Positions 1-64,000 of a stretch of 64,000 bases of DNA are shown here, one piece after another; positions within the stretch are counted from its first letter, which is position 1; each line of letters opens with the position of its first letter. Under the pieces are notes generated by a model, which saw only the letters and a list, made by a program, of their open reading frames with translations, was not told the DNA's origin and ran no database searches. The stretch comes from Gordonia spumicola (GTDB taxonomy: Bacteria > Actinomycetota > Actinomycetes > Mycobacteriales > Mycobacteriaceae). The stretch lies in the NCBI RefSeq assembly GCF_009932475.1, contig NZ_BJOV01000005.1, forward strand, positions 1,922,001 through 1,986,000, in the 5' to 3' direction. A program made the position numbers and the translations under genes.

Positions 1-957
<957 letters not shown>

Positions 958-961
<4 letters not shown>

Positions 962-2844
962 AGCGAATCCTTCCCGTTCATGACTTCGTGGACCTCGACG
1001 GGTCCGCCCGCCGACTCCTCGTCGTCGAACAGCGGCCGGATGTCCCTGGCCGCCATGATCTCGTCGTTGCCGGTGCCCGCGGCGACCATCGGCCACACCT
1101 GGGCGTCCTTGCCGACGATGAAGTCGATGAGGACGGGACGGTCGTTGATCTCGCGGGCCTTGGCGATGGCGGGCGCGACGTCCTCTTCCCGTTCGACACG
1201 CATCGACACGCAGCCGAGCGCCTCGCCGAGCTTGACGAAGTCGGGGATCATCCGCGAGTGCGTCGCCAGGTCGGTGTTGGAGTACCGCTCGTCGTAGAAC
1301 AACGTCTGCCACTGGCGGACCATGCCGAGGTTGCCGTTGTTGATGAGGGCGACCTTGATCGGGATGCCCTCGATCGCGCAGGTCGCCAGCTCCTGGTTGG
1401 TCATCTGGAAGCAGCCGTCGCCGTCGATGGCCCAGACTTCCTTCTCCGGTGCGGCCGCCTTGGCGCCCATCGCGGCGGGAACCGAGTAGCCCATCGTGCC
1501 CAGGCCGCCCGAGTTGAGCCACGTGCGGGGCTTCTCGTACTTGACGAACTGCGCGGCCCACATCTGGTGCTGGCCGACGCCCGCGACGTACACGGCGTCC
1601 GGTCCGGCGATCTCACCGAGCTGCTGGATCACGAACTCGGGCGACAGCGAACCGTCCGACTGGCCGTCGTAGCTGAGCGGGAACCGCGAACGGATGTCGC
1701 TCAGGTACTCCCACCACGCGGCGAGGTCGGGCTTGGAACCGCCGGTGGCGTGCTCGGCGCGCAGGGCCTCGATGAGGTCGACGATCACGGCTTGCGCGTC
1801 ACCGACGATCGGGACGTCGACGTCGCGGTTCTTGCCGATCTCGGCCGGGTCGATGTCGGCGTGGATCACCTTGGCGTCCGGGGCGAACGAGTCGAGCTGG
1901 CCGGTCACGCGGTCGTCGAAGCGCGCGCCGAGGGTGATCAGCAGGTCGCTGCGCTGCAGGGCGGCGACGGCTCCGACGGTGCCGTGCATGCCCGGCATGC
2001 CCATGTGTTGCGGGTGGCTGTCGGGGAACGCGCCGCGCGCCATCAGCGTGGTGACGACGGGGATCCCGGTGAGTTCGGCGAGCTCCATCAGCTCGGCGGA
2101 CGCCTCCGACTTGATGACGCCGCCGCCGACGTACAGGACCGGCTGCTTGGCCTGCTGGATGAGGCGCGCGGCCTCCCGGATCTGCTTGCCGTGCGGCCGG
2201 GTGACCGGACGGTAGCCGGGCAGGTCGAACTGCGGCGGCCACGAGAACGTGGTCTGCGCCTGCAGGATGTCCTTGGGGATGTCGACGAGGACGGCGCCGG
2301 GGCGGCCGCTCTCGGCGATGTAGAAGGCCTCGGCGATGGTGCGCGGGATGTCCGCGGCCGAGCTGACCAGGAAGTTGTGCTTCGTGATCGGCATCGTGAT
2401 GCCGCTGATGTCGGCCTCCTGGAAGCCGTCGGTGCCGATCAGCGCCCGACCGACCTGGCCGGTGATCGCGACGACCGGGACCGAGTCCATCTGCGCGTCG
2501 GCGAGCGGCGTGACGAGGTTCGTGGCGCCGGGGCCCGACGTCGCCATCATGACGCCTGCCTTGCCCGCGACCTGGGCGTAGCCGGTCGCGGCATGGCCCG
2601 CACCCTGCTCGTGACGGACCAGGACGTGACGGACCTTGGTCGAGTCGAGGAGCGGGTCGTACACCGGGAGGACGGCACCGCCCGGAATGCCGAAGACCAC
2701 TTCGACGCCGAGCTCTTCGAGCGTGCGGACCACCGACTGTGCGCCGGTGACGCGCTCGGGTGCGACGCTCGCGCCGCCCGATCGCATGGATTCCGTCGAC
2801 GGCGACTGCGGCCGCGGCGAACCGTGTGCTGTTGGATTACTCAC
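958..2844 (-). CDS. ilvB: Acetolactate synthase large (catalytic) subunit
   Basis: This thiamine-diphosphate- and FAD-dependent enzyme condenses pyruvate with pyruvate or 2-oxobutyrate, the first common step of branched-chain amino acid synthesis. Over 628 residues it shows the catalytic glutamate segment [10 protein letters not shown] and the ThDP motif beginning [12 protein letters not shown] and ending NNGNLG. The GTG at 2844 is preceded by a GAGGA ribosome site at eight bases; an ATG at 2886 would add 14 poorly conserved residues and lacks a good site. It heads the ilvBNC operon, overlaps ilvN by four bases, and is preceded by a leader peptide and attenuator. M. tuberculosis has the same order (Rv3003c-Rv3001c). 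Confidence 0.97.
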
Positions 2845-2931
2845 TGCACGTTCCTCATCCTCGTGTGCCAGTAATGTGTCCGACACTCTCGCCCAAGATC
2901 GGCGACGCGGTGGTCACCGGGTCCTGGCAAG

Positions 2932-2965
2932 AAAAAACCCCCGACAGCGGGTGCTGGTCGAGGGG
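2932..2965 (-). terminator. Attenuator terminator of the ilvBNC leader
   Basis: Read on the minus strand, CCCC-CGA-CAGC pairs with GCTG-TCG-GGGG around an ACCC loop, an 11-bp stem with two single-base bulges, followed directly by six T residues. This is a textbook intrinsic terminator, unusual in a high-GC genome where U tails are scarce. It lies between the leader peptide (3006-3053) and the ilvB start (2844), so it would stop transcription before the structural genes when the leader is fully translated. Confidence 0.88.
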
Positions 2966-3022
2966 CGCGTCGTTGGTGTTTCGGAAGGGTCTACGAAGTG
3001 ACCGATCAGGCGTTGACGCGCC
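2964..3022 (-). promoter_or_regulatory. Candidate antiterminator pairing of the ilv attenuator
   Basis: The minus-strand segment GGCGCGTC (3015-3022, within the last codons of the leader peptide) is perfectly complementary to GACGCGCC (2964-2971). The second arm shares two bases with the CCCC that starts the terminator stem, so the two structures compete. A ribosome stalled early in the Ile-Leu-Val run would leave this arm free to pair and disrupt the terminator. The pairing is seen; its function is inferred from known attenuators. Confidence 0.6.
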
Positions 3023-3053
3023 GACCGAGTACTACGAGAATCTTCTGATCCAT
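3006..3053 (-). CDS. ilvBNC leader peptide, 15 residues
   Basis: A 15-codon frame reads MDQKILVVLGRRVNA and ends in TGA. Five consecutive codons, ATT CTC GTA GTA CTC, specify isoleucine, leucine, valine, valine and leucine, the end products of the downstream operon. GTA is a codon used sparingly in the neighbouring genes, which would make stalling more sensitive. It sits between a sigma-70-type promoter and a U-tailed terminator. No Shine-Dalgarno sequence is visible; the predicted transcript starts zero to four bases before the ATG, so translation is probably leaderless. Attenuation of ilvBNC by such a peptide is established in Corynebacterium glutamicum. Confidence 0.85.
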   Translation of the reverse strand: MDQKILVVLGRRVNA

Positions 3054-3063
3054 CACACGGAAC

Positions 3064-3093
3064 AAAGTAGAGCAGCGCGACGGATCTAGTCAA
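3064..3093 (-). promoter_or_regulatory. Promoter of the ilvBNC operon
   Basis: On the minus strand a consensus-like -35 TTGACT (3088-3093) and a -10 TACTTT (3064-3069) are separated by 18 bases. Transcription should begin near 3057, at or just before the leader peptide ATG at 3053. Confidence 0.75.
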
Positions 3094-3140
3094 ATCCGCC
3101 CGCGACGCGTCCGCGTCCGCTATTCGGGCCACATGGAACA

Positions 3141-3557
3141 ATGAGTGCCGTGACCGATTCGGCCTTCGACTTCAAGATCTCGCGGCTCGCGTACGCCGCC
3201 GTCCCCGTCACCTTGTTCGTGGTGGTGATTCTGATGGGCGGTTCCGTGTGGTTCGCGTTCGCCGCCGTCATCCCGTTCGCGATCGCGTGGTGGATCCATC
3301 ACCTGCGCACGCACGTCGACTCCGACGGGATCATCGCCGTCGGAACCCTGCGGACCACCACCCTCGCGTGGGACGAGGTGGCGGGCCTCCGCTTCCGGAA
3401 ATGGGGTTCGGTCCAGGCCGTCACCACCGACGGCCGCGAGATCCGCCTGCCCGCAGTCGGCTTCGGCGACATGCCGATCATCTCCGCGGCCAGCGGCGGG
3501 CGCGTCCCCGATCCCTTCGCCGCCGAACGCGAGGCGCGTCGAGCCGCGCGGGACTGA
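3141..3557 (+). CDS. cfp6: PH-domain membrane protein, CFP-6 family
   Basis: This 138-residue protein has two hydrophobic segments near the N-terminus (about residues 15-35 and 38-50), then a bacterial PH-like domain with the pattern VDSDGIIAVGTLRTTTLAWDE. It corresponds in position and content to M. tuberculosis Rv3004, low-molecular-weight antigen 6, which is also divergent from ilvB. Related PH-domain proteins are thought to be cell-envelope proteins; the biochemical role is unknown. I used the ATG at 3141. The gene stands alone, divergent from the ilv leader, with the shared intergenic region carrying the ilv promoter on the opposite strand. Confidence 0.8.
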   Translation: MSAVTDSAFDFKISRLAYAAVPVTLFVVVILMGGSVWFAFAAVIPFAIAWWIHHLRTHVDSDGIIAVGTLRTTTLAWDEVAGLRFRKWGSVQAVTTDGREIRLPAVGFGDMPIISAASGGRVPDPFAAEREARRAARD

Positions 3558-3653
3558 CCAGGCGCGCCCAACCAGCTCGGCACGACGGCGTCGAATGGTC
3601 GGCGCACCTCGGCGACGTCGAAGACGGCGGGAATAGCCTGCATGCCACGCGCG

Positions 3654-3731
3654 TAAAGTAGAAGGACAGTCCCCGGCCGTCAGCCCGGCAGGGGCAGGGA
3701 CAACTATTCAGCGATTCGTAGCGAGGAACTC
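3654..3731 (+). promoter_or_regulatory. Putative -10 element and structured 5' leader of ilvD
   Basis: A -10 element TAAAGT lies at 3654-3659, placing a start near 3666 and leaving a 5' leader of about 65 bases. The leader contains a GC-rich hairpin in which GTCCCC (3669-3674) can pair with the GGGG/GGGAC region at 3691-3701. No leader peptide rich in Ile, Leu or Val and no known riboswitch was recognised. A regulatory role is speculative. Confidence 0.4.
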
Positions 3732-5576
3732 ATGCCAGCCCTTCGGTCTCGGACCACCACGGTCGGCCGCGAAGCAGCCGGCGCACGCGCCCTGTGGCGT
3801 GCCACCGGAATGACCGACGACGACTTCGGGAAGCCGATCGTCGCCATCGCCAACTCGTACACGCAGTTCGTGCCCGGTCACGTTCACCTCAAGAACGTGG
3901 GCGAGATCGTCGCCGAGGCCGTCGTCGCGGCGGGCGGCGTGGCGAAGGAGTTCCACACGATCGCCGTCGACGACGGCATCGCGATGGGCCACGGCGGCAT
4001 GCTGTACTCGCTCCCCAGCCGCGAGATCATCGCCGACTCGGTCGAGTACATGGTCAACGCGCACACCGCCGACGCCCTCGTCTGCATCTCGAACTGCGAC
4101 AAGATCACGCCCGGCATGCTGAACGCGGCGATGCGCCTGAACATCCCCACTGTGTTCGTCTCCGGCGGCCCGATGGAAGCCGGAACGTCGGTCGTCATCA
4201 ACGGCGTCGTCCGACCGGGCACCGATCTGATCGACGCGATCGTCGCCTCCGCCGACAGCAACGTCAACGATCAGGAACTGCTCGAGGTCGAGCGGTCGGC
4301 GTGTCCGACGTGCGGCTCGTGTTCGGGCATGTTCACCGCCAACTCGATGAACTGCCTCACCGAGGCGCTCGGACTCTCGTTGCCCGGCAACGGTTCGACC
4401 CTCGCCACCCAGGTGGCCCGCCGCGACCTGTTCTCCCGCGCGGGAGAACTGGTCGTCGACATCGCCAAGCGGTACTACCAGGACGACGACGAGTCGGTCC
4501 TCCCCCGCAACGTCGCTACCCGCCAGGCCTTCGAGAACGCGATGGCGCTCGACGTCGCCATGGGCGGTTCGACCAACACCGTCCTGCACATCCTGGCCGC
4601 GGCGCAGGAGGGCGAGGTCCACTTCGACCTGCACGACATCGACCGCATCTCGCGCAACGTCCCGTGCCTGGCGAAGGTCGCACCGAACTCGCCGAACTAC
4701 TACATGGAGCACGTGCACCGGGCGGGCGGCATCCCCGCCATCCTCGGCGAGCTGAACCGCGCCGGCCTGCTGAACCGCGACGTCCACCCCGTCCACGCCC
4801 CGTCGTTGGAGGCGTACCTCGCCGATTGGGACATCCGCAGCGGAACCGCGACAGACGAGGCGATCGAGCTCTTCCACGCGGCGCCGGGCGGCGTCCGGAC
4901 CGTCGAACCGTTCTCCACGTCTAACCGGTGGGAGTCGCTCGACACCGACGCCGCCGACGGCTGCATCCGCGACAAGGAACACGCCTACACCGTCGAGGGC
5001 GGCCTCGCCGTTCTGCACGGCAACATCGCGCAGAACGGAGCCATCCTCAAGACGGCAGGCGTCGACGAGGCGCTGTGGCACTTCCAGGGCCCGGCGCGCG
5101 TCGTCGAGAGCCAGGAGGACGCCGTCCACGCCATCCTGTCGAAGGAACTGCAGGCAGGCGAAGTGCTCGTGATCCGCTACGAGGGCCCCGCCGGCGGCCC
5201 CGGCATGCAGGAGATGCTGCACCCGACGGCCTTCATGAAGGGCACCGGCATGGGCAAGAAGTGCGGCCTGGTCACCGACGGCCGGTTCTCGGGCGGCTCA
5301 TCGGGCCTGGTCATCGGCCACGCCTCCCCCGAAGCGGCAGCAGGTGGCGACATCGGTCTGGTCGAGAACGGCGACGAGATCCTCATCGACGTCAAGACCC
5401 GCACGCTGAAGGTGCTCCTCGACGACGAGACGCTCGCCGAGCGTCGCGCCAAGATGGAGGCCTCCGAGCATCCGTGGCAGCCGAAGGAACGCCAGCGTCC
5501 CGTCACGAAGGCTCTGCGCGCCTACGCGAAGCTCGCGACGTCGGCCGACAAGGGCGCCGTCCGCGTCGTCGACTGA
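3732..5576 (+). CDS. ilvD: Dihydroxy-acid dehydratase
   Basis: IlvD dehydrates dihydroxy acids to the 2-oxo acids in the third common step of branched-chain amino acid synthesis, using an iron-sulfur cluster and magnesium. The 614-residue protein shows the cluster cysteines in [10 protein letters not shown] (about residue 122) and [12 protein letters not shown] (about 193-204), and the C-terminal GRFSGGSSG segment. The ATG at 3732 follows a GAGGAA site. The length is close to the 616-residue E. coli enzyme rather than the roughly 575-residue M. tuberculosis IlvD, which lies elsewhere in that genome. Its position next to ilvBNC joins three of the four common-pathway steps here. Confidence 0.96.
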
Positions 5577-5593
5577 CCTCGGCTCCGGCAACG

Positions 5594-5633
5594 ACGAAGC
5601 CCCTGCACTCGACGGCGAGTGCAGGGGCTTCGT
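5594..5633. terminator. Bidirectional terminator between ilvD and the DoxX gene
   Basis: A perfect 18-bp inverted repeat (5594-5611 with 5616-5633) encloses a 4-base loop. It lies 17 bases after the ilvD stop and 17 bases before the stop of the convergent DoxX gene, so it can serve both. There is no T run, as is common in actinobacteria. Confidence 0.85.
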
Positions 5634-5650
5634 TCGGCAGACGGGGGTGA

Positions 5651-6772
5651 TCAGTTCCGGACCAGCGGGTTGGCTCCGTTGAACACGACCCACACGGCGA
5701 CCGCCGCGCCGACTCCGATGAGCAGCCACACGAACGATCCCCATGCCGGACGACGCGCCCATCCCCATCTGCGGTCGCCCGAGTAGAGACCGGGGCCGGT
5801 CAGGATGAGGGCCGCGGCGGCGGCCGCGAGCACGATCTCGAATTCGACGCCGTTTCCGCCGCCGTCGCTCGCGAAGAACCAGACGCCGCCCGCGAGGGTC
5901 GCCTTGTAGGTCATCGCGACGAGGATGCTGCCGAGGACGGCCGATCCGGCGATCGGGGTGAGCAGACCCAGCACGAGCAGGATGCCGCCCGCGGTCTCGC
6001 TGACCCCTGCCGTGAGGGCCAGCCACTTGGTCACGTCGGGGTCGAAGCCGCGGCTCGGATCGGCCGCGTTCTGCAGGAAGTCGGCGAATCCGTCGAGCCC
6101 CGGACCGTTCATCCAGCCCGTCAGCTTCTGCAGGCCGTGCACGGTGAACACTCCGCCTACGGCGAGCCGCAGGATCAGCAGGCCGAGGTCGAGGGTGCCG
6201 CGTCGCACCGGTGCGGGTTCGGCGACGCTCACCGCCACGGGTTCGTCGGACGGCTCGGGTTCAAAAGGCTCGGTCTCGTACTCGGGGATCTCGATCGGCG
6301 TGGTCGGCTGCGGTTCGATGTACGGCAGCGGATCCTGCGTCAGGTGCTCCGCGGTACGACGCTCACCGCGCGGGCGGTCGCTCTCGTCGTCGACCCCGGC
6401 GAACGGCTCGGTGGTGACGGGCTCATTCGACGAGGTCACCTCGACGTCGCTCAGCGGCAGTCGCGTCGTCGCCTCTGTCGGTTCGTCGTCGGACGTCGGC
6501 CGTTCGATGACCGCAGTGTCGTTCACGTCCGCGGGCGACGACGCCTGCTCGATCGCGACCGTGTCGTTCGCATCGGCCTCCGGTTCCGCGAGCGGTCGAT
6601 CGTCGACGACGTCGGGCGCCTCCACGGCACGATCGTCGAGCGGCGCCGGGTCTGGTGCGGGGCGACGACCGTGCCGCTCGATGAAGCTGTCCCGGTCGGG
6701 CTGCGGTCGACGGGGCCGCCGCGGCACAGGTCCACGCGTCGGCGTCGGATCACTGTCGTCAAAGCTGTTCAC
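5651..6772 (-). CDS. DoxX-family membrane protein with long acidic N-terminal tail
   Basis: The 373-residue protein has two parts. Residues 1 to about 210 are low-complexity, rich in Pro, Asp, Glu, Thr and Arg, and probably disordered in the cytoplasm. Residues from about 220 hold a DoxX domain with four hydrophobic segments, beginning near LGLLILRLAVGGVFTVHGLQ. DoxX proteins are small membrane proteins, some linked in mycobacteria to oxidative-stress complexes. The syntenic M. tuberculosis gene is Rv3005c. I chose the GTG at 6772 because a -10 element (TAACCT, 6780-6785) would place the transcript start at about 6773; longer frames run into the divergent lppZ promoter. Confidence 0.75.
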   Translation of the reverse strand: MNSFDDSDPTPTRGPVPRRPRRPQPDRDSFIERHGRRPAPDPAPLDDRAVEAPDVVDDRPLAEPEADANDTVAIEQASSPADVNDTAVIERPTSDDEPTEATTRLPLSDVEVTSSNEPVTTEPFAGVDDESDRPRGERRTAEHLTQDPLPYIEPQPTTPIEIPEYETEPFEPEPSDEPVAVSVAEPAPVRRGTLDLGLLILRLAVGGVFTVHGLQKLTGWMNGPGLDGFADFLQNAADPSRGFDPDVTKWLALTAGVSETAGGILLVLGLLTPIAGSAVLGSILVAMTYKATLAGGVWFFASDGGGNGVEFEIVLAAAAAALILTGPGLYSGDRRWGWARRPAWGSFVWLLIGVGAAVAVWVVFNGANPLVRN

Positions 6773-6832
6773 ACAACCGAGGTTATGCGCAGCCCCATGT
6801 GTACGGCCTGAGCGGCACCCGACGATTTGATA

Positions 6833-6847
6833 ACGATCGTTTAGGGT
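6833..6847 (+). promoter_or_regulatory. Palindromic operator candidate and -10 element of lppZ
   Basis: The perfect palindrome AACGATCGTT (6833-6842) abuts the -10 element TAGGGT (6842-6847). The predicted start is 6854, one base before the ATG, so the lppZ message is probably leaderless. A palindrome over the -35/-10 spacer is where a TetR-type repressor would bind, but no regulator is identified. Confidence 0.45.
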
Positions 6848-6854
6848 GGACGGC

Positions 6855-7988
6855 ATGCCCCTGCCTTCCGTCCTGTCGCGCCGCGCCGCCGCCGTGGCCG
6901 TCGCCGTCGTCACGACGGCGGGCGTCGCCGGATGCGCGAGCTTCCAGGATCAGGAGAAGACCGCGGCCGACGGCACGTTCAGCGACGTGCCCACCTACGT
7001 CTATCAGGTGCCGTCGACGACGCCGCAGAACCCGGCGGACGACGGACCCGTGGCGACCGGCCCGTGCGTCGACCCCAACCCGGCGGTGATCGCGACCTGC
7101 CTCGACTCGACCGCCGGACTGCGGCCCGCCGACGAACAAGGCGTGACGACGTACGTCGCCGAACGGACCACCGGCAAGATCATCCTGTCCAAGCGATACG
7201 GACCGCAGCGCGCGATCGCGAAGGTCGACGTCGACGCGTCCGGAGACGGCGGGCTCGTCGACTTCGAACTGTCGCCCACGTGGTCCGAGGACCAGATGAT
7301 CTTCGCCCTCATCACCACACCGTCCGACAATCGGATCGTCCGGATCGCGTCGACCGGCTCGGTGAAACCCGTCCTGACCGGCATCCCGAAGGGCTCGACC
7401 GGCAACCTCGGCTCGATCGCGTTCACCGGCCCGAACGAGCTGACCGTCGCCACCGGCGACGCGGGAGACCCCGGTGCCGCGAACGACCGATCGTCGCTCG
7501 CAGGCAAGATCTTCACGATCGATCCCAATCAGTCGTCGCCGAAGCCGGTGATCGAGGCGTCCGGCCTGGGGTCGAACGTGGCCCTGTGCCGCGACAGCAG
7601 CGACGGCAGGCTCTACGTCGCCGACAGCGGCGCCGCGGGCGACCGACTGTCCCTCGTGACCCAGAACTCGTTGAAGACCCTCTGGACCTGGCCCGACCGT
7701 CCGGGCCTCACCGGCTGCGCGACCGGCACCGATTCGATCACGGTGTCGATCGCCTCCAAGAAGCGGCTCGACGTGTTCGGGAAGCCGTCGGCCAACAAGC
7801 CGACGGTGTCCGAACCGTCCAGCGAGGACATGTCCAAGACATTCGGCGCCGTCGGCCGACTGACCTCCCTCGGCGGCGCGTTCCAACTCGCCACCGTCAA
7901 CAAGACCGCGTCGAACGCCAAACCCGTCGGCACCGACGACCGCGTCGCGATCTTCATGCCGAAACCGCCCGCCGACGACCGCACCTGA
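6855..7988 (+). CDS. lppZ: Lipoprotein LppZ-like, sugar-dehydrogenase-type beta-propeller
   Basis: This 377-residue protein starts with a signal peptide and lipobox (TAGVAGC, lipidated cysteine near residue 29), so it is exported and anchored to the outer face of the membrane. The rest resembles the six-bladed propeller fold of soluble quinoprotein glucose/sorbosone dehydrogenases, with repeats such as SPTWSEDQMIF and GSIAFTGPNELTVATGD. Whether it binds PQQ or has enzyme activity is not evident. It matches M. tuberculosis Rv3006 (LppZ) in position and length (373). The ATG at 6855 is preferred over the in-frame GTG at 6846 because the -10 element predicts a start at 6854. Confidence 0.82.
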   Translation: MPLPSVLSRRAAAVAVAVVTTAGVAGCASFQDQEKTAADGTFSDVPTYVYQVPSTTPQNPADDGPVATGPCVDPNPAVIATCLDSTAGLRPADEQGVTTYVAERTTGKIILSKRYGPQRAIAKVDVDASGDGGLVDFELSPTWSEDQMIFALITTPSDNRIVRIASTGSVKPVLTGIPKGSTGNLGSIAFTGPNELTVATGDAGDPGAANDRSSLAGKIFTIDPNQSSPKPVIEASGLGSNVALCRDSSDGRLYVADSGAAGDRLSLVTQNSLKTLWTWPDRPGLTGCATGTDSITVSIASKKRLDVFGKPSANKPTVSEPSSEDMSKTFGAVGRLTSLGGAFQLATVNKTASNAKPVGTDDRVAIFMPKPPADDRT

Positions 7989-8001
7989 CGGCTTCACTCC
8001 C

Positions 8002-8020
8002 CTCCGCTCGTTGAGCGGAG
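8002..8020. repeat. Short palindrome downstream of lppZ
   Basis: CTCCGCTC and GAGCGGAG form a perfect 8-bp inverted repeat around GTT, 13 bases after the lppZ stop. It is followed by a phrase (GAGCGAGCG...GAGTCGAAGGGTCGAGACG, 8031-8059) that resembles small dispersed intergenic repeats I associate with Gordonia-type genomes. It may act as the lppZ terminator. Confidence 0.5.
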
Positions 8021-8344
8021 CGCCGTCCTGAGCGAGCGTGCGAGTCGAAGGGTCGAGACGTCGCACAGCGCACGTTCCTGCGGGAGCACAATCCCAGGTC
8101 ACCCATCAATTCGATGTTCGTCCGTTCGGACTACACGTCGAACGTACGTATCTGTCAGAGGTGATTCATATCATGGATGTAGTTCTTCGGTAGCGCGAGG
8201 AGCTGCACGTTCATTGACAATTCGATAGCGCCCGGTCCGGGCGAACCGAACCACCGGTCCCCACAGGGGGAACCGAGCAGGCGGTGGACTTGGCGCAGCC
8301 GGGATGGCACCCGGCACATCCGGCACCTGTCGTGACCGTACCGT

Positions 8345-8722
8345 CGCCCACCGACAGTCGGCGACGGATCTTGTGCCTGCCGCGGAGCATTCGTCGCTGA
8401 ACGAGATGACCCTGACCTCTGACGACGAAGGTCGGGTTGCCTCGACGATCTCGCTGGATAGTGGTGGCGGGGGAAGGATTGTCGGCGGCGCGCGATCCGT
8501 TGATGCGGCCGGTGCCGCTGCCGGACGGGTCACGCGATCCACGGTGCACGGCACAGCGCCGCGCGGATGCGTTCGGACAGATCATCCGGACGTACGTCGC
8601 GGGGTCGGAACGTCCGACGAGCGGCGGTGTTTGCCGCACGTGTTCATCGAACCCGGAGGTACGCACCCGATCCGGTCGCACGCAAGGAGAACGCTGACGA
8701 TTCACAACGACGCGGCAGCGTG
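8345..8722 (+). pseudogene. Decayed DUF222/13E12-repeat (HNH endonuclease family) fragment
   Basis: The 756-base gap between lppZ and gatB has no intact gene, but contains fragments of one protein in different frames. From about 8376 one frame reads AEHSSLNEMTLTSDDEGRV; after about 8457 a second frame reads SAARDPLMRPVPLPDGSRDP and then AQRRADAFGQI and SERPTSGGV; after about 8635 a further frame reads LPHVFIEPGG. Concatenated, these match the conserved middle of DUF222 (13E12-repeat) proteins, which are multicopy in this group and usually carry a C-terminal HNH domain. At least two frameshifts are needed, and both ends, including the HNH part, are missing. The 8060-8340 stretch shows nothing further that I can recognise. 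Confidence 0.75.
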
Positions 8723-8744
8723 AACGCCGCTCGCGGCGCGCGAA

Positions 8745-10253
8745 TCAGGCGCCGCAGGCGGCGAGGACGAGTTCCTTCACGCGCGCCGGATCGGCCTGGC
8801 CGCGAGTGGCCTTCATGACGTCGCCGACGATCTTGCCTGCGGCCTGGACCTTGCCGCTCCGGATCTTGTCGGCGATGTCGGGGTTGGCGGCGAGCGCCTC
8901 GTCGACGGCCTTCTGGAGGGCCGAGTCGTCGCGGACCACTTCGAGACCGCGGTCGGCGACGATCTGGGCCGGTTCGCCTTCACCGTCGAGGACGGCGACG
9001 ACCACCTGCTGTGCGAGCTTGTTCGTCAACTTGCCGTCGGCGACGAGCCCGATCACCTCGGCGACCTGCTTCGGCGTGATCGACAGGTCAGCGAGCTCCA
9101 CCTCGCGAGTGTTGGCCTGCTGCGCGAGGAACGACACCCACCAGCTGCGTGCGGCGTCGGCGGGAGCGCCGGCCTCGGCCGTCGCGATGATGAGGTCGAC
9201 GGCCCCGACGTTCACGAGGTCGCGCATGACCTCGTCGGACACGCCCCACTCCGCCTGGATGCGCGCTCGGCGGACCCACGGCAGCTCCGGCAGCGTCGCA
9301 CGGATCGACTCGACCCACTCGGGATCGGCGATCACCGGCGGCAGGTCGGGCTCGGGGAAGTACCGGTAGTCCTCGGCGGTCTCCTTGCGGCGACCGGCCG
9401 ACGTGGTCCCGTCCGTCTCGTGGAAGTGGCGCGTCTCCTGGATGATCTCGCCGCCCGCCGACAGCACCGCGCCCTGGCGGCCCATCTCGAATCGGACCGC
9501 GACCTCGACGCTCTTGAGCGAGTTGACGTTCTTCGTCTCGGTGCGGGTGCCGAACTCGGTGGCATCCTTGTCCATCAACGACAGGTTCACGTCGCAGCGC
9601 ATCGAGCCCTGGTCCATGCGGACGTCCGACACGTCGAGCGACTTCAGGAGGTCGCGCAGGGCCGTCACATATGCGCGCGCCACCTCGGGTGCCCGTTCGC
9701 CCGCGCCCTCGATGGGTCGGGTGACGATCTCGACAAGCGGCACACCCGCGCGGTTGTAGTCGAGCAGCGAGTGGCTGGCTCCGTGGATGCGGCCGGTGCT
9801 TCCGCCGATGTGCAGCGACTTCCCGGTGTCCTCCTCCATGTGCGCGCGCTCGATCTCCACCCGCCACACGGTGCCGTCGGCCAGGTTGACGTCGAGGTGG
9901 CCGTCGTAGGCGATTGGCTCGTCGTACTGGCTGATCTGGTAGTTCTTCGGCTGGTCCGGGTAGAAGTAGTTCTTCCGGGCGAACACGCTCGACTCACGGA
10001 TCGAACAGTTCAACGCGAGACCGATCTTGACTGCTGACTCGATGGCCTTCGCGTTCGCGACAGGCAAAGCGCCCGGGAGCGCCAGGCACGACGGGCACAC
10101 CTGGGCGTTCGGGTCGCCGCCGAAGGTCGTCGGGCAACCGCAGAACATCTTGGTCTCGGTGCCCAGTTCGACGTGGACCTCCATGCCCATGACCGGGTTG
10201 TACGCCGCGATGACGTCGTCGAAATCCATCAGGTCGTCGGTAGCCGCACTCAT
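8745..10253 (-). CDS. gatB: Aspartyl/glutamyl-tRNA(Asn/Gln) amidotransferase subunit B
   Basis: GatB is the kinase and tRNA-binding subunit of the GatCAB complex, which converts Glu-tRNA(Gln) and Asp-tRNA(Asn) to the correct amide forms. The 502-residue protein has the zinc-site region [11 protein letters not shown]...[11 protein letters not shown] near the start, the central kinase/cradle domain, and the C-terminal YqeY-like tail domain. The ATG at 10253 was chosen on family similarity; an in-frame ATG at 10262 is nearly as good. gatB is separated from gatCA (15.5-17.3 kb) by pfkA and an inserted block; in M. tuberculosis only pfkA intervenes. Confidence 0.96.
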
Positions 10254-10381
10254 GGCGTCCATCGTATCTGGGGGTCGAGATCGGGGATTGTCCCGATGCC
10301 CGTTAACGCCTCGCGTCCATACCGTTGAGACATGGATCGACGGCGACCCGCCCGATCCGAACTCCCCCGAGAGGACACGCC

Positions 10382-10573
10382 ATGACCACCGCAGCCAAGC
10401 GCCTGCACCGCTCCCGCACCGACAAGTGGATGGGCGGTGTCGCGGGCGGCATCGCCGACTACTTCGGCGTCGACTCCACCTGGGTGCGCATCGCCTTCGT
10501 CGCATCGATGCTGCTGCCCGGCCCCCAGGTGCTGCTCTACCTCGTCCTGTGGCTGGTCATCCCGCAGGACTGA
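10382..10573 (+). CDS. Small PspC-domain membrane protein
   Basis: This 63-residue protein is essentially one PspC domain: [26 protein letters not shown] followed by a hydrophobic hairpin (about residues 40-60). PspC domains are membrane stress sensors in the phage-shock response, and stand-alone short forms are common in actinobacteria. The ATG at 10382 has an AGAGGA site at a good distance. It is divergent from gatB and convergent with pfkA, and probably monocistronic. Confidence 0.85.
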
Positions 10574-10588
10574 CCTGCGCGGCGACAG

Positions 10589-11620
10589 TCAGCCGAAGAT
10601 GGCTCGGGCCCCGAGATACTGCTCGAGCGGGACGTTCTTGGTGTGGCCGACGGCCTCGGAGAACGGGACGCGTTCGACGCTCATTCCGCGGAGGGCGACC
10701 ATCTGTCCCCAGGCCCCGTCGGCCACCATGTTGCTGACCGCCTGCCCGAAACGGGTTCCCAGCACCCGGTCCCACGCCGACGGGACGCCGCCCCGCTGAA
10801 TGTGGCCGAGCACCGTCGCACGCGTCTCGATTCCGGTCTTCTCCTCGATGAGCGGGGCCAGGATCTCGGCGATGCCGCCGAGTCGGGGACGGTTGAAGCC
10901 GTCCAGCCCCTTGTGGGAATGCGCCTCGTCCATGTCGGGGAGAGTGAAGCCCTCCGCCACCACGACCATCGGTGAGCGGCCGCGGTCCTGGACGCTGCGC
11001 ACCCACTCGCAGATCTGCTCGAGACTCTCCGGGTGCTCGGGGATCAGGATCGCGTGTGCGCCGCCTGCCGTGCCCGCGAACATCGCTATCCAGCCCGCAT
11101 GCCTGCCCATCACCTCCAAGACCATGCAGCGCTTGTGGGAGTTGCCCGTGGTCCGGAGTCGGTCGACGGCCTCGGTCGCGATCTCGACGGCGGTGTTGAA
11201 ACCGAACGTGTAGTCGGTGGCTTCGAGATCGTTGTCGATGGTCTTCGGCACACCGACCACCGGGATCCCGTCCTCGTACAGCCGATTCGCGGCGGCCATC
11301 GTGCCGTCGCCGCCGATCGCGATCACGCCGTCGACGCCGAGCCTGCGCATGTGGCTCTTGATGTTGTCCGGGGTGCCGTCCGGTTCGGTGTACGGACCGA
11401 AGCGGCTCGTCCCGAGGATCGTGCCGCCCTGCGACGAGATGCCGCGGACCACGCCGCGGTCGAGGGACATCACGTCGCCGTACACGAGGCCGCGGTATCC
11501 GCGGAGATAGCCGACGAACTCCTGGTCGTGCAGCGTCTCACCTTGAAGCACCGTCCCGCGGATCACCGCGTTGAGGCCGGGGCAGTCGCCTCCGGAGGTC
11601 AGGATGCCGAAACGGCCCAT
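10589..11620 (-). CDS. pfkA: 6-phosphofructokinase
   Basis: PfkA phosphorylates fructose 6-phosphate, the committing step of glycolysis. The 343-residue protein, the same length as M. tuberculosis PfkA, shows the nucleotide loop TSGGDCPG at residues 8-15, GGDGT at 103-107 and the catalytic PKTIDND at 125-131. Glycine after GGD is the usual mark of an ATP-using enzyme (PPi enzymes have Asp), whereas the lysine of PKTIDND is shared with the PPi-type and mixed group III. ATP use is therefore likely but not certain. The ATG at 11620 has a GAGAGGA site. Confidence 0.95.
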   Translation of the reverse strand: MGRFGILTSGGDCPGLNAVIRGTVLQGETLHDQEFVGYLRGYRGLVYGDVMSLDRGVVRGISSQGGTILGTSRFGPYTEPDGTPDNIKSHMRRLGVDGVIAIGGDGTMAAANRLYEDGIPVVGVPKTIDNDLEATDYTFGFNTAVEIATEAVDRLRTTGNSHKRCMVLEVMGRHAGWIAMFAGTAGGAHAILIPEHPESLEQICEWVRSVQDRGRSPMVVVAEGFTLPDMDEAHSHKGLDGFNRPRLGGIAEILAPLIEEKTGIETRATVLGHIQRGGVPSAWDRVLGTRFGQAVSNMVADGAWGQMVALRGMSVERVPFSEAVGHTKNVPLEQYLGARAIFG

Positions 11621-11708
11621 CGCGCAAGTCCTCTCACGTCGCCGCGGGGCGCCCATCGCGCCACCGTCGACCGGTTCCATGACAACACTTTTCGCGGCGA
11701 CGCGGAGG

Positions 11709-12350
11709 CTACTTGAGTCCGTTCTCGTACGCGAAGACGACGGCCTGTGCCCGATCGCGCAGTCCGAGTTTGGCGAGCACGTTGCTGACGTGCGTCTTGA
11801 CGGTCTGCTCGGACACGAACAGTTCGGTCGCGATCTCCGCGTTCGACTTCCCGTCCGCGACGCATCCGAGCACTTCCCGCTCGCGGGGCGTCAGGACATC
11901 GGCCGCCGCCGACGCCGGCCGCGTCGCACGCGAGGTGACCTCGGCTATGAGCCGTCGCGTCACAGACGGCGCCAACAGCGCGTCGCCGGCCGCGACGACG
12001 CGGACCGCGCGCACAAGTTCGTCCGCGGGCGCGTCTTTGAGCATGAATCCGGACGCACCGATCCGCAGGGCGGAGTACACGTAGTCGTCGATGTCGAACG
12101 TCGTCAGCATCAGCACGCGAGTGGGCGACCCGCTGGAGATGATCTGCTCGGCGGCCCACAGTCCGTCCCGCCGCGGCATCCGCACGTCCATCAGGACCAC
12201 GTCTGGCCGCAGCCGGGTGCACACGTCGACCGCCGCGACACCGTCTTCCGCGTCCCCGAGCACCGAGATGTCGGGCGCCGCGTTCAAGAGAGCGGCGAAA
12301 CCCGCTCGCACCATCGCCTGATCGTCGGCGATCACCACAGTCACAGCCAC
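11709..12350 (-). CDS. NarL/LuxR-family two-component response regulator
   Basis: The 213-residue protein has an N-terminal receiver domain with acidic pocket ADD (8-10) and phosphoacceptor Asp55 in VVLMDVRMP, then a C-terminal LuxR-type helix-turn-helix (LTPREREVLGCVADGKSNAEIA). It is the partner of the histidine kinase encoded immediately upstream with a gap of ten bases. Closest family resemblance is to DesR/LiaR-type regulators. Target genes are unknown; the divergent phospholipase gene upstream of the kinase is a candidate by position. Confidence 0.92.
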   Translation of the reverse strand: MAVTVVIADDQAMVRAGFAALLNAAPDISVLGDAEDGVAAVDVCTRLRPDVVLMDVRMPRRDGLWAAEQIISSGSPTRVLMLTTFDIDDYVYSALRIGASGFMLKDAPADELVRAVRVVAAGDALLAPSVTRRLIAEVTSRATRPASAAADVLTPREREVLGCVADGKSNAEIATELFVSEQTVKTHVSNVLAKLGLRDRAQAVVFAYENGLK

Positions 12351-12360
12351 TCTGACGAGC

Positions 12361-13578
12361 CTATCGAGTGGGCAGCGGGATGCGGGCGGTGACCGCGAAC
12401 CCGCCGTCCGACGTCGGACCGTGCGTCAGCTCGCCGCCCACGGCGGACGCCCGCTCGTTCATCCCGACCAGCCCGTGTCCACTGCCCGCACCGTCCGGCT
12501 CGGCGACGGCCGGACCGTTCACGATCGACACGATCACGTCGGCCCCGTCGCGGTCCAGGCGGACGACCACCTGGGCTCCGGGCGCGTGACGAGCGGCGTT
12601 GGTCACCGACTCCTGCACGATCCGGTACGCGGCGGCTCCCGCCGCGCCGGGGTCGCCCCATCGGTCGACGCGGTCGGCGAAGTCGATGTCGACTCCCGCG
12701 GCCCTGGCCGACGCGACCAGCTCCGGGAGGTCGTCGACGCCCTGCATCGGAGTCAGCTCGACGTCGGCGTCGCCGTCGGACGGCCGCAGCACGCCGAGGA
12801 GTTGTCGCACCTCGTCCAGCGACTGGCGGGCGGCGTCGGCGATCGCCGTGAACTCGGCGTCGGCCCCCGGGCCGATCGTCTCGGCGGGATCGGCCGCGGC
12901 GAGACGGTACTTCGCGGTCTGCGACATCACCACCACCATCGACATGCGATGGGCCACCACATCGTGCAGTTCGCGTGCGATCCGCGCCCGTTCAGCCAGC
13001 ACCGCTTCCCTCGCCTGGGCGTGCTCGGCCACCACCGACCGTTCGGCGATCACCTTCTGCGCGGACATGCGGTAGCGCACGAACGACGTCCCGATGGCGA
13101 CGACGACCAGCGCGAAGATCCACCCGATGCGCATGTCCGGGGTGAGCCCGACGACAAACGCCCCCGCGGTGATCAGCGTGAGGACCGGGACCTTGTCGAG
13201 CGGCTGTGTCAGCAGACCCGCGAAGGTCATGACGAGCAGCGTGATGAACATGGGGATCGGCATCGGCATCGGCGCGTTCGACGCCGGGAACAGGCTCGCG
13301 ACCGCAGCCGTCACGGTCACCATCGCCCAGCCGACACGCACGGCTCTCGGTCCGGCGAACACGAACGCCAACGACCACGCCGACCCCGCGGCGAACACCG
13401 GCAGGAGGAAGGCGGCGATGTCGTGGGTCTCGGCCGTCGTCGGCCAGGTGATCGCGGTGAACGTCGCGGCGAGCAGCAGCCCGATCCAGTTCCGGCGACT
13501 GTCGAGGTATCGACGGACCGCCGGGTCGGGCACGGCGTCGAACGACACGCGTTCGATCGCGCGGCGAGCTCGGGACAA
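12361..13578 (-). CDS. Two-component sensor histidine kinase (HisKA_3 type)
   Basis: The protein of about 405 residues has an N-terminal membrane region with roughly five or six hydrophobic segments and almost no extracellular domain. A dimerisation/phosphoacceptor box follows (RARIARELHDVVAHRMS, His in ELHD), then a HATPase domain ending with GSGHGLVGMNERA. It should phosphorylate the adjacent NarL-type regulator. The start is uncertain: TTG at 13578 has GAGGGG eight bases upstream, whereas GTG at 13587 sits directly on that site. The mostly membrane-embedded sensor suggests an intramembrane or envelope-stress signal. Confidence 0.85.
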   Translation of the reverse strand: MSRARRAIERVSFDAVPDPAVRRYLDSRRNWIGLLLAATFTAITWPTTAETHDIAAFLLPVFAAGSAWSLAFVFAGPRAVRVGWAMVTVTAAVASLFPASNAPMPMPIPMFITLLVMTFAGLLTQPLDKVPVLTLITAGAFVVGLTPDMRIGWIFALVVVAIGTSFVRYRMSAQKVIAERSVVAEHAQAREAVLAERARIARELHDVVAHRMSMVVVMSQTAKYRLAAADPAETIGPGADAEFTAIADAARQSLDEVRQLLGVLRPSDGDADVELTPMQGVDDLPELVASARAAGVDIDFADRVDRWGDPGAAGAAAYRIVQESVTNAARHAPGAQVVVRLDRDGADVIVSIVNGPAVAEPDGAGSGHGLVGMNERASAVGGELTHGPTSDGGFAVTARIPLPTR

Positions 13579-13753
13579 CGTTTTCACCCCTCGACCGTAG
13601 ATCGCCGACCGGGGCTGCCGCCTCCCCCGTGAGAGGGAGATCGGCCCTCGCCCGCGAGGGTGACGTCGACCGGTCGGGTCACCGGTGAGTACTGCGGCAC
13701 AATCGCTTTCGCGGGCGATCCGCCGCGGTGCCCGCCGACGCGACCGTTGATCC

Positions 13754-14362
13754 ATGACCGAGAAGCTGACCGTCCGCATCGTCGTCCGACGCATCGTCAC
13801 CGCCGTCGCCGTCTCCGTGTTCGCCACCGTCGTCCTGGGTTCGGCCGCCGTCGCGTCCGCGTCGTCCGTGGCGCCTCCCGGTGTCGGACCGGTGACCAAT
13901 CCGACCGAGCGCGCCGTCGCCGCCCTGGTGGGCGAGCACCCCGAAGACGCGCTGTACACGCTGCCCGACGATTTCGTCCGGGTGGTCGGCTACCGGCCCG
14001 TCATCGAGGCCGGGCGGCCCGCGAACCCGTGGGGCGGGTGCTCCAGTCCGATACCGCTGCCCGACCGTTTCGAGCCCGCGTGCCGCAGCCACGACTTCGG
14101 GTACGACCTGCTCCGGTACGGCGACCGCACCGGAGAGCCCGCCGCCGCGTGGGCGCGTCGCGCGCTCGACCAGATGCTGGTGAACGCCATGCACGCCGTG
14201 TGCACCGATCCGCTGTGCGACATGTCCGCGGGGCTCGCGGACGGCGGCCTGACCGTGAACTCGTGGCGGCAGGGCTGGTCGGCTCCGTCGTCGGAGTCCG
14301 CCGCGGATGTCGCGTCGACGACCGTCGTCCGCCTCACCGAGACGATGGCGGGACGACGATGA
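13754..14362 (+). CDS. Secreted phospholipase A2-like protein
   Basis: This 202-residue protein has a Sec signal peptide (hydrophobic residues about 14-35, cleavage likely after ASA or ASS near 36-38). The mature part contains CRSHDFGYD at 110-118, matching the catalytic His-Asp pair (His113-Asp114) of prokaryotic phospholipase A2 enzymes such as that of Streptomyces violaceoruber, and a preceding WGGCSS segment that could help bind calcium. Predicted activity is extracellular release of sn-2 fatty acids from phospholipids. Its stop overlaps the start of the next gene (ATGA), so the two are co-translated. It is divergent from the kinase gene. Confidence 0.75.
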   Translation: MTEKLTVRIVVRRIVTAVAVSVFATVVLGSAAVASASSVAPPGVGPVTNPTERAVAALVGEHPEDALYTLPDDFVRVVGYRPVIEAGRPANPWGGCSSPIPLPDRFEPACRSHDFGYDLLRYGDRTGEPAAAWARRALDQMLVNAMHAVCTDPLCDMSAGLADGGLTVNSWRQGWSAPSSESAADVASTTVVRLTETMAGRR

Positions 14363-15528
14363 CCGCGCGCACACCCGTCGTCGTCGGCGGTGTGGTCGGC
14401 TGGGCCCTCGCGCTCGCACCGGGCCAGCTCCCCCATCCCGCGCTCCTGACTGCAGCGGTCGGGACGGTGCTCATGCTCGTCGGGATGGGTGTCGGGGGCT
14501 GTTGCGCCCTGGTCGCCGGACGGCGAAGGCCGATCACGCGGCGGATGCTGCTGTGCTCCGCCGCGGTCTCCGTCCTGCTGGTCGTGGCGTCCCACCGATG
14601 GCAGGTGCGAGTGGCGGACGGCATCGGCGTCGCCGCGCCCGGCCCGGAGTGGATCGCCGCGTCCGCCGGGATCCCGCTCGCCGTCGCGGCCGCGGTCGCG
14701 GTGGTCCCCGGTCGGGTGTGGGCGGTCGGCGCGGTCGTCGCCGCCCTCATCGGAGCCCCCGCCGCCCGGGCACACGCCGCCGAACCCGACGTCCCGGCCG
14801 ACCCGGCGATCACCTACTCGCGCCTCGACCGCTCGTCGGACGTCGACGCCCGAGCCCGCGACCTCGTGGCACGGTGGGCTCGCAAGCCCGCAACGAGCGC
14901 GGTCGTCGTCATCGTCCCGACCGGTTCGGGGTGGGTCGACACGAGCGCGGTCACCGGTTTCGAGGAACGGTTCCACGGCGACGTCGCGTTCGTGGCGATG
15001 CAGTACTCGGCGGTCCCGTCCTGGCAGGCGTATCTGACGTCGCCGGACGCGGCGACCGACTCGGCGATCGCCGTCGTCCGGGCGCTCGACCAGCGTCTCC
15101 GCACGCTGCCGACACGACCCGATGTGTACGTCTTCGGCCAGAGCCTCGGCGCGATCGGCGCCGACGCGGCCCGGGGATGGGCCGACCGGGCGGGGGTCCG
15201 CCTCACCGGCACGGTGCTGTCGGGGCCGCCCGCGGGCACCGTCGAGCCCCTTCCCGACTGCGCTCGACGCACGGTCCTGGCGAACGCGACGGATCCCGTC
15301 GTCGACGCCGACGCGTCACTGCTGTGGCGCCCGCCCACGCGGGACGTGACGACGATCGGGGCCCCGCGCGCAGCCGCGCCGTGGATTCCGGGCGTCTCGT
15401 TTGTCGGGACGGCCCTCGACCTGGCCGTCTCCCTGGACGGCCCGGTCGGCACCGGCCACCACTACGGCGTCGAGCAGGGGCTCGCCGCCGCTCCGTGTCA
15501 GGCGATCGGTCCGCGAGCCGCCTCGTAG
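14359..15528 (+). CDS. Membrane-anchored alpha/beta hydrolase (Abhydrolase_9 family)
   Basis: The 389-residue protein starts with several hydrophobic segments (residues about 7-75 and 100-135), followed by a hydrolase domain with the nucleophile motif FGQSLG (Ser262) and a C-terminal HHYG that may supply the histidine. It fits the actinobacterial Abhydrolase_9 family, in which an N-terminal membrane domain precedes an esterase-like domain. Lipid hydrolysis is plausible because it is translationally coupled (ATGA overlap) to the secreted phospholipase A2-like gene. Its 3' end overlaps the convergent gatA gene by 31 bases. Confidence 0.75.
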
Positions 15529-16997
15529 GCCGCACCGATGCGGTACAGGCGGTCGTCGGCCAGCGCGGGCGCCATGATCTGCAGGCCGACCGGCAGGACG
15601 GCTCCGCCGTCGGACGCCGTGCCCGACGGCACCGACATCGCGGCGGTGCCCGCCAGGTTCACCGGCAACGTGCACAGGTCGAACAGGTACATCGCGAGCG
15701 GATCGTCGACCTTCTCCCCGAGCTTGAACGCGGTGGTCGGCGTGGTCGGCGAGATCAGGACGTCGACGTCGGCGTAGGCCTTCGCGAAGTCCTGTGCGAT
15801 GAGCGTGCGGACCTTCTGGGCCTGACCGTAGTAGGCGTCGTAGTAGCCGGAGCTGAGCGCGTAGGTGCCGATCATGATGCGGCGCTTGACCTCGGGGCCG
15901 AAGCCCGCGGCGCGGGTGAGCGCCATGACCTCGTCTGCACTGTGCGTGCCGTCGTCGCCGACGCGCAGGCCGTATCGCATCGCGTCGAACCGGGCGAGGT
16001 TGCTCGACACCTCCGACGGCAGGATCAGGTAGTAGGCGCCGAGGGCGTACGAGAAGTTCGGGCAGTCGACCTCGACGATCGTCGCGCCGAGCGAGGTGAG
16101 CGTCGCGCACGCCTGCTGGAACGACTCCAGGACACCCGCCTGATAGCCCTCGCCCTGCAGCTGTTTGACGACGCCGATCCGGACACCGGTCAGGTCGCCC
16201 GTCGCGCCGGCACGGGCTGCACCGACAACGTCGGGCACCGGCACGTCGATCGACGTGGAGTCGCGGGGATCGTGACCGGCGATCACCTCGTGCAGCATCG
16301 CGGTGTCGAGCACGGTACGACCGCACGGGCCGCCCTGGTCGAGCGACGACGCGCACGCGACGAGCCCGTAGCGGGAGACGGTGCCGTAGGTCGGCTTCAC
16401 CCCGACCGTCGCGGTCACGGCCGCGGGCTGCCGGATCGAACCGCCGGTGTCGGTGCCTATGGCGAGCGGGGCCTGGAACGACGCGAGCGCGGCCGCGCTG
16501 CCGCCGCCCGAACCGCCGGGGATGCGGTCGACGTCCCACGGGTTGCGCGTGATCTGGTACGCCGAGTTCTCGGTCGACGAGCCCATCGCGAACTCGTCCA
16601 TGTTGGTCTTGCCGAGGATCGGGATGCCCGCCGCGCGCAGACGCTGCGTCAGCGTCGCGTCGTACGGCGACACCCAGCCCTCGAGGATCTTCGAACCGCA
16701 GGTGGTCGGCGCGTCGACGGTGGTGAACACGTCCTTCAACGCGATCGGCACACCGGCGAGGGCGCTCGGAGCCTGACCCGCGGCGATCGCCTCGTCGGCG
16801 GACTTCGCGGCGGCCAACGCCTCCGCGGCTCCGACGTGCAGAAATGCGCCGAGTTCAGAGTCGATCTCGGCGATCCGGTCGAGATGAGCCTGCGTGACCT
16901 CGACGGACGACAGTTCACGCGCGGCGATCTTTCCGGCGAGTTCGGCCGCGGTCAGACCGGTGATCTCACCGGCGGTGCGAGTGCTGGTCTCGGTCAC
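15498..16997 (-). CDS. gatA: Aspartyl/glutamyl-tRNA(Asn/Gln) amidotransferase subunit A
   Basis: GatA is the glutaminase/amidase subunit that releases ammonia from glutamine for the GatCAB transamidation. The 499-residue amidase-signature protein shows the catalytic lysine segment IPIALKDVF, the [11 protein letters not shown] glycine-serine loop and [11 protein letters not shown] holding the Ser-cisSer-Lys triad residues. The ATG at 16997 overlaps the gatC stop by four bases, the usual coupled arrangement. Confidence 0.97.
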
Positions 16998-17308
16998 TGT
17001 TCCTCCCCGAGGATCTGCGGGACGGCGAATCGGTCCTGTTCGACGGCGGGCGCTCCCGACAGCGCCTCGTCCGGCGTCAACGACGGCGCGACGACGTCCG
17101 GGCGGAGGACGTTCCGCAGGTCGGCGGGGTGCGCCGTCGGCGGGACGTCGTCTGCGGCAACCTCGGCGACCTGCGCGACGTGTGTGAGGATCGAATTCAG
17201 CTGGCCTGCGTACTGGTCGAGCTCGGCGTCGCTCAACGCCAGCCGCGACAGGCGGGCCAGATGCGCGACCTCGTCACGACTGATTGCGGACTCGGGTTGC
17301 GATGACAT
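16994..17308 (-). CDS. gatC: Aspartyl/glutamyl-tRNA(Asn/Gln) amidotransferase subunit C
   Basis: GatC (104 residues) stabilises GatA and docks it to GatB. The family signature [19 protein letters not shown] is at the N-terminus, and the C-terminal half has the typical LRPDVV segment. It is the first gene of the gatCA operon and overlaps gatA by four bases. The divergent UPF0145 gene starts 132 bases away. Confidence 0.95.
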
Positions 17309-17428
17309 AGCTCAAGGATATGGGACCGCCGTCGCCCGTCCGCACGCGCCTCCGCCACCCCGCGACATGTCCTCTGTTCGAATGAACGCTCGTCCGGTGC
17401 CGCGGTGGCCGTCCGCTCCGGAGGGCCG

Positions 17429-17434
17429 TAGCCT
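17429..17434 (+). promoter_or_regulatory. -10 element for leaderless UPF0145 gene
   Basis: TAGCCT ends exactly seven bases before the ATG at 17441, so the predicted first transcribed base is the A of the start codon. No Shine-Dalgarno sequence precedes the ATG, which supports leaderless initiation. Confidence 0.5.
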
Positions 17435-17440
17435 GAGTAC

Positions 17441-17839
17441 ATGATCATCGTCACGACGAATGAACTTCCCGGCTACCGGATCGAGCATGTCTTCGGCGAG
17501 TGCTTCGGCCTCACCGTGCGGTCTCGCCACATCGGATCGAACATCGGCGCCGGCCTGAAGTCGCTCGCGGGCGGTGAGCTCAAGGGCATCACCCAACTGC
17601 TCCACGAGTGCCGCCAGGAGGCGCTGAGCCGCCTGTCCGAGGAGGCGCAGGGACGCGGAGCGAACGCCGTCGTCGCGTTCCGCTTCGAGACCACCGAATA
17701 CGCCGGTGGCGGCGGGGTGGAAGTCTGCGCCTACGGCACCGCCGTCGGCGTCCGACCGGTCGACGGCCCGCATGCCGCTCAGCAGCACGCGCCGCAGGGC
17801 CAGCAGTTCGCGCCCGGCCAGCCCGCGCCGCAGCAGTAG
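17441..17839 (+). CDS. YbjQ/UPF0145 family protein
   Basis: This 132-residue protein matches the YbjQ family (UPF0145, also called DUF74 or putative heavy-metal-binding): TTNELPGYRIEHVFGECFGLTVRS, then the conserved GANAVVAFRFET segment. The family forms pentameric rings with a groove proposed to bind ligands; function is unproven. The last 25 residues are a Gln/Pro/Ala-rich tail not typical of the family. It ends six bases before the ACT-domain gene and is probably co-transcribed with it. Confidence 0.88.
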   Translation: MIIVTTNELPGYRIEHVFGECFGLTVRSRHIGSNIGAGLKSLAGGELKGITQLLHECRQEALSRLSEEAQGRGANAVVAFRFETTEYAGGGGVEVCAYGTAVGVRPVDGPHAAQQHAPQGQQFAPGQPAPQQ

Positions 17840-17845
17840 TCCACG

Positions 17846-18502
17846 GTGTCGTACCTACTGCGCCTTCGTCTGTCCGACCGCCCCGGCAGCCTCGGGATGC
17901 TCGCCGTGGAACTCGGCGCCGTCGGAGCGGACATCCAGTCCCTCGAAGTGGTCGAGCGGGGTGAGGGGTACGCGGTCGACGACATCGTCGTCGAACTGCC
18001 CCCCAACGCCTTGCCGGACACGCTGATCACCGCGGCCGAGAACGTCCACGACGTGCACGTCGAATCGTTGCGCCCCTTCTCCGACGTCCTCGACACTCAT
18101 CAGGAGCTCGAGCTGATCGACGACGTCGCCACCGCGGAGACCGACCGACTCCAGGTGCTCGTCGACCGCGCTCCCCGCGTGCTGCGCGCATCGTGGGCGA
18201 TGATCGTGGCACGCCCCGGAGCCGACGTGCTCACCCTGTTCGGTAGCCCGGGGGCTCCCGAGACGCCGCTCGAGCACGCCGACTGGCTTCCGTTGACGGC
18301 CGCGACCAGCTTCGACGACCTGTCGTGGGCTCCGCAGATCTGGCGTGACATGGACACCACCCTGGTGGCGGCGCCGCTCGGCGGCGGCGCGAAGGCCCTG
18401 CTGCTCGGCCGTACCGGCGGACCCGAGTTCCGCCCGTCCGAGGTGGCGCGTCTGGGCTATCTGACCGGCATCATCGGGACGGTCGTCGACCACGGCCGCT
18501 GA
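17846..18502 (+). CDS. ACT-domain protein (Rv3013-like)
   Basis: The 218-residue protein begins with an ACT domain (LLRLRLSDRPGSLGMLAVELGAVGADIQSLEVVERG, residues about 3-75), a fold that usually senses amino acids. The C-terminal portion has no recognised domain. M. tuberculosis Rv3013 occupies the same place between gatC and ligA. It starts at GTG 17846, six bases after the UPF0145 stop, and ends seven bases before the convergent ligA stop. A link to amino acid or tRNA amidation status is suggested only by the neighbours. Confidence 0.85.
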   Translation: MSYLLRLRLSDRPGSLGMLAVELGAVGADIQSLEVVERGEGYAVDDIVVELPPNALPDTLITAAENVHDVHVESLRPFSDVLDTHQELELIDDVATAETDRLQVLVDRAPRVLRASWAMIVARPGADVLTLFGSPGAPETPLEHADWLPLTAATSFDDLSWAPQIWRDMDTTLVAAPLGGGAKALLLGRTGGPEFRPSEVARLGYLTGIIGTVVDHGR

Positions 18503-18509
18503 GCGCCCG

Positions 18510-20699
<2,190 letters not shown>

Positions 20700-20700
20700 C

Positions 20701-20706
20701 TAGGTT
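20701..20706 (+). promoter_or_regulatory. -10 element for leaderless lipoprotein gene
   Basis: TAGGTT ends seven bases before the GTG at 20713, with a possible -35 TTGCCC (20677-20682) 18 bases further upstream. The transcript should begin on the start codon. Confidence 0.45.
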
Positions 20707-20712
20707 TGCCCG

Positions 20713-22023
20713 GTGTTCACGTACTCGCGCGGAGCGATCGCAATCGTCACCATCTCTGCAGTCCTCGCCGTGTCGTCATGTTCGGCCCGATCGACAGGGC
20801 CCGACGACCCCGTCCCCGCCACCACGTCGAGCGACCATGTCAGCTCGACCGCCCCGTCCACGACGACCGCCGACAGCACGACAGTCGACCTGTCGTCCGA
20901 CGCGTGGATCACGAATCAGACGATCGCGAACACGTGCAACAACCCGGGGAATGCGGGATATCCGGTGCCGGGGAGCCGTGGAGCCGACACCGATCACACA
21001 GTGTTCGACGTGACGTCGGGCACGTGGCTGCCGGTCCCGCTGCCCCGAACCGATCGGGCCGGTGAGAAGTCCGAACACCTCGAATGCGTGATCACCGGTG
21101 ATCCGAAGGATCCCGTCGTCGTCTATGCGTCGACGATAGTCACCTCGGCCCAGGGTCGATCCGGCGAGAAACGCCGCGGTGAGGTGTACGCGATCAAAGT
21201 GCGCGGCGGTTCAGCCGACGACGCCGTCGACCTGTCCAGCATCCTCACGCCCGGAACCGGGCCGGACTACATCGACTTCAAGTCGTTTCCCGGAGGCTTC
21301 TTCCTGGGCGAAGTCGGCATCGACGTCGGCGGAGGACGCGTCGCACCGGGCCGTGGCCTCAAGCTCGTCACCTTGGACGACCACCTGAAGCCGACGGTCA
21401 CCAATGTCTTCCCGTTCTCGCCCCGCAACGTGAACGACATCGACGGCGTGGACATGTCGGTGAACGGCGACGTCACCCGCGTCGTCCTCGACAAGCCCGA
21501 CGCGGTTCTGAAGATCGGACGATTGGACTGGATCCGCACTACTCCGCGAGGATCGACGCCGCTCCCCGACAATCCGTCCATCTACGCCGCGGTCGGTCGG
21601 TTCGTCGTCTACCGGGTCAGTTCGACCAACGGGATCGTATTGATGGACACCGTCAGCGGCAAGAAGATCACCACCCCCTTCAAAGACTCGCTGCCTGGGG
21701 ATCCGCGGGTGTGGGGCAGCGTGGTGAAGATCGGCAACAGCTGGGTGGTCGACATGTCCACCGGCACCGTTCTGCTCGACTCGACGAAGGAGACGTCCCC
21801 CGCCAAGAACGCGCTGGCCGACCACTACCTCTACGTCGACGACGGCGCCGACAACCCGGTCATCGACCTGCGGACGGGACGGACAGTGTCGAAGGGCTGG
21901 ACCGTGAGGCCGGTCGGTCGAATCGAAGGATGGACGATCGTCAGCCACTCCGGCACCCTCGAACCGGACCGTCTTGAGCTCGTGAAGGACACGAACGGAA
22001 CTTATCCTGGCCCCTGGTGGTGA
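20713..22023 (+). CDS. Putative lipoprotein, beta-propeller-like, function unknown
   Basis: The 436-residue protein has a signal peptide with lipobox AVSSC (cysteine near residue 23), then a Ser/Thr-rich linker and a long domain of short beta-rich repeats (for example NGIVLMDTVSGKKI, NSWVVDMSTGTVLLDS). The pattern suggests a beta-propeller on the outer face of the membrane. I do not recognise a family. The start is a GTG immediately downstream of a -10 element, so initiation is likely leaderless. It is divergent from ligA and ends 21 bases before the YjbR-family gene. Confidence 0.75.
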   Translation: MFTYSRGAIAIVTISAVLAVSSCSARSTGPDDPVPATTSSDHVSSTAPSTTTADSTTVDLSSDAWITNQTIANTCNNPGNAGYPVPGSRGADTDHTVFDVTSGTWLPVPLPRTDRAGEKSEHLECVITGDPKDPVVVYASTIVTSAQGRSGEKRRGEVYAIKVRGGSADDAVDLSSILTPGTGPDYIDFKSFPGGFFLGEVGIDVGGGRVAPGRGLKLVTLDDHLKPTVTNVFPFSPRNVNDIDGVDMSVNGDVTRVVLDKPDAVLKIGRLDWIRTTPRGSTPLPDNPSIYAAVGRFVVYRVSSTNGIVLMDTVSGKKITTPFKDSLPGDPRVWGSVVKIGNSWVVDMSTGTVLLDSTKETSPAKNALADHYLYVDDGADNPVIDLRTGRTVSKGWTVRPVGRIEGWTIVSHSGTLEPDRLELVKDTNGTYPGPWW

Positions 22024-22044
22024 TCCACGCATACGGTGTAGCTC

Positions 22045-22431
22045 ATGCCGCATCCGATCATGTTCGACGACGACGATCCCGTTCTGGCGATGCTGCGCGA
22101 ACGCGCTCTCGCGCTGCCCGAGGCCACCGAGAAGGTGGCGCACGGGCGTCCGACATTCCGCTGCGGCAAGATGTTCGCGATGTACGGCGGCTCGCGGAAG
22201 GGTGAGACGAAGACTCCCCTGCCCAACGCGTTGCTCTTCATCCCCGACCCGGCCGAACACGAGGCGCTCACCCAGGACGACCGCTTCTTCGTCCCCGCCT
22301 ACGTCGGCGCGTACGGCTGGCTCGGCATCGACCTCGCGGCCGCCCCGGACTGGGACGAGGTGGCCGAGCTCCTCGACGCGTCGTTCCGTCAGATCGCCCC
22401 GAAGCGCGCGATCGCCGTCCTCGACGGCTGA
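22045..22431 (+). CDS. MmcQ/YjbR family protein
   Basis: The 128-residue protein belongs to the MmcQ/YjbR family, with the typical LALPEATEKVAHGRPTFRCGKMFAMY start and the KRAIAVLD end. The fold resembles a double-wing DNA-binding domain, and members are loosely annotated as DNA-binding, but function is unproven. It follows the lipoprotein gene closely and is followed by an overlapping inverted-repeat structure that probably terminates transcription. Confidence 0.88.
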   Translation: MPHPIMFDDDDPVLAMLRERALALPEATEKVAHGRPTFRCGKMFAMYGGSRKGETKTPLPNALLFIPDPAEHEALTQDDRFFVPAYVGAYGWLGIDLAAAPDWDEVAELLDASFRQIAPKRAIAVLDG

Positions 22432-22439
22432 CACCCGGT

Positions 22440-22491
22440 CGCTCCTCTCGGCTACATCCGCGGCATTCGGGAGAGGAGCGGATGTAGCCGA
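22440..22491. repeat. Interleaved inverted repeats (pseudoknot topology), probable terminator
   Basis: Two perfect inverted repeats interleave. CGCTCCTCTC (22440-22449) pairs with 22471-22480, and TCGGCTACATCCGC (22448-22461) pairs with GCGGATGTAGCCGA (22478-22491). The order left-A, left-B, right-A, right-B allows either hairpin, or an H-type pseudoknot in RNA. The element lies between convergent genes and could terminate both. Equivalently, the right half is a cyclic permutation of the reverse complement of the left half. Confidence 0.7.
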
Positions 22492-22511
22492 CGGGAGCGG
22501 GCAGACGATCG

Positions 22512-23537
22512 TCAGAGCGCAGACGGATCGGTGGCGAGGAGTTCGGCGGTGCGGGAGGCCAGGCGGAGGCCCGCGGCGGCCCACGCGGGGGTGGTGCCTG
22601 CGAATCCGCCGGTCGGGGTGACGACCACGTTGTCGCGCAGGACCCCGCGGTCGAGGCCGATCTCGTCGATCAGCGCGGCGAGACGCTGCGCGAGCTGGTC
22701 CGCGGTGACCGGAACCGCGGGCGGCGAGGCGGGGACGACAGCCGCGAGCATCACGCCGCCGCCGTCGAGGAACTCCGCCATCTTGTCCTTCTGCTCGTCC
22801 GGGAGCGGCCGCGACAGGTCGACTGTCACCGAGTACGACGACAGCAGCGGGCACAGGTCCGACTGCGGGGTCGCTCCGCCGTTGAGGATCATCGGCGCAC
22901 CGATCGTCGCGGCCATCTCCTCCAGACGTTGCGCCACCAGCGACACCGGGACGGGCGGGATGGCGTCCAGCCTGGTCAGCGGTTGCACGCTGCCGTTGAG
23001 GACGGCGTCGACCTGCGGCTCGTCGAGTTGGACGACGACCTCGGCCCCGAGTCGGCGCCGCAGTTCGCGGACGTGTTCGGCGAGCCCGTCGGACATCGAC
23101 GCGACGACGTCCATGCGCGCACCGCGATCGCGCACGAGCTTGTGGCCGTTGCGCAACTCAACCTGCGCGGAGAAGGTGAACGGACCGCACGACTGGACTT
23201 TGAGCAGTCGCCCGGTGTCGATGAGGCCGCTCGAGTCCCAGTGCTCTTCGAGGGCGTCGAGGTCGCGCGCCAACAGGTCGCGGGCGCGCCTGGTGACCGA
23301 ACCGGGCCGCGAGGTGAGTCGGTACGCGTCGTGGACCATCTCGAACGGCAGGTCGATGAGGATGGCGCCCGCGCGTCCGACCGAGTCGGCGCCCACCCCG
23401 CGCGCCGGGAGTTCGGGAACGAACGCGAAGTCCGTCTCGCCCGAGACGATCGCGACGGCCTCGGCCGGGTCGACGCCGGGCATCGGTCCGAGGCCGGTGC
23501 CGAGCCCGGTGGGCAGGCGCGGCGCGACGTCGTTCAC
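22512..23537 (-). CDS. MetE C-terminal-like protein (methionine synthase II family)
   Basis: The 341-residue protein resembles the UROD/MetE-like superfamily, with similarity to cobalamin-independent methionine synthase C-terminal domains, including [11 protein letters not shown] and the final [11 protein letters not shown]. It is about half the length of a full MetE and lacks the N-terminal homocysteine-binding half; an orthologue (Rv3015c) lies in the same order in M. tuberculosis. Its GTG start overlaps the mnmA stop by four bases, so it is translationally coupled to mnmA and the cysteine desulfurase. Methyl-transfer from another donor is possible but untested. Confidence 0.82.
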
Positions 23538-24637
23538 GCAGTGGCCTCGACGGTGGTCGCGATGCGACCGCAGCCGAGGACGAGGTCGCCGTTCGCGTCG
23601 TCGGCCGCGTACAGGACCGCGGCCTGCCCGCGGGCGACTCCGCGCAGCGGCGTCCGCAGGTCGATCCGGACGGCCGGACCGCCGTCCACCTCGATCGGGG
23701 TCGCGACGGCGGGTGCGAGCCCGCCGTGCGCGCGCACCTGGACGGTGCATTCGATCGGCCCGTCGGGGGTGACGCCGCTCGTCCAGATCGCTCGGACCGC
23801 GGTGATCGAGGTGACGTCGAGGTCGGTCGCCGATCCCACCGTGACGGTGCCCGACTCCGGGTCGATCCCGGTCACGTACCTGGGGCTGCCGTCCGCGCCG
23901 GGCCCGGCGATGCCGAGTCCCTTGCGCTGACCGATCGTGAAACCGTGGACGCCGTCGTGGTCGGCGAGCTTGCGCCCGGTCGCCTTCTCGATCACCGCAC
24001 CCGGGCGGATGCCGATACGCGCGCCGAGGAACGCACGCGTGTCGCCGGTCGGGATGAAGCAGATGTCGTGCGAGTCGGGCTTGTTCGCGACGGCGAGCCC
24101 GCGGCGCTCCGCCTCCTCGCGGATCTGCGGCTTCGGCGTGTCGCCGACCGGGAACATCGCCCGCGACAACTGGTCGTGGTCGAGGACCGCGAGCACGTAC
24201 GACTGGTCCTTGTCGGCGTCGACCGCGCGACGCAGCTCGCCGTTCTCCAGTCGTGCGTAGTGGCCGGTCGCGAGCGCGTCGAACCCGAGAGCCTCCGCGC
24301 GCTCGGCGAGCGCCGAGAACTTGATCTTCTCATTGCACGACAGGCACGGATTGGGTGTCTCACCGGCGGCGTAGGACGCGACGAACTCGTCGATCACGTC
24401 CTCCTTGAACCGGTCGGCGAAGTCCCACACGTAGAACGGGATGCCGAGGACGTCGGCCGCGCGGCGCGCGTCGTCGGCGTCCTCCCGCGAACAGCAGCCC
24501 CGAGACCCGGTGCGCAGGGCCCCGGGCGCCATCGACAACGCGAGATGCACGCCGACCACGTCGTGACCTGCCTCGACCGCCCTGGCGGCGGCGACCGCCG
24601 AATCGACCCCACCGCTCATCGCTGCGAGCACGCGCAT
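23534..24637 (-). CDS. mnmA: tRNA-specific 2-thiouridylase
   Basis: MnmA thiolates U34 in tRNA Lys, Glu and Gln using sulfur relayed from a cysteine desulfurase. The 367-residue protein has the PP-loop SGGVDS at residues 8-13, and the two catalytic cysteines in [12 protein letters not shown] (Cys98 is the usual one) and DSHDICFIP (Cys193). A CC pair near residue 48 is a feature of the actinobacterial form. It starts on the last base of the desulfurase stop codon (TGATG), so the sulfur donor and acceptor enzymes are coupled. Confidence 0.96.
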
Positions 24638-25860
24638 CAGCGTCTCCCTCCCGTTCGCGACCCCGCGCTGAGCAGTCCTGCCGCCCGCGCGCGGTTCACC
24701 ACCTCGCCGATCGCGTCGGCGACAGCGGTCACATCGTCATCGTCATTGTCGTGGGCGAGCGAGAAGCGGAGCGATCCGCGCGCCGTCGCCATGTCCAGGC
24801 CCATCGCCAGCAGCACGTGGCTGGCTGCGGCCACTCCGGCCGTGCAGGCCGAGCCCGTCGAGCACTCGACGCCCTTCGCGTCGAGGAGCATCAGCAGGGA
24901 GTCGCCCTCGCATCCCTCGAACGACACGTGGACGATCCCCGGCAGCGCATCCGCCGCGTCCGGGCGTCCGACGGCGCCGTTCACCCGGACGCCGCCGACG
25001 TCGACGAGCACATCGCGCAGCCGTTCCCGCAGTGCGACGACGCGCGCCGCGTGCTCGTCCCGGTTCTCGACGGACCACCGCAGCGCGGCGGCCATGCCCG
25101 CCGCAGCGGGCACGTCCTGAGTGCCCGACCGCAGGTCTCGTTCGTGGCCGCCACCGTGCAGCAGCGGTGTGCAGGCGACGTCGCGACGCAGGAGCAGCGC
25201 GCCGATCCCCTGAGGTCCGCCGAACTTGTGGCCCGCGATGCTCAACGCCGCGAGTCCGCTCGCCGCGAAGTCGACGGACAGGTGTCCGGCCGCCGCGATG
25301 GCGTCCGAGTGCACGGGGATCCCGTGGTCCGCGCCGAGACGGGCGACCTCGGCGACCGGCTGCACCGTGCCGACCTCGTTGTTCGCCCACATCACCGAGA
25401 TCACGGCGACCGAGTCGGCGTCGGCCGCCAGCAGATCGCGCAGGGCGTCGACGTCGACGACTCCGATCTCGTCGACCGGGAGGACGACGAGTTCGGCTCC
25501 GGCCTCGTCGACGAGCCACTGCGCCGGGTCGAGGATCGCGTGATGTTCGACGGCCGAGATCACGATCTTCCGACGGCGGTCGTCGTCGCGGCGTCGGGCC
25601 GCATAGACGCCCTTGAGCGCGAGATTGTCGGCTTCGGTGCCTCCGCTGGTGAAGATCACCTCGGAGGGTCGAGCCCCCAGATCGCGGGCGATCGACTCGC
25701 GCGCCTCTTCGAGGATGCGCCTGGCCCTGCGGCCGGAGCCGTGGAGCGACGACGAGTTGCCCGGGCGAGCCCATGCGGCCTCCATCGCCGCACGTGCCTG
25801 ACCGACGAGTGCGGTGGACGCTGCGTTGTCGAGGTAGGCGGGGTGCGAAGGCGTGGACAT
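24637..25860 (-). CDS. iscS: Cysteine desulfurase (IscS-like)
   Basis: This pyridoxal-phosphate enzyme removes sulfur from cysteine as a persulfide. The 407-residue protein has the PLP lysine in [12 protein letters not shown] and the sulfur-accepting cysteine in STGSACTAG. Genomic coupling to mnmA indicates that tRNA thiolation is a main use; the Fe-S cluster SufS system is usually encoded elsewhere in actinobacteria. The ATG at 25860 is preceded by GGTGGGG. An inserted three-gene cassette lies upstream where M. tuberculosis has the acyltransferase Rv3026c directly. Confidence 0.94.
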
Positions 25861-25921
25861 GACCCCACCACGATAGCCGCGCCCGGTGACCAGGGGAAAA
25901 TCACCGACCGGACGCCGCCGG

Positions 25922-27301
25922 TCAACGCACTGTCTGTCCGACCGCGAGGACTCCCGCCGGATCGTGCTGCCGCGCCAGCGCCGCCAGCCACACCCTGGTG
26001 TCGTCGTCGTAGCAGCGCCCGATCGTCTCGGGATCGGACGAGGCGGTGAAGTTGGGCAGCCGCGCACCGTCGCTGAACGGTGCGAGCGCCGCAAGCACGG
26101 CCCGCGTCGCGTCGGGCACGACGTCGGCGATCGGCGGCGCGAGCACTCCGACGATCTGCACGTTGGCCGCCGCGCCGCGATGACAGAGCGCGCTGCGCGT
26201 GGCGCCCTCGCGGGCGAACGCACCGCCGAGCAGGCGCAACTCCACGAGCAGCAGTGGGCTCCCACTGGTCGGGCCCGCCTTGTCGACGAGCGCGGCGATC
26301 GTCTCCGGCGTGACCTCGCGGAGCAGGACCGAGTCTTCGAACACCGGCATCGGATCGGTCGGATCTGCGTGGATCCCGCCGATCGCCGCGTACGGCATCG
26401 GAGCCACGGCGTCGAGGATCGGCGGGGCCGCGGTGCGCATCGGCGCGAGGACTGTCGCGGCGGCCGCCGGATCGGCGAGGCTCGCGAAACGCACGGCGAC
26501 GGTGAATCGTCCGGCGAGCATCGGCGGAACGCCCGGCAGGTCCGGGAGTCGCAGCAGCGCGACCGACGTGTCGGCGTCGTCGGGCAGCGTCCGCGTCCAC
26601 GCCTGCCACGCGTGCAGGACGGCGGCGGCGTCGTCGCCGTCGAAGTAGAGTGCGCCGCCGTAGAAGCCGGTCAGCGGCAGCAGGTCGATCACCGTGTCGA
26701 CGACGACGCCAAGCGTCGCCTTGCCGCCGCGCAGTCCCCAGAACAGTTCCGCGTTCTCGTCCGGCGCCGCGCGCCGCACGCGGCCGTCGCCGGTGACGAC
26801 CGTGAACTCGCGAACATAGTCGGCCGCACTGCCGAGAGCCCGGACCATCGGACCGATGCCGCCACCGGTCAGCATGCCGATCACACCGACGCCAGGGGCA
26901 CTGCCGCAGACCGGGGCCAGACCGAGCGGCGTCGCCGCGTCGATGACCGCCTGCCAGCGCAGACCCGCTCCGACCGTCGCCGACCGCGTCACCGAGTCGA
27001 CGTGCAGTCGGTCCAGTCGGCCGGTGCGGACCAGCAGCGTGTTCCCGTCGAGTTCGGTGGCGCCGTGCCCGGTCGCGTGGACGGCGACGGTCATCGCGTT
27101 CGCCGCCGCGAATGCGACGACGGCGGCCACGTCGTCGGCGTCGATGACGTCGATCACCGCCCACGGCCGGCGGGACACCACCACGTTGAACGGGATCGTC
27201 GCGTATCCCGGGTCGCTGGGGCGATGCACGTCGCCGCGGACGGCTTCGCGCAGTTCGGCGATGTCCGCGCGGTCGATGCCTCGGTCGGTCTCGATGGTCA
27301 T
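25922..27301 (-). CDS. FAD-binding oxidoreductase, berberine-bridge-like
   Basis: The 459-residue protein has a PCMH-type FAD-binding domain (residues about 45-220) with HATGHGA, where His79 occupies the place of the residue that carries covalent FAD in related oxidases, and the flavin-binding GVIGMLTGGGIGPM segment. The C-terminus contains the BBE-like FTASSDPETIGRCYDDDTRVWLAALARQHDP, which resembles the NY-containing tail of secondary-metabolite oxidases. No signal peptide is visible. The gene has its own upstream region carrying three 11-bp-spaced CTTGG-type repeats, so it is probably controlled by the adjacent SARP regulator. Substrate unknown. An AGGAGGAAG ribosome site precedes the ATG. 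Confidence 0.88.
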   Translation of the reverse strand: MTIETDRGIDRADIAELREAVRGDVHRPSDPGYATIPFNVVVSRRPWAVIDVIDADDVAAVVAFAAANAMTVAVHATGHGATELDGNTLLVRTGRLDRLHVDSVTRSATVGAGLRWQAVIDAATPLGLAPVCGSAPGVGVIGMLTGGGIGPMVRALGSAADYVREFTVVTGDGRVRRAAPDENAELFWGLRGGKATLGVVVDTVIDLLPLTGFYGGALYFDGDDAAAVLHAWQAWTRTLPDDADTSVALLRLPDLPGVPPMLAGRFTVAVRFASLADPAAAATVLAPMRTAAPPILDAVAPMPYAAIGGIHADPTDPMPVFEDSVLLREVTPETIAALVDKAGPTSGSPLLLVELRLLGGAFAREGATRSALCHRGAAANVQIVGVLAPPIADVVPDATRAVLAALAPFSDGARLPNFTASSDPETIGRCYDDDTRVWLAALARQHDPAGVLAVGQTVR

Positions 27302-27368
27302 GGCACTTCCTCCTGTCGACGGCGGCGACCCGGTGATCGCCGCGGTGACAACAGCGTCTCCGGCCCCG

Positions 27369-27395
27369 CTTGTCGCGCACTTGGAGCGGGCTTGG
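27369..27395 (-). promoter_or_regulatory. Predicted SARP operator upstream of the FAD oxidoreductase
   Basis: Three plus-strand pentamers, CTTGT at 27369, CTTGG at 27380 and CTTGG at 27391, are spaced exactly 11 bp. Direct repeats at one-turn spacing are the known binding architecture of SARP regulators such as ActII-ORF4. The block is 68-94 bases upstream of the oxidoreductase ATG. The same triplet occurs upstream of the MFS gene (32403-32429). Confidence 0.7.
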
Positions 27396-27419
27396 AGAGC
27401 TCGCCGGGACGGCCGGAGG

Positions 27420-30400
27420 TCAGAGGAGGGCGCGCGCGGCGGACTCGACGCGAGGGAGGCCGAGGAGCCGGGCGTCGGACGCGATCACCGAGACCGCGGC
27501 GGAGCGCGGACCGCCGACGGGGAGGCGGGACGCGGCCAGGAGGCGGCAGCGCAGCAGCCCGGACGGGCTGTCGCCCTTCTCGCAGAGGGCCCGCGCCCGG
27601 AGCAGGGCGGCGTCGCCCGCCGCATCGTCGCCGAGCAGGAAGTGCAGTCGCGCGAGTGCGAGGTCGACCGGACCGACGCAGCCGACCTGACCGACCGTGG
27701 CGATGCATCCCCGGAACGGCGTCAGATACTCCAGGAACGACTGCGCGCGGTCGGCCAGACCGAGCTCGGCGACGAGGTCGGCGAGCACCGTCGCCTGCGC
27801 GAGCGACGTCCAGAACATCGGATGATCGTCCCGCGACCACAGGTCGATCATCGTGCGGACCGTCGCCTCGTCGCCCTGCGTCCACGCGACGGTCGCGACG
27901 CCCGCCGCCATCAGCCGCGCCACCTGGTCGTCGGGGGCCTGCGCGACGACCGACGCCGCCCAGTCCATGCGGCCGGACTCGTCGGTGCCGACGACGTCGT
28001 CGATCAACTCGCCGACGCCCTGCTGTCCGGCGAGCGCCATCAGCGCGAGCATTCCCGAGCCCGCGACGTACAGTTCGGTCTGCTGGTGCACGGTCATCGC
28101 GACCCGGAAGTGGTCGCGGGCCACGTCGAAGTCGGCGTGCCACACCGCGAGCGCCATCTCCATCCACCGCAACTGTGCACGCAGCACGGGAAGTCGCATG
28201 CGTTCGCTCCCGGAGATCGCCCGCCGGAGATGGCCGACCGTCGAGGGCAGATCGCCGAGGGTCAGCGCGGCCATCGTGACCACCGAGTCGGTGATGACCG
28301 AGTCGAGTTCGCGGTCGGCGTGCGTCATGCCCGAGATCCGCCCGGCGAGTGCGATCTGCTCCTGCGCATGCGATGCGACGCCGGAGTAGGTGATGAATCG
28401 AGCGAGCGCCGCATCGGCGGCGGCGTCCTCGTCGCCGACCTGCCCGGCCGCCTCATCGGCCCGCCGGAGCAGTTCCGCCGGTACGTCGGCGTCGCGGTGA
28501 TAGCAGTGCCCCACGGCGAGCGCCCCGAGGATTCCGACGAGCGCGCGCGGTCGGTCCGCGAACGCCTCCGACGCCTCCTGAAGCACCGCGTGCAGGCCGG
28601 CGGGCACCGCGGTCGGCGACATCCACGGCCAGCCGCCGCCCGCGCGCAGCAGGGTCCGTGCGAGCCGACCCGCGGTGTCCGCGGCGCCGTCGACGACCGC
28701 GTCGCGCAGCCGCGTCTCGACGGTGTCGAGGACGAGTTGGGCGCGGCCCGCCCTGGCGTTGGCTCCGAGCATCGCGACGAGCAGTTCGTCGCGTCGGGCG
28801 ACGTCGGCGTCGCCGCTCACGGCCGACTCGTACGTCGCGAGCGCACGCCCGTACCAGTACGCGGCGTTCTCCGAGTCCCACCGTCTCGTCGCGTCGTCGG
28901 CCGCCGCCCGGCAGGCCGTGACGATCTCGTCGATCTCGGCCACCGGGAGCGCCTCCAACAGATGGGCGGCTCTGGCCTGGATCGCGCCCGCGCCGTGCAC
29001 GTCGGCGAGGACGTCCGCGATCCGCTTGTGCATCCGGCAGCGCCGCAGCGGCGCGAGCGCCGCCGACGCCTGCTCGCGCAGCAGGGCGTGGGCGAACGCG
29101 GGCCGCCCGCTCGACGACGTCCAGACCACGATCGCATCGTCCGCCGCTTCATCGAGGCAGTCGGCGACGTCGGCCGTCGGCCGGTCCATCACCCGCGCCA
29201 GCAGGGTGACGTCGATGTCGTCGCCGAGAAGCGCCGCGTACCCGATCACCTCGCGCACCGGCGGGTCGAGCGTGTCGAGCCGTCGTTCCAGCACCGACCG
29301 CACCGCGTCGGGCATCCGCCCCGCGCGCCGACTCGCGGGGAGCCGCGCGTACTCGGTGACGAACAGCGGGTTGCCGCCGGTCCTCGCGGTGATCTCGAGC
29401 GCGTCGCCGGTGGACAGTCGTTCGCCCGCCACGAACCGGACGAGATCGCTCACCTCGTCCCGCGTCAGTCTCGGCACCGTCAGCACGTCGCCGCCCGCTC
29501 GGATCAGGGCGTCCCGCAGGCGCGAGGTCGCCGGGCCGATCTCCTCCTCCCGCACCGTCAGGACGACGCTCACACGCGGTCGGGTGAGGACCGAGGCGAG
29601 ATAGCCGAGCAGACCCGACGTCATCGGGTCCGCCCACTGGACGTCGTCGACGACGAGTGTCACGGGTGCGGCGGCCTGCAGCAGGCCCTGGACGCGTTCG
29701 TAGACGACGAACCGCGCCGTGTCGGCGTCGACTCCGGAGGGGATCGAGAGCACCTCGTCGGGGTCGGCCCCCAGTTCCCGGCACAGGTGACGCAGCGGCC
29801 ACCACGCGGGGATGCCCTCGGCGTCCGGGCACCGCACCCACACCGTCGTCTCGCCGCGCAGCCCGGCCAACCGGGTCGCCTCCTGTGCGAGACGCGTCTT
29901 GCCTATTCCGGCCGGTCCGACGAGCGCGAGCCATGCGGTGCCCGAACGGTCCGGGGCGTACAGTTCCGCGATCGACTCGACGAGCGCGGTCCGTCCGATG
30001 ATCGGAGCCGCGGCCTCCGTGTTCGGGTCGACGTCGACCCGAACGCTCCGCGGGACGTCCGCGGGTTCCCTCGCCTGCTCGGCTCCCGCCCAGTGCGGCG
30101 GGCGAGGCCACGCCGCGATCTCCGGGTCGTGCCGCAGGATCGCGCCCTGCAGTTCGCCGAGTTCCACACCGGGGTCGAGGCCGAGCTCGTCGCCGATCGC
30201 CCGCGAATGCTCGCCGAACAGCGCCAACGCCTCCGCGGCCCGACCCGCCCGGTACAGCGTGATCATGTGCAGCCAGACGCCGCGCTCGCGGAGCGGATCG
30301 CTCGCCCGGAGCGCCGTCACCTCGGTCGCCGCGGCCGCGATGTCGCCTGTCGCCAACAATGCGGTCACGTGGATCTCGGCGACGCCGAGCCGCGTCTCGG

Positions 30401-30881
30401 TCAGCGACGCCGCGGGCACCGACACCCAGTCGTGGTCGCCGAACTCGGCGAGCAGTTCACCCCGCCACCGATTCGCGAACTCCGCCGACAGCGCCAGCGC
30501 GTCGTCCCACCGCCGGTCGCGGCGCGCGTCGTGGGCGTCACGGGCGAGTCGTTCGACGTCGGCGACGTCGAACGAGTCGGACCCGAGATCCAGGCGGTAT
30601 CCGGGATTCACACGCTGGATGGGCGACGCCTCGCCGTCCGCGTCGCGCAGCAGTCGGCGCAGGTTGGAGATGTACGCCTGCAGGCTCGTCCCCGCCGCGG
30701 CGGGCTGATTCTCGCCCCACACCGAATCCATGATGCGGTCGCGGGACACGACGGCCCCGCGACCGAGGAGGAGTGCGGCCAGCACGGCCCGCTGCTTCGG
30801 AGACCCCAGGTCGACCGCGACACCGTCACGGATCACGGCCAGCGGACCGAGGGCTCGATACTCACGCATCGGCTCGCTCAT
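27420..30881 (-). CDS. Large SARP-family (AfsR-like) transcriptional activator with ATPase domain
   Basis: The 1153-residue protein has the domain order of large SARPs: an OmpR-like winged helix (about residues 8-97, LGSPKQRAVLAALLLGRGAVVS), a bacterial transcriptional activation domain (about 105-252), an AAA-type ATPase with Walker A GPAGIGKT at 322-329 and Walker B LVVDDVQW near 409-416, and a long helical repeat region to the C-terminus. Such proteins activate secondary-metabolite or stress genes by binding direct repeats at 11-bp spacing. It overlaps the upstream MFS gene by four bases, so the two are one operon. Likely targets are the two promoters in this cassette that carry 11-bp repeats. 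Confidence 0.92.
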   Translation of the reverse strand: MSEPMREYRALGPLAVIRDGVAVDLGSPKQRAVLAALLLGRGAVVSRDRIMDSVWGENQPAAAGTSLQAYISNLRRLLRDADGEASPIQRVNPGYRLDLGSDSFDVADVERLARDAHDARRDRRWDDALALSAEFANRWRGELLAEFGDHDWVSVPAASLTETRLGVAEIHVTALLATGDIAAAATEVTALRASDPLRERGVWLHMITLYRAGRAAEALALFGEHSRAIGDELGLDPGVELGELQGAILRHDPEIAAWPRPPHWAGAEQAREPADVPRSVRVDVDPNTEAAAPIIGRTALVESIAELYAPDRSGTAWLALVGPAGIGKTRLAQEATRLAGLRGETTVWVRCPDAEGIPAWWPLRHLCRELGADPDEVLSIPSGVDADTARFVVYERVQGLLQAAAPVTLVVDDVQWADPMTSGLLGYLASVLTRPRVSVVLTVREEEIGPATSRLRDALIRAGGDVLTVPRLTRDEVSDLVRFVAGERLSTGDALEITARTGGNPLFVTEYARLPASRRAGRMPDAVRSVLERRLDTLDPPVREVIGYAALLGDDIDVTLLARVMDRPTADVADCLDEAADDAIVVWTSSSGRPAFAHALLREQASAALAPLRRCRMHKRIADVLADVHGAGAIQARAAHLLEALPVAEIDEIVTACRAAADDATRRWDSENAAYWYGRALATYESAVSGDADVARRDELLVAMLGANARAGRAQLVLDTVETRLRDAVVDGAADTAGRLARTLLRAGGGWPWMSPTAVPAGLHAVLQEASEAFADRPRALVGILGALAVGHCYHRDADVPAELLRRADEAAGQVGDEDAAADAALARFITYSGVASHAQEQIALAGRISGMTHADRELDSVITDSVVTMAALTLGDLPSTVGHLRRAISGSERMRLPVLRAQLRWMEMALAVWHADFDVARDHFRVAMTVHQQTELYVAGSGMLALMALAGQQGVGELIDDVVGTDESGRMDWAASVVAQAPDDQVARLMAAGVATVAWTQGDEATVRTMIDLWSRDDHPMFWTSLAQATVLADLVAELGLADRAQSFLEYLTPFRGCIATVGQVGCVGPVDLALARLHFLLGDDAAGDAALLRARALCEKGDSPSGLLRCRLLAASRLPVGGPRSAAVSVIASDARLLGLPRVESAARALL

Positions 30882-32356
30882 TCACCAGGCGATCCTACGG
30901 TGGACGCGACGGCGATCGTTCCCGTTCGCGAGGAACGTCCGTCCGCGCGGTCCGGTTCGGCGTCCAGGCGTGCCCGGCCGAGCGTCGCCGCGGCGACCGC
31001 CGCCCCGGCCATCGCGATGCCGCAGCCGATCCACAGCGCGACGACCAGCGCTTCGGTGAACGCCTCCGCCGCATCGGGTGCGAACGCCGACTGTGCGGGG
31101 AACACCGCACCGAGGGCGGCGACGCCGAGCGCGATGCCCGACTGCCGGAACACGTCGTTCACTCCGGCCGCGAGTCCGACGTCGTCGCTGCCGCTCTCGG
31201 CGAGGACGATCGCCGACAGCACCGGATTGAACACGCCCGCCCCCACGCATGCGAGCAGGAAGCCGGGGACGAGATTCCAGCCGCTGCTGTCGACGGTCGC
31301 GATCGTCATCCACGCGAGCCCGCAGGCGACCGCCACCAGCGACACCGAGATCAGGATGCGCGGCGCGACCACCCGCATCAGCTTGTCCGTGGCGCCTGCG
31401 ACGACGAACATCACGACGGTCCCCGGCAGGTACACGAGACCGGCCTCGATCGGCGACAACCCGACGACACCCTGCAGGTACAGGGTCACGTAGACGAACA
31501 CGGCGAACATCGACGCGGAGATCGCGAACGTCGCCGCCTGGGCTCCGGCGAAGACCCTGGTCGCGAACAACCCCAGCGGGAGCATCGGCTCGGCCACCTT
31601 GCTCTCGATCAGCAGGAACAGGCCGAACGCGACGGCGGCGATCAGGAACATCAGCAGCGTGCGGTCGGCCGACCAGCCTCGCTCGGACGCCTGGAAGAAG
31701 CCGTCGGTCAATGCCCCGAGCGCGATGACCGCGGCCACCTGGCCGGCCCAGTCACCGCGACGCGGCTCCGCGCTCGCCGACTCGTCGATCCACCGCACGC
31801 CCGCCAGCATCGCGAGACCGACGGGCACGTTGATCACGAAGATCGCGCGCCAGTCGAACCACTCGGTGAGCATCCCGCCGAGCAGCGGACCGACGGCGAA
31901 CGCCCCGCCGATGGTCGCGCCGTACGCGGCCAGGGCGCTCGCGCGGGCCTTGGTCCCGTGCCCGAATGTCGCCGCCAGCAGGGCGAGCGACGTCGCGAAC
32001 AGCAGCGAGGCTCCGAGTCCCTGGACCACGCGCGCCGCGTTGAGGATCACGAGCCGGTCGGCGCTCGCGCACAGCACCGACGACACGGTGAACACGACGG
32101 CTCCGATGACGAAGACGCGTCGTCGTCCGACGCGGTCGGCCCAGGCGCCCGCGCTCAGCACCGTCGCGGCCAACGCCAGCGTGTACCCGTCGACCACCCA
32201 CTTCAGTCCGCTCAGATCGGCCGAGAAGTCCTTGGAGATCGCGGGCAGCGCGGTGTTGACCACCGCGATGTCGAGCATCAGCATCGCCGTCGCCGCGCAC
32301 ACCACGGCGAGGGTGATCCGGCGGCGTCCGTCCCACCGGTCTGTCGTATCGGTCAT
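30878..32356 (-). CDS. MFS drug-efflux transporter (DHA2, 14-segment type)
   Basis: The 492-residue protein has about 14 hydrophobic segments and DHA2 features: LDIAVVNTALPAI in the first segment, motif A (GAWADRVGRRRVF) and the motif C-like region YGATIGGAFAVGPLLGG. These proteins export drugs or small metabolites in exchange for protons. It is the first gene of the operon with the SARP regulator, and three 11-bp-spaced repeats lie 47-73 bases upstream of its ATG. It may export the product of, or confer resistance to, the compound handled by the oxidoreductase. Confidence 0.93.
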   Translation of the reverse strand: MTDTTDRWDGRRRITLAVVCAATAMLMLDIAVVNTALPAISKDFSADLSGLKWVVDGYTLALAATVLSAGAWADRVGRRRVFVIGAVVFTVSSVLCASADRLVILNAARVVQGLGASLLFATSLALLAATFGHGTKARASALAAYGATIGGAFAVGPLLGGMLTEWFDWRAIFVINVPVGLAMLAGVRWIDESASAEPRRGDWAGQVAAVIALGALTDGFFQASERGWSADRTLLMFLIAAVAFGLFLLIESKVAEPMLPLGLFATRVFAGAQAATFAISASMFAVFVYVTLYLQGVVGLSPIEAGLVYLPGTVVMFVVAGATDKLMRVVAPRILISVSLVAVACGLAWMTIATVDSSGWNLVPGFLLACVGAGVFNPVLSAIVLAESGSDDVGLAAGVNDVFRQSGIALGVAALGAVFPAQSAFAPDAAEAFTEALVVALWIGCGIAMAGAAVAAATLGRARLDAEPDRADGRSSRTGTIAVASTVGSPGE

Positions 32357-32402
32357 GATCGTCCTCTCGAATAGTCGATGAGGACGACTGTCGCGACCGG
32401 CG

Positions 32403-32429
32403 CTTGGAAACCCCTTGCCGCGGGCTTGG
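32403..32429 (-). promoter_or_regulatory. Predicted SARP operator upstream of the MFS-SARP operon
   Basis: CTTGG at 32403, CTTGC at 32414 and CTTGG at 32425 (plus strand) repeat at exactly 11-bp intervals in the 81-base gap before the MFS gene. The arrangement is the same as that before the FAD oxidoreductase. Autoregulation by the SARP is inferred. Confidence 0.7.
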
Positions 32430-32437
32430 CTCGCCGG

Positions 32438-33307
32438 TCAGGCCACCGATGTCAGCGACGACGTGGGCCGCGCGTCGAGGGTCACGATGCTCTCGGACAG
32501 GTCTGGAGCCGGTGCGATCAGCCGCTGCGCGGCGTCGGCGAGCTCACGCCGATCCGGCACGGGCAACTGCAGGTCGAAGACGGTGACGGTGACCGTCAGC
32601 TCGCGCGCGGTGACGATCCGCAAGAAGGTCGATCCGATGGTGTCGTCGCCGATGAAGCCCGCCAGCGCTGTCGGACGACCAGCGTCGCGGTACGTCAGAC
32701 GCATCGGGAGCACCGGCGCGCCGGCGTCGACCGCGGCTTGGAAGAACGCGGGCCGGAATCGCCCCGACGCCGCACCGCACCACGTGGTGCCCTCCGGGAA
32801 CACGGCGACCGCCCGTCCCCGATCGAGGATGCCGGTGACCCGCTCGACCATCGGGACCAGCAGGCGCAGATCCCCTCGCACGTGTGAGAGCACCCCGAAC
32901 GCCTTGGCGACGACGCCGAAGCCCGGCATCTGCGCCACCTCGCGCTTGGCGACGAAGCGGGCGGGCGCCACGGACGCCATCGCGACGATGTCCAGGAACG
33001 ACACGTGATTGGCTACGATCAGCGCGCCGCGTACATCGCGGGCCCGGCTCGGACGATGATCGTCGACGGTGAGCCGGACGCCCATCGACCGCAGGCAGAC
33101 GCGTGCGCTGCCCCTCCAGTACCCGTGGCGGGCGCGACGAGGCACGAGCACCGTCACCGTCCCCGCCGCCAACAGGACGATCGCGGCGCACGCGAACCCG
33201 GCCATCCGCAGTGCCGACGTGAGCCGTGACGCCCGGTCGGTCTCCGGCACGCACGCCGTGCCGCAGGGACTGTGCGGCAGCCACTGGTTCACTGTCGTGT
33301 CCGCCAT
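32438..33307 (-). CDS. PlsC-family 1-acyl-glycerophosphate/lyso-lipid acyltransferase
   Basis: The 289-residue protein has a membrane segment (about residues 36-55), then a PlsC domain with the catalytic NHVSFLD motif and the FPEGTTW block that binds the phosphate. It transfers acyl chains from ACP or CoA to a lyso-lipid. Orthologue position: M. tuberculosis Rv3026c. It is six bases downstream of an OlsB-like N-acyltransferase, the pairing (OlsB then OlsA) that makes ornithine lipid in other bacteria; glycerophospholipid remodelling is the alternative. Confidence 0.88.
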   Translation of the reverse strand: MADTTVNQWLPHSPCGTACVPETDRASRLTSALRMAGFACAAIVLLAAGTVTVLVPRRARHGYWRGSARVCLRSMGVRLTVDDHRPSRARDVRGALIVANHVSFLDIVAMASVAPARFVAKREVAQMPGFGVVAKAFGVLSHVRGDLRLLVPMVERVTGILDRGRAVAVFPEGTTWCGAASGRFRPAFFQAAVDAGAPVLPMRLTYRDAGRPTALAGFIGDDTIGSTFLRIVTARELTVTVTVFDLQLPVPDRRELADAAQRLIAPAPDLSESIVTLDARPTSSLTSVA

Positions 33308-33313
33308 CGTGTT

Positions 33314-34135
33314 CTAGTCCGTGCTCTTCATGCGGGCCATCGCACCGCGAAGGCGGTCGACGTACCGCTGTTCGCCTCGGTGCCGGTCCAGGACCGTCAG
33401 GAAGTCGCCTACATCGAAGACCTCGTCGAACGCGGGCTCACCGCAGACGCGCGCCCCGAGCCGGGTGTACCCCTTGAGCAGAGCGGGCAGTCGAAGCGTC
33501 TCCGGCGGATCCAGCTCGTCGAGGGTGCGTCCGTCGACGGTGACCGGGATGTGCGGGAACGCCTGCCAGTCGCCCCGGTACGCCTCTCGGGCCAGATCGC
33601 GGATGCCGCGGAGTTCGCGTCCCCTGCCGAGCGGCGACTCGAGCGGCACCGACACGCAACCCATCATGTACCGGTAGCCGCCGTCCTCCAGGTATCCGAG
33701 GAGCGCCGCCCACAGCATCGCCGTGACGGATCCGCTGCGGTGATCGGGGGCGACGACGGCGCGTCCCATCTCGACGGTCTCGCCGCGGATCGCGTCGAGT
33801 TCGGTGAGATCGAACTCGCCCGCCGAGTACCAGCCGCCCGCGGCGATGGCGCGCGGCGGCGGGAGCACCCTGGCGCAGCCGACGAGCGCGTCGGTCGGCA
33901 CGTGGCGCACGAGCAGGTGTTCGCAGTGGTCGTCGAAGCCGTCCGCGTCGCGCCCCGATTCGGCGTCGCCGATCGAGTCGGAGTAGCCGGGCTCGTTGTT
34001 GAAGACCTCGAATCGGAGGCGCTGCGCCGCGTCCACGTCGACCGCGTCCTCGGTGATCGTCACCTCGTAGTCGCCGCCCGCCAGGAGCACCCGGCGCGTG
34101 CGTGCGTTGATCGCTGCAACTTCAATCACTGTCAT
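33314..34135 (-). CDS. GNAT-type N-acyltransferase, OlsB/hemolysin-like
   Basis: The 273-residue protein belongs to the acyl-homoserine-lactone-synthase-like/OlsB group of the GNAT fold (Acetyltransf_5): RLRFEVFNNEPGYSD, EHLLVRHVPTDALVGCARVL, then ETVEMGRAVVAPDHRSG and YMMGCVSVPLESP. OlsB transfers a 3-hydroxyacyl chain to the amino group of ornithine. Orthologue by position: Rv3027c. The ATG at 34135 is used; an ATG at 34153 would add six residues, and neither has a strong ribosome site. Coupled in order with the PlsC-type gene. Confidence 0.8.
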   Translation of the reverse strand: MTVIEVAAINARTRRVLLAGGDYEVTITEDAVDVDAAQRLRFEVFNNEPGYSDSIGDAESGRDADGFDDHCEHLLVRHVPTDALVGCARVLPPPRAIAAGGWYSAGEFDLTELDAIRGETVEMGRAVVAPDHRSGSVTAMLWAALLGYLEDGGYRYMMGCVSVPLESPLGRGRELRGIRDLAREAYRGDWQAFPHIPVTVDGRTLDELDPPETLRLPALLKGYTRLGARVCGEPAFDEVFDVGDFLTVLDRHRGEQRYVDRLRGAMARMKSTD

Positions 34136-34286
34136 GAGTGCAGTCAATGGCACGCGATCGGCCGGGCGGGCACGACGACGTGACCGGTTCGCACACGTCC
34201 CGTGAACACCTCGACGACGGGTTTCCCGTCTCGCAACCCGCCCGTATCGCCGATGTCGCGTTGCCCGTCGGTCCTCTACGACAGCA

Positions 34287-34317
34287 GAACACCCCGCCGC
34301 GATGCGACGGGGTGTTC
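34287..34317. terminator. Terminator downstream of etfA
   Basis: GAACACCCCG (34287-34296) and CGGGGTGTTC (34308-34317) are perfect inverted repeats around an 11-base loop with further partial pairing. It lies 24 bases past the etfA stop on the minus strand. Confidence 0.75.
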
Positions 34318-34340
34318 GTCAGATGACTCGACGAGTCAGC

Positions 34341-35297
34341 TCACTTGCGCTTGTTCACTTCCTCGGTCAGCTGCGGGGCGACGTTGAAGAGGTCGCCGAC
34401 GATGCCGAAGTCGCTGATCTCGAAGATCGGGGCCTCTTCGTCCTTGTTGACGGCCACGATGGTCTTCGAGGTCTGCATGCCCGCACGGTGCTGGATGGCG
34501 CCCGAGATGCCCAGGGCGATGTACAGCTGCGGCGAGACGGTCTTGCCCGTCTGACCGACCTGGAACTGGCCCGGGTAGTAACCCGAGTCGACAGCGGCGC
34601 GCGACGCGCCGACGGCAGCGCCGAGCGAGTCGGCGAGAGCCTCGACGACCTCGAATTTCTCCGCCGAGCCGACGCCGCGGCCACCCGAGACGACGATCGA
34701 CGCCTCGGTCAGCTCGGGGCGGTCGCCGCCGACGTTCGGTGCGAAGCCGGTGATCTTGACGGCGTTCTCGGCCTGAGCCGGGACCTCGACGTTGACGACC
34801 TCGCCCGCGCCTGCGGCCGGAGCCGCCTCGACGCCGCCGGGGCGGACCGAGATGACCGGCGTGTCGCCGCCGGCCTGGGCGTCGACGGTGAACGCGCCAC
34901 CGAAGATCGAGTGGACGCCGGCACCGCCTTCCTTCACCTCGATGACGTCGGTCAGCAGACCCGAGCCGAGACGCACGGCGAGACGACCGGCGATCTCCTT
35001 GCCGTCCGCGGTGGCGGCGACGAGGACGCCCGCGGCTCCGACCTGCTCGGCGAGAGTCGACAGGACGTCGACCTTCGGCGAGATGAGGTAGCCCGCGACG
35101 TCGTCCGATTCGGCGACGTAGATCTTCTCGGCGCCTGCCTCGGTGAGACCTGCGGTGACGCCCGCGGCCGAGCCGGGGCCCGCCACGACGACGGCCGCCG
35201 GGGTGCCGAGCGCACGGGCGGCGGTGATGAGTTCGCTGGTGACCTTCTTCAGCCCACCCTCGGCATCCTGCTCAACGAGCACGAGTACTTCAGCCAT
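34341..35297 (-). CDS. etfA: Electron transfer flavoprotein alpha subunit
   Basis: EtfA with EtfB accepts electrons from acyl-CoA dehydrogenases and passes them to the ETF-quinone oxidoreductase. The 318-residue protein has the C-terminal FAD domain with [35 protein letters not shown] and the final [21 protein letters not shown]. The ATG at 35297 has an AGGAGA site. It is second in the etfBA operon and corresponds to fixB (Rv3028c). Confidence 0.96.
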
Positions 35298-35343
35298 GAA
35301 TTTTCTCCTGAATGTCTTTGGTAATCGCCGGAATGGGGCGGGA

Positions 35344-36129
35344 TCAGATGATCTTCTGGCCGACCAGGTACTCGGCGACCTTGGTGCCGCCGTCGCCCTC
35401 GTCGACGACTCGCTCGCCCGCGGTCTTCTCGGCCTTCGGGGTGACGCCGGTGACGGTGCTGCCCGCGTTGGCGAGGCCGACGACCTCGGGCTCGATGCCA
35501 AGCTCGGCGAGGGTCAGGACGAGGACTTCCTTCTTCTTCGCGGCCATGATGCCCTTGAAGGACGGGAAGCGGGGCTCGTTGATCTTCTCGTTGACCGAGA
35601 CGATCGCCGGGATGGAGGCCTCGACGGTGAAGATGCCGTCATCGGTCTCGCGCTCGCCCTTGAGGCTCTCGCCCTCGACCTCGAGCTTGCGCAGGTGCGT
35701 CAGGTGCGGGAGTTCCAGGTACTCGGCGATCATGGCGGGGACGGCGCCGCTGCGACCGTCGGTCGCCTCGTTGCCCGCGATGACCAGCTCGACGCCTTCG
35801 ACCGTGCCGAGCGCGGTGGCGATGACGTAGGCGGTCTGGACGGCGTCGCTGCCGTGCATCGCCGGGTCGTTGATGTGGATCGCCTTGTCGGCGCCCATCG
35901 AGAGAGCCTTGCGGATGGCGTCGGTCGCGCGGTCGGGACCGGCGCAGAGCACGGTCACCTCGCCACCGTCGCGCTCCTTGATCTGCAGCGCTTCCTCGAC
36001 TGCACGCTCGTTGATCTCGTCGAGAACGGCGTCGGCAGCCTCACGGTCCAGCGTGTAGTCGCCATCGGCGAGCTTGCGCTCGGACCAGGTATCGGGAACC
36101 TGCTTGATCAGAACGACAGTATTCGTCAT
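35344..36129 (-). CDS. etfB: Electron transfer flavoprotein beta subunit
   Basis: The 261-residue EtfB binds AMP and pairs with EtfA. Family features include VVLIKQVPDTWSERKL at the start, and the NEATDGRSGAVPAMIAEYL and INEPRFPSFKGIMAAKKK segments, the latter close to the recognition loop that contacts dehydrogenases. The ATG at 36129 lies 13 bases after AGGAGG, a long spacing. A palindrome overlapping the promoter region (36164-36179) suggests repressor control. Matches fixA (Rv3029c). Confidence 0.96.
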   Translation of the reverse strand: MTNTVVLIKQVPDTWSERKLADGDYTLDREAADAVLDEINERAVEEALQIKERDGGEVTVLCAGPDRATDAIRKALSMGADKAIHINDPAMHGSDAVQTAYVIATALGTVEGVELVIAGNEATDGRSGAVPAMIAEYLELPHLTHLRKLEVEGESLKGERETDDGIFTVEASIPAIVSVNEKINEPRFPSFKGIMAAKKKEVLVLTLAELGIEPEVVGLANAGSTVTGVTPKAEKTAGERVVDEGDGGTKVAEYLVGQKII

Positions 36130-36163
36130 GGGTCTTCGTCGACCTCCTGCTCGGGTTCGGCAA

Positions 36164-36179
36164 CTTACCAGCCGGTAAG
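36164..36179 (-). promoter_or_regulatory. Palindromic operator candidate upstream of etfBA
   Basis: CTTACC-AGCC-GGTAAG is a 16-bp palindrome 35-50 bases upstream of the etfB ATG. Its outer half-sites contain a TAAG that could also serve as a -10. The form fits a TetR-family repressor site; control by a fatty-acid-degradation regulator is a reasonable guess from the operon's role. Confidence 0.55.
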
Positions 36180-36282
36180 GCCCTGGGTCATCTCTCACTG
36201 TAGCGGCTGACCTCGCCAGCGAGAACGTGGCGTCTCTCATAAATCGCGACGACACGATGCGGATCGGGCGAACCTGTTCCAC

Positions 36283-36288
36283 TAAGGT
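36283..36288 (+). promoter_or_regulatory. -10 element for the Rv3030-like operon
   Basis: TAAGGT ends eight bases before the ATG at 36296, so transcription should start on or one base before the start codon. No Shine-Dalgarno sequence is visible. Confidence 0.5.
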
Positions 36289-36295
36289 TCTGGAA

Positions 36296-37072
36296 ATGAC
36301 CGAACCGCAGGCCGGAACTGGAGAAGATCAGCTCGCCCTCACCGGCGAACGCACCGTCCCGGGCATCCCCGCCGAGAACTACTGGTTCCGCAGGCACGAG
36401 GTGGCATACGACTACATCCTGCGCCGATGCTCGGGCCGCGACGTCCTCGAAGCGGGCTCCGGCGAGGGCTACGGCGCGTCCATGCTGGCCCGGACCGCGC
36501 GGTCGGTCACCTGCGTCGACTACGACGAGCAGGCCGTCGACCACACACGCCGCCGCTATCCCGAACTGACCGTCCACCGCGGCAACCTGATCGACCTTCC
36601 GCTCGACGACACCAGCGTCGACACGATCGTCAACTTCCAGGTGATCGAACACCTGTGGGATCAGAGCGAGTTCGTGCGCGAATGCCACCGCGTACTGCGC
36701 GGCGGCGGCGAACTGCTGATGAGCACCCCGAACCGCATCACCTTCTCCCCCGGCCGCGACACGCCGCTCAATCCGTTCCACACGCGGGAACTGTCGGCCA
36801 CCGAGCTCACCGAACTGCTGTCGGACGACGGTTTCGACGTCGTCGACATGCTCGGCGTCTACCACGGCGTGCGCCTGGTGGAACTCGACGAGAAGTGGGG
36901 CGGTTCGATCATCGACGCCCAGATCGAGCGGGCGCTCGCCGGACAGCCGTGGCCGGACGAACTGGTCGACGACGTCGCAGGCATCACGATCGCCGATTTC
37001 GACATTCGCCGTGCGTCCGAGGCCGACATCGATGCGAGCCTCGACCTGCTCGCGGTCGCCGCGCGCTTCTAG
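36296..37072 (+). CDS. SAM-dependent methyltransferase, Rv3030-like
   Basis: The 258-residue class I methyltransferase has motif I VLEAGSGEGYGASML, the acidic CVDYDE strand end, and the FQVIEHLWDQSEFVRECHRVLRGGG post-motif typical of small-molecule and sugar O-methyltransferases. M. tuberculosis Rv3030 heads the same gene set and is proposed to act in methylglucose lipopolysaccharide (MGLP) synthesis. The ATG at 36296 lies just after a -10 element. Seven bases separate it from the GH57 gene, so the three genes to 39880 form one operon. Confidence 0.85.
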   Translation: MTEPQAGTGEDQLALTGERTVPGIPAENYWFRRHEVAYDYILRRCSGRDVLEAGSGEGYGASMLARTARSVTCVDYDEQAVDHTRRRYPELTVHRGNLIDLPLDDTSVDTIVNFQVIEHLWDQSEFVRECHRVLRGGGELLMSTPNRITFSPGRDTPLNPFHTRELSATELTELLSDDGFDVVDMLGVYHGVRLVELDEKWGGSIIDAQIERALAGQPWPDELVDDVAGITIADFDIRRASEADIDASLDLLAVAARF

Positions 37073-37079
37073 TCGCGAC

Positions 37080-38624
37080 ATGACCGATCGCGTTCCCGGG
37101 CAGTTCGCCCTCGTCCTGCACTCCCATCTGCCCTGGCTGCCGAACCACGGCCGCTGGCCCGTCGGCGAGGAGTGGCTGTACCAGTCGTGGGCCGACTGCT
37201 ATCTGCCGATGTTCGCGATGCTGCGCAGGCTCGCCGACGACGGCCTGCGCGACCAGCTGACCCTCGGGATCACGCCGATCCTCGCCGCCCAGTTGGACGA
37301 CCCGTACGCGAGCTCGTCCATGTACGAGTGGCTCGCCGACTGGCAGCTGCGCGCGATGGAGGCCGCACTGTCGCGCGACCCGCACCGCGCCGACGCCGGG
37401 ACCCGCGAGTTCCGCGCCGCGGCGGCGGCTCTGACCGACTTCGAGACCCAGTGGCGGCACGGCGGCAGCCCGCAGATCCGGCCGCTCGTGGAGTCGGGCG
37501 TCATCGAGCTCCTCGGCGGCCCGCTCGCCCACCCGTTCCAGCCGCTCCTGGACCCGCGACTGCGTCGCCTGTCACTGCGGGAAGGCCTCGCCGACGCTGA
37601 GCTCCGGTGGGGTTCGCGGCCGTCCGGGATCTGGGCGCCCGAATGCGCGTACACGCCCGGGATGGAACGCGAGTACCACGCGGCGGGCGTCAAACACTTC
37701 ATGGTCGACGGCCCTACGCTGCACGGCGACACCGCACTCGGCAGGCCCGTCGCCGACAGCGACGTCGTCGCGTTCGGCCGTGACCTGACGGTCAGCTACC
37801 GCGTCTGGTCGCCGAAGTCCGGCTACCCGGGGCACGCCGACTACCGCGACTTCCACACCTACGATCACGAGACCGGATTCAAATCCGTGCGCGTCACCGG
37901 CAAGACCGTGCCCGCTCACGAGAAGAAGCCGTACGACCCGTCGCGCGTCGACCCCGCGATCGACGCGCACGTCGACGACTTCATCGGCGCCGTCCGCGAC
38001 CGCCTGATCTCCGAGTCGGACCGCATCGGACGCGACGCGCTCGTCGTCGCCGCCTTCGACACCGAGTTGTACGGACACTGGTGGCACGAGGGGCCGGTCT
38101 GGCTCGAACGCCTCCTGCGCCGCCTGCCCGAGGTCGGGATCACCGTCGGCACCCTCGACACCGCCCGCCGCGCCGGGTACGTCGGCGAGCCGGTGGAACT
38201 GGCCGACTCGTCGTGGGGCTCGGGCAAAGACTGGCGCGTGTGGGAGGGTCCGCAGGTCCAGCACCTCGTCCAGCTGAACTCCGAGGTCACCGCCACCGCG
38301 CTGGACTCGCTCGACAAGCGCCTCTCCTCGGCTCCCCGAGGGCAGTCAAGGGGACGCGATGACGTGGCCGATCAGATCCTTCGGGAGACGCTGATGACCG
38401 TGCAGTCGGACTGGCCGTTCATGGTGTCCAAGGACACCGCCGCCGGATACGCGCAGGACCGCGCCTACAAGCACGCGCACGCCACCCGCGAGATCTGTGC
38501 CGCGTCCGACGCCGGACGCGAAGACGCGGCCGCCCGCCTGGCCCGCGGATGGCGGACGGCGGACAACATGTTCGGTGCGCTCGACGCGCGCCGCCTGCCC
38601 AGCCGTGACGGAGGCTACCTGTGA
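37080..38624 (+). CDS. GH57 family 1,4-alpha-glucan enzyme (Rv3031-like)
   Basis: The 514-residue protein belongs to glycoside hydrolase family 57: LHSHLPWL near the start, nucleophile Glu188 in GIWAPECAY, acid Asp327 in AAFDTELYGHWW, and the C-terminal helical domain with LMTVQSDWPFMVSKDTAAGYA. Family members are mostly alpha-glucan branching enzymes; Rv3031 is placed in MGLP or glucan assembly. The next gene, a glycosyltransferase, starts within the stop codon (4-base overlap), arguing for a joint pathway. Confidence 0.9.
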   Translation: MTDRVPGQFALVLHSHLPWLPNHGRWPVGEEWLYQSWADCYLPMFAMLRRLADDGLRDQLTLGITPILAAQLDDPYASSSMYEWLADWQLRAMEAALSRDPHRADAGTREFRAAAAALTDFETQWRHGGSPQIRPLVESGVIELLGGPLAHPFQPLLDPRLRRLSLREGLADAELRWGSRPSGIWAPECAYTPGMEREYHAAGVKHFMVDGPTLHGDTALGRPVADSDVVAFGRDLTVSYRVWSPKSGYPGHADYRDFHTYDHETGFKSVRVTGKTVPAHEKKPYDPSRVDPAIDAHVDDFIGAVRDRLISESDRIGRDALVVAAFDTELYGHWWHEGPVWLERLLRRLPEVGITVGTLDTARRAGYVGEPVELADSSWGSGKDWRVWEGPQVQHLVQLNSEVTATALDSLDKRLSSAPRGQSRGRDDVADQILRETLMTVQSDWPFMVSKDTAAGYAQDRAYKHAHATREICAASDAGREDAAARLARGWRTADNMFGALDARRLPSRDGGYL

Positions 38625-39880
38625 CGACTGCAGCGGTGAAGGTCCTGATGGTGTCGTGGGAGTACCCGCCCGTCGTCGTCGGCGGACTGGGACGCCACGT
38701 CCACCATCTCGCGGAGGCGCTCGCCGAACTGGGCGTCGACGTGACCGTCCTGACCAGACAGCCGTCGGGGACCGACGAGTCGACCCACCCGACCACCGAC
38801 ACGGTCGTCAACGGGGTCCGGGTGATCGCCGTCGCCGAGGACCAGCCGATGTTCGACTTCGGCGTCGACATGATGGCGTGGACGCTCGCGATGGGTCACG
38901 GATTCATCCGCGCAGGCCTGCGCCTGCTCGGCCGAGGGTGGACACCCGACGTGGTCCACGCGCACGACTGGCTGGTCGCGCACCCGTCGATCGCCCTCGC
39001 CGAGCACTTCGGCGTGCCGCTCGTCGCCACGCTCCACGCGACGGAGGCCGGCAGGCACAGCGGCTGGGTCGCGGGACACGTCAACCGCCAGGTGCACTCG
39101 GTGGAGTCGTGGCTCGCGAACCGGGCCGACGCGCTCATCACCTGCTCGGCGTCGATGCGCGACGAGGTGACCGAACTGTTCGGCCCCGCGCTGTCCCCGA
39201 TCACCGTGATCCACAACGGGATCGACGTGAGCGCGTGGACGTTCGCGCCGCGCCGCGCGCGGTCGGGCGCGCCGCGACTGCTGTTCGCGGGCAGACTCGA
39301 GTACGAGAAGGGCGTTCAGGACCTGATCGCGGCACTCCCCTCGATCCGCGCCGAGCATCCGGGGACCACCGTGACGATCGCGGGCGAGGGCACCCAGACC
39401 GACTGGCTGCACGAACTGACCCGCACCCACGACGTCGTCGACTCCGTGCGGTTCGCGGGCCGCCAGGACCACGACGGGTTGGTCGGCCTGATGCACTCCT
39501 GCGATCTGATCGTGCTGCCCAGCCGCTACGAACCGTTCGGCATCGTCGCGCTCGAGGCCGCGGCCACCGGCATCCCACTCGTCACATCGACGGCGGGCGG
39601 CCTCGGCGAGGCCGTCACCGACGGCGACACCGGCTGGACGTTCGAGCCGTTCGACCCCGTCGGGCTGTCCGTCGCCGTCCGCGACGCCTTGGCCGACCCG
39701 AGCATCGCGTCGGCGCGCGCCCTGCGCGCGGCGGAGCGTCTCACGGAGGAGTTCACGTGGCGGGTCGTCGCCCAGCGCACGGCCGCCGTCTACAGCTCGG
39801 CGCAGCGTCGCCGAATCGTCGCCCGCCCACGCCCGGAGATCCCGCTGCGGCCCATGCCCGAACGCGATCCCGCGAACTGA
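38621..39880 (+). CDS. GT4-family alpha-glucosyltransferase (Rv3032-like)
   Basis: The 419-residue protein has the two Rossmann domains of GT-B enzymes: the N-terminal SWEYPPVVVGGLGRHVHHLAEAL acceptor loop, and the C-terminal donor site with FAGRLEYEKGVQDLI and YEPFGIVALEAAATG, where the two glutamates of the EX7E motif contact the nucleotide-sugar. M. tuberculosis Rv3032 makes the alpha-1,4-glucan chain of MGLP. It is coupled to the GH57 gene by a four-base overlap and is the last gene of the operon. Confidence 0.92.
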   Translation: MTTAAVKVLMVSWEYPPVVVGGLGRHVHHLAEALAELGVDVTVLTRQPSGTDESTHPTTDTVVNGVRVIAVAEDQPMFDFGVDMMAWTLAMGHGFIRAGLRLLGRGWTPDVVHAHDWLVAHPSIALAEHFGVPLVATLHATEAGRHSGWVAGHVNRQVHSVESWLANRADALITCSASMRDEVTELFGPALSPITVIHNGIDVSAWTFAPRRARSGAPRLLFAGRLEYEKGVQDLIAALPSIRAEHPGTTVTIAGEGTQTDWLHELTRTHDVVDSVRFAGRQDHDGLVGLMHSCDLIVLPSRYEPFGIVALEAAATGIPLVTSTAGGLGEAVTDGDTGWTFEPFDPVGLSVAVRDALADPSIASARALRAAERLTEEFTWRVVAQRTAAVYSSAQRRRIVARPRPEIPLRPMPERDPAN

Positions 39881-39953
39881 CGGCCCGACCCGCGAACCGA
39901 CAGCACGAGCATCCCGCACCCGATCCGTGAGCGGGAAGCCGCCAGGGGAACGC

Positions 39954-40712
39954 CTAGTCGGACGTCTGCTTCGCTTCGGCTTGCGCCTTCTTCCGTTCGA
40001 TGTCGGCGAGGGCGCGTTCGATCTCGGCGCGCTGCTCGGCACCCGCCTCCCACATGTCGACACGGTTCTTGACCGCGCGGGCGGGCGCGCCGACGGCGAT
40101 CGAGTAGTCGGGGATCTCGCCGCGGACCACTGCGTGGGCGCCGAGGACGCTGCCGCGGCCGACAATCGTGTTGCGCAGGACGGTCACCTTGGCCGCGACC
40201 CAGGTGTCGGGGCCGATGCGGACCGGGCCCTTCACGATGCCCTGGTCTTTGATCGGCATGTCGATGTTGTCGGTCACGTGGTCGAAGTCGCAGATGTAGC
40301 ACCAGTCCGCGACCAGCGTCGACCCGCCGACCTCGATGTCGAGGTACGCGTTGACGACGTTGTTGCAGCCGAAGACGGCCTTGTCGCCGATCCGCAGGCT
40401 GCCCTCGTGGCATCGGATCGAGTTGCCGTCGCCGATGTGCACCCAGCGGCCGATCTCCATGCGCGCCAACTGGGGCGTCGAGTGGATCTCCACGTTCTTG
40501 CCGAGGAACACCATGCCGCGCAGCACGATGTGCGGGTTCGCCATCCGGAAACGCGCGAGCCGGTAGTACCGGACCAGGTACCAGGGCGTCCACGCCTTGT
40601 TGCGTTTGATCCAGCGAAGCGAGTCGAGCGTCAGGAAGCGTGCCTGCTCGGGGTCGCGGTTCCGGCCCGCGCGCCAGCGCGAGCGGTAGGACGCGTTCCA
40701 CATGGTGGTCAT
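39954..40712 (-). CDS. Left-handed beta-helix acetyltransferase (Rv3034c-like)
   Basis: The 252-residue protein has hexapeptide repeats (for example MVFLGKNVEIHS, IGDGNSIRCHEGSLRIGDKAVFGC) that build the left-handed helix of CoA-dependent acyltransferases, ending with VLRNTIVGRGSVLGAHAVV. A charged tail rich in Lys, Glu and Ala follows. It is convergent with the glycosyltransferase and probably acylates a sugar in the same lipopolysaccharide. I chose the ATG at 40712 because a -10 (TAGGGT, 40721-40726) predicts a start two bases upstream; a frame to 40862 exists. Confidence 0.8.
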   Translation of the reverse strand: MTTMWNASYRSRWRAGRNRDPEQARFLTLDSLRWIKRNKAWTPWYLVRYYRLARFRMANPHIVLRGMVFLGKNVEIHSTPQLARMEIGRWVHIGDGNSIRCHEGSLRIGDKAVFGCNNVVNAYLDIEVGGSTLVADWCYICDFDHVTDNIDMPIKDQGIVKGPVRIGPDTWVAAKVTVLRNTIVGRGSVLGAHAVVRGEIPDYSIAVGAPARAVKNRVDMWEAGAEQRAEIERALADIERKKAQAEAKQTSD

Positions 40713-40828
40713 GACGTCAAACCCTAATCGAGGAGCGCCCGGCCGCGGAATCAGGCCGAGGCGATAGAGTCGTGCGCGAACCTTCCACGCCCGACGGACT
40801 CGTCGACGGGCCGACCCCAGGAGCGACG

Positions 40829-42124
40829 ATGACCCGCGCAGCCCGCCGACGACGCGGTTCACGACTCTTCGTCGCCGCAGCTCTCGCGGCGGTCGTCGCG
40901 CTGGTCGCCACCGCGTGCTCGGACGGTCACACCGACGTCCGGCTCAGCGCGCCGTACGGCTGGCCGATGTACGGCGGCGGACCGTCGAACGCGTCGTTCA
41001 CGTACGCGCAGATCCCGTCCGACCTCGAGCCGGTGTGGAATCGCGACGTCGGCGGCCCCATCGGAGCGCCGTTCGCGATCAACGGCAGCGGCGACGTCTC
41101 GACCACCTCGGCCACACCGAGCGGCTGCAACTTCAACGTCTTCGACCAGCGCTCCGGCCGGAAGAACTACTGCAAGCGGCTCCACGACGGTTCGACGAAC
41201 AACACGGCCCTGTTCGACCAGATCGGTCAGCCGTACATCGGCGAAGCCGGCATGTTCTACGCGTTCAACGGCGGGGGCGCCGTGCGATGGAGGTACCCGA
41301 CGTACGGTTCCGCGTTGTCGGCCAAGTTCGGCGCACCCGGTCGCGTGCTGGTCGCGACCACGCAGGGCCAGGTGCTCCTGTTGAACGCCCAGACCGGCGA
41401 TCTCACCGCTCCGGAGAGGCTCCTGCGCACGGACACGAAGGTCGACGCGACGGCGGGCCTGAACGACTGCGCGACCGGCGGTGCGGGATGCGCGATCTCC
41501 GCGGCGCCCGCCGTGGATCTCGGCACGAGACGAGCGTTCCTCAACTTCTTCCCGCAGGGGGCGCGCGCCTCGCAGGTCAAGGCCCTCTCGTACCAGGACG
41601 GGGCGATCACCGACCTGTGGTCCACCGACATCGGCGGCGGAGTGGTCGGCGCGGTCACTCTCTCGGCGGACGGCCGGACCGCGTACGCGTTCGGCCGCGA
41701 CGGCAAACTGTACGCGTTGAACGCCGCGGACGGGGCCGTCCGCTGGTCGCACGATCTCGGTCGGCGCGGGCACACCTCGCTGTCGGTGTCGCCCGACGGC
41801 GTGCTGGTGCCCGGTTCGGACGCCCCCGGACCCCTGCTCATCCTGCGCGACAAGGGCGACAGCGTCGAACAGGTCGCCCGCAAGGACGACAGCATGGTCG
41901 TCGGCCCGACGACGCAGACGGCGGCCGGCACCGTGTGGTCGGTCACCCGCAGCCCCGACTCGCTCGACCTGACGGAGTTCGACGTCGCCACCGGCTCCGT
42001 CGAACGCACCCTCCCGATGCCGGGGGCCACGGGATCGTCGGCCGGCATCGCGGTGTCGGCCTGGGGATCGATCGCGGTGGCGACGACCGGCGGAGCCGTG
42101 TACTTCTTCTATCACCAGTTCTGA
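40829..42124 (+). CDS. PQQ-type beta-propeller lipoprotein (Rv3035-like)
   Basis: The 431-residue protein carries a signal peptide with lipobox VATAC (cysteine near residue 30), then PQQ-like repeats such as GRDGKLYALNAADGAVRWSHDLG. The expected location is the outer face of the membrane; the orthologous M. tuberculosis gene Rv3035 lies in the same block. No catalytic role is evident, and binding or scaffolding is possible. An AGGAG site precedes the ATG at 40829. Confidence 0.85.
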   Translation: MTRAARRRRGSRLFVAAALAAVVALVATACSDGHTDVRLSAPYGWPMYGGGPSNASFTYAQIPSDLEPVWNRDVGGPIGAPFAINGSGDVSTTSATPSGCNFNVFDQRSGRKNYCKRLHDGSTNNTALFDQIGQPYIGEAGMFYAFNGGGAVRWRYPTYGSALSAKFGAPGRVLVATTQGQVLLLNAQTGDLTAPERLLRTDTKVDATAGLNDCATGGAGCAISAAPAVDLGTRRAFLNFFPQGARASQVKALSYQDGAITDLWSTDIGGGVVGAVTLSADGRTAYAFGRDGKLYALNAADGAVRWSHDLGRRGHTSLSVSPDGVLVPGSDAPGPLLILRDKGDSVEQVARKDDSMVVGPTTQTAAGTVWSVTRSPDSLDLTEFDVATGSVERTLPMPGATGSSAGIAVSAWGSIAVATTGGAVYFFYHQF

Positions 42125-42130
42125 CCCGCC

Positions 42131-43351
42131 ATGACGTTCACGTTCAGCCTCGATGACGTGGCGTTCCTGTCCTCGTCCGACGGCGCCGAGGCGCTCTCCC
42201 GCGCGTCTGCCATGACGCTCACCGACTCCTCGCTCCTCAAGGACCTGCCCGAGTTGCGGACCCGATACGGCCCGCACGAGGCGGCGCTCGTGGAGACCGT
42301 GCGGTGCCGACGCCGCGCCGTCGGCAAGCTCGCCGCCCCCGACTCCCTGCTCCTGTCGGACACGGCGCTGCAGCAGGCCACGCCGACGGCCGTCGCCGCG
42401 CATCGGGCCGCCGACCTCGCGGCACGGCATCCCGGCGCGGTCGTCCACGATGTGACGTGCTCGATCGGTGCGGAGCTGATGTCGCTGGCCGATGCGGACG
42501 GCGTGGCGGGCGTCATCGGCAGCGACCTCGACGAGGTCCGTCTCGCGATGGCATCGCACAATCTGACGGGGCGGGGCGGCGTCCAGCTGATGCGCGCCGA
42601 CGCATTGTCTCCCGCGTCGACGGCCGACGTCGTCATCGCCGACCCCGGCCGCCGCAACGCACGCGGACGCACCTTCCGCCTCGACGACCTCGATCCCCCG
42701 CTGCTCGAACTGCTGTCCGTCTACGCCGGACGACCCCTCGTCGTCAAGTGCTCCCCCGGCCTCGACTACCAGATGCTTCGCGATCGTTTCGGGATCGACT
42801 GCCGCGTCCAGGTGACCTCGCTCGACGGCGGCGTCCGCGAGGCGTGCCTGTGGACCGAGGCCGACGACCTCCCGCAGCGCCGGGCGACCGTCCTGCGGAC
42901 CGCCGACGGCGTGGTCCGCGCGCAGGAGCTGACCTCCGACGATCCCGACGACGTCGACGACCCTGGGGTGGACGAGTGGATCGTCGATCCGGACGGCGCC
43001 GTCGTCCGGGCCGGCCTGGTGCGGCACTACGGGCACCGGCACGGACTCCGCCAACTCGACCCGCAGATCGCCTACCTGACCGGGCCGACCGTCCCCGCGG
43101 GGGAACGCGGGTTCCGGGTGATCGAGAAGGTCGGCGTCACCGAGAAGACCCTGCGCGGGGCCCTCGCCGCGCACGACTGCGGGAGCCTGGAGATCCTGGT
43201 CCGCGGGCTCGACGTCGACCCCGACCGCCTGCGCCGCAGACTCAAGCTCAAGGGATCGACGCCGCTGGCGTTGATCCTCACTCGGATCGGACGCACCGGG
43301 GTCGGATTCCTGTGCGAACCCGCGGTCCGCGCGCCGTTCAGTTCTTCCTAG
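42131..43351 (+). CDS. THUMP-like SAM-dependent methyltransferase (Rv3037c-like)
   Basis: The 406-residue protein has a central class I methyltransferase domain with DVTCSIGAELMSLA, SDLDEVRLAMASHNL and the VVIADPGRRNARGR segment, which resembles the catalytic region of RNA or DNA base methyltransferases. The C-terminal part resembles the THUMP-like domain of this family. M. tuberculosis Rv3037c is the likely counterpart, though here the gene runs in the same direction as the propeller lipoprotein, seven bases after it. Substrate not established: rRNA/tRNA or the sugar of MGLP are candidates. Confidence 0.8.
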   Translation: MTFTFSLDDVAFLSSSDGAEALSRASAMTLTDSSLLKDLPELRTRYGPHEAALVETVRCRRRAVGKLAAPDSLLLSDTALQQATPTAVAAHRAADLAARHPGAVVHDVTCSIGAELMSLADADGVAGVIGSDLDEVRLAMASHNLTGRGGVQLMRADALSPASTADVVIADPGRRNARGRTFRLDDLDPPLLELLSVYAGRPLVVKCSPGLDYQMLRDRFGIDCRVQVTSLDGGVREACLWTEADDLPQRRATVLRTADGVVRAQELTSDDPDDVDDPGVDEWIVDPDGAVVRAGLVRHYGHRHGLRQLDPQIAYLTGPTVPAGERGFRVIEKVGVTEKTLRGALAAHDCGSLEILVRGLDVDPDRLRRRLKLKGSTPLALILTRIGRTGVGFLCEPAVRAPFSSS

Positions 43352-43976
43352 CCACGAACCAGCCCTCCGCCTTCACCAGCTTCTTCGCCGTCGACGGTGT
43401 CGCCGGTGCGTTCTCGGTGAACGGGCCGTCGGTCATCGCCTCGATGTCGGCGCACCGGAATCCCGCCGACACGAGGTCGGCGGACAGCGCGGTCACCGTC
43501 ACCGTGCATTGGGTGTGGAAGCCGTCCGGGAAGTAGACCCCGTTGGTCTGGATGCCGACGAAGGCATCGGGGAACACACCCGGCAGCGTCGACGGGAAGT
43601 CGTCGTCGGTGTCGTCCGAGTCGTCCTTGATCGTGACGATCAGACCGGCTTTCGCGTCGCCGCTGTTGAACTCGAACTCCCGCTCGTCCGACGAGACGTC
43701 CCATTCGCCCGGCTCCGATCCGGGTCTCGGGGTGACCGACACGCACGTCGTCGTGCCGTCGTCGAGGGTCGTGGTGAAGTGCGCTTCGCCTGCCGCCATC
43801 GTGACGTCGTCCGTCGGCACCGCGACCGGGCCCGCGGTGGCGGCCCCGTCGCACAGGGAAGCGGGCGACGCGGCAGTCGTCGCCGTGCCCTCGTCGCCGG
43901 AGCCGCAGGCGAGCACCGTCATCATCACCGCCGCGCCGGACATCGCGGCGGCGGCACCTCGGATCATCCTGTTCAT
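43338..43976 (-). CDS. Hypothetical lipoprotein
   Basis: The 212-residue protein has a signal peptide and lipobox MTVLAC (cysteine near 24), a Ser/Thr/Ala-rich linker and a C-terminal domain with an acidic DDSDDTDDD stretch and two cysteines (CTVTV, CADIE) that could form a disulfide. I do not recognise a family, but the architecture resembles DUF3558-type actinobacterial lipoproteins. The 3' end overlaps the convergent methyltransferase gene by 14 bases. Confidence 0.75.
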   Translation of the reverse strand: MNRMIRGAAAAMSGAAVMMTVLACGSGDEGTATTAASPASLCDGAATAGPVAVPTDDVTMAAGEAHFTTTLDDGTTTCVSVTPRPGSEPGEWDVSSDEREFEFNSGDAKAGLIVTIKDDSDDTDDDFPSTLPGVFPDAFVGIQTNGVYFPDGFHTQCTVTVTALSADLVSAGFRCADIEAMTDGPFTENAPATPSTAKKLVKAEGWFVARKN

Positions 43977-44048
43977 GTCGTCTATGAAACGCCGCGGCGA
44001 CGTCCGCGTCCGGCATTTCGCCGATGCGCGTCGAATGTTCGAATGAGA

Positions 44049-44082
44049 ACGGCCCGCCTCCCGTAGAAGGGAGACGGGCCGT
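44049..44082. terminator. Terminator downstream of the methyltransferase/echA operon
   Basis: ACGGCCCG-CTCCC pairs with GGGAG-CGGGCCGT with a single mismatch and a 6-base GTAGAA loop. It lies 13 bases beyond the methyltransferase stop at 44095 on the minus strand. Confidence 0.82.
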
Positions 44083-44094
44083 CGGGTCCCGCGA

Positions 44095-45084
44095 TCAGGC
44101 TTCCGGCTTCACACCGGTGATCAGGACGTTGTAGAAGAACTGCGGCGGCACGATCTTGCGGAGGACGTTCTCGTCGAGCCACGTCATCCTCTTCCATCCG
44201 CCGTAGGCGAATCCGGCCCAGCCCCAACCGAGCTTCTCCTGCGGGACGGCGGCCTCGAAGGTGCGGACCGGCCAGCCGAGCATGGCCGCGGCGAGTTCCT
44301 CCGCCTCCGAACGGACCTGTACGGCGCCTGCCGCGGTCGCGATGCGCTCCAGGTCTTCGGGTGCGAAGGTGTGGATGTCGACGACGGCCTCGAGGGCCGC
44401 GGCACGCGAACTCTCGTCGAGCTCGGCCTGCGGGCGACGCCACTCCTTGAGCGGGCCGAACTTGGTGATGTTCGTGGTGGCCCACCAGGTGGCGCGGCTC
44501 ATCCAACGGGCGTAGAAGTCGCCGTAGGTCGACGGCTCGCCCGCGAAGACGAAACGACCGCCCGGCTTGAGGACGCGCAGCACCTCGCGCAACGACTTCT
44601 CGACGTCCGGGATGTGATGCAGCACCGCGTGGCCCACGACGAGGTCGAAGGTGTTGTCCTCGTAGGGGATGCTCTCGGCGTCGGCGACACGGCCGTCGAC
44701 GTCCAGGCCCAGGTTCTCGGCGTTGCGGAGCGCGACCTTCACCATGCCGGGCGACAGGTCGGTGACCGAGCCCTTCTCCGCGACGCCCGACTGCATCAGG
44801 TTGAGCAGGAAGAAGCCGGTGCCGCAGCCCAACTCCATCGCGCGGCCGTACGGCAGCGTCGCGTCGGGGACGATGCGGTCGAAGCGTCCGCGGGCGAAGT
44901 CGATGAGGCGCTGATCGAACGAGATGGACCACTTCTCGTCGTACGTCTCGGCCTCCCAGTCGTGGTACAGCACCTGGGCGAGCTTGGTGTCCTTCATCGC
45001 CGCCTCGACCTGCTCGGCGGTGGCGTGCGGATTGGGCGCCGGGTCGACGGTGTCGTCGGCGGAGTTCTTGTCGATCGTCGTCAT
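44095..45084 (-). CDS. Class I SAM-dependent methyltransferase (Rv3038c-like)
   Basis: The 329-residue protein has motif I AMELGCGTGFFLLNLM, DLSPGMVKVALRNAENLG, and the FDLVVGHAVLHHIPDVEKSLREVLRVL segment of UbiE/Ubie-like methyltransferases. It has extra N- and C-terminal regions, the latter ending in a hydrophobic KIVPPQFFYNVLITG. The orthologue Rv3038c sits next to echA17 in M. tuberculosis. It is the second gene of an operon with the enoyl-CoA hydratase, ten bases apart. The substrate is unknown. Confidence 0.88.
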   Translation of the reverse strand: MTTIDKNSADDTVDPAPNPHATAEQVEAAMKDTKLAQVLYHDWEAETYDEKWSISFDQRLIDFARGRFDRIVPDATLPYGRAMELGCGTGFFLLNLMQSGVAEKGSVTDLSPGMVKVALRNAENLGLDVDGRVADAESIPYEDNTFDLVVGHAVLHHIPDVEKSLREVLRVLKPGGRFVFAGEPSTYGDFYARWMSRATWWATTNITKFGPLKEWRRPQAELDESSRAAALEAVVDIHTFAPEDLERIATAAGAVQVRSEAEELAAAMLGWPVRTFEAAVPQEKLGWGWAGFAYGGWKRMTWLDENVLRKIVPPQFFYNVLITGVKPEA

Positions 45085-45094
45085 GCGGGTGGTC

Positions 45095-45886
45095 CTACTT
45101 TCCGGTGAACTTCGCTTTGCCGGGACCGTTGGCGACGAACGACTCCATGCCGATCGTGCGGTCGTCGGTCGCGAACAGCGAAGCGAACAGCTGGGCCTCG
45201 ATCTTGAGGCCGGTGGTGAGGTCGGTGTCCAGACCGGCGTCGATCGCGGTCTTGGCCGCGGCGAGCGCGACCGATGCGGCGCCGGCGAACTGGCCCGCCC
45301 ACTTCAGGGCCGCGTCGTACACGTCGTCGGGGGCGACGACCTCGTCGACCAGACCGATCGCGAGGGCCTCCTCCGCGCCGACGAAACGGCCGCTGAACAC
45401 CATGTCCTTGGCGCGCGACGGTCCGATCAGGCGGGCGAGACGCTGGGTTCCGCCGCCGCCGGGGATCACGCCAAGGAGCACCTCGGGGACGCCGAGCTTG
45501 GCGTTGTCGCCCGCGATCCGGCGGTCCGCGCCGAGCGCGACTTCCAGGCCGCCGCCGAGCGCGTAGCCGGTGACGGCCGCGACGGTCGGCTTCGGGATCG
45601 ACGCGATCGCGCCGAGTCCGTCCTGCAGCTTGCCCGCGACCTTCGACATGTCGGCGAACGACATGTCGTTCATCTCCTTGATATCGGCGCCCGCGGCGAG
45701 GACCTTGGGTCCGCCGTAGACGACGACGGCCTTGATGTCGTCACGAACGGACGCCTCTTCCGCCGCGGCCACGAGCTCGGCCTGGACCTGGCGGTTCAGT
45801 GCGTTCATCGGCGGACGGTTCAACCGGATGGTGCCGACGCCGGGATGCTCCGGCGATGTCTCAAGAGTCACGAACTCAGCAGTCAT
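45095..45886 (-). CDS. echA17: Enoyl-CoA hydratase/isomerase (EchA17-like)
   Basis: The 263-residue crotonase-fold protein has the oxyanion-hole segments AAGADIKEM and YALGGGLEVALGADRRIA, and EVLLGVIPGGGGTQRLARLIG, which carries glutamates expected at the active site. It should hydrate trans-2-enoyl-CoA in beta-oxidation or a related pathway. M. tuberculosis EchA17 (Rv3039c) has the same neighbour. It leads the operon with the methyltransferase. Confidence 0.9.
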   Translation of the reverse strand: MTAEFVTLETSPEHPGVGTIRLNRPPMNALNRQVQAELVAAAEEASVRDDIKAVVVYGGPKVLAAGADIKEMNDMSFADMSKVAGKLQDGLGAIASIPKPTVAAVTGYALGGGLEVALGADRRIAGDNAKLGVPEVLLGVIPGGGGTQRLARLIGPSRAKDMVFSGRFVGAEEALAIGLVDEVVAPDDVYDAALKWAGQFAGAASVALAAAKTAIDAGLDTDLTTGLKIEAQLFASLFATDDRTIGMESFVANGPGKAKFTGK

Positions 45887-45945
45887 AAGGGCAGGCTACC
45901 GGGTGACACCTGTTCTAGACGAACCCGGTACGGGACGCATGTGAC

Positions 45946-45951
45946 TACTGT
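45946..45951 (+). promoter_or_regulatory. -10 element for leaderless LigD-type polymerase gene
   Basis: TACTGT ends exactly seven bases before the ATG at 45958, predicting transcription from the start codon. No ribosome site is present. Confidence 0.5.
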
Positions 45952-45957
45952 TGTCTC

Positions 45958-46917
45958 ATGGGCGCAGATGCTGTCGAGTTGCACGTTCCCGGACCCGGCG
46001 GGGTCACCCGGACGGTGCGTCTGAGCAGCCCGGATCGCGTCTACTTCCCCGAGGCGGGGCTCACCAAACTCGACCTCGCGCGCTACTACGAATCCGTCGC
46101 GGACGGCATCACCCGGGCGCTCGACCGTCGACCGTGCATGCTGCACCGATTTCCCAAAGGCACCGCGGAGAAGAAGGTGCACCAGAAGAAGCTCCCCGCG
46201 GGCGCGCCCGACTGGATCGAGACCGTCGAAATCTTCTTCCCCAGGTACAAGCGGATCGTCGGGGAGCTGTGCGTCACCGAACCTGCCGCCGTCCTGTGGG
46301 CGGTGCAGATGGCGACCGTCGAGTTCCATCCCTGGAACTCGCGCCGCGGGCACGTCGAGGAGCCCGACGAGTGGCGCATCGACCTCGACCCGATGCCCGA
46401 CTGCGATTTCGCCAAGGTCCGTCGCGTCGCCGCGATCGCACACGAAGTGCTCGACGAACTCGGCATCGTCGGCTACCCCAAGACCTCGGGCGGGCACGGC
46501 CTCCACATCTACGTCCGCATCGCTCCCGAGTGGGGCTTCTCCGACGTCCGACGCGCCGCGCACGCCTTCGGCGCCGAGGTCGCCCGCCGAGCGGCCGGCG
46601 ACGCGACCGTCACCTGGTGGCGCAAGGACCGCGACCCGTCGGCGGTGTTCGTCGACTTCAACCAGAACGCCCGAGACCACACGATCGCCGCGGCCTACTC
46701 GGTCCGCGCCACACCCCGGGCGACGGTCTCCGCTCCGATCACCTGGGACGAGCTGCCCGACGTCGAACCGGACGACTTCACGGTCGCCACGATGCCCGCG
46801 AGGTTCGGGCGTCTGGGCGATCTCCATGCGGGCATCGACGATGTGGCGCACCGCCTCGACACCCTGCTCGAATGGGCCGACCGCGACGACGCCGACCTCC
46901 CCGACGCTCCCGAGTAG
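45958..46917 (+). CDS. Stand-alone LigD-type DNA polymerase/primase domain protein
   Basis: The 319-residue protein is an archaeo-eukaryotic-primase-like polymerase of the LigD PolDom family: SSPDRVYFPEAGLTKLDLARYY at the start, metal-binding Asp142 and Asp144 in RIDLDPMP, KTSGGHGLHIYV near residue 175, and a third acidic residue in VFVDFNQNARD. LigD polymerases add nucleotides and fill gaps in double-strand break repair. Here it is separate from ligase and nuclease domains, like mycobacterial Prim-PolC/LigD-like proteins, and no Ku gene is adjacent. Transcription is predicted to be leaderless. Confidence 0.88.
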   Translation: MGADAVELHVPGPGGVTRTVRLSSPDRVYFPEAGLTKLDLARYYESVADGITRALDRRPCMLHRFPKGTAEKKVHQKKLPAGAPDWIETVEIFFPRYKRIVGELCVTEPAAVLWAVQMATVEFHPWNSRRGHVEEPDEWRIDLDPMPDCDFAKVRRVAAIAHEVLDELGIVGYPKTSGGHGLHIYVRIAPEWGFSDVRRAAHAFGAEVARRAAGDATVTWWRKDRDPSAVFVDFNQNARDHTIAAAYSVRATPRATVSAPITWDELPDVEPDDFTVATMPARFGRLGDLHAGIDDVAHRLDTLLEWADRDDADLPDAPE

Positions 46918-47054
46918 ATCATTCATTCCTGGTGATGAGGCTCCGCACAGGTGGTTGAGCCGCGGCGCAGCGCTAGTAGTTCCCGGTGATGTGGACATGG
47001 CGGCCGGGTGTCAGAACTTCGGCGCCCGAGATCCTGCACATTGCGCAGCCGCGG

Positions 47055-47122
47055 CTAAGGTTCCCCGATTCCGGCGGATCGTCGAGGTTTTGGCCTCGAT
47101 CGGCTGAATCCGGGGAACCTTA
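47055..47122. repeat. Large nested inverted repeat between convergent genes
   Basis: TAAGGTTCCCCG (47056-47067) is perfectly matched by 47111-47122, and ATTC/GAAT extends the stem past a single bulged C at 47110. Inside is a smaller hairpin, CGAGG (47083-47087) with CCTCG (47094-47098). The 272-base gap 46918-47189 holds no gene. The structure is downstream of both the polymerase gene and the Nudix gene, so it may be a two-way terminator, a small RNA or a decayed mobile palindrome. Confidence 0.7.
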
Positions 47123-47189
47123 AGCGCGCAGTCAGGTGTGCAGCGGGGCGCCGCTAACCATCAAAGAATTCTCAACACGCACACTAGGG

Positions 47190-47999
47190 TCAGCCTGCCG
47201 CGCCCTTGAGGCGATCGAGGCGCCCGTCGCCGAGAGCGGCGAGGTAGCTGTCCGAGTCGGCGAAACCGAGGCCAAGGATGCCCTCTCCGTCGCTGACCGA
47301 CGGCTGGATCGGCGTGATGGTCCGCGGGGCGGCGATCAGGTCGGCGACGGTGTCGAACCCGGCGATGTACTTGAGTTGGGTCCACGTCGGGGGGAGCAGG
47401 AAATGGCCGCCGGACGTCCAATCGGCGACGGCGTCGGCGGCCGTCTGCCACTTGGTCTCGGCGGCCTCGCTCGTCTCACCGTCGGCCCGATGCCCGGCGG
47501 GCAGCACCGCGAGGAAGAACCGGGTGTCGTAGCGGCGCCTCTCATTGGTCGGCGTGATCCAGTGCGCGAGCGGCGAAAGCAGGTCGGCGCGAAGCACGAG
47601 TCCCTCGTCGGCCAGGAACTGCGCGAACGACAATTCCTTCGCGACGAGCCCGGCCCGCGCCTCGAACAGCGACGACGGGTCGGGATGGACGTCGTCGGCC
47701 GTCCCGGCCAGCAGAACGCCGCATTCCTCGAACGTCTCGCGCACGGCCGCGCAGACGAGCGCCCGCGCCGACGCGGCGTCGGTCGCGAAGACGTCCGCCC
47801 AGAAGTCGACGTCCGGCCCGACCCAGGCGATGTCGGCGTCGCGGTCGCGCGGATCGACGCCGCCGCCGGGGAACACCGTCATCCCGCCGGCGAAGGCCAT
47901 CTGCTCGACGCGGCGCTGGAGGAACACCTCGATGCCAGCATCGGAGTCACGGACGAGGACCACCGTCGACGCGTCGCGCAGGGGAACGGGTGCTGACAT
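47190..47999 (-). CDS. Nudix hydrolase with insertion in the Nudix box (Rv3040c-like)
   Basis: The 269-residue protein starts with VPLRDASTVVLVRDSDAGIEVFLQRR and has the glycine part of the Nudix box (FPGGGVDPRD), separated by roughly 35 residues from the catalytic REtfEEcGv part (ALVCAAVRETFEECGVLLAG). A split box like this occurs in NUDT19-type CoA diphosphatases. Hydrolysis of an acyl-CoA or other nucleoside diphosphate is plausible. The ATG at 47999 has a GAAGGAG site and is preferred to the ATG at 48017. Confidence 0.88.
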   Translation of the reverse strand: MSAPVPLRDASTVVLVRDSDAGIEVFLQRRVEQMAFAGGMTVFPGGGVDPRDRDADIAWVGPDVDFWADVFATDAASARALVCAAVRETFEECGVLLAGTADDVHPDPSSLFEARAGLVAKELSFAQFLADEGLVLRADLLSPLAHWITPTNERRRYDTRFFLAVLPAGHRADGETSEAAETKWQTAADAVADWTSGGHFLLPPTWTQLKYIAGFDTVADLIAAPRTITPIQPSVSDGEGILGLGFADSDSYLAALGDGRLDRLKGAAG

Positions 48000-48193
48000 G
48001 TGGACTCCTTCGACCATGCTGGACCGAGCAGACGCTCGGTTTTCTCATCGTCGCACACGCCCCCGCACCGATCGAGAGGAGGACAGAACGGCCTACCGGC
48101 GACGGCCGATTGTCCACACTGGCAGTCGCGACGCCGCGTTGGACATCAGGAGAATGGGTCGGTAGAAGACCGCCTCGACCCACAAGGAGCCCC

Positions 48194-49660
48194 ATGCCCG
48201 CCGCATTCGACGACCTGCTCGCCACCGTCCCATTGGGCGCCTGGATCAACGGGCGGTCGCGCCCCGCGTCGTCGGGCGCGACGTTCGACGTTCGGAATCC
48301 GGCCACCGGTGACGTCCTCGCCGCGGTCGCCGATTCGACCGTCGACGACGTGACCGCGGCGATCGACACCGCGAACGCCGTCGCCGACGAGTGGGCGGCC
48401 ACCCCGCCCCGGGTGCGCGCCGACGTCCTGCGCCGCGCCTTCGACCTCGTCACCGAGCGCCGCGACCAGTTCGCGCTGCTCATCACCCTCGAGATGGGCA
48501 AGCCCGTCGCCGAGAGCCTCGGTGAGGTGACCTACGGCGCCGAGTTCCTCCGCTGGTTCTCCGAGGAGGCCGTCCGCATCAACGGTCGCGTGACGACGGC
48601 GCCCTCGGGCAACGGGCAGATCGTCGTCACCAAGGAGCCGGTCGGCCTGTGCCTGGCGGTGACGCCGTGGAACTTCCCGCTCGCCATGGGCACCCGCAAG
48701 ATCGGACCGGCGCTGGCCGCCGGCTGCACGATGATCGTCAAACCGTCCGAGGACACCCCGCTGACCATGCTTCTGTTGGCGAAGACGTTCGCGGACGCGG
48801 GCCTGCCCGCCGGTGTCCTTTCGGTGCTGCCGACGATGAACGCCGTGGACGTGGTCGACTCCCTCATGCACCATCCGACGATGCGGAAGGTGTCGTTCAC
48901 CGGTTCGACGCAGGTCGGCAAGATCCTGCTCGCGCAGGCCTCCGACCAGGTCCTGCGCACCTCGATGGAGTTGGGCGGCAACGCGCCGTTCCTGGTCTTC
49001 GACGACGCCGACCTCGACGCGGCCGTCGACGGCGCGGTCGCCGCGAAGATGCGCAACGGCGGCGAGGCGTGCACCGCGGCCAATCGCATTCTCGTGCAGA
49101 ACAGTGTCCGTGAGGAGTTCACGTCGCGACTCGCGGCTCGTATCGGCGCGATGGACGTCGGTCCCGGCTGGGAGGAGGGCACCGCCGTCGGCCCGATCGT
49201 CAACGACCGGCAGCGCGAGCGGATCGCGGCCCTGGTCGACGAGGCCGCCGGCAACGGGGCACGGGTCCGGACCGGTGGTGCGAGCCTGGACGGCCCCGGA
49301 TCGTTCTACGCGCCCACCGTGATCGACAACATCCCCGCGGGCAGCGCCATCCTCACCGAGGAGATCTTCGGGCCCGTCGCGGCCGTCGTCGGCTTCGAGA
49401 CCGAGGACGACGGCGTCGCCTTGGCGAACAGCACCGACTACGGTCTCGCGTCGTACTTCTACGCGACCGACATCGCGCGCATCCAGCGCGTGGCGCGGCG
49501 CATCCAGGCGGGCATGGTCGGCGTCAACCGCGGCGTGATCTCCGACCCGGCCGCCCCGTTCGGCGGGATCAAGCAGTCCGGTCTCGGTTCCGAGGGCGGG
49601 TCGGAAGGCATCGGTGAATATCTCGACACCAAGTACGTGGCGCTGCCTCCGTCCGTCTGA
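48194..49660 (+). CDS. gabD: NAD(P)-dependent succinate-semialdehyde dehydrogenase family protein
   Basis: The 488-residue aldehyde dehydrogenase has the catalytic base Glu259 in MELGGNAPF, the nucleophile Cys293 in GGEACTAANR, and the SFTGSTQVGK coenzyme loop. The closest subfamily is succinate-semialdehyde dehydrogenase (GabD), judged by TPWNFPLAMGTRKIGPALAAG. It would oxidise succinate semialdehyde from GABA or other catabolic routes. An AAGGAG site precedes the ATG at 48194. A strong hairpin follows the stop. Other short-chain aldehydes remain possible substrates. Confidence 0.88.
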   Translation: MPAAFDDLLATVPLGAWINGRSRPASSGATFDVRNPATGDVLAAVADSTVDDVTAAIDTANAVADEWAATPPRVRADVLRRAFDLVTERRDQFALLITLEMGKPVAESLGEVTYGAEFLRWFSEEAVRINGRVTTAPSGNGQIVVTKEPVGLCLAVTPWNFPLAMGTRKIGPALAAGCTMIVKPSEDTPLTMLLLAKTFADAGLPAGVLSVLPTMNAVDVVDSLMHHPTMRKVSFTGSTQVGKILLAQASDQVLRTSMELGGNAPFLVFDDADLDAAVDGAVAAKMRNGGEACTAANRILVQNSVREEFTSRLAARIGAMDVGPGWEEGTAVGPIVNDRQRERIAALVDEAAGNGARVRTGGASLDGPGSFYAPTVIDNIPAGSAILTEEIFGPVAAVVGFETEDDGVALANSTDYGLASYFYATDIARIQRVARRIQAGMVGVNRGVISDPAAPFGGIKQSGLGSEGGSEGIGEYLDTKYVALPPSV

Positions 49661-49672
49661 TCCGGCGCACCA

Positions 49673-49711
49673 CGTCGGCCCGGCACCCGAGAGTCGGGCG
49701 CCGGGCCGACG
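49673..49711. terminator. Bidirectional terminator between gabD and the CitE-like gene
   Basis: CGTCGGCCCGGC (49673-49684) pairs perfectly with GCCGGGCCGACG (49700-49711), and an inner CCCGA/TCGGG stem closes a GAG loop. It starts 13 bases after the gabD stop and ends nine bases before the convergent CitE-like stop. Confidence 0.85.
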
Positions 49712-49719
49712 GGAGCCGA

Positions 49720-50568
49720 TCAGTTGTACACGTCGGCGAGCGTGACGACCTTGAGGGCGGCCGCGCGACGCGGAACGTCGGACGGGTCGCCCGCCACCGG
49801 TTCGCCCGCGAGGATCTCCCGAGCGGCGGCGACAGCGTCGGCCCCCGGGGTGAACGCGGCGTTGACCTCGGCGGTCTGCTCCGCACGCAGACACAGCCTG
49901 CCCGTCATGCCCGCGGTGATCGCGTCGCGGGTCTGCGCGAGCAGCGTCTCACCGTCGAACGCCCTGGTCGGACCGTCGACGGGGCCCGGCAGTCGTGCGG
50001 CTCGGCTGGCGACGGTCAGGCGGGTCCGCGGATACGCCAGGCCGATCGCTTCGTCGGCGATGCCGGTGTCGCGCCGGAAGTCGCCGCTCCCGAACGCCAG
50101 TCGCGACGTGCCCGCGCGGCGGGCGATCGACGTCGCCGCCTCGATGCCGACGGCCGACTCGATGAGCGCGACGATCGGCGCACGAGCGGGCAGGCGGGCC
50201 GACGTCGCGTCCACGTGGTCACCGTCCTCGACCTTCGCGAGCATCACGCCCGCCAGTCCGGGCAGTCCGCCGAGGACGGCGACGTCGTCGGCCCATCCGA
50301 CGGTCGTCGCGTCGTTCACCCGCACCCACGCCCGAACGTCGCCGGACGACAAGAGTTCGGCGACCGCATCGCGCGCCGACGACTTCGCCTCCGGCGCCAC
50401 CGCGTCCTCCAGGTCGATGACGACGGCGTCGGCGTCCGACTCCAATGCGGCCCGAACACGTTCGGGGCGGTCGGCGGGCACGAGAAGCCAGCTGCGGGCG
50501 TGTTCGAACGGGACGGTACGGGGTCGAAGCTTCACGGTGTCGATGTCGAGCGATGTCATGGCGTCCAT
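49720..50568 (-). CDS. HpcH/HpaI aldolase or citrate lyase beta-like (CitE) protein
   Basis: The 282-residue protein has CitE/HpcH features: SWLLVPADRPERVRAALESDADAVVIDLEDAV, with acidic residues that bind the metal, VRVNDATT, the IVALIESAVGIEAA segment, and FGSGDFRRDTG. Members cleave citryl-, malyl- or citramalyl-CoA. The start may be 50568 or 50559; the former has GGGGA close upstream. It is convergent with gabD. No citrate lyase alpha or gamma subunit is nearby, so a CoA-thioester lyase role in aldehyde or dicarboxylate metabolism is more likely. Confidence 0.82.
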   Translation of the reverse strand: MDAMTSLDIDTVKLRPRTVPFEHARSWLLVPADRPERVRAALESDADAVVIDLEDAVAPEAKSSARDAVAELLSSGDVRAWVRVNDATTVGWADDVAVLGGLPGLAGVMLAKVEDGDHVDATSARLPARAPIVALIESAVGIEAATSIARRAGTSRLAFGSGDFRRDTGIADEAIGLAYPRTRLTVASRAARLPGPVDGPTRAFDGETLLAQTRDAITAGMTGRLCLRAEQTAEVNAAFTPGADAVAAAREILAGEPVAGDPSDVPRRAAALKVVTLADVYN

Positions 50569-50776
50569 GCTTCCCCGTCCCGGACGGGCGCGGTATGGCC
50601 GTCGCGTACAACTCGACCCCCGCCGATTCACCGAAATGCACACTCGTACGCGGTGGCGAAGTCACCGCGACCGGTTATCCGGACTGCGCAGTTCCGCCGA
50701 GTGCGACGCGGGCCACAGTTGTCTCACTGTCCGCCTGGACACGATCGTCCGATCCGAAGAAAGCACGGTTGACCCG

Positions 50777-51166
50777 ATGACTCCGCTCCGCTCCTCCGTC
50801 CTGATGAACCATCCCGCGTACACCGTGTGGCAGGTGATCCGCGACGTGCCGAACATCAGCCGGTGGTTCCCAGGAATGGTGTCGTCCACCGGTGACATGA
50901 AGAAACGCACGGTCGTCCTCACCGACGGCAGCACCCTGATCGAGGAGATCGTGACCCTCGACGACAGGCTGCGCCGGATGCAGTATCGCGCCGTCGACGG
51001 CGACCTTCCCATCACGCAACATCTCGGGACGGTCGACGTCTTCGACATCGACGCCGACCGGTCGCTCGTCGCCTACAGCACCGAGATCGAGCCGCCCGAG
51101 CTCGCCGAGGCCTTCCACACCGCGATCGAGGAGGCCGTGCAGAACCTGCCGTCGTACATCGACTGA
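50777..51166 (+). CDS. SRPBCC-fold protein (polyketide cyclase/START-like)
   Basis: The 129-residue protein has the START/Bet v1-like pattern: a start like SSVLMNHPAYTVWQVIRDVPNISRWFPGMV, then alternating beta strands (LTDGSTLIEEIVTLDD, YRAVDGDLPITQHLGTV) and a C-terminal helix (ELAEAFHTAIEEAVQNL). These proteins bind hydrophobic ligands; the precise ligand is unknown. The start is uncertain because the ATG at 50777 lacks a nearby ribosome site and no better start is in frame. It is divergent from the CitE-like gene. Confidence 0.75.
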   Translation: MTPLRSSVLMNHPAYTVWQVIRDVPNISRWFPGMVSSTGDMKKRTVVLTDGSTLIEEIVTLDDRLRRMQYRAVDGDLPITQHLGTVDVFDIDADRSLVAYSTEIEPPELAEAFHTAIEEAVQNLPSYID

Positions 51167-51191
51167 CGCACGCGCGACGCGGTGGTCGTGA

Positions 51192-51222
51192 TGTACACGC
51201 CGCCGGATGAATTTGTACAGAA
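51192..51222 (+). promoter_or_regulatory. Pair of TGTACA cores upstream of the NCS1 permease
   Basis: TGTACA occurs at 51192-51197 and at 51214-51219 (within TTGTACAGAA, 51213-51222), with 22 bp between equivalent bases, two turns of the helix. The second copy resembles the TTGTATACAA palindrome found at 58311. A GntR-type operator is inferred. Confidence 0.45.
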
Positions 51223-51308
51223 CGGCGAATTACGTGGCGGCGCGCACACCGTCATCCTTCTCCTACTCCCCCGGCGAACGTCGCCGGCCTCACGGAAGGA
51301 CAACCGAC

Positions 51309-52631
51309 ATGGCTGACACCGAGCTTCAGGAACAGGAGGCGGCCGAGCCGATCGGCAAGTGGTCGCTGTCGATGGCGTGGTGGTCGCTCTTCAGCGCGAT
51401 GTTCTGGCTCTACCTGTCGGCAGCGTCCGCCGCCGCGTACGGCCCGAAGACCACGGTCGTCGGCCTGATCCTCACCATCGTGTCGTACGGCGCCGTCAAC
51501 GCGGTCCTCGCGACATACTCGCTGCGGACCGGGAACACCGTGAAGTCGGTGTCGCAACTGCTGTTCGGCAGGGCGGGGGCCGTGATCGCGTCCCTCCTCC
51601 TCGCGGTGACCGCGCTCTACTACGGCGTCTTCGAAGGCTCGGTGATCGCCCACACCCTGCAGATTCAGTTCGGCGGCGACGTGAAGATCTGGTACGCGGT
51701 CTGTGTCGCCTACGCGGTGCCGCTCGCATTCGGCGGAGTCCGCGACTGGCTCGATCGCCTCAACGGGTTCCTGTTGCCGTTCTACGTCGTCGGCCTGGTG
51801 GCCCTCGTCGTGTTCGCAACCGTCAAACAGGGCTACCCGACCGGGTGGCTCAGCGCCGCGGGACCGGCGTCGCCGATCCCGGGGTGGCTCGGCTCGTACG
51901 CGATCTTCATGGGCGTGTGGGTGATGATGATGTTCACCATGGACTTCGCGTCGATGGGACGTCCGGCCGACGCCGGCTTCCACCGGCGCGCGACGTTCGG
52001 CCCCTTGTTCTACGCCTGCACCTTCGGCGTCAACGGCCTGATCGGCATCTACATCGTCACCGCGTTCGGCAAGGGCGGAACCGAGGGCGGCGTGGTCGAG
52101 GCGGTCCTCGGCTCGCTCGGCCTCGTCGGCGTCGTCCTGATCGTCATCTCGCAGACGCGTATCAACACCGCGAACTACTACCTCGCGTCGAGCAACTTCG
52201 AGAACGTCGTGAGGTCGGTGTTCGGCATCGATCTGCCCCGCATCGTGTGGGTGGTGATCTGCGGCGTCGCGGCGTTCTCCCTGATGCTCACCGACGTGCT
52301 CAGCTACCTGCTCACGGCGATGGCATGGCAGGCGGTCCTCATCGTCGCGTGGGTGTCGGTCGTGCTCGTCCGCATCCTCCTGCGTCGCGACTGGCGATCC
52401 GACGCCCCCACCGGTGACGAACCGACCCTGCGTCCGCTCGCCGCGGCCTGGTTCATCGCGTCAGCCGTCGGTGTCACACTGCATCAGCAGACCGAGTTCC
52501 CCGGACTGTCCGCGGCGGCCCCGGTCGTGACGTTCGCGGTCGGCGCCGGTCTCGGCTGGCTTCTGGTGAGCATGGACCGCAGTCCGGCCGCGGGCGGGAC
52601 CGCGTCACGCGAGCCGCTCACCACCGCCTGA
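51309..52631 (+). CDS. NCS1-family permease (purine-cytosine permease-like)
   Basis: The 440-residue protein has about 12 hydrophobic segments and the cytosine-purine/uracil/hydantoin/allantoin transporter pattern: WSLSMAWWSLFSAMFWLYLSA at the start, SMGRPADAGFH and a long final segment. Members carry nucleobases, hydantoins, allantoin or related small ring compounds with protons or sodium. The ATG at 51309 has an AAGGA site. A terminator-like hairpin lies three bases past its stop, inside the convergent ubiD gene. It probably imports the substrate of this catabolic region. Confidence 0.85.
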   Translation: MADTELQEQEAAEPIGKWSLSMAWWSLFSAMFWLYLSAASAAAYGPKTTVVGLILTIVSYGAVNAVLATYSLRTGNTVKSVSQLLFGRAGAVIASLLLAVTALYYGVFEGSVIAHTLQIQFGGDVKIWYAVCVAYAVPLAFGGVRDWLDRLNGFLLPFYVVGLVALVVFATVKQGYPTGWLSAAGPASPIPGWLGSYAIFMGVWVMMMFTMDFASMGRPADAGFHRRATFGPLFYACTFGVNGLIGIYIVTAFGKGGTEGGVVEAVLGSLGLVGVVLIVISQTRINTANYYLASSNFENVVRSVFGIDLPRIVWVVICGVAAFSLMLTDVLSYLLTAMAWQAVLIVAWVSVVLVRILLRRDWRSDAPTGDEPTLRPLAAAWFIASAVGVTLHQQTEFPGLSAAAPVVTFAVGAGLGWLLVSMDRSPAAGGTASREPLTTA

Positions 52632-54167
52632 CCGAGACGTCTCCGGCCCGGCCGGAGACGTCTCGTCGTCGCGCGAGTCCCGGTCGAAGCCGTACTCGGT
52701 CCACCGCGCGACGACGCGGTCCTGCACCTCCGGCGGATAGGACGTGGTGAACCGCGCGGGCAGACCGTCGGTGGTTCCCGCCGCCAGCTGACTCGGCTGC
52801 AACAGGCTCATCACCGACTTGCCACCACGACCGGCGGCCCTGTCGGCCTCGGTCAGGTAGGGGACGAGCGGAATGCCCGGCGCGTCGTCGAACACGTACT
52901 CCGTCCCCGGGCGATATCTGGTGGCGAACGCCCAGGTGAGAGCACTGCTGTCGGTGACGTCGACGTCGTCGCCGACGAGCAGGACCTTCGGCACCAGCCA
53001 TCCCACGTGCGAGGTGAACAACACGTCGGCGACCGATCGGACCAGATCGGCCTCGGCCATCGGGCGCCGGGCGAACTCGTCGAGCCGCATCGACACCGCG
53101 ATCTGGCAGACCGCGGCCTCGAACGGGCACCACGCCAGGTCGACGGGCAGCCCGGCTCGGCGCAGGAGATCGACGGCCGACGCCGCGATCATGGTTCCCC
53201 AGATGGTGTGGTTCTCCTCCGGTGGCATGCCCGCCACACAGAACGGGAGGATCGGCCGCTCGCGGTGGGTGATCGCCTCGACGTGGAACAACGGCTTCGG
53301 CGATCCCTCGTCGAACTGGTAGCCGTGATACTCCCCCATCGGCCCCTCCATCCCGGTGCCGTCGGGATCGATCCAGCCTTCCACGACGATCTCGGCGGTC
53401 GCGGGGACCATCAGTCCCCGGTGCAGCTCGGTGGCGACGACGCCGACGCCCTCGCCGACGAGTGCGCCGACGTAGCCGTCTTCGCTCACGTTCTCCGGGA
53501 GCGGCATGCCCGCCGCGGCGATCGCGGCGGGCGGAGCCCCGAGGACGAACGCCCACGGAGTGCGCTCTCCGCGCGCCTTCCACTGTTCGTGGATCATGCC
53601 GATGTGCTGCATCGGCATGGCGGGGCCGACGAGTGTCCGAGAGTCGTGGACCATCAGCCTGCTGATCGACCAGCTGGTCCACTCGCCGTCGGGCGTCCGC
53701 ACCACGTGCATGCCGTATGTGCCGAAGTACCGGCCGCCGTCCTGCATGTGCAGCAGCGGGCTTCCGAACCGCTCGAGGTCGACGTCGTCGCCGGTCAGGA
53801 CCACGTCCTTCACGGGGCCGGTCGCCACCTCGCGCGGCGGGATCGGTTCGGCGGACATCGCCTCCACCAGTCGTTCGACGATGTCGCGGGCGGTCGCCGA
53901 CCTGTCCAGCCCGACGTGCGCGGCGATGCGGCCGAATCCGCCGCCGACCGACGACATGCCGGCGGGCGCACCGAGCAGGCGGTACCCCGGCGCGGCTCCG
54001 ACGACCGACTCGAACAGCGGCGCGGGACCGCTCGTCTCGTATACGCGGCGGGTGATCGCGGCGGCCTCGAGGTCGCGGTCGACGGGCGTCCCGATCGCGA
54101 CGGCGTCACCGCCTGCCAGGAGCTCGTCGACGAAGTCTCGGAAGTTGAGTGAACTGCCTCGTTGCAT
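52605..54167 (-). CDS. UbiD-family aromatic (de)carboxylase
   Basis: UbiD enzymes use prenylated FMN, made by UbiX, to decarboxylate aromatic or alpha,beta-unsaturated acids. The 520-residue protein has the UbiD features GKSVMSLLQP near the C-terminus, TGMEGPMGEYHGY and the E-R-E region around FHVEAITHRERPILPFC. The ATG at 54167 has AAGGAG at seven bases; an upstream ATG at 54185 overlaps the ubiX stop but lacks a good site. The last 20 residues are low-complexity and overlap the permease gene by 27 bases. Single-subunit form; no small VdcD-type partner was seen. Confidence 0.9.
   Translation of the reverse strand: MQRGSSLNFRDFVDELLAGGDAVAIGTPVDRDLEAAAITRRVYETSGPAPLFESVVGAAPGYRLLGAPAGMSSVGGGFGRIAAHVGLDRSATARDIVERLVEAMSAEPIPPREVATGPVKDVVLTGDDVDLERFGSPLLHMQDGGRYFGTYGMHVVRTPDGEWTSWSISRLMVHDSRTLVGPAMPMQHIGMIHEQWKARGERTPWAFVLGAPPAAIAAAGMPLPENVSEDGYVGALVGEGVGVVATELHRGLMVPATAEIVVEGWIDPDGTGMEGPMGEYHGYQFDEGSPKPLFHVEAITHRERPILPFCVAGMPPEENHTIWGTMIAASAVDLLRRAGLPVDLAWCPFEAAVCQIAVSMRLDEFARRPMAEADLVRSVADVLFTSHVGWLVPKVLLVGDDVDVTDSSALTWAFATRYRPGTEYVFDDAPGIPLVPYLTEADRAAGRGGKSVMSLLQPSQLAAGTTDGLPARFTTSYPPEVQDRVVARWTEYGFDRDSRDDETSPAGPETSRSGGGERLA
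52634..52664. terminator. Hairpin terminator embedded in the 3' end of ubiD
   Basis: GAGACGTCTCCGGC (52634-52647) is the perfect reverse complement of 52651-52664, giving a 14-bp stem with a 3-base loop. It begins three bases after the permease stop on the plus strand and lies within the last 60 bases of the ubiD coding sequence on the other strand. Confidence 0.75.
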
Positions 54168-54181
54168 TGCGTCTCCTTCTG

Positions 54182-54772
54182 TCATGCGAGGGTCCGGTCG
54201 GTAGTCGCGCGGGAGGCCATGCCCGTCCACCGACGCGCTCCGGTCCAGTCGAGTCGGAACTGGTCGAGGATGCGCGCGACGAGGTGGTCGACGAGATCGG
54301 CCACGGTGTGCGGATCGTTGTAGAACGCCGGGACGGGCGGGAACACGGTGGCGCCGGCCTTGGTCACCTCGAGCATGTTCTCGAGGTGGATCGTCGACAG
54401 CGGCATCTCCCGGGCGACGAGGAGCAGCGGCCTGCGTTCCTTGAGCGTCACATCGGCGGCCCGGCTGATCAGGGACTCCCCGAACCCGATCCGGACCGCG
54501 GCCAGGGTCTTCATGCTGCACGGCACGATGATCATGCCGTCGACGGGAAACGATCCGCTGGATATCGCGGCGCCCTGGTCGTCCAGCTTGTAGACGTGGG
54601 CAGCCAGCGCGGACAGTTCGGCGACCGACATCCCCGTCTCGTCGGTGAGCGTCGCACGCGCCCACCGGCTGATGACCAGATGCACCTCGACGTCCATCTC
54701 GGCGAGCACCTGCAGCAGCCGGACGGCGATCGGCGCACCCGTCGCTCCCGTCACTCCGACGACGATCCTCAT
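54182..54772 (-). CDS. UbiX-type flavin prenyltransferase
   Basis: The 196-residue flavoprotein attaches a dimethylallyl group to FMN to make the UbiD cofactor. Family motifs are the start GVTGATGAPIAVRLLQVL, SSGSFPVDGMIIVPCSMKTLAAVRIG and the ending YNDPHTVADLVDHLVARILDQF. It precedes ubiD in the same operon, and its promoter region contains tandem operator-like repeats shared with the divergent MarR regulator. An AGGATGAC ribosome site precedes the ATG. This local copy serves the UbiD next to it. Confidence 0.92.
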   Translation of the reverse strand: MRIVVGVTGATGAPIAVRLLQVLAEMDVEVHLVISRWARATLTDETGMSVAELSALAAHVYKLDDQGAAISSGSFPVDGMIIVPCSMKTLAAVRIGFGESLISRAADVTLKERRPLLLVAREMPLSTIHLENMLEVTKAGATVFPPVPAFYNDPHTVADLVDHLVARILDQFRLDWTGARRWTGMASRATTDRTLA

Positions 54773-54789
54773 GTCATCCTCCCACCATA

Positions 54790-54827
54790 TAGTTTGTGTA
54801 CGTCCTAATTAGTTCGTGTACGTACTA
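54790..54827. promoter_or_regulatory. Tandem MarR operator repeats between ubiX and the MarR gene
   Basis: Two 18-bp units, TAGTTTGTGTACGTCCTA (54790-54807) and TAGTTCGTGTACGTACTA (54810-54827), agree at 16 of 18 bases and are 20 bp apart. Each is a near palindrome (TAGT...ACTA). They fill the 68-base divergent promoter, so a MarR dimer pair would block both directions. Confidence 0.8.
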
Positions 54828-54840
54828 TACACTCGACCGA

Positions 54841-55284
54841 GTGACCCCCCGTCCCCGCTCCGATGTGCTCGACGGCATCGCGCCCCTCGCCCGCCGCCTG
54901 CATCAACGTCACACCCGCCTGTGGCGCGACGCCGTCGGCTCCGACCTCACCGGGCCCCAGTACACGGTCCTCGCACTCCTCGCCGGGACGGACGAGCTCG
55001 ATCACGCGAGTCTCGGACAGGCCGCCCACCTCGACAAATCGACACTCACTCCGCTCCTGAACCGACTCGGCGCACGCGGCCTGATCACCGAACGACGCGA
55101 CGAGTCGGACCGTCGACGCCGGTTGATCGCGATCAGCGACGCCGGACGCGACGAACTGACGAGTGCGACCCCGGCCGCCGTCGCCGCGGGCGACGAACTC
55201 GTCGAACGGCTCACCGCGCACGAGCGGGCGCAGCTCTCAGCCCTCCTCCTCCGCGCATTGGGATCGAGCGAGGACGACCGGTGA
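54841..55284 (+). CDS. MarR-family transcriptional regulator
   Basis: The 147-residue protein has the winged-helix pattern QYTVLALLAGTDELDHASLGQAAHLDKSTLTPLLNRLGARGLITERRDESDRR. MarR proteins usually repress a divergent operon and are released by an aromatic ligand. Divergent ubiXD and the tandem operator support control of the decarboxylase genes and of itself. The GTG at 54841 is ten or so bases from the -10 region (TACTAT/TATACA). The 3' end overlaps the convergent MFS gene by 48 bases. Confidence 0.9.
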   Translation: MTPRPRSDVLDGIAPLARRLHQRHTRLWRDAVGSDLTGPQYTVLALLAGTDELDHASLGQAAHLDKSTLTPLLNRLGARGLITERRDESDRRRRLIAISDAGRDELTSATPAAVAAGDELVERLTAHERAQLSALLLRALGSSEDDR

Positions 55285-56439
55285 CGAGACGATCGCCGCG
55301 ACGATGACGGCCACCGAGAACACGATCGCGGCGGTCGGCAGTCCGGCGACGAGGGTGAGCGCCCCGATCCCGACCACCGGCACCGACAGTCCGGCGTAGG
55401 CCGCCGCGAAGTACATCGACACCACGCCGGCCACCCGATCCGGCGGCGCCTGCTGAGACACCGTCGTCAACCCGCTCCGGAACAGGCCGCCCGCGCCGAG
55501 ACCGCCGACGATCACGCCCGCGCCGAGAGCCGCGGCGGTCGATGTGGCGGCTCCGATCGCGATCCCGCAGGCCCCCGCGGCCAACAGGACTCGGCTCGTC
55601 GACGCCCCGCGTCGCGGCCCGATCACCGTCGCCGACAGCTGCCCGACCGCCGCGGCGCCGAACGATGCGCAGACGGCCGCCCCGACGATGGTGAGACTGT
55701 GCACGTGGAGCACCGCGGGGACGAACGTAGAGGTCAACGCCGCCACGATGCCGAGCTGAGCGAAGGCCGTGAACACTCCGAGCGCCGCCGTCGCGAACGA
55801 CGGCCCGAGCGGCGATCGGCCCGCGCCCGACGGCCGTCCACCGTCGACGATCTCGACGCGAGGCCGTGTCTCGCGGACCGCGATGAGCATCGCCGCCGGC
55901 ACGAGCGACGCCGCCATCACCAGGTACGGAGTCCGCAACGGGTCGTCGACGCGGTCGGCGACCACGCCGCCGAGGAGCGCACCGGCGCCGAGGCCGAGCA
56001 TGTTCGCGAGTCCGGCGATCAATGCGGCTCGTCGCCGATCGCCGGACGCGTCGCCGAGGTAGGCGGTCGCGACCCCGGTCATCAGACCGACCGACACGCC
56101 GCTGAGCACCCGGCCGATCAGCAGCGGCGCCAGTGCGGCACCCGATGCGAAGACGCCGACCGCCGCCAGCGACACCGCGGCGGCCACCGCGATGACGGGC
56201 ACCCGACCCCACCGGTCCGACAGTCGTCCGCCGCGGGTGAGGGTCACGAGGATCGCGATCGCGTACACCGCGAACACGACGGTCACCGTCACCGACGACA
56301 GACCGTCGCGCGCGGCATAGGTGGACAGCAACGGCGTCGGCACCGTCCCGATCATCATCACGACGAACAGGAGGTAGACGACGAGGACCGCCTCCGCCGT
56401 CCGCCGTGTCGCCGCCCGCCCAGTCGTGTCGATCACCAT
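55237..56439 (-). CDS. MFS transporter, 12-segment type
   Basis: The 400-residue protein has about 12 hydrophobic segments and MFS motif A (GGRLSDRWGRVPVIA). It resembles YfcJ/YhhS-type or aromatic-compound efflux transporters more than sugar porters. A start at 56439 was used; a longer frame to 56505 has no support. It overlaps the convergent MarR gene by 48 bases, one of the longest 3' overlaps in this window. A TTGTACACAA element lies 67-76 bases upstream, suggesting it belongs to the GntR-controlled set. Substrate unknown. Confidence 0.82.
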   Translation of the reverse strand: MVIDTTGRAATRRTAEAVLVVYLLFVVMMIGTVPTPLLSTYAARDGLSSVTVTVVFAVYAIAILVTLTRGGRLSDRWGRVPVIAVAAAVSLAAVGVFASGAALAPLLIGRVLSGVSVGLMTGVATAYLGDASGDRRRAALIAGLANMLGLGAGALLGGVVADRVDDPLRTPYLVMAASLVPAAMLIAVRETRPRVEIVDGGRPSGAGRSPLGPSFATAALGVFTAFAQLGIVAALTSTFVPAVLHVHSLTIVGAAVCASFGAAAVGQLSATVIGPRRGASTSRVLLAAGACGIAIGAATSTAAALGAGVIVGGLGAGGLFRSGLTTVSQQAPPDRVAGVVSMYFAAAYAGLSVPVVGIGALTLVAGLPTAAIVFSVAVIVAAIVSSPVVLARSQCAEEEG

Positions 56440-56505
56440 GCCTCGACCCTCGTCGACGCCGAGGCCGCGCAGACTCCGCACAGTGGAGCATTCACCACCA
56501 CACAC

Positions 56506-56515
56506 TTGTACACAA
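56506..56515 (-). promoter_or_regulatory. GntR-type operator candidate upstream of the MFS gene
   Basis: TTGTACACAA is one base from the perfect palindrome TTGTATACAA at 58311. It lies between the amidohydrolase terminator and the MFS start. Confidence 0.45.
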
Positions 56516-56523
56516 CGACGACA

Positions 56524-56549
56524 GCCGCCGGATCGGACGATCCGGCGGC
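56524..56549. terminator. Terminator downstream of the amidohydrolase gene
   Basis: GCCGCCGGATCG and CGATCCGGCGGC are perfect 12-base inverted repeats separated by two bases. The hairpin is 17 bases past the amidohydrolase stop on the minus strand. Confidence 0.75.
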
Positions 56550-56565
56550 CGCTCCGAAGAAGTCG

Positions 56566-58245
56566 TCAGCCCTGGTAGGTGACGTTTCCTTCGAAGTAGG
56601 TCGCGTCGACCTTCACCTGACCGACGTCGGTCGGAGCCACGTCGAACAGGTTCTTGTCCAGAACCGTGAGGTCCGCGTACTTGCCGACCTTGATCGAGCC
56701 GCGCTCGTCCTCGGTGAACGTCAGCTTGGCTCCGTTGATCGTGTACGAGGTCAGCAGCTGAGCCAACGTCCCCTGCTCCGCCGGGTTCAGCGGCTTCTGA
56801 CCGGGCTTGCCGGTCACCGGGTCGAGGCGGGTGACGCCGACTTCGAGACCGGTCGGGACGTACATGTCGGTGGCGAAGGTGGCGTCGGACGGGAAGTCGC
56901 TCGAACCGACCACGGTCAGCCCGGCGTCGACCAGCGACCGGTACCGCATCGCGTTCACGTACTCGGGCAGCGTCTTGTACTTGTCGTACCAGTCCTTGCC
57001 GAACCACGGCGGCTGCGGAACCATCAGGATCCCGAGTCGTTTGGCGCGCTCGATGTCGGCGGCCTTGAACCAGTCCGCGTGGGTGATCGCGTGGCGCTTG
57101 GTGGCGAACTCCGGGTCGGTCTTCGACGCGAACTCGTACGCGTCGAGGATCGCGGCCGTCGGGTAGAAGCCGGGCGACCCGATGGCGTGGGTATAGATGC
57201 GGAACCCCTGCTTGTCGAGGGCGGCGACCGTCTCGTTGAGAACCTTCTGGTCCCACACGAGCTTCGGTGCGCCGACGCCGTCGGCGAAGATCTTCACCGA
57301 GTCGAGCGCGAAGTGATCACCCTTGTAGGTGTCGCGCATCTTGACCAGGTGATCGATCTGCGAGGTTCCCTTCGTCTCGTCGACCCACTGCGCGAGGTCG
57401 AACCGGACGGTGAGCTTGTTCTCCTCGTCGAGGGCCGAGAAGGCCTGCAGGAGCGTCTCGGTCGGGTAGTGGATCGGCACGAAGGTCGACGTGATGCCGT
57501 CCTTCGCGGCGACCTTCTGCCATTCGAGGATCGTCTGCTTGTACTCGTCGACGGTGAAGTCCGACTGCGGCAGCTTCGAGATGACGAGGTTCTGCGCGCC
57601 GAACTCCTGCAGGACGCCGTTGGGCTCGCCCTTGGCGTCGCGGACCACGGTGCCGCCCGCGGGCTGCGGCGTGTCCTTGGTCAGGCCGGCCCGTTGCAGC
57701 GCCGCGGTGTTCGCGAAGAGGGTGTGGTGATCGTTGCTGATGATCGCGACCGGAATGTCCTTGATTCCACCGTCGATCAGTTCTCGAGGAGTGGTGCCGG
57801 CGGCCTTCGCGTCGTCGGCGATCGTGTCCCAGCCGACGGCGCGGATCTGCTCGGCGTCCGGATGCTCGGCCCGGAAGTCGCGGAGCGCCTGCTGCTTGGC
57901 CTTGACGTCGCCGTCGGTGACATTGGCCCAGAAGATGCTCTCGGCCTTGAGGTACGCGTGATTGTGTCCGTCGACGAAGCCGGGAGTGAGCATGCGGCCC
58001 TTGAGGTCGACGACCTCGGCTCCGTCCTCGTACTCGCGAGCACCCGCGTCATCGCCGACGTAGACGATCTTGCCGTCGCGCACGGCGACCGCCTGCGCCC
58101 AGGGCTGTCCCGGTTCGACCGTGTAGACCTTGCCGCCGGTGAACACGATGTCGGCCGCCTTGTCGTCGTCCGAGGACGATGAGCAGGCGGTCAGCGACAG
58201 TGCGAGGACCGCCGCCATCGCGCCGACCTTCGTTCCGATCCGCAT
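56566..58245 (-). CDS. Lipoprotein amidohydrolase (YtcJ/Amidohydro_3 family)
   Basis: The 559-residue protein has a lipobox (LSLTAC, cysteine near residue 21) and then a metal-dependent hydrolase with HNH in GFVDGHNHAYL, ISNDHHTL, DSVKIFADG, ITHADW and SSDFPSD, the metal and catalytic positions of the YtcJ-type amidohydrolases. This family acts on exocyclic or ring amides. An exported, membrane-anchored form suggests it processes substrate outside the cytoplasm. Two GTATAC palindromic cores lie 46-75 bases upstream of the ATG. It is one of several amide-cleaving functions in the region. Confidence 0.88.
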   Translation of the reverse strand: MRIGTKVGAMAAVLALSLTACSSSSDDDKAADIVFTGGKVYTVEPGQPWAQAVAVRDGKIVYVGDDAGAREYEDGAEVVDLKGRMLTPGFVDGHNHAYLKAESIFWANVTDGDVKAKQQALRDFRAEHPDAEQIRAVGWDTIADDAKAAGTTPRELIDGGIKDIPVAIISNDHHTLFANTAALQRAGLTKDTPQPAGGTVVRDAKGEPNGVLQEFGAQNLVISKLPQSDFTVDEYKQTILEWQKVAAKDGITSTFVPIHYPTETLLQAFSALDEENKLTVRFDLAQWVDETKGTSQIDHLVKMRDTYKGDHFALDSVKIFADGVGAPKLVWDQKVLNETVAALDKQGFRIYTHAIGSPGFYPTAAILDAYEFASKTDPEFATKRHAITHADWFKAADIERAKRLGILMVPQPPWFGKDWYDKYKTLPEYVNAMRYRSLVDAGLTVVGSSDFPSDATFATDMYVPTGLEVGVTRLDPVTGKPGQKPLNPAEQGTLAQLLTSYTINGAKLTFTEDERGSIKVGKYADLTVLDKNLFDVAPTDVGQVKVDATYFEGNVTYQG

Positions 58246-58290
58246 GAGTGGCTCCTAATACATGAGGGAGAGGATGTGACTCGAACCACC

Positions 58291-58320
58291 GTATACCTAC
58301 TGTCGACAGGTTGTATACAA
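58291..58320 (-). promoter_or_regulatory. Two GTATAC operator cores upstream of the amidohydrolase
   Basis: TTGTATACAA at 58311-58320 is a perfect palindrome, and a second GTATAC is at 58291-58296; equivalent bases are 22 bp apart, the same spacing as the TGTACA pair before the NCS1 permease. GntR/FCD-type regulators commonly bind TTGTATACAA-like palindromes. Confidence 0.6.
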
Positions 58321-58334
58321 AAATCTCGAATTCG

Positions 58335-59084
58335 TCAGACCCAGCCGCGCGCCAACCAGGCCGCCAGACCCAGCCCACACACGGAGACGACGACCCGCAG
58401 CAGCGTGGGATTGATCCGCTCCACCACCGGCGGTCCGACGTATCCGCCCGCGAAACCGCCGATCGCCATCGCCAGCGCGGCCGTCCAGTGCACGGGGCCG
58501 AAGAAGGCGAATCCGATCGCGGCGACCAGATTCGCGATGCTCAGCACGTAGCTCTTGAGCATGGCGGCGCGCCACAGGGGCTCGGCGCTCATCGTCAGCG
58601 TGACCGCCAGGATCATCACTCCCGCACCCGCACCGAAATAGCCGCCGTACACCGCCACGACGAACACCGCGATCGGATAGAGGACCGGGAATCGACGCCC
58701 GCCCGCGAGGCCGCGGACGAACGGCTGACACAGCAGGGAGACCGAGGCGATCGCGATCAGGACCGGGACCACCGCTTCGAACGACTCACCCGGCGCGACG
58801 AGCAGCGCGATCGCGCCGACGACGCCGCCGAGCACACCCATGAGACCGAGCACACGCATCTGCGACGGCTTCTTCGCCAGCTCGGGCGCGGATTTGGCGA
58901 CGGCCCCGCCTCCGACGGCCACCATCGCGACGGTGTTGGTGACATTCGCGGACACCGGCGAGAGCCCGATCGCGAGGAGCGCCGGATAGGAGACGAGCGA
59001 CGCGAGGCCCGTCAGGTATCCGATCAGGCCCGCCGCGAAGCCGGCTCCGATCAGCAGAACGAACTGCGCAACGGACATTTCCAC
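58335..59084 (-). CDS. TauE/SafE-family sulfite exporter-like membrane protein
   Basis: The 249-residue protein has about eight hydrophobic segments and the TauE/SafE pattern: LIGAGFAAGLIGYLTGLASLVSYPALLAIGLSP at the start, VYGGYFGAGAGVMILA, then GGFAGGYVGPPVVERI near the end. Members export sulfite, sulfoacetate or other organic anions. Its place between the amidohydrolase and the MHS transporter suggests it moves a small anion produced or used in the same pathway. Its promoter faces the MHS transporter gene and shares a TCGTATACAA element. Confidence 0.85.
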   Translation of the reverse strand: MEMSVAQFVLLIGAGFAAGLIGYLTGLASLVSYPALLAIGLSPVSANVTNTVAMVAVGGGAVAKSAPELAKKPSQMRVLGLMGVLGGVVGAIALLVAPGESFEAVVPVLIAIASVSLLCQPFVRGLAGGRRFPVLYPIAVFVVAVYGGYFGAGAGVMILAVTLTMSAEPLWRAAMLKSYVLSIANLVAAIGFAFFGPVHWTAALAMAIGGFAGGYVGPPVVERINPTLLRVVVSVCGLGLAAWLARGWV

Positions 59085-59154
59085 TCCTCACCGTCGGCCA
59101 GAAACACAACCTGACCTGCTATTTCAAGAAACTCCTTGCAACTTTGCACACAGG

Positions 59155-59164
59155 TCGTATACAA
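59155..59164. promoter_or_regulatory. GntR-type operator candidate in the TauE/MHS divergent promoter
   Basis: TCGTATACAA differs from the perfect palindrome at 58311 by one base. It lies in the 185-base gap between the divergent TauE and MHS transporter genes. Confidence 0.5.
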
Positions 59165-59269
59165 CTTTGGTAGCCGAAGTGGTCCCCATCACAAGGCGCC
59201 GGGCGAGGTAGTTGCGCCACAACTACCCGCCCGACTTCACACACCAACTCGTCGACCTGGAGCCGAGAC

Positions 59270-60643
59270 ATGGCGAATGCAAGTCCTAACACTAACAAGA
59301 AGAGGGTGGGCGAAAGCCTGCCAGTCGTCGCCGGCTCGAGCCTCGCGGGCACCGCGGTCGAGTGGTACGACTTCTTCCTCTACGGAACCGCGGCGACGCT
59401 CGTCTTCAACGACGTCTTCTTCCCGTCGTTCGATCCGCTCGTGGGCACCATGCTCGCGTTCGCCACCTACGCCGTCGGCTTCATCGCCCGCCCGCTCGGC
59501 GCCGCGGTCCTCGGACACCTCGGCGACGTCAAGGGCCGTCGTTCCACCCTGATCGCCAGCCTGATGCTGATGGGCGTCTCCACGTTCCTCATCGCGCTCC
59601 TGCCGAGCTACGCGTCCATCGGCGTCGCCGCACCGATCATCCTGATCGTCCTCCGCCTCGTCCAAGGGTTCGCCCTCGGCGGCGAATGGGGCGGAGCCGT
59701 CCTGCTCGTCTCCGAGCACGGCGGAGCCGAACGACGCGCCTTCTGGTCGGCGTGGCCGAACCTCGGCCCGCCGCTCGGCAACCTGATGGCCGCGGGCGTC
59801 CTCGCCGTGCTCGGCCACGTCATGAGCGAAGACTCCTTCAACTCGTACGGCTGGCGCATCGCCTTCGCCCTGTCGGCGCTGCTCGTGATCATCGGCCTCG
59901 TCCTCCGCCTGTTCGTCCACGAGACCCCGCTCTACAAAGAGGCCCAGGAGGCGTCCGAGTCGGCCCACGGCGAACGGCGTGCACCCCTCAAGGAGGCCGT
60001 CACCGGCCACTGGCGCCTGATCCTGCTCGCCGCCGCGACCCGATTCGGCGAGAACGCCGGCTTCTACATCTTCGCGCTGTTCGTGATCACCTACGTCAGC
60101 AACAAGAAGATGCTGCACCTGGACAAGTCGATCGCGTTGAACGCGGTGATGATCGGCATGGTCGTCGCGATCGTCGCGATCCCAGCCATCGCCATCCTCG
60201 CCGATCGGATCGGACGCAAGCCGATCTACATCACGGCGTCCGTCGCGACCATCGTCTGGGCGTTCGTCTTCTTCTTCCTGCTCGACACCAAGAACACCGC
60301 CGCGATCTACATCGCCGTCGCGGGCGGCCTCCTGATCTTCGCCGCGTACAGCGCCGTCATCGGCGCGTTCTTCTCCGAGCTGTTCCCGACCGAGATCCGC
60401 TACTCCGCGGTGTCGCTCGCCTACAACCTCGCATCCGTCGTCGCGGGCTCCGTCGCCCCGCTGCTCGCCGTCGCCCTCTACAAGTGGTTCGGCACCGGCT
60501 ACGCGATCGCGACGTACCTGGCGCTCATGGGCGTCATCTCGTTGATCGCCACACTGAACACGAAAGAGACGATGTCCGTGGATATGGCGACCATCGGCGC
60601 CACCGACGAGGAAGCATCGGACCTAGTCGACACCATCGCATAA
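59270..60643 (+). CDS. MFS transporter of the metabolite:H+ symporter (MHS) type
   Basis: The 457-residue protein shows MHS features: GSSLAGTAVEWYDFFLYGTAATLVF at the start, GRPLGAAVLGH-like motif A, and RLVQGFALGGEWGGAVLLVSEHG. MHS proteins take up organic acids such as shikimate, ketoglutarate or aromatic acids together with protons. It is the first gene of an apparent operon with GntR, nitrilase, DUF2848 and HpaB genes (gaps of 27, 14, -4 and 2 bases), so it is the likely importer of the pathway substrate. A GGAG site precedes the ATG. Confidence 0.9.
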   Translation: MANASPNTNKKRVGESLPVVAGSSLAGTAVEWYDFFLYGTAATLVFNDVFFPSFDPLVGTMLAFATYAVGFIARPLGAAVLGHLGDVKGRRSTLIASLMLMGVSTFLIALLPSYASIGVAAPIILIVLRLVQGFALGGEWGGAVLLVSEHGGAERRAFWSAWPNLGPPLGNLMAAGVLAVLGHVMSEDSFNSYGWRIAFALSALLVIIGLVLRLFVHETPLYKEAQEASESAHGERRAPLKEAVTGHWRLILLAAATRFGENAGFYIFALFVITYVSNKKMLHLDKSIALNAVMIGMVVAIVAIPAIAILADRIGRKPIYITASVATIVWAFVFFFLLDTKNTAAIYIAVAGGLLIFAAYSAVIGAFFSELFPTEIRYSAVSLAYNLASVVAGSVAPLLAVALYKWFGTGYAIATYLALMGVISLIATLNTKETMSVDMATIGATDEEASDLVDTIA

Positions 60644-60670
60644 CCGACCAACCGAGAACGAGGAGACGAC

Positions 60671-61321
60671 ATGTCACGCAACGACCAGCGGGTGCTGGCC
60701 CCCGAACGGGCATACCAGTGGCTGCATTCGACCATCGTGACCACGCCCCGCGAGCAGGAACTGTTCCTGACCGAGGCGGAGATCGCCGAACAGTCCGGCC
60801 TGTCCCGGACGCCCGTGCGCGAAGCTCTCCTCCGACTCGAGTCCGAGGGGTTCGTACGCAGAGTCCCCCACAAGGGCGCGTACGTCCCCGCGGTCACCGA
60901 CCGCGACGTCGAGGACATCATGGCGGCGCGACTGCTCGTCGAGGAGAACGCGATGCGCGAGGTCGCCCAGTCCGGAACGGCCCACACCCTCGGCCTGCAC
61001 GAACTGATCGCTCGGCAGTCCGACGAGACCGACCCGGTCCGCTTCATCGAGCTCGACCTGGCGTTCCACACCTCGATCCTCGAAGCCGCGGGCAACGGAG
61101 TCCTCGTCGACTTCTACCGTTCGCTCCGGGATCGACAGACCCGGATGGGCATCCGCGCCGTCTCGGTCCTCGCTCAACGGCGCGTCCAGGTGCTCGCCGA
61201 ACATCAGGCCATCGTCGACGCCCTGGAGGCTCAGGACTCGGCAGCCGCCGAGCGCGCCGTCCGCAGCCACCTGCACGCCACGCTCACATCGATCATCAAT
61301 CCCGCCCACCTGCCCGACTGA
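60671..61321 (+). CDS. GntR-family regulator with FCD domain
   Basis: The 216-residue protein has the N-terminal winged helix (EAEIAEQSGLSRTPVREALLRLESEGFVRRVPHKGAYV) and a C-terminal FCD domain with the metal-binding pattern DLAFHTSI, then LAEHQAIVDAL and VRSHLHA. FCD ligands are usually carboxylic acids. It is transcribed with the catabolic genes and is the best candidate for the TTGTATACAA-like sites in this region. Confidence 0.93.
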   Translation: MSRNDQRVLAPERAYQWLHSTIVTTPREQELFLTEAEIAEQSGLSRTPVREALLRLESEGFVRRVPHKGAYVPAVTDRDVEDIMAARLLVEENAMREVAQSGTAHTLGLHELIARQSDETDPVRFIELDLAFHTSILEAAGNGVLVDFYRSLRDRQTRMGIRAVSVLAQRRVQVLAEHQAIVDALEAQDSAAAERAVRSHLHATLTSIINPAHLPD

Positions 61322-61335
61322 GGAGAAGTACGACA

Positions 61336-62151
61336 ATGCGGATCGCAATGGTCCAGATCGCCAGCGCCGACGAGGAGACCCCCGACGCGCGCCTGGCACG
61401 AGTGACGGAGATGGTGCGCGGCGTCCCGACCGACGTCGACCTGATCGTCCTCCCCGAACTGTGGAAGGTCGGCTTCTGCCACTTCGACGAGTACGCCGCG
61501 GCGGCCGAGCCGCTCGACGGGCCGACCGTCACCGCGATGTCGGCGATCGCCGCCGAACGCGGATGTCTCGTCCACATGGGTTCGATCGTGCGCCGCGCCG
61601 ACGACGGCGCGCTCTACAACACGTCGGTGCTGCTCGGCGCCGACGGCTCGATCGTCCACACCTACGACAAGGTCCATCTCTTCGGATACAAGTCCGTCGA
61701 ACCGGAGATCCTGACCCCGGGGACCCACGTCGACGCCGTCGACACCGAGTTCGGCGCACTCGCCGCAGCGACCTGCTACGACCTGCGCTTCCCACCGCTG
61801 TGGGCGAGCCTCGGCGAGACCGGCGCGGACATCGTGATCGTCCCCGCCGCCTGGCCCGCCCGCCGACGCACCCACTGGCAGCTGCTGACCGGCGCCCGCG
61901 CCGTCGACAACCAGGTGTACGTCGTCGCGGTGAACGCCGTCGGCACGCACGCGGGCGTCGAACTCGGCGGCCACAGCCGGGTCGTCGACCCGTGGGGCGA
62001 GGTCGTCGCCGAAGGAGGCGTCGACGAAGGCGTCACCGTCGTGCAGATCGACCCGAGCGTCGTCACCGCGACGCGCACCGAGTTCCCGGTCCTGCGCGAC
62101 CGGTTGACCGACTACACCACCATCGAGATCCGGAAGGCTGTTCACGCATGA
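61336..62151 (+). CDS. Carbon-nitrogen hydrolase (nitrilase superfamily amidase)
   Basis: The 271-residue protein has the catalytic triad Glu41 (LPELWKVGF), Lys112 (YDKVHLFG) and Cys147 (ATCYDLRFP). The length and the CYDLRFP form point to an omega-amidase or dicarboxylic-acid-amide hydrolase rather than a true nitrilase. It would release ammonia from an amide made by ring opening. The stop overlaps the DUF2848 start by four bases. Confidence 0.9.
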   Translation: MRIAMVQIASADEETPDARLARVTEMVRGVPTDVDLIVLPELWKVGFCHFDEYAAAAEPLDGPTVTAMSAIAAERGCLVHMGSIVRRADDGALYNTSVLLGADGSIVHTYDKVHLFGYKSVEPEILTPGTHVDAVDTEFGALAAATCYDLRFPPLWASLGETGADIVIVPAAWPARRRTHWQLLTGARAVDNQVYVVAVNAVGTHAGVELGGHSRVVDPWGEVVAEGGVDEGVTVVQIDPSVVTATRTEFPVLRDRLTDYTTIEIRKAVHA

Positions 62152-62831
62152 CCACCGCGACCACGTCACTCACCCTGCGGGTCGAGGGCACCGACGAGAC
62201 GATCGAATTGACCGACTTCCGGTCGATCGTCGCAGGCTACACCGGGCGCGACGCCCAGAAGGTGCAGCACCACATCGACGAGCTCGCCGCGATCGGCGTC
62301 GCACCGCCGCCGCAGATCCCCATGATCTACCCGATGCCCGACGGCGCCGTCACCTCGACCGCGGACCTGACGGTCGCGGGCGACAACACCTCGGGCGAGG
62401 TGGAGCCCGTGCTGATCCGGCACCACGGCACGTTCTACCTCGGCGTCGGATCGGACCACACCGACCGGACCCTGGAGACCGTCGACATCGGCGACTCGAA
62501 GGCCGCGTGCCCCAAACCGATCAGCGACACGGTCGTCCCCGTCGACGACTGGGCGGCCTTCGATTGGGACGCCTGCGCCATGCGCAGCACCGTCGACGGC
62601 GTGATCTACCAGTCGGGCGGACTGTCGGGACTGCGTCGCCCGGACGACCTGTGGGCCATCGTCGCCGAACGCCTCGAGCTGCGCGACGACGAAGACGTCG
62701 TCTGCTTCGCCGGCACCCTGCCACTGCTCAACGGGGAGTTCGTTCCCGGCACCGCCTGGAATGTCGAACTCACCACGCCCTCGGGCGAATCCATCGGACA
62801 CAGCTACACCATCACCACCAAGGAGAACTGA
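62148..62831 (+). CDS. DUF2848 family protein
   Basis: The 227-residue protein matches the DUF2848 family as I recall it: an early VLIRHHGTFYLGVGSDHTDRTLE and a late VCFAGTLPLLNGEFVPGTAWNVELT. The FAH-like fold (fumarylacetoacetase) seems plausible because of the GSDHTD and substrate-loop pattern, but the function is unknown. It is translationally coupled to the nitrilase and lies two bases before the HpaB-like gene. Confidence 0.8.
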   Translation: MTTATTSLTLRVEGTDETIELTDFRSIVAGYTGRDAQKVQHHIDELAAIGVAPPPQIPMIYPMPDGAVTSTADLTVAGDNTSGEVEPVLIRHHGTFYLGVGSDHTDRTLETVDIGDSKAACPKPISDTVVPVDDWAAFDWDACAMRSTVDGVIYQSGGLSGLRRPDDLWAIVAERLELRDDEDVVCFAGTLPLLNGEFVPGTAWNVELTTPSGESIGHSYTITTKEN

Positions 62832-62833
62832 TC

Positions 62834-64000
62834 ATGCGCACCGGAGCCGAATACCTCGCCTCGCTCAACGACGGCCGTACCGTCATCGTCGACGGCCAGG
62901 TCGTCGAGAACGTCGGAGAGCACCCCGCGTTCGCCCCGATGGCGAAGACCATTTCCGAACTGATCGACATCGTCCACGAGCAGCCCGACGTGATGCAGTA
63001 CGTGGCGCCGGAGACCGGTGAGCCCGCGAACCGCACGTTCTCGATCCCGCGCTCGCGCGAGGACCTCGCCGCTCGCCGCAAGGCCATCGAGACCTGGGCG
63101 AATCACACTCACGGCTGGGTCGGCCGCAGCCCCGATCACGTCGGCACCTTCCTGGCGTCGTTCGCCGCGAACACCCAGGTGTTCGAGGTCGAGGGCGGCA
63201 GCCACGACTTCGCGGCCAACGTCAGCGCCTTCTACAAGCGTCTGCTGAACGAGAACCTGTACGTCTCGTACGCGATCATCCCGCCGCAGGTCTCGCGCGC
63301 CACCACCGCATCGGGTTGGGAGGGCGAGTTCCTGCAGGCAGGCGTGGTCGAGGAGACCGAGGAAGGCCTCGTCATCCGCGGCTCGCAGATGCTCGCCACC
63401 GGCGGAGCCGTCGCCGACGAGATCTTCGTGTCGTGCATCAAGCCGCTCGGCCCGGACGACAAGGACTTCGCCGTCGGCTTCGTGGTCCCCGCTAACGCCG
63501 AGGGCCTCAAGCAGTACTGCCGCCGCCCGTACATCACCGGGGCGACGAGCTCCTTCGACTACCCGCTGACCAGCCGCTACGACGAGTCCGACTCGCTCCT
63601 GGTGTTCGACGACGTCCTCGTGCCGTGGGACCGCGTGTTCGTCGACCGCGACACCACCGGCGTCCGCCGCCAGTTCTTCGAGACCGGCTCGCACGTGCTC
63701 GGCAACTGGCAGGCCCAGATCCGCTTCGCCGCCAAGCTGCGCTTCATCGCCGGCGTGGCCCGCCGCGTGACCCAGGTCAACGGCGTCGACAAGATCCCGT
63801 CGGTGCAGGAGAAGCTCGGCGAGCTCGCCGCCCTCGTCAGCGGTGTGCAGTCGTCGGTCCTGGCCGCCGAATACACGGCCGAGCCCGACGCCAACGGGCA
63901 GTGGCTGCCCGGCCGCCAGGCCCTGTACGGCTCGATGGGCCTGCAGTCGGAGACCTACCCGCGCGTTCTGGCGATCCTGCGCGACCTCGTCGGCGGCGGC
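62834..64000 (+). CDS. 4-hydroxyphenylacetate 3-hydroxylase (HpaB) family monooxygenase, N-terminal part
   Basis: The first 389 residues are present; the gene continues past the window. Family features include RTGAEYLASLNDGRTVIVDGQVVENV at the start, FAPMAKTI, SYAIIPPQV, and the RRQFFETGSHV and FAAKLRFIAGVARR helices of the acyl-CoA dehydrogenase-like fold. HpaB enzymes are class D flavin-dependent aromatic hydroxylases that need a separate flavin reductase (HpaC-like), which was not seen here and may lie downstream. An AAGGAG site precedes the ATG. Expected substrates are phenols or hydroxylated N-heterocycles. Confidence 0.88.
   Translation, partial: MRTGAEYLASLNDGRTVIVDGQVVENVGEHPAFAPMAKTISELIDIVHEQPDVMQYVAPETGEPANRTFSIPRSREDLAARRKAIETWANHTHGWVGRSPDHVGTFLASFAANTQVFEVEGGSHDFAANVSAFYKRLLNENLYVSYAIIPPQVSRATTASGWEGEFLQAGVVEETEEGLVIRGSQMLATGGAVADEIFVSCIKPLGPDDKDFAVGFVVPANAEGLKQYCRRPYITGATSSFDYPLTSRYDESDSLLVFDDVLVPWDRVFVDRDTTGVRRQFFETGSHVLGNWQAQIRFAAKLRFIAGVARRVTQVNGVDKIPSVQEKLGELAALVSGVQSSVLAAEYTAEPDANGQWLPGRQALYGSMGLQSETYPRVLAILRDLVGGG

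Follow-up and report, generated by a model that had tools for sequence, protein, structure and literature searches.

Predicted control of a McrA-like oxidase and an MFS exporter by a large SARP through CAAG triplets in Gordonia

Do the two sets of short repeats flanking a large SARP gene of Gordonia form one regulon, and if so, which protein reads them and what is the output? In the accessible excerpts of the literature, the SARPs treated belong to antibiotic clusters of Streptomyces; here, a candidate regulon is present in Gordonia. A preliminary description of the 64-kb window, the whole stretch of DNA that was analyzed, reported six plus-strand words: CTTGT at 27369, CTTGG at 27380 and CTTGG at 27391, followed by CTTGG at 32403, CTTGC at 32414 and CTTGG at 32425. 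It placed them upstream of an FAD oxidoreductase and of an MFS-SARP operon. All six words are indeed present, each triplet with an 11-bp spacing, and both triplets are intergenic. The first is located between 27301, the start of the oxidase gene, and 27420, the stop of the SARP gene, and the second between 32356, the start of the MFS gene, and 32438, the stop of an acyltransferase gene.

The genes are encoded by the minus strand, and toward them each word becomes CCAAG, GCAAG or ACAAG. In this direction both triplets follow the pattern CAAG-N7-CAAG-N7-CAAG, and 10 bp after the last CAAG a -10 element of the type NANNNT is found. The predicted operator 1 upstream of the flavin oxidase (27367..27395, minus strand) contains the heptamers CCAAGCC (27389-27395), CCAAGTG (27378-27384) and ACAAGCG (27367-27373) at an 11-bp pitch, followed by the -10 element GACGCT (27353..27358, minus strand) and a predicted transcription start near 27346. 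The predicted operator 2 upstream of the MFS-SARP operon (32401..32429, minus strand) has the same pitch with CCAAGCC (32423-32429), GCAAGGG (32412-32418) and CCAAGCG (32401-32407); here, the -10 element is GACAGT (32387..32392, minus strand) and transcription is predicted to start near 32380. The CAAG words span roughly -48 to -23 relative to the predicted start, with a fixed distance to the -10 element, and due to the 11-bp pitch all three half-sites lie on one face of the helix. In the heptamer register CCAAGNN both sites display the arrangement expected for a SARP, which is 11-bp direct repeats with 8 bp between the 3' heptamer and the -10 element.

Within the window, the exact triplet occurs two times, whereas all of 100 dinucleotide-shuffled versions contained none. 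Genome-wide, the bare triplet has three copies vs. one of the reversed control word; this is only a mild enrichment, and the bare triplet alone was therefore not taken as evidence, the -10 element and conservation being needed in addition. The third genomic copy (L001, C2:656983) was rejected, as it is an 11-bp tandem duplication and lacks both -10 letters. In combination with the -10 element, the triplet is present in two copies in the 4.89-Mb genome, and no other is found at up to one mismatch, so that the equally frequent occurrence throughout the genome, named in the preliminary description as the result that would speak against it, is not observed. At two mismatches three copies are opposed by ten of the reversed control, and information is thus carried by the strict pattern alone. 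The doublet with the -10 element yields three matches vs. three for the control, namely the two known sites and C5:1088903, the latter being taken as chance.

The SARP between the two operators (27420..30881, minus strand, 1153 aa) is composed of an OmpR-type DNA-binding domain (residues 27-97), a BTAD (residues 104-249) and an AAA_16 ATPase domain (residues 294-440, 58.8 bits) with the Walker A motif GPAGIGKT at residue 322. Its membership in the SARP family is given by matches to Trans_reg_C and BTAD with 46.4 and 89.2 bits, respectively, each over its cut-off, and the solved AfsR and EmbR chains align with residues 7-256. For the C-terminal half, neither a LuxR-type HTH nor a cyclase family is present among the five Pfam matches of the protein, and residues 386-667 reach 99.9 bits with a kinase/cyclase-fusion model, which is under the cut-off of that model. 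This corresponds to the SARP-LAL (PimR class) architecture, a SARP domain together with a LAL/cyclase-type ATPase half without LuxR HTH. As an AfsR orthologue it does not qualify by score, the AfsR NCBIfam equivalog being matched with 166.7 bits vs. a cut-off of 1430. The start of the SARP gene overlaps by 4 bp with the end of the gene for the MFS exporter (30878..32356, minus strand, 492 aa), a predicted target and first gene of the predicted operon. This DHA2-like protein belongs to the MFS_1 family (Pfam, 154.5 bits) and scores 218.7 bits with the EmrB-type DHA2 model TIGR00711, just short of the cut-off of 230.2.

The second predicted target is the flavin oxidase (25922..27301, minus strand, 459 aa, FAD_binding_4), which is similar to mitomycin radical oxidase. 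Its best solved relative is 9r43 'Mitomycin radical oxidase' (E 2e-81, residues 27-454), meaning that the similarity to McrA covers the full length. Detoxification would be the corresponding output. This is the least certain step of our proposal, suggested only by the similarity of oxidase and pump, with the mcrA and mct genes of the mitomycin producer as the model. A different output, with the regulation itself being real, would be the synthesis or tailoring of a metabolite by an oxidase resembling EncM or the BagK/FevA1 oxygenases. We regard this as possible but rather unlikely. The oxidase scores 351.6 bits with the BagK/FevA1 model and about 120 bits with the EncM chains, and antibiotic clusters are the classical SARP targets in the excerpts at hand. 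However, the former score stays below the NCBIfam cut-off of 800, the best solved match is the mitomycin radical oxidase, and the predicted control is shared with an exporter. Furthermore, the flanking proteins among six tested (23534 to 33307) are an aminotransferase-V protein, MnmA and an acyltransferase, which are neighbors in most Gordonia loci as well, and no antibiotic gene is present among these six.

Further evidence for the operators is obtained from other Gordonia species. In 21 syntenic loci, the triplet is conserved in front of the oxidase in all 20 loci having this gene, and all 17 loci with an MFS gene carry it in front of the latter. These 37 triplets, of which 34 are perfect and three carry one mismatch, always point in gene direction. 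The A (column 37) and the T (column 41) of the -10 element, columns unused for the alignment, are invariant in all of them, that is in 20/20 oxidase and 17/17 MFS promoters. Four loci without an MFS gene in the fetched stretch (L046, L048, L049, and L050) keep the oxidase site, and L047, which has no oxidase, keeps the MFS site. In three rearranged loci the SARP gene is divergent from the oxidase gene and the MFS gene is not adjacent, which indicates that autoregulation via the MFS gene is not universal. The upstream regions of the neighboring aminotransferase (20 loci) contain no site, the best one having 9/12 pattern letters, and an extension of the regulon to this gene was dropped.

On the genus level, we distinguished class A, genomes with an orthologue of the locus SARP, from class B, a second and related class of large SARPs. 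For class B, the threshold (E below 1e-40) was chosen after the data had been seen, with a wide gap between the best match of the weakest accepted genome (2.5e-44) and that of the strongest rejected one (3.5e-13). One class A genome, G040, also has a class B match (2.3e-52). Of 59 Gordonia genomes, all 45 having a large SARP of either class contain triplets and none of the 14 without one does, whereby the relatedness of these genomes makes the counts not independent. The strict pattern, three CAAG words at 11-bp pitch, 10 bp and NANNNT, has 127 matches (summed from the table of genomes) vs. 0 for the reversed control, and the large-SARP regulon is thus readable from sequence. Oxidase orthologues with at least 57% identity are present in 19 genomes, every one of them with a class A SARP. 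The codons of the SARP DNA-binding domain (30591..30803, minus strand) encode the recognition helix SLQAYISNLRR from residue 66, and the segment S[LI][QH]AY[ILV]SNLRR is common to the 40 class A sequences that were read, whose overall identity goes down to 42%.

Outside of the genus the operator appears rebuilt. The set of other genera comprised 50 genomes; G192, G237, and G255, with fragmentary matches, were left out, the stretch of L151 has no oxidase, and MFS matches under 300 bits were dropped in the locus comparisons (one case, L106). Here, a CAAG doublet with the -10 element is kept before the oxidase in 43 of 45 loci. In addition, opposed CTTG and CAAG doublets occur with an inner spacing of either 14-15 or 24-26 bp, the two classes differing by about one helical turn. 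The triplet itself has matches in 143 of 401 family genomes, and large-SARP genomes without any triplet exist (e.g., G064, G100, G103, G108, and G117); these counts are less telling than those within the genus, doublets being the predominant form elsewhere. CAAG sites accompany the locus-type SARP and the oxidase across genera.

Which protein binds these sites? We consider it probable, on the basis of the sequence comparisons, that the large SARP (27420-30881) binds both CAAG triplets and activates the oxidase and the MFS-SARP promoters, including that of its own gene. In front of both genes, operator and -10 element keep their position and orientation, triplets and large SARPs strictly occur together in the genus, the sites are kept in the rearranged loci, and the own genome has no additional full site at up to one mismatch. 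That another SARP of the same genome controls both promoters instead is improbable. The genome does have five further SARP-like matches (e.g., C2:324219, E 8e-36), and in genomes whose only large SARP belongs to class B the same triplet precedes other genes, and the locus SARP is thus not the only one associated with this word. Moreover, for 15 class A genomes no class B match below 1e-40 is listed, and five of them (G001, G010, G028, G044, and G053) have one full site elsewhere. Against this stand the other ten (G000, which is the own genome, G011, G016, G020, G024, G031, G032, G037, G045, and G049), where full sites are restricted to the class A locus, and the association of CAAG sites with the locus-type SARP and oxidase across genera. 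The activation of both promoters by the 1153-residue SARP as a self-contained regulon, as put forward in the preliminary description, is thus supported by the comparison, with the limit that, given the extra sites, the regulon is not locus-confined in every species. In the five species concerned the SARP orthologue may have further targets. A triplet at G044:2750328, which precedes a SecA-like reading frame and has no -10 element, was rejected.

Even less probable is a reading of the triplets as binding sites of PhoP or another response regulator of the OmpR type. PhoP would be expected in all Gordonia, yet no triplet is present in the 14 of 14 genomes that have no large SARP. AfsR and PhoP sites overlap at afsS in Streptomyces according to the accessible part of PMC10972967, which gives a word of the CGTT(T/C)A type for both, whereas the word here is CAAG. 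Chance or low-complexity repeats, of which the tandemly duplicated third triplet might be seen as an example, can practically be dismissed in view of two exact triplets in 0/100 window shuffles and 37 sites conserved in position across species with an invariant -10 element outside the alignment.

With the locus SARP as regulator, the following mechanism can be proposed. The SARP would bind the two CAAG triplets and likely switch on two presumably weak promoters, one driving the McrA-like flavin oxidase and one the probable operon of MFS exporter and SARP. Neighboring protomers would fill the half-sites, of which the two nearest the promoter would correspond to the AfsR position at afsS (about -40 to -19). 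RNA polymerase may be recruited there in place of a -35 contact, while the upstream half-site would add one more protomer. The C-terminal ATPase half would keep the SARP inactive until a small molecule, possibly a toxic one, is sensed. Active SARP would then raise its own operon in a positive feedback together with the oxidase, which would re-oxidize or inactivate a redox-active aromatic compound to be exported by the pump.

For the wider picture, a stand-alone and self-amplifying chemical-defence switch of SARP, McrA-like oxidase and often an MFS pump in Gordonia and many relatives, we see an even chance. Its operator would have been rebuilt from tandem CAAG triplets in Gordonia to opposed doublets in two helical-turn spacing classes in many other genera, with the proximal doublet and its distance to the -10 element staying fixed. 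Being readable from sequence, the regulon offers targets for experiments, operator variants as a series provided by nature, and a candidate for an inducible defence of Gordonia and its relatives. Since the predicted output in the own genome consists of two promoters only, the signal of a large SARP becomes approachable.

In open-licence PMC, no literature was found on SARP regulators with direct repeats in Gordonia, on opposed SARP repeats with helical-turn spacing or on the structure of the mitomycin radical oxidase McrA. Judged by titles and the start of abstracts, the SARP direct-repeat papers including Rhodococcus and Mycobacterium contain no such regulon either, and the SARP-LAL papers are by title Streptomyces or actinomycete antibiotic work and reviews. 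Among the known systems, AfsR on the afsS promoter (8hvr, 8k60, 8jke) is similar in its DNA-binding and BTAD domains, which align with the Gordonia SARP (8hvr, E 1e-31). As far as the available text reports, its repeats are 11 bp apart, 8 bp separate the 3' repeat from a poor -10 element, and the 22-bp box is centered at -29.5 (PMC10936776). In contrast, AfsR has two repeats of another word there instead of a CAAG triplet. Its helix reads VRTYASRLRK vs. LQAYISNLRR in Gordonia, and by alignment the base-contacting T88 and R92 are replaced by A and N.

PimR of Streptomyces natalensis, a SARP-LAL, likewise combines a SARP domain with a large ATPase half without LuxR-type HTH. The pimM operator is given in the consulted excerpts as three heptamers of the type CGGCAAG, separated by 4-bp spacers, one of which reads CAGG in place of CAAG (PMC3367932, PMC5930380). 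With CC/GC/ACAAG in Gordonia, the CAAG core, the triplet and the pitch are shared, whereas the CGG part is absent. In the same excerpts PimR is encoded in an antibiotic cluster, has pimM as single target, is not autoregulated and does not overlap the -35 region with its operator. For the Gordonia SARP, in contrast, two targets and autoregulation are predicted, no antibiotic gene is present among the neighbors tested, and the sites have the classical spacing to the -10 element. A SARP that is PimR-like in domain and operator layout is the best explanation. McrA and mct, the self-resistance of the mitomycin producer, pair an oxidase of the same flavoprotein family (by the 9r43 match) with a transporter; SARP control is not mentioned in the accessible part of PMC6804068, in contrast to the control predicted in Gordonia. 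What appears new here is the predicted autoregulation, the position with no antibiotic cluster seen adjacent and the opposed doublets at two spacings in other genera. The spacing is like that of AfsR, and the half-site core and the triplet are like those of PimR.

The six repeat words of the preliminary description were all recovered in place. On the minus strand, on which the genes lie, they form two triplets of the type CAAG-N7-CAAG-N7-CAAG, one read toward the gene of a flavin oxidase (25922-27301, minus strand) and one toward the gene of an MFS protein (30878-32356, minus strand), whose 3' end overlaps the start of the large SARP gene (27420-30881, minus strand) by 4 bp. The window contains two exact triplets in comparison to none in 100 shuffles, and the whole genome three bare triplets in comparison to one occurrence of the reversed word. 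The third genomic triplet (locus L001, 1501-1526, contig C2) is a tandem 11-bp duplication without a -10 element and was discarded.

The Gordonia and Jongsikchunia sites were aligned by CAAG only, the -10 columns playing no part. Here, an A at column 37 and a T at column 41 are invariant at the oxidase sites (20/20) as well as the MFS sites (17/17). These columns represent a NANNNT -10 element, which starts 10 bp past the last CAAG, or 8 bp past the heptamer CCAAGNN, and reads GACGCT in the oxidase promoter (27358-27353, minus strand) and GACAGT in the MFS promoter (32392-32387, minus strand). The full site, triplet plus -10, is present twice in the 4.89 Mb genome, with no other copy at up to one mismatch; allowing two mismatches yields 3 occurrences versus 10 for the reversed control.

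When 59 Gordonia genomes were searched at the protein level, 20 were found to carry a class A SARP (the own genome and 19 orthologues at 52-77% identity), and in 25 further ones, class B, the best match is a 28-36% identical relative. Oxidases of at least 57% identity occur in 19 Gordonia genomes, every one class A. The comparison covered 21 loci (the window, 19 class A neighborhoods and a named Jongsikchunia locus), 20 of which contain the oxidase and 17 the MFS gene. Scored by matched letters of the three CAAG words, the triplet before the oxidase reaches 12/12 at 19 loci and 11/12 at one, and that before the MFS gene 12/12 at 15 genes and 11/12 at two. Four loci without the MFS gene in the fetched stretch retain the oxidase site, and L047, which lacks the oxidase, retains the MFS site. 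The upstream regions of the neighboring aminotransferase gene score at most 9/12 at 20 loci, and those of the SARP gene at most 9 as well, save three rearranged loci (L046, L048, L049) where SARP and oxidase have one divergent intergenic region in common.

At least one triplet is found in 45/45 Gordonia genomes that encode a SARP of class A or B and in 0/14 others, a co-occurrence with a Fisher value of 7.5e-14 that ignores kinship among genomes. For the reversed control, 8 matches were counted in these 14 genomes and 59 across all 59. Summed over the table, 127 of the 140 Gordonia triplets retain the -10 (control: 0); the 13 others are 11 upstream halves of overlapping quadruplets, L001 and one before a SecA-like frame.

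The regulon had further been proposed to be self-contained, which holds in part. Fifteen class A genomes have no class B match below 1e-40 among those listed. In ten of them full sites are confined to the SARP locus; the other five carry one further site each, which counts against full self-containment. The extra sites in G001, G028 and G053 have near-identical words, and such full sites off the SARP locus (L137 5030-5055, G028:C18:35951, G053:C113:178250) may represent an additional target of the orthologue. At L137, the frame examined (203 aa) has no Pfam match.

In class B genomes, a second SARP class is encoded close to a flavin oxidase (34-35% identity) that has a CAAG triplet and -10 of its own (L123, L127, L131); this oxidase and its site recur in L132, for which no SARP neighbor is among the matches listed. 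Triplets also precede hemerythrin-domain and MMPL-transporter genes (L125, L126, L130, L133, L141; L130 and L141 assigned by similarity to L126), both being present 2.3 kb apart in L126, and probably belong to a more extensive regulon under the second SARP. L124 and its equivalents in ten further Gordonia genomes display four CAAG words at 11-bp pitch with a -10 past the last; the frame behind this site in L124 has no Pfam match.

Across the family, the SARP was detected at E below 1e-100 in 67/401 genomes and 12/31 genera. Outside Gordonia, 47 of 50 SARP loci were fetched, of which 46 remain once Jongsikchunia is counted with the Gordonia set. The oxidase is present in 45/46, preceded by CAAG-N7-CAAG and a -10 at the standard distance in 43/45; in L105 the next register holds a triplet ending in CAAA with a fitting -10, and in L160 one word is altered. 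An exact third CAAG was detected by script in none of the 45. An opposed CTTG-N7-CTTG doublet lies upstream of the CAAG doublet in 30/45 loci (within L109-L121 and L149-L175), at inner distances of 14 (8 loci), 15 (7), 24 (3), 25 (11) and 26 bp (1); these distances form two classes, 14-15 and 24-26 bp, separated by roughly one helical turn. Upstream of the MFS gene, CAAG and a -10 at the standard distance are present in 10/10 loci examined, L103 included; six (L115, L116, L117, L119, L120, L121) have a second CAAG 23 bp further upstream, with a similar middle between the words, TTTCNCCCG-like in most. In L109, the large SARP gene is present in two tandem copies (7059-14043) upstream of the oxidase.

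Among solved structures the oxidase best matches the mitomycin radical oxidase 9r43 (E 2e-81), followed by EncM, and the MFS protein is DHA2-like, scoring slightly under the EmrB-model cut-off. The immediate flanks in Gordonia and Jongsikchunia, an aminotransferase-V protein (19/20 fetched loci), MnmA (18/20) and an acyltransferase (19/20), include no biosynthetic cluster genes. For the mitomycin producer, PMC6804068 reports mcrA and the transporter gene mct for self-resistance. Detoxification plus export is therefore the favored output of the regulon, with less confidence than the regulatory claim.

That claim, activation of both promoters by the SARP, is supported on sequence level by the repeat arrangement, the -10, conservation, co-occurrence and the order of the genes. 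The SARP is predicted to bind the triplets and, once bound, would activate both promoters, including positive feedback on its own expression; a ligand may control it through the ATPase half. Its DNA-binding domain, BTAD and AAA_16 ATPase all lie above the Pfam cut-offs, and Pfam gave no LuxR-type HTH in the protein. For AfsR, PMC10936776 describes an afs box of 22 bp centered at -29.5. With +1 set 7 bp past the -10, the two proximal repeats would fall within this interval and the middle repeat would occupy the place of the -35. AfsR contacts bases by a helix via T88 and R92; the corresponding helix of the window SARP, LQAYISNLRR, is nearly unchanged across the 40 class A proteins read, and in the ten class B proteins read its place is taken by YISGLR.
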